Below are positions 1-64,000 of a DNA stretch of 64,000 nucleotides, in pieces (within the stretch, counting starts at the first letter, position 1; each line of letters begins with the position of its first letter). This stretch comes from Artemia franciscana. Lineage: Eukaryota > Arthropoda > Branchiopoda > Anostraca > Artemiidae. Below the pieces are notes generated by a model. The model was not told the DNA's origin, made no database searches, and saw only the letters and a program-made list of their open reading frames with translations. Where the stretch lies: the NCBI RefSeq assembly GCF_032884065.1, contig NC_088875.1:49030971-49094970 (forward strand). The letters run 5' to 3'. The position numbers and the translations under genes were made by a program.

Positions 1-1469
1 ACTCCTCTCATCTTTGAAAGATCAAAAATGTACAAAAACACCAAAATATTGAAATATTTGGAGGAATTCCTTGCTTGTTCTACTTACTTAAACTTACTAA
101 ATACTGAGATCCCTCCCCCAAGCCTTACATCGTACTTAAGCCGAATAACAAAGATATGAAGCAAAAATACAATGCAACAATGTCAATATTGAGTTAATGC
201 TAGAAAAATACTAAAAGGAATATCATAGTAGTGTAGTATGTTTCTGATGGTTGACGACAAATATCGTGTCTTATTGACGTTATCTACATAACCACCGAAA
301 GTAATTAAATGAAAGTATTTTTGTATAACAAAGATATGTTTTGTATAACAAAGATTTTTGTATAAAAAAGATTGTATAACAAAGCGAATAACAAAGATAT
401 GAAACAAAAATACAGTGCACCAATGTCAATATTGAGTCAATGCTAGAAAAATTCTAAAAGAAATATCATAGTAGTGTAGTATGTTTCTGATGGTTGACTC
501 CAAGTTAAATAATGAGGCTTGCATGCGGTTTGTTCCATTTCATCTTCTCGTTCGATTGTTCTGATTTGCATTTGTTGCTCTTTATATTTAACATTGTTAC
601 ATAAAGGTTTTCGTCTTTTTTTTTCTATGCGTTCTTTTTTTTTTCGTTTTTGTTACTCCACTTTATCACCGCAATACTGGGTGAGAAATAAATAACTAAA
701 TTATTATTATTGTTATTATGAAGTGTAATGAACTGCTATTTTTCTTCTTTTCCTTATGTTAAAAATGAGCATGGATTTGAAAAAAAATACAATATCGTGT
801 CTCATTGACGTTATCTACATAACCACCAAAAATAATTAAATGAAAGTTTTTTTTAATGGTAATTAGACAGAAAATAATGTAGCAAAATTAGTTTCCTTAT
901 ATTTTTGGATAAGATTTGACGCACGATAATAACTAATAAAAACTATGGATGTTTTAAGGGGGTTTGCTGTTTTATAAAAGGGGCATTGAAAATAAACAGA
1001 AATGGTCATTAGTCAAACCTGTGAGTTTGTCTGTTAATTAACCATTTATTCTTATAATCCTATTAACAATTAGTTTCACCCCCAGGGTTTCATTTGTCCT
1101 CCTTAGCAGTTGCAAGCACAAAAATCTTTTATGACTGTATTCGTGATCGTAATTAAATTATGTTATCTACCCTGTTGTCCTCATAACAAATACAGAAGAG
1201 AGAATAATGAGGACTTTTTTTTTTCCAAGACAGGGAACCAACAAAACCTTTTTGAATATTTCGGTCCTATATCTAAGGGCCGTCTTCAGCAAAGAAAATA
1301 ATAAACAATGAAACACTTACAATAAAAGTTTTCGGTTTAAAATCCATCCTTTTTTTAAAATATCCTTGGCATCATCTTCTTAACGAAAAGTTCAGTCAAG
1401 ACTGTGTGATAAAAGCTAACATTTTACAAGCTAAAAAGGTTCATTCATTGAACTAACTGTATTTATTAA

Positions 1470-1945
1470 AAAATGGAATAATATCTTATTGCGATATTTG
1501 CCTTCTCTGCAGCTAATCTTGTAGTTCTTTTGGGATTGGGCTTGTTTTTATTCGTTCCTATTTTTGTTTTATTTTGAATTAGATTATTTTCCGTAATTAA
1601 TTTTGTGTACATAGGGTTGAGTGTGTATTCACCCAAGGGATGTATTATTATTTAAGTTTCGCTTGATTTCCATTGCCTCGCCGACAGTTTGTTTAATTCC
1701 GTGGTCATTGCTAATTAGAATCGTTTCGTCAAATAGAACATAATGGTTTAGATTTCAAAAATATAAATGCTTAAAGCTGAATCGAATGATATGGAGTTAT
1801 TTCTAGATTTTAATGCTTTTTCAATACTTTCTTTGTGTTGGTGTAATCTTGTTCCTAAATTTTGATGGGTTCGATCAACAAAACCAAATAGGTTTTGTTG
1901 TTTCACTTTTTGGGGAAAAAAGTCATCATTAATCTCTCTTCTGTA
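1470..1945 (-). pseudogene. Penelope-like element GIY-YIG endonuclease C-terminal fragment (copy 1)
   Basis: This is the counterpart of the better preserved fragment at 16160-16640. The minus-strand reading contains the same LGTRLHQHKESIEKAL-type helix and the later EAMEIK segment. A one-base deletion near 1757 breaks the frame relative to copy 2. A plus-strand stretch at about 1190-1262 encodes a related phrase (NNEDFF...NQQNLFEYF), so a second piece of the same element lies inverted 0.6 kb away. The catalytic N-terminal GIY...YIG half is not visible. Confidence 0.6.
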
Positions 1946-2019
1946 GTTGTATTATGGAAAGGCAGTGTGGTCTTCGCCATTATTTATATCCTCATAACGG
2001 AATTTACCTGTCTCTCAAT

Positions 2020-2388
2020 GCGGCTTAATTCGATCTTCCACTGTGTTTTCATAGTTCACTCTGCTTTTAGCTTTCTATCTTCCTGCTTTTAGCTTAATTC
2101 TTTCTTCCACTGTGTTTTGATAGTTCACTCTGCTTCTAGCTTTTTATCTTCCTGCTTTTAGCTTAATTCTATCTTCCGCTGTGTTTTGATAGTTCACTCT
2201 GCTTTTAGCTTAATTCTATCTTCCACTGTGTTTTGATAGTTCACTCTGCTTCTAGCTTTCTATCTTCCTGCTTTTAGCTTAGTTCTATCTTCCACTGTAT
2301 TTTGATTCACTCTGCTTCTAGCTTTTTATCTTCCTGCTTTTAGCTTAATTCTATCTTCCACTGTGTTTTGATAGTTCACTCTGCTTTT
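2020..2388 (+). repeat. 69-bp minisatellite, six units (copy 1)
   Basis: The core CTGTGTTTTGATAGTTCACT recurs at about 2041, 2110, 2179, 2226, 2294 and 2360. Spacing is 66-69 bp except for one 47-bp unit, which has lost about 22 bp compared with copy 2. The T-rich units read like 'TCTTCCTGCTTTTAGC'. Confidence 0.92.
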
Positions 2389-2556
2389 CGTTGGAAAATG
2401 AGTTTGCCCTTTTATCCTAAGATGTTTTAATTTACTCTTTTAATTCTTTTAGAGATAACTATCCCCATAGTTATTTTTCTTTCATATTTTTAAAGACCCG
2501 TGTATCGAAAATAAGTAATGTTCAATATTTACAAATTTAATAAAAGGCTTAATTTA

Positions 2557-4085
2557 ATTCTTCTAGCAGACAAAAGCAATCAAAAGTGAAGTTGATGCAC
2601 AAAAGATGCCAAGTCAGTGCTGAGGTATATGCTAGCTCACCTATGCGAAAAAGAAATAGCACACCGGAATGTTGTATAAATAAAGCTAGGTCATCTGCTT
2701 CACTTCTTAAAGGGGTCAAGCTAAGTTGGATTCAAGATTTGCGCATTTAATGAAAACGGAATTTAATTCTTCTATCACTCAAAAGCAATCAAAGATGAAA
2801 CTGATGCGATATATTTCTAAGTGAATGCTAAGGTACACGCCTGCTCACTTAAGCGAAAAAGAAATAACACTCCTGAATGTTATACAAAGAAAGCTAAATA
2901 AAATAGATCATTTACGCTCATATATCAACTACGGCTCCCTTATAAATAGATTCTAAATCTAGTATATTTATCTGTCAAGTTGACATAAAATCCTAAGCTA
3001 TGTTATCTACTTCAACTTAAAGAGGCCAAGGTGAAAGATTATTCAAGTTCAGATAACTTAGAAACAATTGGAAATGTTGTAGTATATGAAAAAGATTGTG
3101 AAATGACGATTGATGAAAAAGATCATGGATGTGAATAAAATGGTATACTGCATACTGAAATGACGGATAATAAAAATGAAGAAAATGGTGCAAAACATGA
3201 TGATGAAAATGAAAATGATTTAATCCATGAAAATAGAGATCATATGCGGTTTAAAAAAGTGATGTGAAAAATGGTGAAAACAATAATGAAAGTGAAGATA
3301 TTGAAAAAGAATTTAGAAATAATTCAAAAAGAAAGTGATAACGATGAATCTTCGGTGTTAGAGAACTCTAACAAAGTAGTTGGTTTTACTGATGAGAAGG
3401 ACCAGATGTATGTTGAGCGAAATACCTCTAGAATTGATGAATGTGATGCAAGCTCAGTTAAACTTGATGCGACTTTGGTAATGATAGACATAGAACCTGA
3501 GGAAACTAGAGCTAAAAAAAAATAATGACACTAACAGGGTGAGTGTCCAGCATTTTTTTAGGGGGGGGCATGAGGGGTCTATATCCGGATAGTCAAGGGG
3601 CATGGGACATATAATAATTTTTCCTCTACATTATTGGGGGGGGGCAACTGCCTAGTGTTACCTAATGGTAAGGTGAGGGGCAACCGTTAAATAGAAGAAG
3701 TATTTAATGTTGAGGGAGAGTGTTTAATATAACGGTATGATTGACCCCCCAGTCTATTTGACCTATGGGTGTTTGATTTTGTTTACAGGGCTTGAGATTG
3801 ACAGGTACTCCTAAGAACAGAGAGCCTTGTTGGCCTCTCCTATCTTGACGAACTAATGTAAAAAACCCTCGTGTGTGAGATCAATCCCTCCAAGGCGACT
3901 TTCGGCTTTCATGTGTGAAGTTTTTTGCTTTATCAATCAGGATCAAAGTCTAAAGCATATCAGAACAGATAGTAAATTGGAAAAGCAGTTTATGTTGTCT
4001 GTATAATAAGTCTGGCAAAAGCTACAAAGAAGGACCAATAGCAAATGTAAATCACGCTTGGGAAGAAATTAGTGTTGTTACAGGT
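2557..4085 (+). pseudogene. Relic multi-exon gene with acidic region and MADF-like exon (copy 1)
   Basis: This is the counterpart of 17276-18793. The exon-like block near 2572-2740 reads QSKVKLMHKRCQVSAEVYAS... after an acceptor-like TTCTTCTAG. A second, decayed version of the same block follows at about 2765-2910. An acidic, Asn/Glu/Asp-rich stretch (about 3030-3530) includes the open frame 3271-3525. An AGG|GTGAGT donor lies near 3538 and a TTTGTTTACAG acceptor ends at 3788. The MADF-like exon (about 3941-4083) carries a one-base insertion (AAAAG near 3980) that breaks the frame kept in copy 2. In the acidic exon the A-run at about 3514-3522 is two bases shorter than in copy 2, producing a stop just before the donor. 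In-frame stops shared with copy 2 show the gene was already dead at duplication. Confidence 0.5.
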
Positions 4086-5049
4086 TTTCTACCCAATTTC
4101 TTGCCTTTTCACAATTACATGGCTTTTTTGCCTTTGCTGTTGATCACATTTTGTATATGAAAAATACTGTTTTTCTTAAAAAAATAATTTTATTTTAAAA
4201 ATTAATTATATATTAATTAATTGGAAAATTTTCCAATCAAATCCTGTTAGGGGGGTTTTAATTTCGCCACCTATCTAAACCTTTTTCAGAAGTTAATGTC
4301 GTGTTTTATGATCCTTCCCATATCTAATTATTTGTATAGTAAGTTGGTTTTTTATTCGCATAGTTCCGGGGCAGTAATTCACGAATTGATCAGGCAAAAA
4401 AATATAATGAATATCAAAACACCTAAATCTAGAAAAATACACGAAATGTTTTTTTTTCTTGTGGGAATCAGAGTATAGGGTAGGATTTTAACCTTAGGCG
4501 GAACACGGTTGATAACTTTTTTATATCTGAGATTAGTTGAATGAGCACTCTTTCCTTCTTTTTTTCTCTACTTTTATGAGTAACTCCTCCGCGAGAAACT
4601 CCTCCCCCCATATTCCCCTCAGATAATTTCAGATCTTCATTAGAAGGGAAATTGAAAGCTAGGCTCGCCTGTTTAAGTCAGAGGCAATGCTACAGCGTTT
4701 CCTATAGTAAACAGCCTTAAGGCTTCAACGTATTATTATTTACTTATTTCCCGGGAGCAAGGCACTTTATATGGAAGGGATGGACGTATAACCTTTGTAG
4801 GGGTCTCATCCGATTTCAGATTAAAATTTATAGTGCCCTTCTTAAGTCAAAAGTCATTGGAGGGCAACCAGTCCCCCTCCCCCGCGTGCCGTCTTTCCCT
4901 AAACCCATCTGATCAAGATTTTGATATAGTCATCTCGTCCAAAATAGTCCAGGGGTCAAAGAACCATGCCTACTGGGTTGAACCCCCCCCCCCTGCTGCC
5001 CACGGTGCGAGTGCTGTAAGCTAGGTATGTTTCTTACTGTTACTATATT

Positions 5050-8000
5050 AGCTTTTTTTTATTAAGAAAAGAGGGCATGTTTGATCCTGGATCTCCAAGA
5101 AAGCTTACAGTATTAAGGTGAAACTTTAAGGAAACGTTGAGAGGGATGCCAAACACAACAAAAAAACGCTTTTTCCTTGTTGTTTGTGAAAATGGAATTC
5201 CAGCAATATCTCCAAGGCCACGGGCAATCTTTGTTGCAATAACATCACTGTAGCGTTTCCACGAAAGATTACAATCAATGTAAAAACCTAAATAACGGAT
5301 TTCCTGAGCCTAAAGTGTATGCTTATTATCAAACAGAATTCTACCATTAATATCATTGGGCTTGCCTTCTCTAAAATTTAAAAGGAAATTAGTATTAGCA
5401 ACTCAATCTAGTAAAAGCATGGAAATTTCTCAAAACGCTATTCACTCTCAAGACAAGGCTATTTAAGCAATGACTAGAAAATGTAAGTGCAGTGTCATCA
5501 GCAAATGACGTTAAGCAACAATCTGGAAGATAAAACCTCATGCTATCTACATAAACTGTATAAAGAAGCGGACCAAGGACCGATCCTCATGGCACACCAC
5601 ATGACACTTCATAAGAGGAAGAAAACACATCATCAATCATCACTTTAATATACCTCCCGCGTAAATAACTTTCAAACCACTTCAGACATTAAAATCAAAA
5701 ATACTGTTAGGGGGATCTCACCTTTTTCAAAACAATCATTTATAAAATCAACAAGATGAATGGCAGCATGACTAGTTGAATGAACCTTTCTAAACCCGAA
5801 TTGTGTGTCACTGAGTAGGCCATGTTTCATAAGATAGTCCTAAAGACGACAATGAATCACTTTTTCCAAAATTTTTATGGCACTTGGTATTAATCAAGTG
5901 GCATATAGCAATCGCAAATTCTGTCGGTCGGTTTTGCTACTTTAGGCGCTTCCAGGTAAGCTAGGACGATGAAATTTGGCAGGCGCATCAGAAACCGGAC
6001 CAGATTAAACTAGAAATAGTCGGTACCCCGATTTGACCATCTGGGGGGGGGAGTGGGGGGGCCGTTAATTCGGAAAAAATAGAAAAATTGAAGTCTTTTT
6101 AACTTACGAACGGGTGATCAGATCTTAATGAAATTTGATGTTTTGGAAGGATATCGTGTCTCAGAGCTGTTATTTTAAATCCCGACCGGATCTGGTGGCA
6201 TGGGGGGGGAGCTGGGAGGGGGAAACCTAAAATCTTGGAAAACACTTCGAGTAGAGGGATCGGGATGAAACTTGGTGGGAACAATAAGCACAAGTCCTAG
6301 ATACAAGATTGACATAATCGGAACGGATCCGCTCTCTTTGGGGTAGTTGGTGGGGGGGGTTAATTCCGAAAAATTAGAAAAAATGGGGTATTTTTAACTT
6401 ACGACCGGGTGGTCGGATCTCAATGAAATTTGATATTTAGAAGGATATCGTGTCTCTAAGCTCTTATTTTAAGTCCCGACCGGATCTGGTAACATTGGGG
6501 GGAGTTGAGTGGGGGAACCTAAAATCATGGAAAACGCTTAGATTGGAGGGATCGGGATGAAACTTGGTGGTAAAAATAAGCAGAAGTCTTTTATACGTAA
6601 TTTACATAATTGGAACGGATCCGCTCTATTGGGGGGGGGAGTTAATTCTGAAAAATTAGAGAAAATGACTTTCAGAGGAGTGATCGGATCTTCATGAAAC
6701 TTCATATTTAGAAGGACGTCGTGGCTCAGATCCCTTACTTTAAATCTCATACGGATCCAGCGTATTTGGGGGGGGGGCAGTTGAGGGGAACCGGAAATCT
6801 TAGAAAATACTTAAAGCGGTGCACGTGACTGACATAACCGGACCGGATCTGCGCTGATGTAAAACAGCTCATGTTTTACTGCTTTTGAGTTTTACTGCTG
6901 ATGATGAAAACTGTATATGTGTCCGAAATATCCAGTTAAATAATTTTATATCTATTCACTGTCAATAAAAAGGTGTCATCCCTATTTTGAACTGTTTTAC
7001 TTCCGTCATGGAAAGGCAGTGTGGTCTTCGAAGTTATAAATGTCCTTGATACATGATTGACGGAACCGTACTGGATTCGCTCTCTTTGGGGGAGTTGGGG
7101 GAGGGGTTCAGTGATTTGGCGAGTTTGGTGCTTCTTGACGTGCTAGGACGATGAAAATTGCTAGGCATGTCAGGGAGCTGTACAAATTGACTTGATAAAG
7201 TCGTTTTCCCAGATTCGACCATCTGGGGGGCTAAAGGGAGAGGAAAAATTAGAAAAAATTATGTATTTATAACATGCGAGTGGGTGATCGGATCTTAATG
7301 AATTTTCATATTTAGAAGGACATCGTGACTCAGAGCTCTTATTATAAATCCTGACCGGCATTAAGCCTCTTATTTTCCTTTTAAATCAATCTATTGGTTC
7401 ATAGAATTTTGCTAGAGCTCATACCATATGATCTCTTGGTTCTTAGCTCTTCTTGCCTCGTCACAAGTGCCATGTGAGCTCTTGGCTCTCGTTGAAAAGA
7501 GAGCCAGCATCGAAATCTGTCTTCAATTACCAGCATTTGACCTGGTACCCCCTTTATAAAGCGGGATGACTTTAGCTTGCTTCAGCGCTTCTGGAAAGGT
7601 CCCTGTTTCCAGAGACAAATTGATAATATGTAGGATACATGGTATTATACATGTCATAATAGCTTTAAAAGTTCTGAGATTCACGCCATCTACCCCAGCT
7701 GAATTCGATTTTATGTTTTTCGCTATCTTAATCACTTCATCATTTGTACACTTTTTAAACTGGAACTCAACACTCACCACGAGAGTCCTTGAATTCCTCA
7801 CTGAGAATATTTTCCCTGTCACATCTTGCACTCTCTTGAACAGACAATCCAATTTGAGAATAAAACTGATCAAAATGATTCGCAACTATATTTTTATCAC
7901 TCAGAGAATTTCCGTTTATATCAGTGCAAAGTGACTGACTATTTTTCTGATTTTCCACGAACTCATAGATAACTTGCCTTTTAACTCTTGTATCTCCCTT

Positions 8001-8215
8001 ATTATCAGAAAACTTCTCCTCAGAGTACTTCTTCTTTGCTTGCCTTCTCACACTATTTACCTTATTTCTCATTGCCTTGAATTCTGTGAAGTCTGCGTCA
8101 TCTTGACTATTAAGATATTGCTCATATAACAAGTTTCTATTGTTTATCATTTTTTTTATTTCCTTCGTAATCCATGGCTTCCGGGGATCGTCCTTCTTTT
8201 GCTTTAAAATCAATT
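5050..8215 (-). pseudogene. LINE reverse transcriptase fragment, interrupted by a Helentron-like insertion (copy 1)
   Basis: Read on the minus strand from 8213, it begins with a pre-RT region (RKPWITKEI...MINNRNLLYEQYL...RNKVNSVRRQAKKKY). It then shifts frame near 7785 into TNDEVIKIAKNI...SAGVDGV...EALKQAKVIPLYKGG. The ORF is split by a 1.6-kb element (5876-7493) and resumes with QFGFRK-like residues near 5800-5830. A GVP*GSVLGPLLY motif near 5580 has a stop where copy 2 has Arg, and FADDT follows near 5500. The thumb (YLGFYID..LSWKRHSD) lies near 5250-5290. Only the part from the linker to the thumb is present and no endonuclease domain is visible. The motif style is that of the Jockey/CR1/I group of non-LTR elements; the clade is not certain. 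Confidence 0.88.
5876..7493. mobile_element. Non-autonomous Helentron-like (HINE) element inserted in the LINE
   Basis: The uninterrupted LINE in copy 2 (near 21057-21064) gives the empty site. The element starts TATGGCACTTGGTATTAATC, whose first bases form a hairpin with the following AAGTGGCATA. It ends near ...GAGCTCTTGGCTCTC, with the imperfect palindrome AGAGCTCAT...ATGATCTCT at 7414-7436 just inside the 3' end. The middle consists of ~280-300-bp direct repeats ('GTTAATTC.GAAAAATTAGAA' near 6063, 6359 and 6640). There is no coding sequence, no terminal inverted repeat and no clear target-site duplication, and the insertion sits next to a T-run. Short 5' palindrome, internal tandem repeats, 3' hairpin and lack of TSD are the known layout of Helentron-associated elements. 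A second copy is at 44350-45804. Confidence 0.6.
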
Positions 8216-8229
8216 TCTACCTCCCTCTT

Positions 8230-9480
8230 CCTCTTCCTTGAATTAATTCTTTATTTATCTGAAGGCTCAATGAGGGGTGGAAATGTTTGTTCGACTTGTA
8301 AAAACATAATAAAATGCATAAAAACATATTTTTGGTTTGTTTTATATTTTTGTTTCCCCTTCCCCCAAACAGAAGTCCCGGATACGGCGCTGGGGATTAT
8401 ATATCAATTTATACCTCCACCCTCCCCTCGTCTCTCCCTTAGAATTAATTTTGCCCCTTCCTCATTCCCACCTCTCCATTATGGTCGTAGAAACTTGGAG
8501 GATGCTCATTCGATCAGAAATTGAGAGTCCTATTCCTTTTCTTTAAGTCGAAAGTAGTTCGAGACCAAACAGGCCTGTGCTTAAACTGTTATACCCGATA
8601 TCTGGTCCTTTTGTTATTGAGGTACTTATTTCGTGCTCTCTCTTTGGCTTGCCAATTTTGCGTTTGGGGGAGTTTTTCATGGAGGAAATTATCGGGGAGA
8701 TTTGGGGGGAGGTATTTTTCACAGGGGGATGAGGGGTAAACGCGTGAACCCATCTTAAGAACGGCTGAAGGTAAAAAGTGGAAGCTTACAAGGCATGATA
8801 AGAGGGGTGTTAAAATATGATTAAAGGGCTACAAGGTCCTCCCTACCCTTTCTAGATCCCCCCTTCCCTCGAAACTGATTAAAATTTCGAAAAGTGAATT
8901 TGTTCAGAACAGGCAAAAGGTCTATTAACTATGGCTCCGGGGATGCAATGTTCCCCAAAGCCTCCATGGCAAGGATTGTAAATTTTACTATTGATTCTTT
9001 ATTAATTACAGAACAAATAAATATTAAAACGAGTAAAGCTTAAATTGAATATGCAAATCTAGCTGAAAACGAACAAAATATTTTGCGACTGAGGTATAAA
9101 TGAAAACCGAGAACGAACAGAAATTAGCCAAACAATCATAGCAAACAAACATATAATATTTACTAATAAAAGTGAACAAATAAATCTTAAAACGAGTGAA
9201 AATTAAATTGGGCCAGGGTTTAGCTCCCATGATTTATCGGGGGGGGGGAACGGGCCATGAAGGATTAGGGATCAGCTCCCATAAGTTTTGGATTAATGTT
9301 TTTTTGGGGGGAGGGGTTCAGGCCATGGAGAGCCAGGGGAGAGTTGCCATAATTTTCGAAATAAATAGTGTAAATACTTTTTTTGTTTAGGGGGTATGCA
9401 GGGAGGACCAGGGGTCAGTTCCCTTATGTTTCGGAATGAGTTTTTTTAGTTGGGTGGGAGTTTTGAGTTGGGGTATGATC
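8230..9480 (+). repeat. Mosaic of interspersed repeats beside the LINE (copy 1)
   Basis: The part near 8440-8730 ('CTCATTCCCACCTC', 'GGAGGATGCTCATTCGATC', 'CTGGTCCTTTTGTTA') recurs at 22010-22300, at 26760-26860 and 27200-27510, and more weakly at 59498-59590. The part near 9000-9210 (AACAAATAAATATTAAAACG..., AAACAAACATATAATATTTACTAA) recurs at 22560-22770 and 46460-46690. Overlapping frames here give no recognisable protein. Confidence 0.65.
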
Positions 9481-9489
9481 TTTGAACTA

Positions 9490-12400
9490 TTTTAAAAACC
9501 CTCAAACAAAAATCTTACATGCCCAAAGGGACATACAACACTTGTCCCCCCGGCTCTGGAGGGTTGCGTTTACCCTGAAGTTTTTATTATATGATGTTTT
9601 GGCTTATTTTAACAAAATGGCTATCTCAAAATTTGATCGGATAGATTTGGGGTAAAGAGGGCAGGGGGCTAGTTGCCATCTGGTCCCTTCTGACTTAAAA
9701 AGGGAACTACGCCTCTCAATTTCCAGTAGAATGATCCCTCTTTAAAGTTTATATGACCATTCCTTCCATTAAACCTCATATGCCCCCGGGGCATAATTTA
9801 CAGCTCTTGTCCCCTGGGTTTCTGGAGTGTTCTGTAAGCCCCTGATTTTTTTTATATGAATTTTGGTCTTTTCTGGAAAAAATAAAATATCTAAAAGATT
9901 CGATCGGAAGCATTTGGGGAAACAAGATTTGGTAGGGGGGGGCAGTTGCCATCGGGTCACTTTTGACTCTCAAAAAGGGAACTATAACTTTCAGTTTTTT
10001 GTCATTCGAGTCCCTTCCGAAGTTTACCTCTTCCATAAAATCATGTATGCTCTCGGGGCATGAGTTACAACCCTACCCCGGGCTCTGGGGGGGGGGCTTA
10101 TGTTGACCCCAAAGTCTTTGTTGTCTGATCGTTGGATTATTTCAAAGAAAATGGCTATCTCAAATTGATCGGATGCATTTAAGGGAAACAGGGTGCCATC
10201 TGGTCCCTTTTGACTCTTAAAAAGGGAAATAGAACTTTTTACTTTTTTTCCCAAAGGCACTATAACTTTCGATTTTCTATCGAATGAGTCCCCTCCGAAG
10301 TTTATACGACCATCTCTTCCATATGAAGTGACTCCGGGAAAAAATAAACATTGAAACCCTTATGGCCTTAAGGTGTGTGGGGGAGGCTAGTTGCCATCGG
10401 ATCACTTTTGTCTCTTAACAAGGAAATTAGAACTTATAATTTCTAATCATTTGATTCCCCTCCGAAGTTTATACGACCAGCTTTTTCATAAAAACCTTAC
10501 ATGTGCTTTTACTATAATTTACAACGCGAGTTCGGAAGGGAGGGGGGGAGTTGTGCTGATCTCGAAGTCTGGTCGTCTGATCGTTGTACTATTTCAAACA
10601 TAATGGCTATCTCAAACTTTTGAACGGATGCATTTTGGGAAAAGAGGGTGTAGGGGGGGGGGGGGGAGTGTGATGCCCTTTGATCATTTTTGGTAACTCT
10701 TAAAAAGGTAACTAGAATTTCCAATTCCCAACCAAATGAGCCATCTCTGACGTTTATAAGACCATCCCTTACATAAAACGTTATATGCTGGCGTGTCTTA
10801 CAACACTATCCCCGGGCTCTAGGAGGGGTGTCGATCCCGGAGATCTTGTTATTTGATCTTTAAACTATTTTGAACAAAATGGCTATCTCAAAATATTGAT
10901 CAGATGCATTTGGGAAAACAGGCCTTGGGGGGCTACTTGCCCTCCGATTACTTTTGACTTTAAAAAGGGCATTAGAAATTCTGATTTACAATCGAATAAG
11001 CCCCATTTGAAGTTTATACAACCATTCCTTCCATTAAAACCTTATGTCTCCATTGGGCATAATTTACAACACTCGCCCCCGGGTTTTGGATCATTTCAGT
11101 CCCCTCCGAAGTTCATACTACCATCTCTTCCATAAAAACTTTATATGCCCCCGGGGCCTAAGCTCCAACCCTTCCCCTGGGCTCTGGAGAGGGGGTACGT
11201 TCGACTCGAAGTTTTTTGTTGTCTGATGGTTTGACTATTTTAAACAAACAGGCTATCTCAAAATTTTGATCAGCTGCATTTAGGGAAAAGAGGCCGTGTG
11301 AGGGGGGGGTGTATGCCCTCCATTCACTTTTGACGCTTAAAAAGGTAGCTAGAACTTTCAAGTTCCAATCAAATGAGTTACCTTTGAAGTTTATACTACC
11401 CCTCCCCTCACATAAAAATCTTATATGCCCCAGGGGCATAACTCAAAACTCTCGCCCCGGGCCCTGGGGGCTATGTCGACTCTGGAGTTTTTGTTATATG
11501 ATGTTTGAACTATTTCTTAACACAATGGCTATCTCAAAATTTTTTGGATGGGCTTGGGGAAAAAAGGGCATGGGGTAGGGGGGGAGTGTTGCCATCCGAT
11601 CACTTTTGACTCTTTTTTAGTCTCCAATCAAATGAGCTCCTTCTGAAGTTTTTATGAGCACCTCTTCCATAAGAACTATATATGCCCCCAGGACACAACT
11701 TAGACGCCTGCGCCGGGGGGGGGGGGTCAACATTCGAGTTTTTTTTTAATCTGATCTTTCAACTAATTTTTTTTTGGTTTTTATCGGATGCATTTGGGAA
11801 AAAAGGGCGTGGGTGGGCTAGTTGCCCTCTGATCACTTTTGATTCTTAAAAAGGGCACTATAACTTCCGATTCCTAATCGAATGAGGCCCCCCCCCCCCC
11901 CGAAGTTTATATTACCATCCCCTCTAAACGAAGTACCTCTGGGAAAAAGTAAAACATTGGAACCTTATGTCTTTAGGGTTGGTGGGGGGGGAGGCTAGTT
12001 GCGATCGGATCACTTTTGACTCTTAAAAGGGGAATTAGAACTTTCAATTTCTAATCATTTGAGTCCCCTCTGAAGTTTAGCCAACCGCCTTTTCCATAAA
12101 AACCTTATATTCCCCCTTGTCATAAGTTACAACCCTTCTCCTTGGCTCTGGGAAGGTTATGGTAGTCTTTGCCGTCTGATCGTTGTACTATTTCAAATAT
12201 AATGGCTATCTCAGAATTTTGAACCGATGCATTTGGTGAAAAGAGTGTGTCTGTAGGGGGGGGGGGTAGATTCCCTCCGATCATTTTTGATAATTCTTAA
12301 ATGGTAACTAGAACTTTCGATTTTCAATAAAATAAGCAATCTCTGAAACTTATACGACCACCCCTTACAGGCATATCTTACAACACTTGATTCTGGGTTC

Positions 12401-12504
12401 TGGGGGTTGCGTCGGCCCTGGAGCTTTTGTTATTTGATCTCCAAACTATTTTGAACAAAATGGCAATCTCAAAGCTTGTTACCCTCTGATCCATTTTGAC
12501 TTTG
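9490..12504 (+). repeat. Array of ~265-bp G-rich units (copy 1)
   Basis: Diverged units follow one another head to tail. Each contains, in order, a 'GGGGCATAA.TTACAACACTT' motif, a 'CCCCGGGCTCTGG' motif, 'AACAAAATGGCTATCTCAAA', 'GATCGGATGCATTTGGGGAAA', a run of 6-15 G, 'CTAGTTGCCATC.GATCACTT', 'TTAAAAAGGGAACTA' and 'CGAAGTTTATACGACCA'. The ATGGCTATCTCA anchor falls near 9617, 10150, 10607, 10877, 11255, 11523, 12201 and 12461, with decayed units between. ORFs inside are chance frames broken by the G-runs. Confidence 0.88.
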
Positions 12505-12509
12505 TGCAA

Positions 12510-13180
12510 AATACCCCCCCCCCTTTATGTGCAAATATATAGCCCAAATTTGTTTCCAAAGTAACGAAGAAACTAGTTTGTTCTCGAGTTTTAAACATCG
12601 TAAACTTGATTGAGTGGCCTATAATACACAGGTACCGGAATTTTTCATGGAGAGAGAGCCAGATTTCCCGGTGTTATTTAAAAACGATCGGAAATTAAAA
12701 AAAAAAAAAATAAGTTCTCAACTGAAATTAAGGAGCAACATCAAAACCTAAACGAACAGAAATTATTACGTATATGAAAGGAGTTTTCTCTTCTGGGAGA
12801 CCTTGCTGTTTACATTAAAGTTTAGACTTATTGTCCTAATTCTTCAAGAATGATCCCTGAAACACAATTACCGTTTAATTAGAACAATAAGCTCCTTTTT
12901 AAAATTCTAGGTTAGATTTTTTTAAATTAAAAGGTTTGATGTTGCTCCTTACTTTCAGTTGAAAAACTTTTTTTTTTTAATTTAACTTCTGATCATTTTT
13001 AAATAATACCGGGAAATCCGGCTCTTCCTCTCCATGAAAAATTCCGGTACTTGTCTATTACACCCCACTCAGGTTTACGATGTGTAAAACTCGAGAACAA
13101 ACCAGTTTCTTCGCTTGTTTCTTCGTTACTTTAGGAACAAATTTGGGCTATATATTTGCACATTGAGGGGGGGGGTAGAG
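12510..13180. mobile_element. Foldback element with ~240-bp inverted arms
   Basis: The left arm (about 12513-12752) begins with a C-run and TTTATGTGCAAATATATAGC, and the right arm (about 12931-13176) ends with its reverse complement GCTATATATTTGCACATTGA and a G-run. The inner arms are CAACTGAAATTAAGGAGCAA and its complement. The loop of about 180 bp includes 'GAATGATCCCTGAAACACAATTACCG'-type sequence. A third partial end (13268-13430) repeats the outer arm. No ORF is present. The element sits exactly where copy 1 of the duplication loses homology. Confidence 0.8.
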
Positions 13181-13534
13181 CGGGTCTGCATGCCAAGTGT
13201 GTTAGGTACAATTATTCTGTATATTATGAAGTAAGAATTTTTTCTGACTTCAAGCTGTCCAAATACTTTACCCCCCCCCCTTATGTGGAAATATATAGCC
13301 CAAATTATATATTTCCATCTATTATGTCACTTGTCTTTTTCTTGTCTCGCGCTAAGCTTAAAGAAACGAACGAAGAAACCGGTTTGTTCTCGGGTTTTAC
13401 ACAGCGTAAACTTGAGTGAGTGGCGTATAATACTCAAGTAACAAAATTCCCTCCCTCTAAGGAAAAAACTGAAATAAAATTCTCAAATTTGAAAAGCCTT
13501 ATTTTCCACGGGGGAGGGGTATTTTCCAGGAGAT

Positions 13535-14130
13535 AAATGCCGGTCACCATAGGCAATATCTCAGAAACGGCTGAGAGTATTAAGTTGAAACTTCCAAAGA
13601 GAGTTGAGGGGGATGTAAACCTAAACCAAAAGGTACTATCTGCATCTGGATCGTTGAAAGGGTGTTTGTTAAATATCTGTGGAATTATGTTGAAACTTTC
13701 AGGGCATGTTTTTACGGATTTTGAATTAAATCCATTTGGTTGTCAAAATGGTGAATTTGCAGTATTTCAGGAACAGATTATGGCATTGAGCTGAAATTTT
13801 CGTGGAAAGTTGAGGGGAATTTTAAGCTAAATCTAAAGACACTGTGTGTATTCAGGTGTTGGAAGGGTTTTTCCACAATGTCTCCAGGACGTTCAGCGGT
13901 TTTAAGTTGCAGTTCTGAGGGAATGTTGTAATAAATCATAAGGCACTGTAAGCATCCAGCTTGTCAGTAGGGCTTATCTGCAATACCTTAGAAATGGCTA
14001 AGGGTGTCAAGTTTCAAATTTTGGGGACTGTTGAGAGGGATATTGAACTAAATGCAAAGACACTATGTATCCAGATTGTTAAAAGATTGCATGTGTAATA
14101 TCTCCAGTATGGCTAGGAGTATAAATTAAC
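13535..14130 (+). repeat. ~115-bp tandem repeat, about five to six units
   Basis: The anchor 'AATATCTCAGAAACGGCTGAG' and variants occur near 13555, 13672, 13759, 13876, 13981 and 14097. Each is followed by 'TTAAGTTGAAACTT', 'GTTGAGGGGGAT' and 'CTAAA...CACTATCTGCATC'. The same family forms a second block at 43470-43960. The open frame 13537-13794 lies entirely within these units and is not taken as a gene. Confidence 0.8.
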
Positions 14131-14139
14131 GGATTAAGA

Positions 14140-14674
14140 TTCCCAGCTGAAACTTTGAGAAAATAATGAACAAGTATGTTTTAAATTTTGACTGGTGGAG
14201 GGGGGGGGTCAAACGAGTATTAAATTTCTGAAGAAAAATGTGGTTGGATTTTTGTGTAATATTCGTTCTTAATGCTGATCTGCTTAAAATTTCTGGCTAA
14301 GAAGATACCACTTTGCAAGTCTCAAGACTGAGGAGAACTCAGTCTTCAATGTTCTTTGGAGGAGGAATGGTACGAGGTAGATGCATCAAAAGACTTTGAT
14401 GGGAAATAATTCAGGCTCTGAATCCGTTTCCAAAGTTTATTCGCCTAAATCAGCTACTTGCCAAGATAGAGGAAGCTCCTCATTTAGAATTTAATTAATC
14501 CTTTTCAAAAAGGTGTTCTACTCTCTTATTTATTTAATTTCCAGAGATTCCAGCTTGCTGATATTCTGTGAAGGTGTGAAGGTGTGAATTCTGTGAAGGT
14601 GTGGGTAAGGGGGCTCTAAAATTGCTACTGATTACCTTGAAAAATGTTAAGTATCTTGGTGTTACCCAGAATTT
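14140..14674. other. Unassigned sequence before duplication copy 2
   Basis: No gene is seen. A small perfect stem-loop (AAGACTGAG, 5-base loop, CTCAGTCTT) lies at 14324-14346. A frame near 14640-14700 reads KNVKYLGVTQN, reminiscent of a LINE thumb motif, across the start of copy 2 at 14675, so the true left end of the duplicated unit may lie further left. Confidence 0.4.
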
Positions 14675-16159
14675 ACTCCTCTCATCTTTGAAAGATCAAA
14701 AATGTACAAAAACACCAAAATATTGAAATATTTGGAGGAATTCCTTGCTTGTTCTACTTACTTAAACTTACTAAATACTGAGATCCCTCCCCCAAGCCTT
14801 ACATCGTACTTAAGCCGAATAACAAAGATATGAAGCAAATATACAATGCAACAATGTCAATATTGAGTTATTGCTAGAAAAATACTAAAAGGAATATCAT
14901 AGTAGTGTAGTATGTTTCTGATGGTTGACGACAAATATCGTGTCTTATTGACGTTATCTACATAATCACCGAAAGTAATTAAATGAAAGTATTTTTGTAT
15001 AACAAAGATATGTTTTGTATAACAAAGATTTTTCATTACAAGATTTTTGTATAAAAAAGATTGTATAACAAAGCGAATAACAAAGATATGAAACAAAAAT
15101 ACAGTGCACCAATGTCAATATTGAGTCAATGCTAGAAAAATTCTAAAAGAAATATCATAGTAGTGTAGTATGTTTCTGATGGTTGACTCCAAGTTAAATA
15201 ATGAGGCTTGCATGCGGTTTGTTCCATTTCATCTTCTCGTTCGATTGTTCTGATTTGCATTTGTTGCTCTTTATATTTAACATTGTTACATAAAGGTTTT
15301 CGTCTTTTTTTTCTATGCGTTCTTTTTTTTTCGTTTTTGCTACTCCACTTTATCACCGCAATACTGGGTGAGAAATAAATAACTAAATTATTATTATTGT
15401 TATTATGAAGTGTAATGGACTGCTATTTTTCTTCTTTTCCTTATGTTAAAAATGAGCATGGATTTGAAAAAAAATACAATATCGTGTCTCATTGACGTTA
15501 TCTACATAACCACCAAAAATAATTAAATGAAAGTTTTTTTAATGGTAATTAGACAGAAAATAATGTAGCAAAATTAGTTTCCTTATATTTTTGGATAAGA
15601 TTTGACGCACGACAATAACTAATAAAAACTATGGATGTTTTAAGGGGGTTTGCTGTTTTATAAAAGGGGCATTGAAAATAAACAGAAATGGTCATTAGTC
15701 AAACCTGTGAGTTTGTCTGTTAATTAACCATTTATTCTTATAATCCTATTAACAATTAGTTTCACCCCCAGGGTTTCATTGTCCTCTTTAGCAGTTGCAA
15801 GCACAAAAATCTTTTATGACTGTATTCGTGATCGTAATTAAATTATGTTATCTACCCTGTTGTCCTCATAACACAAATACAGAAGAGAGAATAATGAGGA
15901 CTTTTTTTTCCCAAGACAGGGAACCAACAAAACCTTTTTGAATATTTCGGCCCTATATCTAAGGGCCGTCTTCAGCAAAGAAAATAATAAACAATGAAAC
16001 ACTTACAATACAAGTTTTCGGTATAAAATCCATCCTTTTTTTAAATTATCCTTGGCATCATCTTCTTAACGAAAAGTTCAGTCAAGACTGTGTGATAAAA
16101 GCTAACATTTTACAAGCTAAAAAGGTTCATTCATTGAACTAACTGTATTTATTAAAAAA

Positions 16160-16640
16160 TGGAATAATTTCTTATTGCGATATTTGCCTTCTCTACAGCT
16201 AATCTTGTAGTTCTTTTGGGATTGGGCTTGTTTTTATTCGTTCCTATTTTTGTTTTATTTTGAATTAGATTATTTTCTGTAATTAATTTTGTGTACATAG
16301 GGTTGAGTGTGTATTCACCCAAGGGATGTATTATTATTTAAGTTTTGCTTGATTTCCATTGCCTCGCCGACAGTTTGTTTGATTCCTAGGTCATTGCTAA
16401 TTAGAATCGTTTCGTCAAATAGAACGTAATGGTTTAGATTTTCAAAAATATAAATGCTTAAAGCTGAATCGAATGATATGGAGTTATTTCTAGATTTTAA
16501 TGCTTTTTCAATACTTTCTTTGTGTTGGTGTAATCTTGTTCCTAAATTTTGATGGGTTCGATCAAGAAAACCAAATAGGTTTTGTTGGTTCACTTTCTGA
16601 GGAAAAAAGTCCTCATTAATCTCTCTTCTGTAGTTGTATT
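16160..16640 (-). pseudogene. Penelope-like element GIY-YIG endonuclease C-terminal fragment (copy 2)
   Basis: The minus-strand ORF from 16593 to 16315 reads RTHQNLGTRLHQHKES..., then FDSALSIYIFENLNHYVLFD and GIKQTVGEAMEIK. This matches the order seen after the GIY-YIG core of Penelope-like retroelements: a TRLxxH helix, a 'SALxxHIxEN.H' segment, a conserved acidic stretch and an 'EAIEIxK...N' end. After a frameshift at about 16315 the reading continues as GEYTLNPMYTKLI and on to about 16166, fitting the element C-terminus. In such elements this nuclease nicks target DNA for reverse transcription. The RT and the GIY-YIG motif itself are absent, so it is a dead fragment. The family assignment rests on pattern memory, not alignment. 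Confidence 0.65.
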
Positions 16641-16710
16641 ATGGAAAGGCAGTGTGGTCTTCGTCATTATTTATATCCTCATAACGGAATTTACCTGCCT
16701 CTCAATGCGG

Positions 16711-17100
16711 CTTAATTGGATCTTCCACTGTGTTTTCATAGTTCAATCTGCTTTTAGCTTTCCATCTTCCTGCTTTTAGCTTAATTCTATCTTCCACTGT
16801 GTTTTCATGGTTGACTCTGCTTTTAGCTTTCTATCTTCCTGCTTTTAGCTTAATTCTATCTTCCACTGTGTTTTGATAGTTCACTCTGCTTTTAGCTTTC
16901 TATCTTTGTGCTTTTAGCTTAATTCTATCTTCCACTGTGTTTTGATAGTTCACTCTTGTTTTAGCTTTCTATCTTCCTGCTTTTAGCTTAATTCTGTCTT
17001 CCACTGTGTTTTGATAGTTCACTCTGCTTCTAGCTGTCTATCTTCCTGCTTTTAGCTTAATTCTATCTTCCACTGTGTTTTGATAGTTCACTCTGCTTTT
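16711..17100 (+). repeat. 69-bp minisatellite, six units (copy 2)
   Basis: The same unit recurs at about 16728, 16797, 16866, 16934, 17003 and 17072, with regular 68-69-bp spacing. The full-length unit that is shortened in copy 1 is intact here. Confidence 0.93.
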
Positions 17101-17275
17101 CATTGGAGAATGAGTTTGCCCCTTTATCCTAAGATGTTTTAATTTACTCTTTTAATTCTTTTAGAGATAACTATCCCCATAGTTATTTTTCTTTCATATT
17201 TTTAAAGACCCGTGTATCGAAAATAAGTAATGTTCAATATTTACAAATTTAATAAAAGGCTTAATTTAATTCTTC

Positions 17276-18793
17276 TAGCAGGCAAAAGCAATCAAAAGTG
17301 AAGTTGATGCACAAAAGATGCCAAGTCAGTGCTGAGGTATATGCCAGCTCACATATGCGAAAAAGAAATAGCACACCGGAATGTTCTATAAATAAAGCTA
17401 GGTCATCTGCTTCACTTCTTAAAGGGGTCAAGCTAAGTTGGATTCAAGATTTGCGCATTTAATGAAAACGGAATTTAATTCTTCTATCACTCAAAAGCAA
17501 TCAAAGATGAAACTGATGCGATATATTTCTAAGTGAATGCTAAGGTACACGCCTGCTCACTTAAGCGAAAAAGAAATAACACTCCTGAATGTTATACAAA
17601 GAAAGCTAAATAAAATAGATCATTTACGCTCATATATCAACTACGGCTCCCTTATAAATAGATTCTAAATCTAGTGTATTTATCCGCCAAGTTGACATAA
17701 ATCCTAAGCTATGTTATCTACTTCAACTTAAAGAGGCCAAGGTGGAAGATTATTCATGTTCAGATAACTTAGAAACAATTGGAAATGTTGTAGTATATGA
17801 AAAAGATTGTGAAATGACGATTGATGAAAAAGATCATGGATGTGAATAAAATGGTATACTGCATACTGAAATGATGGATAATAAAAATGAAGAAAATGGT
17901 GCAAAACATGATGATGAAAATGAAAATGATTTAATCCATGAAAATAGAGATCATATGCGGTTTAAAAAAGTGATGTGAAAAATGGTGAAAACAATAATGA
18001 AAGTGAAGATATTGAAAAAGAATTTAGAAATAATTCAAAAAGAAAGTGATAACGATGAATCTTCGGTGTTAGAGAACTCTAACAAAGTAGTTGATTTTAC
18101 TGATGAGAAGGACCAGATGTGTGTTGAGCGAAATACCTCTAGAATTGATGACTGTGATGCAAGCTCAGTTAAACTTGATGCGACTTTGGTAATGATAGAC
18201 ATAGAACCAGAGGAAATTAGAGCTAAAAAAAAAAATAATGACACTAACAGGGTGAGTGTCCAGCATTTTTTTAGGGGGGGGGGCATGAGGGGTCTATATC
18301 CGGATAGTCAAGGGGCATGGGACATATAATAATTTTTCCTCTACATTATTGGGGGGCAACTGCCTAGTGGTACCTAATGGTAAGGGGAGGGGCAACCGTT
18401 AAATAGAAGAGATATTTAATGTTTAGGGAGAGTGTTTAATATAACGGTATGATTGAACCCCAGTCTATTTGACATATGGGTGTTTGATTTTGTTTACAGG
18501 GCTTGAGATTGACAGGCACTCCTAAGAACAAAGAACCTTCTTGGCTTCTCCTATCTTGACGAACTAATGTAAAAAACCCTCGTGTGTGAGATCAATCCCT
18601 CCAAGGCGACTTTTGGCTTTCATGTGTGAAGTTTTTTGCTTTATCAATCAGGATCAAAGTCTAAAGCATATCAGAACAGATAGTAAATTGGAAAGCAGTT
18701 TACGTTGTCTGTATAATAAGTCTGGCAAAAGGTACAAAGAAGGACCAATAGCAAATATAGATCACGCTTGGGAAGAAATTAGTGTCGTTACAG
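17276..18793 (+). pseudogene. Relic multi-exon gene with acidic region and MADF-like exon (copy 2)
   Basis: This copy keeps the best MADF-like exon: after the acceptor TTTATCAATCAG ending near 18650 the frame reads DSKLESSLRCLYNKSGKRYK..., then HAWEEISVVTGF. This resembles the MADF/Myb-SANT-like pattern 'LI..V...PCLYd....YKd...R..AWeEIa..lg', a DNA-binding fold found in arthropod transcription factors and in PIF/Harbinger-type transposon proteins. Upstream, an acidic stretch (about 17733-18240) is open over 17982-18247 and ends KKKNNDTNR right at an AGG|GTGAGT donor (about 18252). An acceptor TTTGTTTACAG near 18502 resumes in the same phase (GLRLTGTPKNKEPSW). A stop after DHGCE and frameshifts in the acidic part mark it as non-functional. 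Whether it was a host gene or a transposon gene is unknown. Confidence 0.5.
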
Positions 18794-20239
18794 GTTTTCT
18801 ACCCAATTTCTTGCTTTTTCACAATAACATGGCTTTTTTGCCTTTGCCGTTGATCACATTTTGTATATGAAAAATACTGTTTTTCTTAAAAAAATTAATT
18901 TTATTTTAAAAATTAATTTTATAAAATTAATTATATATTAATTAATTGGAAATTTTTCCAATCAAATCCTTTTAGGGGGGGTTTTAGTTTCGCCACCTAT
19001 CTAAACCTGTTCAGAAGTTAATGTCGTGTTTTATGATCCTTCCCATACCTACTTTTGAACCTCTTAAAATTCTTTTTCCCTCTTTAAATTTCTCCTTCTC
19101 TCTCAGGCAGGATAGCCTGGCATACGGTAAGAAGGAAGAAAATGCTTATACATAATTTAAGTATTGTTCAAATGGCAGATGGTAACGAAAATAAATTAGT
19201 GGTTCATTTAGTCACATGGGACTCAATTATATATTTTTTTAATCTTTGGAAATGCTGGAAAAGCAAATACACCGGAAAAGCTGACAAAAGGAAGTTTGAC
19301 GAGGCTGATTATCAATCATAGCATTACTATTCATACAGCCTCCGACCCGAGTTAATTTTGCTTTGTATTTTGGCGATTGTTTGATTTAAATAGCCACCTT
19401 ACATGTCAATTTAACATTACAGGCTGACTTAAAAGTAATCTTAGCATGATATTCGACTAAAAGCATTATTATTTCAGGCAGGATTTTTTGTATAGTAAGT
19501 TGGTTTTTTATTCGCATAGTTCGGGGGCAGTAATTCACGAATTGATTAGGCAAAAAAATATAATGAATATCAAAACACCTAAATCTAGAAAAATACACGA
19601 AATGCTTTTTTCTTGTGGGAATCAGAGTATAGGGTAGGATTCTAACCTTAGGGGGAACACGGCGGATAACTTTTTTTATGTCTGAAATTAGTTTCACAGA
19701 GTAAAGCTCGGTCCCTTGGCTCCTTTGAATGAGCACTCTTTCCTTCTTTTTTTCTCTACTTTTATGAGTAACTCCTCCGCGAGAAACTCCTCCCCCCATA
19801 TTCGCCTCGGATAATTTCAGATCTTCATTAGAAGGGAAATTGAAAGCTAGGCTCGCCTGTTTAAGTCAGAGGCAATGCTACAGCGTTTCCTATAGTAAAC
19901 AGCCTTAAGGCTTCAAGTATTATTATTTATTTATTTCCCGGGAGCAAGGTACTTTATATGGAAGGGATGGACGTATAACCTTTGTAGGGGGCTCATCCGA
20001 TTTCAGATTAAAATTTATAGTGCCTTTGTTAAGTCAAAAGTCATTGGAGGGCAACCAGTCCCCCTCCCCCGCGTGCCGTCTTTCCCTAAACCCATCTGAT
20101 CAAAATTTTAATATAGTCATCTCGTCCAAAATAGTCCATGGGTCAAATAACCATGCCTACTGGGTTAACCCCCCCCCCCCCCCGCTGCCCACGGTGCGAG
20201 TACTGTAAGCTAGGCATGTTTCTTACTGTTACTATATTA

Positions 20240-21792
20240 GCCTTTTTTTTAAGAAAAGAGGGCATGTTTGATCCTGGATCTCTAAGAAAGCTTACAGTAT
20301 TAAGGTGAAACTTTAAGGAAACGTTGAGAGGGATGCCAAACACAACAGAAAAACACTTTTTCCTTGTTGTTTGTGAAAATGGAATTCCAGCAATATCTTC
20401 AAGGCCACGGGCGATCCTTGTTGCAATAACATCACTGTGGCGTTTCCACGAAAGATTACAATCAATGTAAAAACCTAAATAACGGATTTCCTGAGCCTGA
20501 AGTGTATGCATATTATCAAACAGAATTCTACCATTAATACCATTGGGCTTGCCTTCTCTAAAATATAAAATGAAATTAGTATTAGCAACTCAATCTCGTA
20601 AAAACATGGAAATTTCTCAAAACGCTATTCACTCTCAAGACAAGGCTATCCAAACAATGACTAGAAAATGTAATTGCAGTGTCATCAGCAAATGACGTTA
20701 AGCAACAATCTGGAAGATAAAACCTCATGCTATCTACATAAACTATATAAAGAAGCGGACCAATGACCGATCCCCGTGGCACACCACATGACACTTCATA
20801 AGAGGAAGAAAACACATCATCAATCATCACTTCAGTATACCTCCCGCGTAAATAACTTTCAAACCACTTGAGACTTTAAAATCAAAAAATACTGTTAGGG
20901 GGTCTCACCTCTTTCAAAACAATTATTTATAAAATCAACAAAATAAATGGCAGCAAGACTAGTTGAATGACCCTTTCTAAACCCGAATTGGGTGTCACTG
21001 AGTAGGCAATGTTTCGTGAGATAGTCCTAAAGACGACAATGAATTACTTTTTCCAAAATTTTGTGAAAACAGAGCCAGCATCGAAATCTGTCTCCAATTA
21101 CCAGCATTTGTCCTGGCACCCTCTTTATAAAACGGGATGACTTTAGCTTGCTTCAGCGCTTCTGGAAAGGTCCCTGTTTCCAGAGACAGATTGATAATAT
21201 GTAGGATACATGGTATTATATACGTCATAATAGCTTTAAAAGTTCTGAGACTCACGCCATCTACCCCAGCAGAATTCGCTTTTTTTATGTTTTTCGCTAT
21301 CTTAATCACTTCATCATTTGTACACTTTTTAAACTGGAACTCAACACTCACCACGAGAGTCCTTGAATTCCTCACTGAGAATATTTTCCCTGTCACATCT
21401 TGCACTCTCTTGAACAGACAATCCAATTTGAGAATAAAACTGATCAAAAGGAATTCGCAACTATATTTTTATCACTCACAGAATTTCCGTTTATATCAGT
21501 GCAAGGTGACTGACTATTTTTCTGATTTTCCAGGAACTCATTGATAACTTGCCATGTAACTCTTGTATCTCCCTTATTATCAGCAAACTTCTCCTCAAAG
21601 TACTTCTTCTTTGCTTGCCTTCTCATACTGTTCACCTTATTTCTCATTGCCTTGAATTCTGTAAAGTTTGCGTCATCTTGACTATTAAGATATTGCTCAT
21701 ATAATAAGTTTCTATTGTTAATCATGTCTATTGTTTCCTTCGTAATCCATGGCTTGCGGGGTCTACCCTTCTTTTGCTTTAAAATCAATTGC
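20240..21792 (-). pseudogene. LINE reverse transcriptase fragment, uninterrupted (copy 2)
   Basis: This is the same LINE as at 5050-8215 without the 1.6-kb insertion. Minus-strand pieces in order: the linker (21788-21444, GRPRKPWITKET...MRRQAKKKY); fingers and palm (21447-20995, with SAGVDGVSLRTF, PEALKQAKVIPFYKEG and WRQISMLALFS); palm (20830-20582, GVPRGSVIGPLLY and the catalytic SFADDTAITFS); and thumb/connection (20511-20143, RYLGFYIDCNLSWKRHSD). The FADD catalytic aspartates are kept, but frameshifts separate the pieces and the endonuclease is missing. The plus strand has a T8 run at 20243-20250 where the element's 3' A-tail would be expected. Confidence 0.9.
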
Positions 21793-23069
21793 TACCGCCT
21801 CTTCCTCTTCCTTGAATTAATTCTTTATTTATCTGAAGGCTCAATGAGGGGTGGAAATGTTTCTCCGACTTGTAAAAACATAATAAAATGCATAAAAACA
21901 TATTTTTTGGTGCGTTTTATATTTTTGTTCCCCCCCAAACGGAAGTCCCGGATACGGCTCTGGGGATTATATATCAATTTATACCTCAACCCTCCCCTCG
22001 TCTCTCCCTTAGAATTAATTTTGCCCCTTCCTCATTCCCACCTCTTCATTATGGTCGTAGAAACTTGGAGGATGCTCATTCGATCAGAAATTGAGAGTCC
22101 TATTCCTTTTCTTTAAGTCGAAAGTAGTTCGAGACCAAACAGCCCTGTGCTTAAACTGTTATACCCGATATCTGGTCCTTTTGTTATTGAGGTACTTATT
22201 TCGTACTCTCTCTTTGGCTGGCCAATTTTGCGTGTGGGGGAGTTTTTCATTGAGGAAATTATCGGGGAGACTTGGGGGGAGGTATTTTTCACAGGGGGAT
22301 GAGGGGTAAACGCGTGAACCCATCTTAAGGACGGCTGAAGGTATTAAGTGGAAGCTTACAAGGCATGATAAGAGGGGTGTTAAAATATGATTAAAGGGCT
22401 ACAAGGTCCTCCCTACCCTTTCTAGATGCCCCCTTCCCTCGAAACTGATTAAAATTTCGAAAAGCCTTTGTTCAGAACAGGCAAAAGGTCTATTAACTAT
22501 GGCTCCGGGGATGCAATGTTCCCCAAAGCCTCCAGGGCAAGGATTGTAAATTTTACTATTGATTCTTTATTAATTACAGAACAAATAAATATTAAAACAA
22601 GTAAAGCTTAAATTAAATATGCAAATCTAGCTGAAAACGAACAAAAATATTTTGCGATTGAGGTATATATGAAAACCGAGAACGAACAGAAATTAGCCAA
22701 ACAATCATAGCAAACAAACATACAATATTTACTAATAAAAATGAACAAATAAATCTTAAAACGAGTGATTTATCATTTATCCCATGATTTATCATTGATA
22801 TTTTTTTTCGGGGGGGGGGACGGGTCATGAAGGATTAGGGATCAGCTCCCATAAGGTTTGGATTAAAATATCGGTATTAAGTTGTTGTTTTTTGGGGGGA
22901 GGGGTTCATGCCATGGAGAGCCAGGGGAGAGTTGCCATAATTTTCGAAATAAATAGTGTAAATACTTTTTTTTTGTTTAGGGGGTATGCAGGGAGGACCA
23001 GGGGTCAGTTCCCTTATGTTTAGGAATGAGTTTTTTTAGTTGGGTGGGAGTTTTGAGCTGGGGTATGAT

Positions 23070-26000
23070 CTTTGAACTATTTTAAAAACCCTCAAATACA
23101 AATCTTACATGCCCAAAGGGACATACAATACTTGTCCTCCCGGCTCTGGAGGGTTGCGTTTACCCTGGAGCTTTTATTATATGATGTTTTGGCTTATTTT
23201 AACAAAATGGCTATCTCAAAAATTTGATCGGATAGATTTGGGGTAAAGAGGGCAGGGGGCTAGTTGCCATCTGGTCCCTTCTGACTTAAAAAGGGAACTA
23301 CGACTTTCAATTTCATGTAGAATGATCCCTCTTTAAAGTTTATATGACCATTCCTTCCATTAAACCTCATAAGCCCCCGGGGCATAATTTACAACACTTG
23401 TCCCCCGGGTTTCTGGAGTGTTCTGTAAGTCCCTGATTTTTTTTTTTATATGAGCTTTGGTCTTTTCTGGAAAAAATAAAATATATAAAAGATTCGATCG
23501 GAAGCATTTGGGGAAACGAGATTTGGTAGGGGAGGGGGCTAGTTTCCATCGGGTCACTTTTGACTCTCAAAAAGGGAACTATAACTTTCAGTTTTTTGTC
23601 ATTCGAGTCCCCTCCGCAGTTTACCTCTTCCATAAAATCATGTATGCTCTCGGGGCATGAGTTACAACCCTACCCCGGGCTCTGGGGGAGGGGGGGCTTA
23701 TGTTGACCCTAAAGTCTTTGTTGTCTGATCGTTGGATTATTTCAAAGAAAATGGCTATCTAAATTTGATCGGATGCATTTAAGGAAAACATGGTGCCATC
23801 TGGTCCCTTTTGACTCTTAAAAAGGGAAATAGAACTTTTTACTTTTTTTCCCAGAGGCACTATAACTTTCGATTTTCTATCGAATGAGTCCCCTCCGAAG
23901 TTTATACGACCATCTCTTCCATATGAAGTGACTCTGGGAAAAAATAAACATTGAAGCCTAATGGCCTTAAGGTGTGTGGGGGAGGCTAGTTGCCATCGGA
24001 CCACTTTTGTCTCTTAACAAGGAAATTAGAACATATAATTTCTAATCATTTGATTCCCCTCCGAAGTTTATACGACCAGCTTTTTCATAAAAACCTTACA
24101 TGCGCTCTTACTATAATTTACAACCTTTCCCGCGAGTTCGGAAGGGAGGGGGGGGAGTTGTGCTGATCTCGAAGTTTGGTCGTCTGATCGTTGTACTATT
24201 TCAAGCATAATGGCTATCTCAAACTTTTGAACGGATGCATTTTGGTCTTTAGGGTTGGTGGGGGGAGGCTAGTTGCGATCGGATCACATTTTACTCTTAA
24301 AAGGGGAATTAGAACTTTCAATTTCTAATTATTTGAATCCCCTCTGAAGTTTAGCCAACCACCTTTTCCATAAAAACCTTATATTCCCCCTTGTCATAAG
24401 TTACAACACTTCCCCTTGGCTCTGGGGAGGTTATGGTAGTCTTTGCCGTCTGATCGTTGGACTATTTCAAATATAATGGCTATCTCAGAATTTTGAACCG
24501 ATGTAATTTGTGAAAAGAGTGTTTGTGTGTGTGTGGGGGGGGGTAGATTCCCTCCGATCACTTTTGATAACTCTTAAAAGGTAACTAGAACTTTCGATTT
24601 TCAATAAAATAAGCAATCTCTGAAACTTATACGACCACCCCTTACAGGCATATCTTACAACACTTGCTTCTGGGTTCTGGGGGTTGCGTTGGCCCTGGAG
24701 CTTTTGTTATTTGATCTCCAGACTATTTTGAACAAAATGGCAATCTCAAAACTTGTTACCCTCTGATCCATTTTGACTTTGAAAAAGGGCTTTAGAAATT
24801 CACATTTACAATTGGACCCGCCCTATTCGAAGTTTATACGACCATCCCTTCCATAAGAACCATATAAGCCCCTAGGGCGTAATTTACAACACATGTCCCT
24901 GGGTTCTGGATGGGGCTAATTAATCCCTGGAGTTTTTGCTATATTATTGTTGGTCTATTTTGAAAAAAATGGCTATATAAAAAATTCGATAGGACATACT
25001 TAGGGAAAAAAGTGTTGGGCTAGGGGGGGGGTGGCTAGTTGCAATTGGATAAATTTTGGCACCCAAAAAAGGAATTAGAACTTTAAATTTCTAATCATTT
25101 GAGCTCCCTCCGAATTTTATACGACCACAGGGAATCAGAATTTTTAGTTTCTAATCATTTGAGTTCCCTTTGAAGTTTATATGACTACCTCTTCCATAGA
25201 ATTTTCAATTTCCAATCAAATGAGCCACCTAAGAAGTTTATACGTCTGCCCCTAACATATCCATATCTCTTAAAATACCCCCGGGGTATAACTTAGAACA
25301 CTTGCCCCAGTGCCCTGGGAGGAGGGTTGTGTCGACCTCGTAGTTTTTGTTCTATGATGTTTGAACTATTTTTAACAAAATGGCTATCTCAAAATTTTTA
25401 TCGGATGGGTTTGGGGAAGAAAGAATCGTATGAGCCCTTGTCGAAGTCTATACGACCATCCCTTCCATAAAAACCTTATGCACCTAGGGTATAACTTACA
25501 ACACATGTCCCTGGGTTCTGGTTGGGGCTGTGTTATTCATGGAGTTTTTTTTATGATCGTTGGTCTATTTTGAAAAAATGGCTGCATAAAAAATTCAATA
25601 GGACATATTTGGGGAAAAGAGGATTGGGGTGGGGTGGGGGGCTAGTTGCCATCGGATCAATTTTGGATCTTAAAAAGGGAACTATGATTTTCAGTTTCTA
25701 ATCATTTGTGTTCCCTCCGAAGTTTTTACGACCACCTCTTCGGTAGAACTTTAGATTTCCAATCAAATGGGTCACCTCAGAAGTTTATACGACTACCCCT
25801 TGCATATCTATATCCCTTAAAATATCCCCAGGGCATAACTTAAAACACTTGCCCCATGGCTCGGGGGTGTTGACCCTGGAGTTTTTGTTAAATGATGTTT
25901 GAACTACTTTTGACAAAATGGCTATCTCAAAATTTTTATCCGATGGGTTTGAGGAAATAGGGTGTGAAGGGGCTAGTTGCCCTCTGATATCTTTTGACTC

Positions 26001-26430
26001 TTAAGAACTAAACTAGAATTTTTCAATTTCGAATCAAATGAGCCCCCTTTGAAGTTTATAAGAGCACCCCTTCCAAAAGAGCCATACCCCAGGGTATAAC
26101 TTACAACGCCTATCCTCGGGCCCTAGGGGGATTGTGTCGACCTTGGAGTTTTTGTTTTCTGATCTTTGAAGTATTTTTAACAAAATGGCTATCTCAATTT
26201 TTTTTTTCGGATGGATTTGGGGAAAAAGTCTGGGGGGGCTAGTTGCCCTCAGATCATTTTTGACACTAAAAAAGGGCACTATAACTTCTGATTTCCAATC
26301 GAATGAGCCCCTCCAATGTTTATACGACCACTCCTTCCACATGAAGTGCTTCTCAGAAGAAACAATAATTAATAATAAAACATTGGAGCCTTATGGCCTT
26401 TACTCTAGCCAATTCTATAGCGTTGCCTGC
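23070..26430 (+). repeat. Array of ~265-bp G-rich units (copy 2 and extension)
   Basis: The same units as 9490-12504 lie up to about 24781, and further related units continue to about 26430 without a copy-1 counterpart. Anchors occur near 23207, 23750, 24210, 24478, 24737, 24968, 25380, 25580, 25917 and 26184. Relative to copy 1, a block equal to 10639-11969 is missing between 24245 and 24246. Confidence 0.88.
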
Positions 26431-26437
26431 GATAAAT

Positions 26438-27300
26438 GAAGATGGGAGCTTGAAACCTCTAAAGTAGGGCTCTCTGATTGTTTTGCAGTTAAGGAGGGGG
26501 CAGATACCTCAAAGGATGCATTTTAGTACAGAAACATCCAAACTCTAGTTGAGCCTTTAGATAAACACATAATTTGTTCTAAGGAAGGAGCGAGGGGGGG
26601 GAGTAGAAAGTAATATGTATATCTCGATTTCCGAGGATATTTCAGGTCTAATCTGTTTTTCTCATGAAAGTAAAGAAAAATATTAAACCGCAAAATGAGA
26701 AGAATTAATTCCGGGTAGGAGGGGGCCGCCCCCTCCTCATCCCCAACGTCTCCCTCAGGATCATAGAAACTTCGGAGGATGTTCATCGATCGAGGACGTT
26801 CTTTTCCTTTTTTTTTTCTTTTTTTTGGAAGTGATTTGACGTCTGGCAAGTGATCACACATCTGCGATCCTTCTTTGGAAAAAAAAAATACACAATTCGA
26901 AATATTTATAGATGAGAGCTTGAAACCTTTGCAGTAGGGTTGTCTGATCGTTTTGTTGTTAGAGAGGGGGCATATGCCTCAAATGGTGCATTTTATTGCC
27001 AAAACTTCTTAATTCTCATTAAGCCTTCTGGTAAATACAGAATTAGTTCTAAGGAAGGGACGAGGGATTGTAGAAATTGATATTTAATCCCATTTGATAT
27101 CTTTGAATGTTTCTGGTGTATGCTGTTGTTATGAAAGTAATGAGTAACACTAAACCTCACAATGAGCAGAAATCATTAAGTATGGGAGGGGGCTGCTTCT
27201 TTCTCATCCCAATCCCCCACCCCCACGGTCGTAGAAATTACGGAGGATGCTCATTTGATCGGAAATCGGGAGTTCTGTCCTAAAACTGTTTTGATGTCTG
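26438..27300 (+). repeat. Two tandem units (~470 bp) of an interspersed repeat
   Basis: The start 'GATGGGAGCTTGAAACCTCT' at 26441 recurs as 'GATGAGAGCTTGAAACCTTT' near 26911. Both continue with 'CCTCAAA.G.TGCATTTTA', 'AAGCCTT..G.TAAA.ACA' and 'TTCTAAGGAAGG'. A related segment is at 57820-57930. The open frames inside are not conserved between the units. Confidence 0.7.
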
Positions 27301-27310
27301 GTCCTTTTGT

Positions 27311-27424
27311 TACCCCTTAGGACATCTGATCGACATTTTTTAGGGAGGTACCCCTTAGGACATCTGATCGACATTTTTGAGGGAGGTACCCCTTAGGACA
27401 TCTGGTCGAGATTTTGAGGTACCT
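27311..27424 (+). repeat. 38-bp direct repeat, three units
   Basis: TACCCCTTAGGACATCTGAT begins at 27311, 27349 and 27387. The first two units are nearly identical. The third has TCTGGTCGAGATTTTG. Confidence 0.9.
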
Positions 27425-27539
27425 ATTTTGTCCTTTCTCTCTGGCTGCTCAATATTGCGTCTGGGAGAATTTTGCTTAGCGAAAATTATTCGTGAGGGAT
27501 TTCCTGTGGGGGAAGAGGGGAGCGCCTACTGATATAGTG

Positions 27540-30500
27540 ATAATATATCACTGGTATTGTTTGCTGATATAGTGATATGTCCAATACACAAGTATAAAGA
27601 TGGGACAAAATCACTGTATCAACATTGAGCATAACCCAGGGAATTGTGTCCATGGAATTGACCTGCTAGTTTCTACTTCAGATAATCTTAAGCTACCTTT
27701 AAATTATGCTAAGATTTATTAAGAAAAGGTGGAAAAAGAAAAAGAAAAGGTGGAAGAAACTTGAAATAATAAAATTACCTCAAATGTTGATGATAGAATG
27801 ATGTGTAACGCTGCAAAAATAAACGGTAATATAAAACACCAAAAGCTAATCAATTAAGGAACTGAGATTAATTTATTTAATTATATAATGAAAAATTCAA
27901 ATTAACAAAATGCTAAAAAGTTAGAATACAAGTATGGACCATTCATATTCTTGTAAAACAAAACTATCCGTTCATATTGAGAGAGGAGGTGAGGGGGGGG
28001 GGGTGACTAGAGTATTCTAGGTGAGGTATCTGAATCTGTTGTAAATTGCGATAGAAGCATATGAAAAAGAATAATTTTGTAGGGTTAACCAATAAAAAAA
28101 TTAACTAATTACATACCTACATGAGAGCGTATGGAATCTGTAAACTGGTTTTTAATTTCAAAAACCAGTTTGAAACTAAATTATCGCTTACCAATCATGA
28201 ACGAGTTGTGATATCATTGAATAATCAATGATATCACATCTTGTTCAGGGATTTAAATTAAACAAGATTCAACAAAACCATACTTGTGTGAGGATCATGG
28301 TTAGGAAGTAGCAGTAGGAAAATGCTCGTTCTCTAACTCACCTCTAAGAAACATAATTCTAAGAGCATATACTTATGTTTTACCTTTTTTAGGTATTTTT
28401 GGATTAGTGTAAGAAAAGGGACTAGTTTGTGCAATCAAAAAATATTTTAATTCCACTTTTTGATAAAAACTATGTAGCCGTCCTTAGTAACCGAGTAAAA
28501 TCAGTCATTTTTTTAGGGTTGCAACCACTGTCAAATAGAAGATGCCACCGTTGCATGTTATCATAGAGGGTGTTGGAATCGATGCCGTTTCCCGTATGCA
28601 ATTAGCAAATGGCAACTTGTAGAAGACACTTATATATGCTACGGGCACGCCACCTCCCTGAGATCTGTGATTTATAACAATTAGTTTGTATGAGAAGTAT
28701 ATACTACTTGGTAATAAATAAATGAATAAGGGTATGTGATACTCGCCTTTTTACTAAGATTGTTAAGCTGTTGAAAGTTCAGTACTTCAAATTCAAAACA
28801 TACTAACCGCCAAACGAAGATTTCCAGTTATATATACTAGTAGCTGCCAGGTCAGGTCAAACCTGACACTTACACAATTCTGGGATGATTGCCAAAAATT
28901 TTTTACTAAGCTCTTCTCATAGAAACAATCACTAGGAAAAGAACGTTCAGTCACACTTTGATCCTGCTAACCTGTATTGCCCTGCTGAACCTCCCTTTGA
29001 AATCAGCTTTGCAAACAGTTTTGGCAATTATCTGAAAATATCAGATTCAACTTGGCTTGACAGCGACAGTGCATAGTAGTCAACCCTCCTGTGTTGATAG
29101 TTGAATAGGAACATATTTTGGTTTAAGATTGTTTAATTCATGAGATAAAATCAGCTTTTTAAAGGAAAAAGTATCTATTTTATAGGTACTGATCATTTAT
29201 AATAAGCATCGCTGCTCAAATGCTATGCCAGTTTACGGTTAAGGCCAGATAGTATGGGTAACCTATAAGAGCGAAAACTGGCGCTGTTTCAAGAAGAAAA
29301 TTACCAACGCCATCTAGCTTTTTGTGGGTCTTAGTGTAAAAATAAGGCAAATTAGTGTTATTGGTAAAATTAGTTTAGCAATAAGTGAAATTTTTAGTTA
29401 CAATTTTTTATATATATTTGGTTCCGCGACACAACTGTTAGCAATTCCTACCGATTTTCAGTTTTTTTAATAATTTCAAACCTTGTTCAAATGTAAAAAG
29501 TTAGAAGAAAAGAAGTCCGAAATAACCATGAGCAATTTTTATGTTTTGGTAAATAACAACTTCAACTGTAACTTCTAATTATTAATAACTAGGATAGCGG
29601 AAATAGATCTTTAAGTTTTACAGTTCTACCTAAATGAAAAACTTTAAAAAATAAATAAAAATCTGTTAGCCAACATTTAATATTCGGTATCGTGTTTCAA
29701 GAGCAATGGTAACCTGGGCCAAAATGAACCAGAACTCCAAAAAGTAGAGTCAACTAAAAAACAAAAAAGATCAACTAATTATGACTATTAAAAATATGTT
29801 AATTTCGTTAAGTTTAAAAGTACCCGTCAAAAGTTAGTCAAGTATACTTATATAATAAAGAAAACTCCAATGAAAGAAATTCGTATAATATCAAAAGCAG
29901 AAGAAGGAATCCTGATAAGAATTATAAAATCAAATTCAGCATGGCCAAAAAATGTAAGAATTTGCCCACTCTTGATATTCCAGGTAGTCCCAACCTTCTG
30001 TCTCAAGGGTCCTTTGTCAGCCTATTATTTTTACTCAATACAAGTCACTGTTGGCAGGATTTTTTCATGGTTAGTACTAGTGTTGCCTCGGTATTTTAGC
30101 CTGCAGGGAAAAATTATAGGATAGTCTATAGGGAAAAAACAAACAAGACGAATCGAACGTCTTGGATCAGGGAGGTACAGTAATGAATGAGAAAAAGATA
30201 ATTGATTTGAGAATGAAAAGGTTAATAAGAGATTAGTTATAAGAATAATCATGGTTGTACCAGTAGGTGCAACCTAGTGAAAAGTGAACCATAGTTTGAT
30301 CAATTTTCTCTCGAAGGGTAAGTATATAGGGTGCCGACTCGTAGCTAGAATAAGTATGTTCTCATGCTCTCTTCATATGCAATATATTTGTTGGCATTGT
30401 TTTGTTTTTTATTGTTTTTGTCTCTCTAGAACTTGGCTCATTAAGATGATAATTAAATACCTTTGGTGCTAAGATTGAAATATGTTGAGCCTTAACAAGT

Positions 30501-31060
30501 AAGCAACATCAAAAAATGAAAGCTAGGTCAATGGTGGATCCAGAGAGGGGTTATACTTCTTCCTCCGTCTTCAAACATACCTCGGACACAACAAACTTCG
30601 ATTGGCAATTGACAATGAACTCGCAAACTAGGATGATTAAATGATTTAGATAATCTGAGCAGATCCTTGAAAGATGACAAGTTTTTTGTACCAAACTTGC
30701 ACATAAGTTGAAATGCATACATAAGTTCATATAAGTTTATTATTGCAAATTCATAAAAAAACACTTTCGCACCGGATAAAATCTATGAGGGTTTGCGGTC
30801 GTACGAAAGTCCACGTAACTACTTACGTATTAACTCGACTATTTACTTAAACCTAAACTATTATAAATAAACCAAAAATAAATAAACCATTACGAATATA
30901 TACGAAAAAAAAAATAAATAACTGAATTAAAAATAATAATCGGTAAATAAAATACAAAAGAGAATAATAATAACAAATCCAGTCTCCATCATTCTTTTAT
31001 ACTCAACTCACCCTCCCCTACCCAGCCCTCCAAACCAAACCTATTAGCAATGAGTTTACT
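27540..31060. other. AT-rich stretch with no recognised gene
   Basis: No coding-like frame, RNA gene or known repeat was recognised. It holds two palindromes at 28142-28171 and 28198-28247. Open frames of 60-85 codons in this stretch look like chance. Confidence 0.5.
28198..28247. repeat. Near-perfect 23-bp-arm palindrome
   Basis: Left arm 28198-28220 and right arm 28225-28247 pair with two mismatches around a 4-base loop (ATAA). The innermost 13 bases, GTGATATCATTGA, pair perfectly. A second perfect hairpin (AAACTGGTTTTT, 6-base loop) lies 27 bp upstream at 28142-28171. Confidence 0.9.
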
Positions 31061-31065
31061 TTAAC

Positions 31066-31655
31066 CTAGCCATTTCTAGCAGCTGTTCCTGCAATGTACC
31101 ACCCAAAGAGAATCTGTATATGAACAACGACTCAAATCATAATCAACCAGAAGGAAAACATACTTTTTGGTGAGGAGTTTTATCCTTATAATAAAAACAG
31201 CAAGGGTTATTGTATATTCATACTTTTCATGTGCTCCAATTTTCTGAAAATACATTATGAATTCTGCAACAAACTATTTTTAACAGAAGTTTTGTATTTC
31301 GTGGTTATTGCAATTAGGAAAAAAAATCAAAGGTACTGGATTTCCATAAATTCCCACATATTATGCTCTTGCTCATATTATGCTCTGTGGCATAATATTA
31401 TTATCTAAAATTAATAGCTTACCCCAAGTAGAAAGACTTGGTCGCAAATTTCATACAGTTCCGTCGCTTCATGTATAATACAGCTCCAATGTGTATGAAA
31501 TCCCCACTATGTCCCAGTGAATTTTTGTATTCACTAAAGCTTAAACTAAACCCCCCTTTTAGAAATCTTGGATCAGCCACTAAGTCGTAAGTCATGCTTG
31601 TATGATTGGACTACAATGAACTATTTCATCGGCTAACATCCTTTCTTTTTGCATT
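31066..31655 (+). repeat. Dispersed repeat pair, member 1
   Basis: Shares order and wording with 34247-34810: 'CTAGCAGCTGTTCCT', 'TTTTTAACAGAAGT', 'TAATAGCTTACCC', 'GACTTGGTCG.AAAT', 'CAGTTCC.TCGCTTC' and 'TTGTATGATTGGACT'. It is clearly diverged and has no ORF. The family is unknown to me. Confidence 0.75.
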
Positions 31656-32579
31656 TACTTTTCTTTACAATTTCTCAGTTACATCAATATGTATAACTTA
31701 AGTATGACTTTCATGTGCCTCTACAGGATGTAGGCTATGCAAAAACGGTGACACTAATGTTACTACTTTCATCACTATCATTTTCCAGTACTGCCACTGG
31801 ACCTCAGAAAATTAACGAAAATAAATAGTGGACCAAACTAGTAGGGGAGCTATCCTGGTGAGAATTCAAATTTGTGTGTACATTTCTATCAAGTGTGTGG
31901 TTCAGGATCTGAACAAACTATTACCGATGTTCTGTCCCTTTGGAATGAAGTGACGATCTCTCAAATCGTCCAAACAGAAAACGAAACACCCAGAGGAACC
32001 GCTATGCCTTTCGCACGCCTGTTCGAGCCTCAACCTCGGTGAAAACCTCCACAAGATGAAGAACAACGTCGGTCAAGTGGACTAAGGACATTTCTTCGTC
32101 CTTGCATAATCAAACATGTGAACTGAAGCTAGTGGGACCCTCTGCGCAAGTAATAACAAACGGGAAGTCGGAACAGTCGTTCAGTGCTTCATATTATGAA
32201 AAGCATCCTTGGCTGGAGTCCTAATTCCAGAATGTTTGTATTTACTGCTTCTGAAGCAGATACTTTGGTGGCACGTCTACTCTTTCCAGGAAAAGGTACG
32301 AATTCAGACCTTTCATAGACGTTGGCGTGAGAAGATAGCAAAACACATCTAACATTCTCGAGCACCATATTAGGAGTGACTATAGAGCAACCATGGAGTC
32401 CATGGACGAAGTTAAAAACCATGCAAACTAAGTAGATACTAACAATTTTAATGAAAGACAGAAACAATGAATTCAGTGGTAATGTAGAGCATGTACAAGC
32501 CTTGTTAAAGGTAAGAGCTTTATTGGGGCACCTCGGCAGTCCCTTTAGGGGCATGATGAAACAGAGCAAAATATGCCTC

Positions 32580-33020
32580 TTGGTAAATTCCAGTGAGGCT
32601 GGAATTTTTTTTTGGGGGGGGGGATTTTACGTGGGAGCAACTTTCGATTAAGGAATTATTTTAGGGTTTTCCATGGAGGGGATGAATGCCCTGGTGTTAG
32701 TTGAAAAATGATCAGAAATTAAACATAAAAGCAAGTTTTTTTTCAACTGAAAGTAAGGAGCAACATTAAAACTTAGAATGAACAAAAATTATTCCGTGTA
32801 TGAGGGGACCTGCCCCTCCTCAGTACGTGCCTATTTACGCTAAAGTTTGACTTTTTTGGCCCAATTTTTGCAAAACTACACCTGAAAAACAAGGGCTGTT
32901 TAATTAGAATAAGAAGCGAGGTATTGAGGAGGCGACAGCTCCCCTCATATACAGCATATTTTCTGTTCATTTTGGTTTTTAGTGTTGTTCCATAATTTGA
33001 GTTAAAAAAAAAACTTGTTG
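32580..33020. mobile_element. Degenerate foldback element
   Basis: The left arm (about 32735-32850) contains CAACTGAAAGTAAGGAGCAA, then 'ATTATTCCGTGTATGAGGGG'. The right arm (about 32915-33015) contains the diverged complement ('CCCCTCATATACAG', 'TCTGTTCATTTTGG'). The middle includes 'TTTACGCTAAAGTTTGACTT', shared with the foldbacks at 55202 and 59130. Confidence 0.65.
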
Positions 33021-34119
33021 TTAATGTTGGGCGGCAATTTCTTCTAAATTCTACAAATTTTTCATTGTTTTTAAATGCTTGACGAAAGGTAGTATTAATA
33101 CCAATAGTACTTACCGTAAGCTGAAGGGTTTTTTTTTGGTTTTCTCTATGCATAATGTTTTATAAAAATTAAATAAAAAACGGGATGAGTTTTGAAAGGA
33201 AAGTAAAGAGTGATAATAAACCTGATAAACGTTGTTCCCGGGGTTGCCATCCATCTCGTCCACCTTCGTGAGGGTAAATATATAAATTTCATTTCTTATT
33301 CCATACTCTTAGCATTCTTAGAATAGACTGCTGCTCTCTTATCATGAAAATTGCGCGCTTAGTTCAAATGTAACCTTCCGAATAGATCTTAAGATGTAAC
33401 CTCCCCTACCCCCTTCACATTCATGTCACTAGCCTCTCAGGAAACGTTTGAAGAGTAAACGCTAAAAATATATTTTATCTTCGACCCTTCCACTCCCCTT
33501 CATAAAAAGATCCAATGATTTTCCCCTCAATTTCAAAATGTGCAATGGTGGAACATTGCATAACCTATAGTAATAAGAAATCAGAACCGCCATTTGGACC
33601 AAATCTTGGGGTGAGCAAAAATTCAATCTCCCCCCCCCCCTGTCGATTCGCTCCATCTCTCGTAAGTAAAAATTGCAGCACATTCATGAATCTTTATAAG
33701 TAAAACGTATTTTCAGCACCCGCGTTACACTTGGAATTGTACTGTGACCAAGACTGGAACTTCACCACATTGACCTCTGCGATTAATTACTACAATCAAG
33801 GAGGTTAAGTGAAACTTCAATCAGAAGTAGAAAATTTAACCGGATTATAGGCTGGACAGCTTCAGGAGAAATCTTGCAGATCAGAAATATTTATAAAAAG
33901 AAAAAACACAATGAAATCGAAACGTATTACAATGCTCAATGTAAAAAGGGGAAACACCAAGGTTTTATCTTTGCAAAATCGTAAGAAGCTTGTTCACATT
34001 CAAATTTTTTCAAAAACCTTTCTTGCAAATATCAAAAGAAGGCTACAGAGACAATCATCTCATGTTGTAAACCGCAGTTGGTTTTTCACTATTTCTAGGC
34101 CAGAAAACAAAAGCTCATT

Positions 34120-34810
34120 GCTCGCTGTTGTCATATGAAGTGTGAGAACAATGCGAAGTACTTTTATTATTTCTGAGTAAGGCAAGGGTAATGCCTGAAA
34201 ATAGTATACAATGTCGATGAAGTTTGCCATGTCTTCACAGTCAACATAGTCGTGTCTAGCAGCTGTTCCTACAGTGTATACTCGAAGGGAATATTTATAA
34301 GAGCAGCGACTAAATCATGACCGACCATAAGAAAATATCCTTTTTGTTTAGATTTTTTTAACTAATTGTTTTAACAAAAAGTTATTTTTAATAGAAGTCT
34401 TGGATGTCTTGGTCATGGCGATTCCACCACTTACTAGAAAAAAAAATCGAAGGTCCAGATTTAAATTCCCAAAGACAGTTTAACATCCAAAAAATGCATA
34501 CATTAGGGAATATTTAAGGAATGGTTATCGATGCAAAAAAGTTGACTTTAGCTCTCCGTTATCTAAAGTTAATAGCTTACCCAAAGTTGAAACACTTGGT
34601 CGTAAATTCCAAACAGTTCCTTCGCTTCGTGGATCCCTCTTCCAATATTTATGAGATTCCCGCTATTTCCCTGTAAATTTTCGTATTTGCTAAAATTTAA
34701 TCCAAATTCCCTTTTAAGAAATCCTGGATCCGCTACTAAGTCAAGTCATGAGTCACCCTTGTATGATTGGACTCAAGTTGAATGTTTCACCGGCTAAAAC
34801 TCTTTGTTTT
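34120..34810 (+). repeat. Dispersed repeat pair, member 2, with a flanking sub-repeat
   Basis: 34247-34810 matches 31066-31655. The part just before it, about 34120-34245 ('TTGCTCGCTGTTGTCATATG', 'GAAGTACTTT.ATTAT'), is repeated at 35163-35290 after the TA tract. The two family parts are therefore shuffled around the microsatellite. Confidence 0.7.
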
Positions 34811-35091
34811 TGGTTTTACAATTTTTCACTATCTTTTAATTTTTTAATTAATTTTAATTTTTTAATTTTAATTTTTTTACAATATTTTAATTTTTTTACA
34901 ATCAATACAAGGCTTTTCATTTTTAGAAGTTAAAACGTTAGCCGTAGCCGAGGCTACTATTGACTGAGGCATAGACAGATACTCAATGAAGCACATATCT
35001 AGAGAAAAAAGAACGAGCTTTTATTCGTGTCAAAGCCCTCTGCGCTACATATTTTTGACTTTGACCATATATATGAAATATATTGTATATA

Positions 35092-35094
<3 letters not shown>

Positions 35095-35165
<71 letters not shown>
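35095..35165. repeat. (TA)n microsatellite, about 35 units
   Basis: Uninterrupted TA dinucleotides follow a short ACACACA start. The reading frames across it (runs of Ile-Tyr) are artefacts. Confidence 0.97.
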
Positions 35166-35167
<2 letters not shown>

Positions 35168-35289
35168 TCGCTGTTGTCACATAAATTTTGAGAGCAATAT
35201 GAAGTACTTTGATTATCTCTGAGTAACCAACATGTATGTCAAAAGATGGTCAACAACGTATGTGAATTTTTCGATGTTTTCACAGTGAA

Positions 35290-36110
35290 ATTTGTCCTGT
35301 TGTGAATTTTTCGGGTTTCTTTTCCTCATCAAGCAAGAAACGCTTCCAGTCACCTAAGTTGGAGTCAAATTGCTTGATTTGATGAGGCTTTCTTCTAGCG
35401 TCAAAGTTTTCATAAATAATTTCAGGTGCTTGGTAATCTTTTGAGTTCTTTGGAATGGTCCTTTCTGACCGTCAAAGGAAGGTGTAATCGTATGTTCATT
35501 CACGTCAGGTTCTTCGGTTTCTAATTCTGTCGCAAACTCTTTTGCTTTCTTGAAAAGCGATATGAATTAAGCGTCTCAACCCAGGTCAGTGAATTCCCAT
35601 TTTGTGGCCTGAATCACAGTGTACAATCGTGAAATAACCAAGACGACCGCCTGGAGCTGTTGAGACAACAAGTTCGTCTTATTCATTATTATTTCTATCC
35701 AGATACGATTGAAAGAAAACAGCGAATGATTCTATCCCCTTCTGGAGCCAAGTTGCTTTTGGCTTTACTGTCAGTTTTCTCACTTACAAAAGACTGTGCA
35801 TCTAGAATGTATTCATTATCGTAGTATAAGCTTTGAAATAGATCAATACCAGTCAGACCACCATATATCAGCACTTCTTTATAGCTCCGGGACTCGCAGT
35901 TCAGCAGGTATCTTGGAACCAACAAACAACTGGTGGCGAGTGTTACTGTTGGAAATGACTGCATATAGAGTTTGGATAAGTGAGATAAAAGAACCAGAGG
36001 TGCCGGCAGTTTCAATGCAGTCCGCAATGACAAAATTCAGCATATGTTCATGGCAATGAATGGGGACTGTGTTTGGTGAGGTTGGTCTCAACTGAGCTTG
36101 ATTAACTTAG
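35290..36110 (-). pseudogene. hAT-superfamily transposase / ZMYM1-like relic
   Basis: On the minus strand, 36091-35879 reads ...TVPIHCHEHMLNFVIADC, then ISLIQTLYAVISNSNTRH. It matches the 'vHC.aHrLNLv..' and 'F...Q.LY.f.s.S..RH' signature of hAT transposases and the related ZMYM1-like proteins. After a frameshift near 35880 the reading continues as SRSYKEVLIYGGLTGIDLF..., where such proteins have 'TRW..R..a' and helices. Further down (about 35560-35370) a frame with AKEFATELETEEPDV fits the later insertion domain. Several frames are needed and a stop cuts the last part, so it is not functional. A domesticated host gene is less likely given the lesions. Confidence 0.65.
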
Positions 36111-36464
36111 AATTGATTAGCTTGATTAACTCACCATGTGTGCTCGGTTGTAGCGCTTTGTTTTACACCAGTTCCATCCGAGTCCACATTCTTGTCACTT
36201 TGCTGTGAATGAAATTTGCTAGACCCTCAGTTTCAACGCTTTTCAACCGGTAGCATCCAACAAATTTTTATTTATTCTTTGTTTCGTTGAAGTATCTATA
36301 AAAAATGAAGTACCTATTAATTCTAGTTTTCCTTCATTTTGTCGACCAGGACATCTGTTTCTTTAAGCCCCCTAAATGGTAAAGAAATCCCCCCGCCAAA
36401 AAAAGTTTATACTTTCCAGTAGCAAATATTTTATTTAAAATTTTATGACTTATACCTTTTTTCC

Positions 36465-37725
36465 AAGGGGCTATGAGGGGTTATATCATACCCCGTAGCA
36501 TAATTATTAGGCCTTTCAACTATGCTGAATAAAATGTTACTTCATATTTTCATCGGACAACTTCGAGTAAAAAAGGGGAATGGAAGGGGGCAATTGCCCT
36601 TCAACCTTGTTAGTCACTTAAAAAGGGTACTATAACTTTTAATTTCCGTTCAAATTGGTCCTCTTTCGATCTTTTAGGAACTTTTGCTCTGCATGATTAG
36701 CCTTGGAAAAAAACATACATCCGTGGTCTTTCTTCTGGAAGACAAATAAAATTCCACATTTTCGTAGACGGGAGTTTGCAACCTCTACTGTTGAATGTTG
36801 AATGTGGAACGACACGTTGAATGTGGTTGTGGGATTTTCTTTATGATTACTTAGATTGTGGGGGTGTTTTTGCCTTTTTTAGAAAATCAGGAAAATTTCT
36901 CAGACTCATTAATTTTAATAAGTAACATAAAGCTTCATGAATTTTAAATATTTGAAATCAGCATAAAAAATAATACTTTTAATGTAGCTAATGTTGTTCA
37001 AATTCTGTTTTTTAGAGTTTTGGTTACTATTAGGCTGAGCCACTTATTATTTACACTTTATTACCTCGGACTGTTTGATTGGTTGGCAAGGGAAGAAAGC
37101 TAAATGCCTGGAAGATCCAACGCCAAATAGGAGAAAAAAGACTACTATGTTGAATAAAATGGCTGCTTCAAATTTTCACCGGGTACCTTTAGGTAAAAAA
37201 GAGGAATGGAAGGAGGGGCATTGCAATCCAATCTTTTTAGTTACTTAAACAGGGCGCAATAAATTTTAATATCTTTTCAAATGGACCCTCAATCGATCTT
37301 TTAGAACCATTGTTTCCGTACGATTACCCATAAAAAAAGCAAAAAAACAAACAAATACACAGGCATATGTGATCTTTATTCTGATAATCAAATAAAATTC
37401 AAATTTTTGCAGACGGGAGTCCGAAACCGCAACAATAAAGTTTTATGATACATTGAACGTAATGGTGGGGTTTTCATTAAGATTCCTTAAAATTTTGGGG
37501 GGTTTCGGCCTTTTTTTTCAAAAATCAGGCAAATTTCTCAGACAAATTACTTTTGATAAGCACCATAAAGCTTCGTGAATTTTAAATATTTGAAATCCAG
37601 ATAAAAATAATTCTTTTAATGTAGCTATTATTGTTGAAATTTCTGTTTTTAGAGTTTTGGTTACTATTGGGTGTTATTTGCTTGACTGTTCAATTGGGCG
37701 GCAAAGAAAGAAAAGATAAATGGCT
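36465..37725 (+). repeat. Two tandem ~600-bp units of a dispersed repeat family
   Basis: Unit 1 (about 36465-37115) and unit 2 (about 37136-37725) share 'GAATAAAATG', 'AAAAAGAGGAATGGAAGG', 'TTAGTCACTTAAAAAGGG', 'AATAAAATTCCACATTTT', 'TTTTAGAGTTTTGGTTACTATT' and the end 'ACTGTTTGATTGG'. The same family forms both arms of the inverted repeat at 55994-59020 and fragments at 50280-50340, 50700-50965, 51265-51350 and 51740-51900. A GAA/AGA run ends unit 2 near 37747-37765. Confidence 0.75.
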
Positions 37726-37769
37726 GCAAAACCCAACGCTGAATAGAAGAAGAAGAAGAAGAAAGTGGT

Positions 37770-40700
37770 ACTTAGGAATGTCATTTTTGATTTCTGATGG
37801 CTAATATCCAAAGGGCAAAAGCTGAGCGTATTTTCTCTGCAACTGATGGTTAATATATGTACTCTTGACTCTTTCTGGACTATGCCTGATACACCTTTAC
37901 GCAATGGAATAAGTAAGTAACCTTGGCTAATTGAGTTGAATTCATCAGGACAAAACCTAATGGTGAACTAGCCTAGTTAAGCCATTCACAAGCTTCTCCT
38001 CACCTAAAAAGATTTCAGCAATGGGCCATACTCTGTCTCAAGGCAATACAACATTTCAAAACCATTTTTACATATATTCTTATTTTTTGAGGCCTATTTT
38101 TATGTGGTAAGACTTGGGCTAGGCCTACTAACAACATCTTGGTGTGAAAACGAATAATTTATCCTAAGGGTGCATTGCTTTAATTCACACCCATCCTCCA
38201 TCCTGATAGATAGATATAGCCTACAGGATGAAACTGATATGATATTTTGTCAGTGACCAACTCCAAAAGCAATAGCATACTCTAAAATAAGCTAAAGGCC
38301 TAAATTTGATTCATTATTTTATGGGCAAAGTTCTGTTTGAAAGATTTCTTGTGAAAATAGATATTAGCTGAGGGTGAAGATAGAGGAGTTTACATAACCA
38401 ACTCAGTCTAAAAAGAAGGTTAACACACCAGCTGATGCCTTTTTATGCTCTTACTGAATAATAGCCATTTTACTCAGATATTTAGTTTTATCTTGTTTAG
38501 ACCCTAAAAAATGATATCCTTTTTTAATTTTTGGCTATAGAAAAGGGTTAAAAACAACAATTCTTGCTTCATTATATGGATAATAATTATACAGAACACT
38601 TCAACCCCAGATCTGCTATACTTTATCCTCCCTCACCCTCACATGCAAATGTATAACCCATATTGCATATTTCTCATGTGCTTTTTGTGTCTCTTTTCAA
38701 TACAATCAGTTGAGTTAATCTGTAATTTGTTTTAAACAAGAAGGATGCTAACAGGCTAAAGTAAACTCATAAATTTTTTTTCAAGACTTATAGATTGTTT
38801 ATTCAATTGGATTTAAGGCAGTCAATGCCTTTGGATTATAAAATCTTGGCAAAACAGAGTTATAACCAAATAGTAATTAAAAATCCTCTATTCATCATGT
38901 GTTTATGTTTCTTGGTTCAATTTATTGGTGTACAGATTGAAACAAGAGTGACACATGACAGACATCTTAGAAAATATATACTTTGGGCTGTATATTTGCC
39001 CCCAGGGGGGGGGGGTTAGGGGTGAGGTTAGGGTAAATTAAATTTAATTGCTTTCAAAACTTTTGTTAACTATCATTTTTCTACATACTATGAAGTAAGA
39101 ATTATTTTCTTAGCATTTTTTCACTCTCAATAGCCCCAATTCTAGACTTACACCTTGGGCTCTTTTTCATTGGCTCTAGTTTTTGAAAATGTATCTTCTA
39201 TAACTTTAGCAGGATCTGAAGCCATACATCCAGATTTAGCAAAGATATGAGACTGAAAGTACTTAATTGAGCAGTGAATCTATTTTGCTATATTTCACTT
39301 TTATAATGGCCTACAAATACTATAAAACTTCATTCTCCTCTTTCAAAGTATTATCTTTGCTTTTCTGACAATGAACCCTTATAATGCAATGTGGTAAATA
39401 TGCCAAGTAGCAGTTCTCCAGAAGGGGACAGCAGAGCTGTTCTCAGGGTAGGGGGAACTAGGTCAGCTGTCCTGGGCACCACAGAGGTCCAGCTGGGGAT
39501 GGTTCTCTTTGATCAAATTTTTCATTTTGATTTGGCTTTTTTTTACTTATATTTGGGTCAGGAGGGGGGCACTTTTATTAATTTTTCCTTAGGCATCATA
39601 ATCCTAGAAACAGCTCTGGGAAACAGGCTAAAACAAAATTACAAATTTTGTGCTCTTTTTTATACTGAAGTCACATGTATTACAAATAATGTGTTTTTCA
39701 CAGTGAATCTGATTTATAACAGAACAAAGAATAGAAACCATGACAAACAAATATACAATTATGGCATTATCAGGGTAATGACTATTATGTTGAAGAAGAG
39801 ATTAAAATAAGGAATCTAATTCCACCATTTTTATTTTTATTTGTGTACAGAGCTGGATCTATGGGAGAGGACAAGTACCTTAGGTGGAAAGCCTGAGGGG
39901 TAGCAAAACAAGAGTAAAATTATAAAAAATAATTAATTCAACATTTAGAATTATATAAATTATAATACGGTACCCAAGTTTTTTGGCAAGCATAATTACA
40001 TGTGTTTTGTGGCATCTGTCTTTTTCATCCTGCTTTGCATAAAGGGTTTATTCGTGCATTGGGATAATAGATGGGTGTGGTTAAGGCTTCAATGGTTGTC
40101 TGCTGCCAAGCTTGGTTGGTCCCCCTGTTAATAGTGTTAAAGTTTTCAGAGGGGCCTCAGTTCACAATTATTTTTTTTAACTAAGACACAAAATGTGTGT
40201 TTTTCAAAATCTAAAATCAGGGCTGTTTTTTTTTGTAATGACAATACAAGGAAAACAACATTTTCATAGTCTACTCCCCAATTGGCGCCCCCGTTAATTT
40301 ACCTATGCTCCCATTTAATTCATCTGATTTAGGGGTTTCAAGAAACCACTCCATCAAATAGATTCCAATATACATGCCTAATGACATAACAATGCTGTTA
40401 TTTTGTTAATATTTGATCAGTTGCAATAAATTCATACAGCATTGTTCCATGTTAAAATAGTTTTGAAATACAAGCAGTAAGCTACAAAAATTAACATTAA
40501 CTGTTCCAAGACACCATCATCATAGCTTTACATACATTTTTGTTTAGTTTTCATATAAGACTTAAACAACTCAGTGTCAATGAAATTTGCAAATACATGT
40601 TTTTCTAACAGCTAAAAACCCATCTTAGTTGTTGGAGTGGCTTGTCTTATTTGACAGATAACACTAATGAGGATCCTTTATTTTTGGGCATTAACATGGC

Positions 40701-40980
40701 TAAGGCAAATGTCACTACTAATGCCTAAGTACAATACCATTCTATTTTTCTTATCTATCCTAGATTTAAAGCAATTCATGTTTACAGGTATGATCTTTTC
40801 CAATTACATTGTAAGGAAAGGAGGAAAATAGTTAAGATAAGAATAATAAGGAAAAGAGAGGTAATAAGGATGCTAAGAAGAGTATAAACTCTTCTAATTG
40901 TCTTATACATGAATTAAGACAAAGCAAGATCTGTACAGACACCTTATGATTCTTATTGCACCATTTATGGTGAAGCTCAA
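37770..40980. other. No recognised gene or repeat
   Basis: Composition is more uniform and largely free of the G-runs seen elsewhere, apart from one at 39005-39014. The open frame 39391-39810 has no recognisable domain, and its Met codon has no convincing context. Confidence 0.4.
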
Positions 40981-40984
40981 CTAA

Positions 40985-41345
40985 CTTAAAACTTTTTTAC
41001 ATGGTCTTCATTGTGCAGGTACCAATCTCCTGATTCAATGTCTTTGGTCAGGAGTGTTATGAGTGGTTGTGGGCAAATCATCTGATGCTTCCTTTGTTTT
41101 CCCCCCAGATTCCTCAAGGTACCCACTTAAAGCTGCATCAACTCTGGTTGAGCTTAAGCCACACCATCAACCCCTGATCCTAACCAAATAACTCTTCAAT
41201 AACCCAAATAACCTTATATAATAATTCTAACAAATAATCCTGTTCCACAATTAGATCATCAGGACTTGAACCCCCTGACCTTGGGATTTCAATTCTTCAG
41301 TGCTAACCACTGACTGGGATGGCTCAACCTGACTCTGAAATTTGT
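40985..41345 (-). mobile_element. tRNA-derived SINE (candidate)
   Basis: On the minus strand, 41345-41255 resembles a tRNA: TCAGTGGTTAGCACTGA (A-box/D-arm, complement at 41297-41313), an anticodon-arm-like GAATTGAAATCCCAA, then GGGTTCAAGTCCTG (B box, complement 41262-41272). The downstream body (to about 40990) is not tRNA-like. The acceptor stem does not pair well, so it is not a functional tRNA gene. A lone tRNA pseudogene is the alternative. Confidence 0.55.
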
Positions 41346-41349
41346 GCAT

Positions 41350-42850
41350 TGAAATTAAGATGATTATTTAAAGCAAAGTGGTGAATTGGTAAAATTGACA
41401 CCATAAACTACATGCTAGTAGAAATATAAACCTGTGCCCATTTTGCTAACCACTGGGGGTTTATGTTTGTACTAACTGTTTTTTTGCACCTTGGAGATAA
41501 AAAGAGATCAGATCTACTAAAAGAAAAGTGGTACTTTAAAGCAAAAAATTACAGCATTTCAAATAGGTCTTTGTATCCATAATTTTGGTTTGAATAAAAA
41601 AAATGCATTTCACATTGTATAGTAAGTACATTCTTCTGTTTTTATCATAGTTGTACTATATAAATATATATTTCATAAATGTTGCACTTCATATTCTGTT
41701 AACCTAACCCATTACTATTTAGCTAGGCCTTATCTATATCTGAGAAAGTAATTTTCATTTTAAACAAGTAATATTATGCTTTTTTTAAAGTATCATATGC
41801 ATCTTTTGATAAAAACCAGCTCTTTTAATAAATAACACGCAATAAATAAATCCCATTATTTTTCTAGAAATATATTCACCTTTACTCTAGACAAATACTG
41901 TAATATTTACAGTATTAACAATGTGGCAGGGAACAACAAAATGTACATTTGTCCCCTAGAAAAATTTTTGATCCAGCATTGACTTTGTATATAGTCAAGG
42001 GCTATATATGGGACCATCAGGTGCAGTAGGGGTAAACCATTATAAACAGAAAGCATAAAATTAGCTATCTAAAAATGCCTCTCTCTTTTCTTAGCATGTC
42101 TCCTTCTGGAGAGCAACTACTTTGTATATCCCCCCTCCTGGACAGAAGCTGAGTTTGTGCTTTTCAAAATAACTTCCCATAGGATCATTAAGGCTCCAAG
42201 GATCAACTAAGGTTGGTCCATTGGATCAACCAAGATTCCTTAGGTTCTGATTTAATGGTTACCTTCTCCAGAAAGAAACACTAGACAATTCTGAAAAATG
42301 CTTAAAAACAATTATAAAATACTTTCTTATTTCAAGATGTGTTTCAAAAAGACCAGTAATTTTCATCAAATGTCAGAAGGCCTATGTCAATTAATTCAGT
42401 ATGGGTTCTAGCTCTGACTTTTAATCAGTCCATAGGCTGTGGTGGATTTAGCATTTGTCTCAAATGGAGAGATGCAAGAAAGTTCCCTTAGGTAGAGAGT
42501 GTCCCTACCTGAGTAGACTTGACAACAGTCTTGTGGTGGAAAAAATATACCTCTAAAATGTTTAAAGAATAGACTATTTTGAAATGGACATCATTTTTGG
42601 ATGAGTCATACATAAAATCTCAAGTATTTAATTTTTGGAATAGCTATGAAATTTGAATACAGCTTTCTGAGAGTCTATTTGCTGGCTGTATTTGCTCAAA
42701 TTAAACATTCTTGATTGTTGTTAACTGTATTTGTCAATAGTAAACAGTCTGGGTTGTTTTCTAGAAGTATAGACTGTAGTTCTTCTTCCTTTTTGAAGGA
42801 GGGAGAATTTCCAACATAATGCTTAAAAGAGTTGACAGAAGTAACTTCCT
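41350..42850. other. No recognised gene
   Basis: I see no coding-like frame, RNA gene or family repeat here. Confidence 0.35.
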
Positions 42851-42859
42851 GTGACTTAC

Positions 42860-43225
42860 TTAATGCTTTCTTGGCTTTCTAGGAAAGCCTAACGTTTGAC
42901 TAAACCTTGTTATAGTTCACCTCTAAAAACCTTTTTACTTGGTCAACAACAAAATTCTGATGCATTTATTCACCAACAACTTACTTGACCTTCTCTTAGT
43001 AAAAGCTAAAATATTGCTTCTCCCAAACAGATCAGAGGGGATGTAAAAAACAAGAACACATTCTCTCAGCCCTTCCTGGTTTACTGTGGAATTCCTCAAG
43101 GAGTCTTATCTTAAGGACCACTTTTATACCATGTAATGGTTAATGATATTAGAATAAGTAATAAATTCCCTCAAAGATGGAAATATCTGAATGACGTGTT
43201 AGTTTTCAAAGTTAATTTGTAGAAA
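42860..43225 (+). pseudogene. Degenerate LINE reverse transcriptase fragment
   Basis: The frame at about 43055-43225 reads FSQPFLVYCGIPQGVLS, a stop, then GPLLYHVMVNDI and RWKYLNDVLVFKVN. This follows the RT palm pattern 'CGIPQG..LGPLLF..mVND' and 'RWKYvDD', with the first catalytic Asp replaced by Asn (YLND) and a stop inside the GPLLY block. Upstream shreds near 42890-43040 fit the preceding RT segment only with several frame changes. It differs from the minus-strand LINE of the duplicated region, so it is a separate family. Confidence 0.75.
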
Positions 43226-43439
43226 AATTAAAAGTGACCCCCCTGGAATCCTAACCTGTGTTTTGGACAATCCTAAGAATCTAAGTATGCAAGTAAATAT
43301 TTATGATCAAGTTTCACAAAGATTAAACTTCTTGAAATCTTGTCCCATCTCAATGACCCTATTCCACTCGAAATATTTCTGAAACATCTGAAATTCCATG
43401 GTGTCACAGGCCCCAAAACTTTAGTATATATTTCAAATC

Positions 43440-43985
43440 AGGGATCATCCAGGTTATCAAAAGGGATCATCTGAAATATCCCATGAATGGTTAAGGGTAT
43501 TAAGTTGACACTCTCAGAGAACAATGAGGGAGTATTAAGCTAAATCAAAAGACTTAAAGTCATTCAGGCTGTCAAAATGACGTATCTTTAATGTCTCAAG
43601 GAAAACTTAGATTATCAAGTTAAAAATGTTGGTGAAACTAGAGGCGGATGTTGAACTAAATTAAAAGACACTCTCTGCATCAAGAATATCAAAAGGTTGT
43701 ATATGTAATGTCTCAGAAACAGTTGAGGGTAAATTGAAACCTCTATTGGATAATGAACCATATCCAAAGGCACTATCTGTATCTATATTGTCAAAAGGGC
43801 GTATCTAAAATGTCTCAGGAACAGTAGAGGATAATAAATTGAAACTTCCAGGGAATGTTCAGGGGGATATTGAACTGCATTAAAAGACACTTATGTGCGT
43901 TTAGGTTGTCAAAACAGGGTATCTGCAATATTTTAGGTACAGTTAAGGGTATAAATTAACAGCTTCAAGTGCAATAAATTTGCAA
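43440..43985 (+). repeat. ~118-bp tandem repeat, about five units
   Basis: The anchor 'AATGTCTCAGGAACAGT' and variants occur near 43473, 43590, 43708, 43809 and 43929. Unit content matches the block at 13535-14130, and both blocks end in 'AGGGTATAAATTAAC'. Confidence 0.82.
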
Positions 43986-44349
43986 GTGCAATCTGTTTGC
44001 ATAGATTTCGTTGGCCTATTTTTGTTTTTATGTTTTTAATTGAAAATCAGAAGTTTTTTTTTATTACACAAGCTAAAATTGTATTCATTTAAACAAACAA
44101 GCTGTTAAACAAAATATAATATGATAAGATTCTTATAATAAGCATGCCAGTCAATATTCATGTATATTAAAGGTTGTAACTGGATGGGGGTAAGGATAGC
44201 TTCAGTTCTGTAGATGGTAAACAAACCATGTAGATTTAGTATCAGTATGTTTGCACGATATTCCTCTTTCACATCCACCCACAACTATATTGTAAAATAT
44301 TATGAAAATTTTATGCAAAATTGTGTGCTTAGTTTCATTTTCTACTTTT

Positions 44350-45804
44350 TATGGCACTTGGTAAATACTAAGTGCCATATAGCAATCGCAAATTCTGTTG
44401 GTCCCGGTTTTGCTAGTTTATGCTCTTCCAGATAAGCTAGGACAATGAAATTCGGCAGGCGTATCAGGGACCAGACCATATTAATTAAAAATAGTCGTTT
44501 CCCCGATTCGACCATCTGGGGGGGGAGTGGGGGGACAGTTAACTCCGAAAAATAGAAAAATTGAGATATTTTAAACTTACGAACGGGTGATCGGATCTTA
44601 ATGAAATTTGATATTTAGAAGGATATCGTGTCTCAGAGCTCTTATTTTAAATCCCGACCAGATCCGGTGACATTGGGAGGAGTTGAAGGAGGGAACCTAA
44701 AATCTTGGAAAGCGCTTAGAGTGGAGGGATTGGGATGACACTTGGTGGGAAAAATAAGCACAAGTCTCAGATATGTGATTGATATAATCGGAGTGAATCT
44801 GCTCTCTTCGGGGGTGTTGGAGGAGAAAAATTGAGGTATTTCTAACTTACGAACGGGTGATTGGATCTTAATGAAATTTTATATTTAAAGGGATCGTTTT
44901 TCAGAGCTCTTCTTTCAAATCCCGATCGAATTCGTTGACAATGGGAGGGGTTGGAGGGGGAACCTAAAATCTTGGAAAGCGCTTAGAGTGGAGGGATCGG
45001 GATGACACTTGGTGGGAAAAATAAGCACAAGTCTTAGATATGTGATTGACATAATCGGACTGAATCTGCTTTCTTTGTGGGAGTTGGAGGGGGTGTTAAT
45101 TTGGAAAAATTAGAAAAAATGAGATATTTATAACTTAAGAACGGGTGACCGTTCGTGAGGTATTTTTAAATTTGATATTTAGAAGGAACTTACGTCTCAG
45201 ATATCCTATTTTAAACCCCAACCAGATCTGGTGACATTGGGGGGGGGGGAGTTGAAGGGGAAACCGGAAATCTTGGAAAACGCTTAGGGAGGAGAGATTG
45301 GGATGAAACTTGGTGGGTAGAATAAGCAAATGACGTAGATACGTGATTGACGTAACCGGACTGGATCTACTCTCTTTGGGGGAGTTACGGAGGGGGTCCA
45401 GTGCTTTGGCGAGTTCGGTGCTTCTGGACGTGCTAGGACGACGAAAATTGGTAGGCGTGTCAGGAAGCTGCAAAATTGGACTTGATAAAGTCGTTTTCCC
45501 CGATTCGACCATCTGGGGGGGAGGGCTGAAGGGAGAGGAAAAATTAGAAATAATGAGGTATTTTTGACTTAAAAGTCGTTTATCGGATCTTAATGAATTT
45601 TGATATTTAGAAGGACATCCTGACTCAGAGCTCTTGTTTTAATTCTGACTCAGAGCTCTTATTTTAAATCCTGACCGGCATTAAGCCTCTGATTTTCTTT
45701 TTAAATTAATCTATTGATTCTTAGAATTTTGCTAGAGCTCATGCCATATGAGCTCTTGGCTCTTCCGACCTCGTCACAAGGGCCATATGAGCTCTTAGCT
45801 CTTG
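44350..45804. mobile_element. Second copy of the Helentron-like element
   Basis: It has the same 5' end (TTTTTATGGCACTTGGTAAA then TACTAAGTGCCATATAGCAA), also preceded by a T-run, and the same ~280-bp internal units ('GAACGGGTGATCGGATCTTAATG' at about 44581, 44851 and a decayed one near 45130). It shares the last ~400 bp with the copy at 5876-7493, including the sub-terminal hairpin at 45734-45756, which here has two perfect 9-base arms and a 5-base loop. It ends at GAGCTCTTAGCTCTTGTT. Some internal units are damaged or missing. Confidence 0.65.
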
Positions 45805-45879
45805 TTTTGTTTGTTTCTGAGTGCTCAGTTGCGGAGTAGAAATACCTGAAATGCCTACCTAATTATTTATTGAGCTGTA

Positions 45880-46790
45880 ATCAGACATATACGGAAGTTT
45901 GTCTGTAGGGACAGGAGCAGAGTCGTTAAACGTGCAAAAACTAGACATTTTTTAATTGAACTTTTCGCAAATTATGGGAATTAAAAAAAATTATTAAATA
46001 CGGAAGAATTAAGGGGCCCTCCGTCGAGATCGGTATTAGGAAGGCTTTGAATTTTTCACCTGAGTTTTTCAGGTGGTAATTATCATATTCTTAATGTTTC
46101 AGCCAGTCGGTATTAGAAGTAGAATTTTTTAAAGAAAAAAAACGTGGCTACTCGTGTGTCTTCATTAATCTGTGCTCTAACCCATTCCGAAGGTCTCAGC
46201 GCTTTTTAAAACTCTGGAATCTTAATCAAATCTGTTTAAACGTAATGAAACTTATTTAATCTTAATTAAATCTACCAAGATCATCTGTCTTCATTTTAAA
46301 GCTAAACTCATACCGCAAAGCTAGTTAATTAGTATTGACGGTTAAGATTTTCTCTATTCTGATGTTATACTAGTTAAGAACAAGGCGTAAATCCTTAAGT
46401 TTTTGAACTTTCAAAGGATATTATATTGCAATTTTGTCTTTGTATTTATTTTTAAGAGGTAATATAAGAAAAAATCAAACTTAAAACGAAAAAAGAATTG
46501 CTATTGAAGTATAAATAAAACCCAAAACGAAAAAAAAAACAATCAATGCAAACAAACATATAATATTTACTAATATAAATGAATAAATAAATCTTAAAAC
46601 GAGTGAAACTTAATATATTAAAATGCAAATAGTTGATTTGCAGAATATGCAAATCAACCCTGAAACGAACAAAATACACTACAAACAAGAGTTTGGGTAG
46701 CGCCTCCTAAACTTTCAAAGGATGTTATATTGTACCTCTAATTTTGTCTTTGTATTTATTTTTGAGAGGTAATATCAGAAATAAACTTAT
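45880..46790. repeat. Dispersed AT-rich repeat with internal direct repeat and hairpin
   Basis: 'CTTTCAAAGGATATTATATT...TTTGTCTTTGTATTTATTTTT' at about 46409-46472 recurs at 46711-46780. Between them, AAACATATAATATTTACTAA-type sequence is shared with 9120-9200 and 22700-22770. A perfect hairpin (GTTGATTTGCA, 5-base loop) is at 46632-46658. Confidence 0.65.
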
Positions 46791-46799
46791 TTTTCGATT

Positions 46800-48590
46800 T
46801 CTTTCCTTTTATCCTAGTCTTTGTTCTGCCTTACTCGTTCACTTTTCACTAAATCTACGTTGCTAAGGTCATTGAACTGCTGCAGAACTTTTGGTAGGCT
46901 TCGCCAACAAAAGTTTAATTTGGTTATGTTAATTGTTAATTTAGTTATTAAAAAAAATATGATAAAATGGTCTTAAAATATGGTGCATTCTTTAAACCAA
47001 CTTTATTCTCAAATCCTGGCTTCAAATCAATGTTGTTAGTTTTAAGATATACCATGTACAAAAGCTTCTGTTCAATTACTTTGCTCCAAAACATAAAACC
47101 TAATACAAGCTATGCCGTAATTCTAAAATTTGATTGCCACGTAAACACTTAACAACTATGTCATTGGTTTCGTTATTATTTAGAATCGTTTGTTAACTAT
47201 TTGCATAAAGACAAATTCATCTTCTTTAAAGCGATCGAAAACTAATTAAATGGCACACCAAATAGCACAATTATGCAATCCCTCGTCCCTTAATAGGTTC
47301 GGGGTCCAGTGTGTTTCCCCCGGAAAATGCATCCCCCCTTACCATTCCCACCTGGAAAATTCTTCCGAAATGTTAAATTGGGAAAAACTCGGAAAAGGAG
47401 AATACGCACCTGACAGGGTTTCAATGTAAACAAGGTGCAACATGCCCACTATTCTGATAAATTGTTGATATTGTGGAGGGGGGTTTCGAAGAGTCAAATT
47501 GCCCAACTTCTACCTCCGTTAATATGGACTGAAAATCCTCACGTTATTACGCTCAAGCAAAATTCAATATATCCACTTTTCTGCTAGAAAGTTAAAGAAA
47601 GGTTGCTAGAGGGGTCAAAGGTGCATATTATGGCATATACGGCATGCCGTTGATTTCCATCATTTGGAGAATAATTTGCTAGGAGTTGCCGTCGGAGGAA
47701 CAATCGCATTGAAAGAGCCAGGCAGGAGTGTTGCTTGTTTTTATCTTGAATTTTTGTGTCGCAGTACTAACCTTTGATTTGTAATCTGCAAAATCCTCCT
47801 AAGGTACAAACTTAGTTGTTGGAAATTGGATGCTCATAATCCAATCTTGGCATCACATTTTAAGTGACTTCAAAAACGCTTAAATATCAGCTTCCGTATG
47901 GTAGTTGTGATAAGAGATGGTCATGATCAGGAGGCCGTGGAATGATTTTCAAATTCTTAATTGCAATATTAGGCTCATAATTATAACCCAAATTTTTTTT
48001 GGAAATTAAGCACTATTCCTCGAAATGCATTACTCATTATGTTTTGGTATTGGATTCCTAAATTGAAATAATAACCTCAGGTTTTCACTCAATAATATCA
48101 TAAGTAGTTAATACCAATTTTGTTGAGAATCAAATGTTGAATACGTACTGAATATATTATTTATCTTTACGTCTGTATCGTATTGTTTATCTCAGGTTTG
48201 TAATCAACAAGCTCAAAAACTCTTCATACAAAATTTGGTGGAGGCTAGTTGTCATTTGTGAATTATAGCCTATGCTTAGTGTTTCTTAATTTGGGACATT
48301 CATTATGTGATTTTAATTTTTTTCGATAAAAAATTAATTACTTAGGGCAATTTGCTAAATAATCTCTGACTGATCATGAATCGAAAGTAGTCGAGCATAT
48401 CTATATTCGAGAAGCTGGGACGGGATGGTCATTCAGGAGCTAGTCCTACTGTTGGCCATCCAAGAACATATAGATCCTTGTTGACTTATATAAGAGCATG
48501 ACTTTATATAATATTTTGGTCTGTGCTCCACAATTAGCCCCAAATTTGTAATCCCTTAACTCAGCCTTCTGCTGGTGGTCCAGCTTAAAG
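46800..48590. other. No recognised gene
   Basis: Short open frames only. I recognise no domain, splice-bounded exon or family repeat. Confidence 0.35.
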
Positions 48591-48611
48591 GGACACGTGA
48601 CTCTTCGCCTT

Positions 48612-48838
48612 CAATCGGAACGGTCTGGTGCAAGCGTGACTGCTTCTTGTAGATCAGTACGGATCATGGAAAGGTACTTGATAATCCTATCCCTTCGTCT
48701 GAACCAAGGCTCTCTGCAGGGGCGCTTCCAGCCATGCGAAAGATAAAGACTGAATAGTTTGCTGGCGGGTGTTTCTGCTGGCGTGTGGACCAAATGACTG
48801 AACCACCGTAGAGTTCGTGCTTTGAACTGACGCCTCAT
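48612..48838 (-). pseudogene. LINE C-terminal tail fragment
   Basis: The minus-strand frame reads ARTLRWFSHLVHTPAETPAS, then HGWKRPCREPWFRRRDRI and later EAVTLAPDRSD. It follows the C-terminal pattern of many non-LTR retroelements after the RT: 'R.LRWFGHv.R....T.a', 'gkRp.GRP..rW.D.I' and 'a.DR..W'. No RT palm is seen nearby, so only the tail remains. Confidence 0.7.
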
Positions 48839-48839
48839 T

Positions 48840-50280
48840 TGAAGTTTGACGCCTCAATAACAAAATCTTTAAACACCATTCTTTTGAAAAAATAATGTCC
48901 GGGTTTTTGGATGGGGCATGTACAAAGGGCCTCACTCCTTTCTATAATACATTTCTGGAAGAAGTTGTTAAGCGTTCGTTTCTAATGATGTCCAGGAGTC
49001 AAGTAGACTTAAGAAAATCCTTGCACCACTCCGAGTTCGACAAGGTATAACATGCTATTTAAACATATCTATGTAGACCTTGATTTAAATGGGCTCTTGG
49101 CGTAATTTGACAACCTCACTCTTGAACGGCGTCTACTTTGTTGCCCCGAGAAGCACGTTTTTTGGACCTCGTGACCAAAGGCAATCTCATGCCATCTGCC
49201 GTTTTCAATTTTGACATTGACCATTCTGGTTCTGATTCGATGCTATATAGGGTTGTAGGGGTATAGCGTTTGTTTAAGAGGTAATAGGCTGCCTTCCGGG
49301 TCGCTTTCGGCCCTTGAGAAGTGTTCTAGAATCTAGATTTTTTTTTATATATATTTACGATTGGATGAGCTCCTTTCTAAGCAAATACAATAATCTCTTT
49401 TACACAACGAGGGAAAAAAAGTCTTGCAATGCTTTTGCGTTAACGACGACATGATTTAAATCATTTTCAAAGCTGTCAGTTCATTCCCATTACTTAATCA
49501 ATAAAATTAATATGTCTTACAATATGGGAGATATAGGAAGACCCAGTAAAGTATATAGCCTAACCATATGTATACATTGGGCATAAAATTGGTGCAAAAT
49601 TGATTTGGATGGTAATTGTAATTTTTACCCGTGTCAGGCAGAGAGACGGTCCTCTGTGTAGTGGTTTTAGGCTTCTCACAAAAATAAGTTTTATTCCACG
49701 ATGTGTATCGTATCCCTTTTTGGGGAGTTTATATCCTGTTTCTGAAATTCCACCCATTTTTCACATACTAATATCAATAATGACTAACTTTAAAATCATC
49801 ACATTTTACTTATTTAGAACGAGCATGAAGAATATATTTTCTTGTTGCATTCATTGTAATTAAAACTTCGTTTTTAGAGTTTAGGTTTCAGTTGATAAGG
49901 GCCACTTTTCACTTGTAGCTTGTTACTACAAGGTGTTTGATGCAAGGATCTCCTAAATGGGAAGTAGGCTACTACTCCCTCCTTCGATTCTCAATTTTTA
50001 CGTTCTAGTTTAATATTTGTGTTGATTTACAATTCCGCCAGAATGGTAATGATCCCTGAACATATGTACTCCTCCAAATATTTACCAGGATTGGTGTCTG
50101 AAATATGAAAAATTAGTTTAAGTTTTCAAGGGGAGTGTTTTGAACCTCCTCCCTTATGGGAAAATGTCTAACAGTGTTCATAATCTCCCTCCACCTTTTC
50201 ACCTATTGTGCTGGTAATCCTGCGAATATAGTCTTTTATGCTGGTTTAAAATATATAAGTTTCATCAAATTTAGTCTTAC
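48840..50280. other. No recognised gene
   Basis: I see nothing convincing. Near 49880-49930 a fragment ('TTTTTAGAGTTTAGGTTTCA', 'CTTGTTACTACAAGGTGTTTGA') resembles the end of the dispersed family of 36465-37725. Confidence 0.35.
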
Positions 50281-51990
50281 TTATCAAAAGTTACGAGTCT
50301 GAGAAAATTTGCCTTATTTTGGAAAATAGGGAGGACCATCTTAAGGGACGAATGCGCTCCTGCGCGCTACCACTGCATCTGAAACTGGAAGCACAATATA
50401 TAATTTTTCGGGGATTCAAAACGATTAGCTCTATCCGAATTATGGGTCGATGGCTTTTTGGCATTCTTTTGGTGCCATATTGTTGTTCTGTGCCACAAAA
50501 TGGCAGAAAACGAAAATTTTGTTGAAATGAGATTTTCCCAGATTTTGCTGCACAATTGCTTCGACACCCCTAGGAAAAAAAGAAACGCACACGTAAAAAA
50601 ATCTTCTTGGAAAAAATACGAAATTCCAAGTTTTCTTTTAGATAGGTGCTCGAAAACTCTGTATTACGGTTCCTGGATATGCTGAATTTGGTGATGTAAT
50701 TTTTCATTAAGACCTTTGCCCTTTTTTTTGGGGGGGGGGGGGTTTAGAGATAGAGCAAATCTTCTCAGGCAAGTAGCTGCTGATGGGTAACTTCAATGTT
50801 TAACTATTAATGGTAAATTTTTACATATTCAGAATCACGATAAAAGCTCATTTTTTTATATATTAATTGTTGTGAAAATTGTATTTTTTAGAGTTTCCCT
50901 TACTATTAGCCCATGTTGCTCCTTAGTTGCAGTTTCGTAACTACGAACTGTTTTATACAGCGAATTTCTATCATGAGCTTAAACATGAGCTTAAATTCTT
51001 GTAATGAATGTAGAAAGCTTTTCTGGCCGAAATCATCCTGATAAAATTTTTACTCTCTAATAATTGAGTTTTTACTCCCTAATATAGGCCCTAGGGATTT
51101 GATCAAATCACTGGCTTTATAACATCACTGAACCGTATACAGTGCAAGCTATACTAAACTGTATAACTTGCACTTTACTTACCGTTGAGTACCATGCACA
51201 GGTTGAAAAAGACATCTTAACTTTTCCCTTCATCTATGAAACGTTTTTTGTTGATCGGTATCCTTACGGCTAAACTAGTGTAGTCAAACAATTTGTGGAA
51301 ACTAGTTGTAAGTAAGGTAGGACTCAGCCCAATAGTAATCGAAACTCTGAAGACAGAAGTCTGATAACAATAGATACATGAAGTGTATTCTCCTGATGAG
51401 CCCTTATGTTGGGTGTTGCCTCTGAATTATTTGTCTATATTATTTTTTCTATTGTTTGGTAAATGACGACTTATACTTATTGACGACACGACTGTCTGTC
51501 CATGGATTATTCTTTATGGTTGATTGTGTGTGGCTATGCTGTTTGACCTATGTGATTGTATGGATGAGTAGGGTTAAGGCCTCATTCAAGTGCTGGTCTA
51601 TATTAATCACCAATTTAGGAAAACAGTCTTCCTTTTCTCCTTCTGTCTCTCTTTTTTTTTTTTTTTTTTTTTTTTTTTCTTTTTTTTTTTGTGCTGTTGC
51701 ATTGGTGATTTCTCTTTTCATGATATAAGATTCATTAACTTTAATGTTACCATCATAAGCTACGAGCCTGAGAAAATTTGCCTGATTTTCGAAAAAGGGG
51801 AAGCACTCCCATAATGTCAGTAAATCTTAATAAAAATTGCACTCTCAGATTCAGCGTATTATTACCCCCGTACTGCAGAGGTTTCAAGCTCCCGTCTACT
51901 GTGGGTAGCTTCCCTCATATACGGAATAATTTCTGTCCGTTTTAAGTTTTAATGTTGCTCCTTACTTTCAGGGAAAAAACTTCTTGTTTT
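50280..51990. repeat. Fragments of the dispersed ~600-bp family and a T-rich tract
   Basis: Complement-orientation pieces lie at 50280-50340, 51265-51350 and 51740-51900 ('AGCCTGAGAAAATTTGCCT', 'CAGATTCAGCGTAT'). A forward piece at 50700-50965 ends in CAGTTTCGTAACTACGAACTG. A tract of about 35 T with one C occupies 51650-51690. A foldback-arm fragment follows at 51920-51990 (TACGGAATAATTTCTGTCCG). Confidence 0.65.
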
Positions 51991-51999
51991 TATTTAATG

Positions 52000-53130
52000 A
52001 CAATCAAGATTTTACTCCAGAGGAAAAATAATTGTGCCGGTAGGCTGAAATACAAAAGTAAAAATGTAAAGAAATCTTATATTTTCTAGTTTTGGCACAG
52101 AAGTTGACGTTTAAGTGTAAAATTTATTAGTTTTTACTAGAGCGTAACTACTTTTTGCGTTTTGACCTTGAATTTTGCATTTTTGGTGTATGTCTTAGTG
52201 GCATTTGATAATGTTCAAATCAGTTATATTAACTAAGTCATTAATCACTTCTAATGAATAATTTCAGTACATCGCGTTCTTCCTCGAGCTCCATAATTTC
52301 ATTTTGCTTATTTTCCGGAATTTTACGTTTTCAAATTACATTCTATGTCAGGGAGAGACCAAAGCCCCCCTCCCCACTTTGGAAATCTGGACGCCCCTTA
52401 AAAATGTGTCAAAATAGAACAGTAAGAAACATTCCTCATTGATTCCTGGTGAAAACCTAACTTCGGGTTTGTGGGGGCAGTTTTGATTGGCCAACTACCT
52501 TTCTGCAATAATTTTAAAAACTCATTGGTGGTTATGTCTGACATTCTTGTCTTTTTTTCTAAGATGTACTTGCTTATAGTTTTGAGCACTCCTGCGTGCA
52601 GGGGGGCTCTGTTAGTGGAACTAGAGGAACCTCTCTAAAATTTGGTATAAGCGTCATCACAAAGAATGATGGACCAAAATTGGTCTCCATTCTATTTTGG
52701 ACCACTTATCATCTAGAAACAACCCTTCGATACCTCCTCAGTGGTCAAATTTATATAGCCACCTCGTCACAGGGGTATACCAAGGGGACCATTGGGACCC
52801 AATCCACGAGAAATCGTAAATCTTTCTGAATTTATCGGAAGTCATTCAAATTATCAAATGAAATTCACTTTTTTATTATTACCTCTCCCCGCCAATTGTT
52901 TATTGTCGCCCCCTCCCCACAACACAAATTCCGGGTACGCACCCGCCCTTTATCTGTATTGAATCTCGTTTAATGTCTGGATTATGAATATTTATCTTGA
53001 AGTCTGTAGGCTAGTCATTTATGAGCTTTCGAATCACATTTTACCCAATCCTTTTGTCTTAAATACTAATTTTTAGCTTTAAATTTGTTTTTAAAAACAT
53101 AAGGTATCATTAACTAATTAATATTTTATC
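52000..53130. other. Region upstream of the LRR exon; no gene recognised
   Basis: The open frames 52254-52442 and 52596-52829 have no recognisable domain. A promoter or non-coding first exon for the LRR gene could lie here or further upstream, but I cannot point to one. Confidence 0.3.
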
Positions 53131-53139
53131 TATTTTCAG

Positions 53140-53291
53140 CTATACTCTGTTGTGCATTACCCGTTCACTTTGAGAGGATAAGAAAACTCCGCCAGTTTTG
53201 TCAGAAGTTTCAGTTGCTTTTGGAGCTTTATCAAGGAAAGTGAAGAGAATAATAATTTAAGTGCTTATTAGTTTTAATTGAAATATGTGAA
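53140..53291 (+). other. Probable 5' UTR part of the LRR-gene exon with splice acceptor
   Basis: A pyrimidine-rich TTTATCTATTTTCAG ends at 53139, preceded by a branch-point-like TTAACTAATT near 53110. This suggests a non-coding exon upstream and an exon of about 313 nt (53140-53452) with 152 nt of 5' UTR. TGA and TAA codons lie close before the ATG at 53292, so translation cannot start much further upstream in frame. The acceptor is inferred from consensus only; transcription could instead start within this stretch. Confidence 0.45.
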
Positions 53292-53452
53292 ATGAACAAG
53301 TTTGGGATGATGGTGATTTTTCTTCTTTTCGGATTAGCAACAGCTGAAGAATTATGTCCTGATATCTGCTCTTGCTTTGGTGGACTGGTTGATTGTAGCA
53401 AGAAAGGCTTAAGTGATGTACCTGATGATCTTCCGAGTTGGACAGAATTTTT
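53292..53452 (+). CDS. First coding exon of a secreted/membrane LRR protein, LRIG/lambik-like (partial gene)
   Basis: The exon begins at an ATG and reads 53 codons plus two bases before a perfect GTAAGT donor at 53453. Residues 1-18 (MNKFGMMVIFLLFGLATA) form a classic signal peptide with a likely cleavage site before EE. Next comes an LRR N-terminal cap with cysteines at 22, 26, 28 and 35, giving the spacing C-x3-C-x-C-x6-C. The following residues GLSDVPDDLPSWTEF match the first strand of an LRR domain. 'DLPSW' just before the first leucine-rich repeat is what I recall from LRIG proteins (vertebrate LRIG1-3, fly lambik), which are single-pass membrane proteins with LRRs and three Ig domains that modulate receptor signalling. 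Slit or another LRRNT protein is the alternative. The exon ends in phase 2 (TT|), so the next codon is probably Leu. No downstream LRR exon was found up to 64000, so intron 1 seems to exceed 10 kb. Confidence 0.8.
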
Positions 53453-53459
53453 GTAAGTA

Positions 53460-54480
53460 TCGATAACTATGATTAATCTGGGTAAAAGTTATTTATAGGA
53501 CTAAGTACGTGAGAAGAAAAAGAGATATATCGTTAAACCTCCAGTCAATATTCTTACGAAATTAAATAACTAATTCGGTCGCAATTTCACTCCATCACCC
53601 TCTGATGCTGTATCGGCTATAGGCCTAGAATCTGTGGGTGAGGAATACCGTAGGAATGTAAGAATATAAAATGGAAGGAATTTAATGTCAGAAAAACCGA
53701 TTGGGCAGCTGCCCTAATGGGGCTAGGTGTAGCCCTAGACTATAAACGAAAGATTGCTAAATTTATGGGCTTTGTGTTATTTTTTTTACTTATTTTTGTT
53801 CATCAACTGGTTCACAACGCTAAACAAATTGAAAAAAAGAAGACAGCAACCTGAGAGCAACAGCGGTTTTACGAGATTGCACTCATAAATGTGCGTAAAA
53901 TAATCCCAATTTATATAAAAATTTACTAGACATGAGGGCAGATTCAATACTACTAGCTATTTTCAGTGGCGTAATTTCGTCAAAATCCTAGGCCGAAGAG
54001 AAGTGGGACCCAATTTCAAATCAAGTGGAAATTACAGTGAAATCTGAAAAATGAGTCTGGCGTATGCTAATTTCAGCAGTGAATCTACTGTTGAGGATTT
54101 TCAACTTTTTACCTACACCACTTCCCTCTCCAGAGCATGGACTTTTATTAGTTCGGAAATTTTTGTACATGGTAAATAAAACCCACAGAATAATTAACCA
54201 ACTCGTGGGAGGGATTTGGCAAAATATTAATTCAGTTTGGAGATTAGAGTGGCTCAAGGACAATTCAATTTACATATAAAACTCGGGGTAAATATTTGGA
54301 TGTTGAGGGGGTGTGTAAAAAATGAATGTTATATTTGGATTTACGATGAAATTCTGTCTCTAAATATATATATCTATTTCTCAGCTATATTTTAGTGAGT
54401 TAATCCGGGAATTTACATTTTTTCTTGTTATTTTCCGCTGTCTTATTTGAAATATTATACCTGTTTTTTTTTCGTTTCGT
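53460..54480 (+). other. Start of intron 1 of the LRR gene; nothing recognised
   Basis: The stretch follows the GTAAGT donor at 53453. No LRR-encoding exon or element was recognised here. Confidence 0.4.
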
Positions 54481-54690
54481 TTTGTTTGTAACGAAGTAAT
54501 AAAACGTATTTCAAACAGTAGGCTGTACGAAAAGTTTGGTCTAATCCCGCTTTCTAGGGCTATAATGAGAGAAAGGTTGAGATGGATAGGGCACGTTCTG
54601 CGTATAAAGGATGATAGATTGTCAAAGATTGTCCTTCTATGGCTAAATGGAAAGCAGGTCGTCCGCGGTTGGGTGGGAAAGCGTCGTAGG
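54481..54690 (+). pseudogene. LINE C-terminal tail fragment in intron 1
   Basis: The frame from about 54481 reads CNEVIKRISNSRLYEKFGL, then IMRERLRWIGHVLRIKDDRL and SKIVLLWLNGKQ. It then stops after GKRRR at about 54690. 'RLRWIGHVLRM.DDRLPK..L' is the typical tail of non-LTR retroelement ORF2. It lies on the same strand as the LRR gene, with no RT domain next to it. Confidence 0.75.
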
Positions 54691-55201
54691 TAGGTTTAAG
54701 GGAAATTAGAACTTCCTGGGAGGGTGTGAAGAGGGAGGCTTTGAGTAGACTGATATGGAGGAGTGTGCATACCTGTTTTGGCCTCAGACGGCTTTTTTGC
54801 GGCGAGTTGTTTGTAATAGTAGATGTAGATGATTTGTAAGTATAAAGGCATTGTGGTCTAAGAAATTATTGAGGTGTTTTTCAGAAGCTAGAGGAGGACA
54901 TTCTTTATTTTCTCTTTCTCCATTTTGTTACTTGTCTATGAGTCGGACAAAAATTTCTGGGTTGTTCAAACTTGGTAAGCCCCCATCCCGAATACGGCAG
55001 TGTCTCTCTGCCCCCTCCCCTTTGGTTCTTCTGCCTCATAAATGAATTTATATTCTGAATATGCGTCTTAAAAAGTTATCTTCAACTCCATATCTCCGTT
55101 CCTTCTTTCTTTACTTAAGGATGTATCCTAGATAAATTCTTGACTCTTCAACCACTCCAGAAAATAGTAAAAGTCACTGAACTCTAGAGCTTTAGTGAAA
55201 T

Positions 55202-55495
55202 TAAATAAAAAAAACTAATTTTTTTAGCTGAAAGTAAGGAGCGACGTTAAAACTTAAAACGAACAGAAATTACTCCGTATATGAAATGAATTGTCCCCTC
55301 CGCAACCCCTCGCTCTTTACGCTAAAGTTTGACTCTTTGCCACAATTCTACTTTTTAAAACAATTAAAAGCTTTAGCGTAAAGAACGAGGGGCTGCGGAG
55401 GGGACAATTCATTTCATATACGGAGTAATTTCTGTTCGTTTTAAGTTTTAACGTCGCTCCTTACTTTCAACTAAAAAAAATTAGTTTTTTATTTA
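55202..55495. mobile_element. Foldback element, ~130-bp near-perfect arms
   Basis: The left arm (55202-55333) contains AAGTAAGGAGCGACGTTAAA, 'ACGAACAGAAATTACTCCGT' and 'CGCTCTTTACGCTAAAG'. The right arm (about 55365-55495) is its reverse complement with few mismatches. The loop is about 30 bp. No ORF is present. Confidence 0.9.
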
Positions 55496-55789
55496 ATTTC
55501 TGAACGTTTTTGAATTAATGCATGTTTGGTTTTGGCTCTCCACACTTAAATTATTAAAATGAAATTTGTATATTAATTCTTTTTTTGGCTAAATGGCTTT
55601 CTCTTAGTTTTGATCAGACGATTTTGAAAAATAAGGGGTGGAAAAGGAGGCCTAGTTGCCCTCGAATTTTTTGGTTACTTAAAAAGGCAACTAGAACTTT
55701 TAATTTTTAACGAACGTTTTTATTAGTAAAAAAATGTACGTAACTTCAGAATTAACTTACGTAACAAACTTTCATAACCTTATATTTTT

Positions 55790-56070
55790 ATTATGTATAC
55801 GAGGGGGTTTGTACCCTCGTTAATACCTCGCTCTTTACACTAAATCGTAAGTTTTGTCCCAATTCTTTAAGAATGACCCCTGAATCAGAAAGGCCGTAGA
55901 ATAAATAGTTGAAATTACTAAAAATACTTTAGCATAAAGAGCAAGGTATTTATCTCCTCCTAAATACCTCGCTCTTTATGCTAAAGTATTTTTAGAACCC
56001 CTCATATGCGTAATAATCTCTGTTCGTTTTAAGTTTCAATGCTACTTCTTCCTTTCATTTGAAAAAAACG
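55790..56070. mobile_element. Composite foldback fragment with an inner palindrome
   Basis: Foldback-family ends ('CCTCGCTCTTTACACTAAA' and 'TCTGTTCGTTTTAAGTTTCA') enclose a nearly perfect palindrome at about 55918-55997. Its arms are about 35 bp (CTAAAAATACTTTAGCATAA and complement) around an 8-base loop. The right part runs into the left arm of the larger inverted repeat. Confidence 0.75.
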
Positions 56071-58405
56071 TTTTCATGTTTATTTTGCATTGTTTCCTTA
56101 TAGTAATGCTAGAGAATCCTGCGCCCTTGTCATTGAATTTTTCTTCCCCCATGACAGATTCCTCCAAGAAAAGATCCTCCAACATAGCCCCCTCTCCTCA
56201 GCCCCCTGAATAAAATCCCCCTGAAAACGTCTGTACACTTCCCAATAACCATTACTATATGTAAACACTGGTCAAAGTTTGTAACTTGCAGCCCCTCCCC
56301 CAGGGATTGTGGTGTGGTAAGTCATCCTCAAAGACATAATTATTATGGTTTTCGACTATGCTGAACAAAATGGCTATCTCAAAATTTTGATCCGTTGACT
56401 TTGGGAAAAAATGAGCGTGGGAGGGGGCCTAGATGCCCTCCAATTTTTTTGTCACTTAAAAAGGGCACTAGAACTTTTCATTTCCGTTAGAATGAGCCCT
56501 CTTGCGACATTCTAGGACCACTTGGTCGATACGATGACCCCTGGAAAAAAAAAACAAACAAACAAACAAATAAACACGCACCCGTGATTTGTCTTCTGGC
56601 AAAAAATACAAAATTCCACATTTTTGTAGATAGGAGCTTGAAACTTCTACAGTAGGGTTCTCTGATACGCTGAATCTGATGGTGTCATTTTCGTTAAGAT
56701 CCTATGACTTTTAGGGGGTGTTTCTCCCTATTTTCCTAAATAAGGCAAATTTTCTCAGGCTCGTAACTTTTGATGGGTAAGACTAAACTTGATGAAACTT
56801 ATATATTAAAAATCGGCATTAAATGCGATTCTTTTGATGTAGCTATTGATATCAAAATTCAATTTTTTAGAGTTTTGGTTACTATTGAGCCGGGTCGCTC
56901 CTTACTACAGTTCGTTACCACGAACTGTTTGACTGTTGGTCAAAATACGGATATCCGGACCAATGTGTTTAAGGCCCTTAACCCAATTCCTTAGTTTATC
57001 TGTGATAGTTTTTTTTTATTTTAGTCCTCACCAAAAAAGCAGGACACTTTTATTGGGTGAACACTTCTATTTTCAAAAATACTTCTTTTTTCGGTTGTCG
57101 CTGAAAAAAACTCATATTTTGGTGTTTCCATTGAATAGAATCAAAGAACAATATTGCCCCCTCCCCTAGATTAAAAATGCCCCTGTCCTCTAGGTTTTCA
57201 TGAATGGGCGCCCTGTGTAGAAGAAGAAAATATTTTATTGTTATAGTTGTGGCAATAAATTTTTTTCATCATTGTTTTCTTCATTTTAAATTTACTTGAA
57301 TGGTAGCCTATCATATGATGAAGCAGCCTATTAAGTTTTTAGCAAAACGCAAAAGATGCACTAAAGTTCTGAAGAGTGGCAGACCCATTCCAATGCGTGG
57401 TGGTTTCTGTTCTGTTCATGCAAACTTTTTTATTCATCATCTACTTTTTGTCAGTTCTAATCGTTTCATTTTTAAATACCACTCCTACTTTTCGTTGAAA
57501 AACGAAAAGAAATGTAATTATTGAATAGGCAAAGACTAAAGAGAGGGACTGATGTGACGTTATATTATAGCGTTTGAAGAGCGTACGCCTGTGAACAATA
57601 AGCTGAAGAAGAAACGTTTTTTTTTGTAAACATTATTGATTTGTCAAATATGGACTTCATGTATTAAGTCACACTAAAACTACAAAACAATCAGAGAAGT
57701 CCATTGTACAGGTTTAGAGCCCATATATGAAAATGTTGGAATTGAAAAACAACAGATAATTCACCTATGACGGTGAAATTTGTTTAGACCTTAAAAATAT
57801 TTTGGCTAATCAGGGAGGAGAGGGGTACCTCAAAGGTGCATTTTAATGCGGAAACATTCCAACTCGTTAAGCCTTCGGATAAACACAGAATTATTTCTAA
57901 GGGAGAGATGAGGGGAGGGTGGAGGTAGAAATTGATGTATAATCCCCAGAGTCGTATCCAGGACTTGTTTTTTTGGGAGTGGGGGGTACAAAAAATTTGT
58001 ATTTAATTCTCTGATTTCTGGGAATGTTTCTCATCTACGCTATTACTATCAAACAGTTCGTGGTAACGAACTGTAGTAAGGAGCGACCCGGCTCAATAGT
58101 AACCAAAACTCTAAAAAATGGAATTTTGATGTCAATAGTTACATCAAAAGAATCGCATTTTAATGCTGATTTTAAATATATAAATTTCATCAAGATTAGT
58201 TATACCGTCAAAAGTTACGAGCCTGAAAAAAATTGCCTCATTTTAGAAAATAGGGGGGAATACCCCCTAAAAGTCATACAATCTTAACGAAAATCACACC
58301 ATCAGATTCAGCGTATAAGAGAACCTTATTGTAGAAGTTTCAAGCCCTTATCGACAAAAATGTGGAATTTCGCATTTTTTGCCAGAAGACAAATCACGGA
58401 TGCGT

Positions 58406-58437
<32 letters not shown>

Positions 58438-59020
58438 CAGGGGTGATCGTATCGACCAAGTGGTCCTAGAATGTCGCGAATGGGCTCATTCCAACGGAAA
58501 TTAAATGTTCTAGTGCCCTTTTTAAGTGACCAAAAAATTGGAGGGCACCTAGGCCCCCTCCCACGCTCATTTTTCCCCAAAGTCACAGGATCAAAATTCT
58601 GAGATAACCATTTTATTCACCATAGTCGAAAAACCTAATAACTATGTCTTTGGGGACGACTTACTCCCCCGCAGTCCCCGTGGGAGGGGATGCAAGTTAC
58701 AAACTTTGACCTGTGTTTACATATAGTAATGATTACTGGGAAGTGTACAGACGTTTTCAGGGGGATTTTTTTTTGGTTTGGGAGAGAGTTGAGGGGGGGG
58801 GGTTACGTGGGAGGATCTTTCCATGGAGGAACTTCTCATGGGAGTTAAGACTTTCAATAGAGGGGGCGCAGGATTTTCTAGCATTATTTAAAAAAACAAT
58901 GAAAAAATAAATATAAAAAGTTTTTTTCTACTGAAAGTGAGGAGCAGCATTAATACTTAAAACGAACAGAAATTATTACGCATATGAGGGGTTTACCTCC
59001 TCGTAATACCTCGCTCTTTA
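55994..59020. repeat. Large inverted repeat, ~950-bp arms and ~1.1-kb spacer
   Basis: The left arm (about 55994-56945) and right arm (about 58036-59020) are reverse complements over essentially their whole length, including a foldback-family end, the 'GGCTATCTCAAAATTTTGAT' block and the inner terminus CAGTTCGTGGTAACGAACTG. They differ at the A/T tract: AAAC-type repeats at 56548-56575 versus about 32 T at 58408-58438. The spacer (56946-58035) holds unrelated sequence and a fragment of the 26438-27300 family. Open frames within the arms are not conserved as protein. Confidence 0.88.
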
Positions 59021-59129
59021 CAACTATGAAAAACCCATTTAGTCCAAAAAAATTAATATACAAATTTTGTTTTAATTATTTATGCGCGGAGAGCCAAGAT
59101 CAAAAAATGCATTAATTTAAAAACGTCCA

Positions 59130-59432
59130 GAAATTAAACAAAAAAAACAAGTTTTTTTAAATGAAAGTAAAGAGCGACATTAAAACTTAAAACGAACAGA
59201 AAATACTCCGTATATGAAAGGGGCTTTTCGTCCTCAACGCCTCGCTCTTTACGCTAAAGTTTTTAAATTTTTTAAGAAGTTGAGTTAAGGGAAAGAGTCA
59301 AACTTTAGCGTAAAGAGCGAGGCGTTGAGGACGAAAAGCCCCTTTCATATACGGAGTAATTTCTGTTCGTTTTAAGTTTTAATGTCGCTCCTTACTTTCA
59401 TTTAAAAAAACTTGTTTTTTTGTTTAATGAAA
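59130..59432. mobile_element. Foldback element, ~130-bp near-perfect arms
   Basis: Arms 59130-59262 and 59299-59432 pair almost perfectly around a ~36-bp loop. Same family as 55202-55495: 'GAAAGTAAAGAGCGACATTA', 'ACGAACAGAAAATACTCCGT' and 'CCTCGCTCTTTACGCTAAAG'. It is followed by another family fragment up to about 59590. Confidence 0.92.
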
Positions 59433-59599
59433 GTAAAGAATAACATTAAATCCCAAAACAAGTAGAAGTTATTCCGTGTAGGAGAGGAGCTGCCCCTTTC
59501 TCATCTCCATCTCCACCTCATGGTCGGAGAAACTTCGGAGGGTGTTCGTTACGTCAGAAATTGAGAGTTCTAGTTCTTTTTGGCACTTGTCCATTATTC

Positions 59600-62500
59600 A
59601 GAACACACCAAAAAAGTGAATTTAGGTTAATCGTAATGAGATATACCAAAATATGATGACAATATAATACTTTATTAACAAAATTATGGGAACTACAGCA
59701 GAAAATTATGAAAAGAAGGGCCGTCTAGAATGCATTATCTTAAATACCGAATATAACCTAGCGTAACCAAAATACCAACTCTATTTATTAAATGTTTAAT
59801 TAAAATATACCTACAATGTATTTTTTCCACCGAGCCTAAGCTAATTGTCTCCGAATCCAGATAGCTAAACCGTTTTTTGTCATATCGAACAGTCGAAAGT
59901 GATTGGAGACCAACCGGCCACGGAGAGTGTTTTCTAGGTAAGGGGGGGGGGGGTAAACGCTGGCTCCCTCCGTGTGCTTACCTAAGAGGGGGTATGGACG
60001 GCAGGATCTACATTTGCAAAAAAAACCAGCAAAAAGCAAGTGGTTTGTGTTAAAAATACAGGACGATATGGAAGAAACGATATTCCATCTTTTGGAAGGA
60101 GGGGGTATATACTGTGACTATGAATTGCTTATCGATAGTTGAGTCACGGGGACAGGGGTATTTCATGCAAAACTGCCAAAAAAGAAAATATTAATGACTG
60201 TAGCGCAAACATAGGTAATTCTGTGATTTTTAAAGCAAGTTTAACAGCCATGAAAGCTTCCGGGTCCTGCCCAATGTCTTCCTATACATTGCACTATGTT
60301 TCCCTGCGCCAACTTTCGAAAACTACTAAAGGACTTAGGGCTATGCCCCTCCTCCAGGTGGCGTCCCTATTCAGAAAGTTAGCTAAGTAAATTTGACAGA
60401 TTTGTGGTCCTCCATCTTAATTTGCATGAGGTGTCATTATCAGGCTGGTCATCTTAATTGTTGCAGTTAGCGGCAAGATTCAAATAAAATTGCGGTTAAA
60501 AACAAGCATCCTTGCCGCTAGGCGAAAAGTTTTGTCTGCTGATGTCTTGACTATGAAACGCTAAAAGATGTTTTGGGTATTATGGTAATGTGTGTAGCCC
60601 GAGGAAAAAAGGGATGGCCTAATCACACGATCAAGGGTTTCAAAGGTGTGAAAATAAAGGTGTTCCTTTTTGGCAATGGTTGTAGAAGAACACAAAAAAA
60701 TCTACTTGATTATGTTTTAGTGAAGATTTAATTGTCAGATGCTTTGATTTCCATTTCAGGGCTAATTTTAGAATCGTGCAGGAAGACGAAAAGACTTGGT
60801 ATATGGGCTGTTGATGGAGAAGTTTTTCTTTGTAGGACTATCAAGGTATAGGCCTACCATGCCAGGGATGGGGTGGGGCGTTTTTCCAATATAATTAAAT
60901 CCAAGGGAAGACACGTGTAAAAAGAATCAAAAATCCTTGCTAATGTAAAAAAAATCATTTGACTTGTGCCTGAAATTCTAGCTGTGCCATAAAGCATCTG
61001 TGCAGTGTTTTATGGAGGCGGGCAATTTTTGGTACCTGTCTGTTATAGCTAAACACTCAAGTTCTTAATCTAAGTAGAACCGGTTTCTCTGACGCTCGAT
61101 CCTAATGAAATGTACCAAAATATCATTAAAACATTTAACTTTATTAACAAATTAGGACATTATTCTTTATCAATACAGATCGCAAGCTAAATTTAACTAA
61201 AGGAATTTCATGCATGGTCAGGAAAACCGGTTCGACTTGATAAAGAACTCTGGTATTGTAGCTAGAACAGATAAGTACCCCATTTTGTTTAAACTCGTCA
61301 AAAAATATTTTTGTTATGTTTTTATGAGTCTGAAATCAAATCTTTTTTTTGTGGGGAGAGGGGTTTAAACCTCGTACATCCCCCGCTAGATATAACCTTA
61401 TATCTACATAATTCAAAATTGAAGGGGCTGAGAGAGTTCTTCGTGAAAAATTCGGATAATAACTATGTTTTAAATCATCCACAGAAAAAAAACTTCTGAC
61501 CCGGAGCAAATCCCACGGTTTATGGTTAATTATAATTATTTGCAGCTGATTGGTCTAGAATTAATCTTCTAGAAATATAATGAGCAGTTCAGTCAACTAC
61601 CTAGTTAGAACCTTTGAGCTATGGGCTTCAACAAGTTTTATAGTAGGCTATGAAGGAGCAAATTTTTCAGACGTTATTGTCTGATGCTTACTCAGAAGTA
61701 CGTTTCGCGCCCTAGTTTCTTGATTTTTTTCCTATCCCATCTAAATAATAAAGAAAGTATTTTGCATATGGAACGGCAGTAAAGAGGCGTCTAGTTTGTT
61801 AACCCCCCTAAACTACCCTCGTATGAACCTGGGATTTGATAGCTATTCAACAATTTTGACAACGTACTTTACATCTTTTTTCTTTAACTTTCCCAAATAG
61901 ATAAGATGCATTCATGTTGTTACTGTTGTGAATATTGCTGTTAGAGTTTTTAAATGTTAGGGTTTAAGAGACATATTCGGTGAGTTCGGCTCTTTCAGAG
62001 CGCCTGATAGTGTTTCAAAAATTAAAAAAATATTATCTTTCTAATTTTATCTAACTAGATTATCTTACCGATGGCTGAGAACGATAAGAAAAACCGTTTC
62101 ATGGCTATTCAGGGAAGGAAGGAAGGATTTATTTTATGGCCGAAAGTCATTTTAACTTCTTATGAAGCAACTCTTTCGCAAGGATTTCTTTATATTTTTT
62201 GAAAACAGAGAACTGTCCATTTAGACCTGCGTGCTGGGAGATTCGGCACGTAAAGATGGGTCGAGAAGCGTATAAGATGATTCTCAGTTAGGAACGCTGG
62301 TGGGGGGGGGTTAGTCGACTCTCAAGAAATTCTAAAATTTCCTGGATTTCTGGGCAGTTCTCTTTAAAATCATCGAACGTTTTTTACTTGATGTCCCTCC
62401 TTCAAAAAGTCCCTCCGTTTATGCCGGGTTTCACTCAAGGGAATGCCACGAAAAGACATGCCACTGAAAACATACGTTTCGATTATTTTTCATAGTTTTT

Positions 62501-64000
62501 CTTCTACGATTTCCCTTCCTTTTGAAAAATGTTCTGTACAATTTAACTTGAGTGCCCATATGGGTCCATAGCCCTTTGGCTCTGCCCCAAATAGCGCCAC
62601 TTACTGCGTCAGTAGGCCTATCTTTCAAACTACATGTTTTTAATTTATGTCCTTGGAATTGGTAAAGTAATCTCAGGAATAGTTTTTATGGGAACCTGAT
62701 ACTAGCAAACACACCTGTTATCACTGGGAAATGTGTTGACCCTTTCGTGTGTTTGCATAAATGCTGAAGTGGGATCATGCAGATGAATAGGCTTTAAGAT
62801 TTAGGAGACGTGCCTTTGTTAGACGACCAAACAATGAAATTGGGAGGGATGCTGGTACCCGATGTACACAACCAACGCTTTTAGGTTCACAAATATTAGG
62901 CTGCTTGAGTGAATTGTTCCATGCCTGTTGTCACCATATAGGTTACACATACTCCTGGCGGTACAAGAGAGACTTTTTTTTTGGGGGGGGGGAGAATGTA
63001 TTTGAATATAAATAATTTGGCAAAGTAGTATTCCCGAAGCAATGTTATATCATATTTTAAAGGAGTTAGGGAATCGTGATGTGAGGCTCGATGAAAAGAC
63101 GTCAACCTGAAAATAGATTGGGAAAAGCTGTTTTACACAGTTGGTTTTGCTCTAACTCTTTATTTAAGGCACTTTAATGCTGTCTAAAATGTTAATGTTC
63201 AAATGTCATTTTATGTCTTTTATTTAGGTATCATTTATTAGGCCCCTTTTATTGAAATTTGAATACGAAACTTTTGTTTTTAGTATAATTTGGTGGTCGA
63301 CAGAGCAAGTGCATACATATTCAATTGTTTTTTTTTTTATTGGGGGAAGGGTGTCAGAAATTTGGAAATACGTATTTTATGATACTATTCTCCGGAAGGA
63401 CGGTCCTTTGAAGCAATTCCGTTGGAATTATCCATCCATAGCGTACAGCCATAACCTTTTAATAGACAGTGGTAGCTTCTTCTAATTTGGTAGCTCTCCT
63501 AGCTGCTCGTTACCCCCACCCCCTTATGTGGCGTTGGCTTGTTGTATGCGGAGCTTCGTCCGGTATCTTTGTTTCTCGAGGAAGAGTTGGATTATGTAAG
63601 CATCATAGCCATACAAGTGTTTGTGAAAAATAGGCTACTACGAGTTCTTGATATTATTGTATTCTCCTAAAATTGTGACTATGTGGTTGTGAGTCCTGTT
63701 AACGTTTATTTAAACAAACGCAAGTTTAAAGGCAGGTTTAATGTAACTCATAGATTTTGAAGGGCGGGAGGTTTTTGATGTCTTTTTTCGCAGTTTCTTG
63801 GGTGGGGCTGAAACCGGTAAATAATATTTAATAGGATTATTTTGTTGTATTGCGCTCATGTGTATGTGTTGTTGTTTTTTATATATAAGATAGGCTAGGT
63901 GGATAATCATGAGATGTTATGTTTAGATATTTATTTATAAGATATAAATCATAACATAAATTGGCAACGCAAGTCCTTAGGACTTTCTTTTTGCTGCAAT
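59600..64000. other. Remainder of intron 1 / unassigned
   Basis: A short diverged repeat pair is seen at about 59612-59700 and 61090-61160 ('TACCAAAATAT.AT', 'ACTTTATTAACAAA'). I found no exon with LRR, Ig or other recognisable domain, and no RNA gene. Open frames of 60-83 codons appear random. Confidence 0.35.

Follow-up and report, generated by a model that had tools for sequence, protein, structure and literature searches.

Can a coding exon of 53 codons be recognized in 64 kb of crustacean DNA rich in repeats, and can the protein family of its product be named from so short a piece? This question is raised by a 64,000-nucleotide stretch of the Artemia franciscana genome (hereinafter, the window), in which a first-pass annotation, made without database searches, proposed the first coding exon of a gene of the LRIG group of membrane receptor regulators, a group that we take to consist of Drosophila lambik, C. 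elegans sma-10 and vertebrate LRIG1, LRIG2 and LRIG3. As judged by sequence comparison, the coding sequence of the Artemia LRIG gene begins, with a probability of about 97 %, in the proposed exon. The features of the locus and of its surroundings are collected in Table 1.

Table 1. Features of the putative LRIG exon, the adjoining intron and the rest of the window
Feature	Positions	Strand	Remarks
Artemia LRIG, first coding exon (highly probable)	53292..53452	+	53 codons + 2 nt; 54/54 residues identical to P0121
Predicted signal peptide, residues 1-18	53292..53345	+	Hydrophobic run MMVIFLLFGLATA; end set by eye
Predicted LRRNT cap, residues 22-48	53355..53435	+	PF01462, E 1.8e-5, 24.6 bits
5' splice donor GTAAGT, phase 2	53453..53458	+
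Candidate 3' splice site, CAG after 10/12 pyrimidine tract	53138..53139	+	79 such sites on + strand
Candidate 5' untranslated part of exon 1	53140..53291	+	Frame closed upstream of 53256
Intron 1 up to the window end and beyond; minimum length 10,548 bp	53453..64000	+	P0121 residues 55-981 not found downstream
Hairpin element in intron 1	55199..55499	.	132-nt arms, 37-nt loop
Large foldback in intron 1	55996..58993	.	Arms of about 940 nt (87% complementary) around a loop of about 1.1 kb
Second hairpin, same family as 55199..55499	59141..59421	.	122-nt arms, 37-nt loop; 80-85% to first
Duplication block	1-4326 vs 14675-19051		96%
Duplication block	4537-5875 vs 19725-21062		95%
Duplication block	7493-10638 vs 21064-24245		94%
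Duplication block	11969-12504 vs 24245-24781		95%

The exon and its peptide

Translation from the ATG at 53292-53294 yields the peptide MNKFGMMVIFLLFGLATAEELCPDICSCFGGLVDCSKKGLSDVPDDLPSWTEF, followed by two bases of the next codon and then by GTAAGT, so that the coding stretch ends at a phase-2 donor; residue 54 is L, and its codon, of which exon 1 supplies TT, must take its third base from the start of the next exon. The details given in the first-pass annotation, namely, the 53-codon length, the signal peptide, the cysteines C22, C26, C28 and C35 (C-x3-C-x-C-x6-C), the DLPSW motif and the GTAAGT donor, are all present as described. The more permissive pattern C-x2,3-C-x-C-x5,9-C occurs a single time when all six reading frames of the window are considered. 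The LRRNT caps the LRR solenoid and contains disulphide bonds. The Pfam match of the exon to this domain lies slightly below the curated cut-off of 25.8 bits and the leader was delineated by eye; with these qualifications, exon 1 displays the signal peptide and N-terminal LRRNT expected of an LRIG protein. By eye, the first LRR appears to start across the exon 1/exon 2 splice junction. An NCBIfam search produced no match.

The reading frame itself is inconspicuous, being open only from 53256 and spanning just 66 codons from stop to stop, with an in-frame stop contained in 53140-53291. An acceptor-like sequence, ...TATCTATTTTCAG, ends at 53139 and implies a putative, unproven upstream non-coding exon. 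In the window, GTAAGT occurs 14 times on the + strand and 25 times on the - strand, and CAG preceded by at least 9 pyrimidines out of 12 is found at 79 and 99 sites, respectively; because both kinds of motif are this common, the splice motifs alone carry little weight. The candidate 5' untranslated part contains one ATG, which is directly followed by a stop (ATG TGA, 53285-53290); this minimal upstream open reading frame is separated from the start codon of LRIG by a single base and could reduce or gate LRIG translation.

It is the match to an annotated protein that sets the exon apart from a chance frame. When the exon was scored on its own against approximately 5.8 billion proteins, with full-length proteins allowed, a single protein among the 11 candidates reached E <=10, and all 54 of its residues aligned to the exon were identical (E 1.3e-28). 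This protein (P0121, 981 amino acids, encoded on a 49.9-Mb sequence) is named LRIG3 isoform X2 from Artemia franciscana by NCBI, so the protein search that the first-pass annotation had proposed led to one match bearing an LRIG name; in all probability, judging from this identity, it is the product of the window's own gene. The number 3 in the name does not necessarily imply that vertebrate LRIG3, and not LRIG1 or LRIG2, is its orthologue.

Family assignment of the full-length protein

A peptide with an LRRNT cap might come from another LRR family sharing this module, such as Slit, VLR-like, LGR or LRRC proteins, and the first-pass annotation had named a best match to a family of this kind as evidence against its proposal. 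On that point the exon alone is ambiguous: in a search against PDB, chains of the lamprey VLR (E 9.4e-6) and of Slit (E 8.7e-5) outscore LRIG1 (E 5.3e-4), which appears only in the 14th row among the best 60 matches, behind VLR, Slit and others. One possible reason for the low rank is a difference in the LRIG1 chain 4u7l, in which DLPSST stands opposite DLPSWT of the exon. Thus, as far as sequence comparison goes, exon 1 by itself cannot separate LRIG from Slit or VLR, and it is the full-length protein that decides.

The full-length protein, which starts with the same 54 residues, favours LRIG. Its Pfam layout consists of LRR_8 (nine stretches), LRRCT (23.7 bits, cut-off 20) and I-set (three stretches), and its LRRNT, at 19.7 bits, falls under the cut-off of 25.8. 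A search for the LRR motif gave 14 matches, one of which, at residue 85, was judged spurious, and with two weaker repeats added by eye the count comes to 15. The fifteen LRRs and the LRRCT expected of an LRIG are accordingly found in P0121, as are the three Ig-like domains with a single membrane span after them (the most hydrophobic 19-residue windows are at residues 785-809), all of them in residues encoded outside the window. This is the arrangement described in PMC2873917 as the hallmark of the LRIG family: fifteen LRRs, three Ig-like repeats and then a membrane span.

Similarity along the whole length agrees with the layout. In the PDB ranking for P0121, LRIG1 chains come out on top, 4u7l with 358 bits (LRR half) and 4u7m with 289 bits (Ig half), ahead of the other LRR families, the next LRR protein reaching 172 bits. 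The alignment with the Equus asinus protein named LRIG1 by NCBI (P0003) covers P0121 residues 22 to 817 with 44% identity (351 of 798 positions). Slit proteins consist of several LRR blocks followed by EGF and laminin-G domains, contain no Ig domains and are secreted; P0121, in contrast, has Ig domains and gave no EGF or laminin-G match. We therefore dropped the Slit/VLR reading of the exon: in view of the P0121 match, the PDB ranking, the three Ig domains and an alignment to LRIG1 that extends from the LRRNT through the membrane span, an origin from a different LRR family is very unlikely. That the exon opens an LRIG gene, as first proposed, is borne out by P0121, which begins with the same residues and has the layout and sequence of an LRIG.

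The DLPSW motif contributes less to this assignment than might appear. Among the best 120 of the 1613 matches obtained with an LRIG1 query, most but not all of which are named LRIG1, DLPSW is present in 31 proteins, and all 8 displayed of the 89 listed matches lacking it read DLPAW; going by these sequences, the motif is not strictly conserved and is no fixed LRIG signature.

The first intron and the repeats of the window

A search of the window with P0121 (tblastn) gave exon 1 as the only significant match, the remainder being noise with a best E of 3.1. Downstream of the exon, residues 55-981 share not one exact 6-mer with the window, a search that exons shorter than 6 codons would escape; the sole exact P0121 6-mer elsewhere in the window is located upstream, at 34554. 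Because the window yielded no exon for residues 55-981, intron 1 should extend beyond position 64000 and measure at least 10,548 bp, which agrees with the first-pass estimate of more than 10 kb.

The same annotation had this intron filled with foldbacks and LINE debris, and the first half of the description holds: there are a large foldback, with arms at 55996-56932 and 58049-58993, and two hairpins of one family. The second half found no counterpart, as no retrotransposon domain was detected by Pfam in any of the 40 stop-to-stop frames of at least 60 amino acids in 53453-64000, where older or shorter debris may escape. For 34 of these frames no family was found at E 1, and the remaining 6 gave one sub-cut-off match each (best E 0.032), all judged to be chance. 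In the LRIG pre-mRNA, the foldback with its arms of about 940 nt and the two hairpins might give rise to long double-stranded RNA subject to editing or dicing, which would tie LRIG transcription to small RNAs, a scenario that we consider improbable.

With self-repeats, among them the large duplication at 1-24781, making up 48.7% of the window, and with the later LRIG exons absent from it, the exon might be suspected to be a duplicated, non-functional stray copy, the LRIG gene using another. Against such a copy speak the 54 letter-perfect residues and the intact GTAAGT donor; moreover, at E 1e-20 the stretch 53140-53452 lies outside every self-repeat of the window, and no self-repeat touches 52001-55000. 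We accordingly give the stray-copy reading only a slim chance. As for a random open frame mimicking a signal peptide and an LRRNT, the shortness of the frame and the abundance of splice motifs speak for it, and the identity to an annotated protein makes its probability negligible.

Apart from the LRIG exon, the window contains a large direct duplication (1-12504 vs 14675-24781), the four blocks of which are listed in Table 1. An insert of approximately 1.6 kb (5876-7492) is present in the first duplicate and missing from the second, where the junction is near 21062/21064. The insert starts with TATGGCACTTGG and ends near GAGCTCTTGGCTCT, termini that may be Helentron-like, and two pieces of it are 81% like 44346-45122 and 45328-45806. 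Each duplicate carries one tandem array (2023-2388 and 16710-17100) with a common 69-bp unit. A broken retrotransposon is represented by the frame 20585-20875 (- strand), which matches reverse transcriptase (RVT_1) above its cut-off (E 5.2e-7), and by the neighbouring frames 20146-21791 and 7526-8216; frames of similar look are found in both duplicates, and we infer that they belong to one LINE.

In the first-pass annotation, the LRIG exon was regarded as the only intact host coding exon. In this respect, Pfam covered 49 of the window's 221 stop-to-stop frames with 60 or more amino acids, namely, the 40 frames of intron 1 and 9 others, whereas exons of fewer than 60 amino acids were sought for the LRIG gene alone. 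Apart from the RVT_1 frame, six of the 9 had no family, the frame 7526-7885 had one weak match, and the three matches of the frame 16318-16638, all below cut-offs, were judged to be chance. Over the whole window, Rfam at gathering scores gave no match and a tRNA scan found no tRNA. The richness in repeats is normal for the Artemia genome, the repeat content of which is given as 67.26% in PMC11492255 and as about two thirds in PMC10827361.

Proposed role and comparison with known LRIG proteins

The Artemia LRIG gene is already annotated in public databases and is an ordinary gene rather than a discovery; what is new for biology is only the location of exon 1 of this gene and the lower bound for intron 1. 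A literature search returned no paper in which Artemia and LRIG occur together, each as a whole word, and neither of two papers on the Artemia genome (PMC11492255, PMC10827361) mentions "LRIG" in its main text. Beyond this, a very probably real 53-codon exon was recognized in this repeat-rich stretch of 64 kb by reading the sequence, and its family was named correctly as far as the full-length protein allows one to judge.

Exon 1 encodes the predicted signal peptide, which would direct LRIG to the cell surface, together with the cysteine-rich LRRNT, with which the LRR solenoid is capped at its start. By analogy with its relatives, the LRR/Ig ectodomain may then bind BMP type I and type II receptors, and perhaps receptor tyrosine kinases, so that Artemia LRIG would tune receptor signalling, most likely by raising BMP signalling. 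These predictions are modelled on relatives as described in PMC2873917, according to which SMA-10 binds BMP receptors and raises signalling in worms, sma-10 mutants are rescued by fly lambik, and vertebrate receptors are bound by LRIG1.

Among known proteins, the closest is Artemia franciscana LRIG3 isoform X2, from which the window peptide does not differ at all across exon 1. Mammalian LRIG1 (P0003) has the same domain order as P0121 and is collinear with it from the LRRNT through the membrane span; the cytoplasmic tail remains unaligned past a juxtamembrane stretch, and the mammalian protein reads DLPAW where the Artemia exon has DLPSW. For C. elegans SMA-10 and Drosophila lambik, the likeness to P0121 consists in the family hallmark as these proteins are described in PMC2873917, and by the same description the tail of SMA-10 has 19 amino acids, compared with roughly 170 in P0121.
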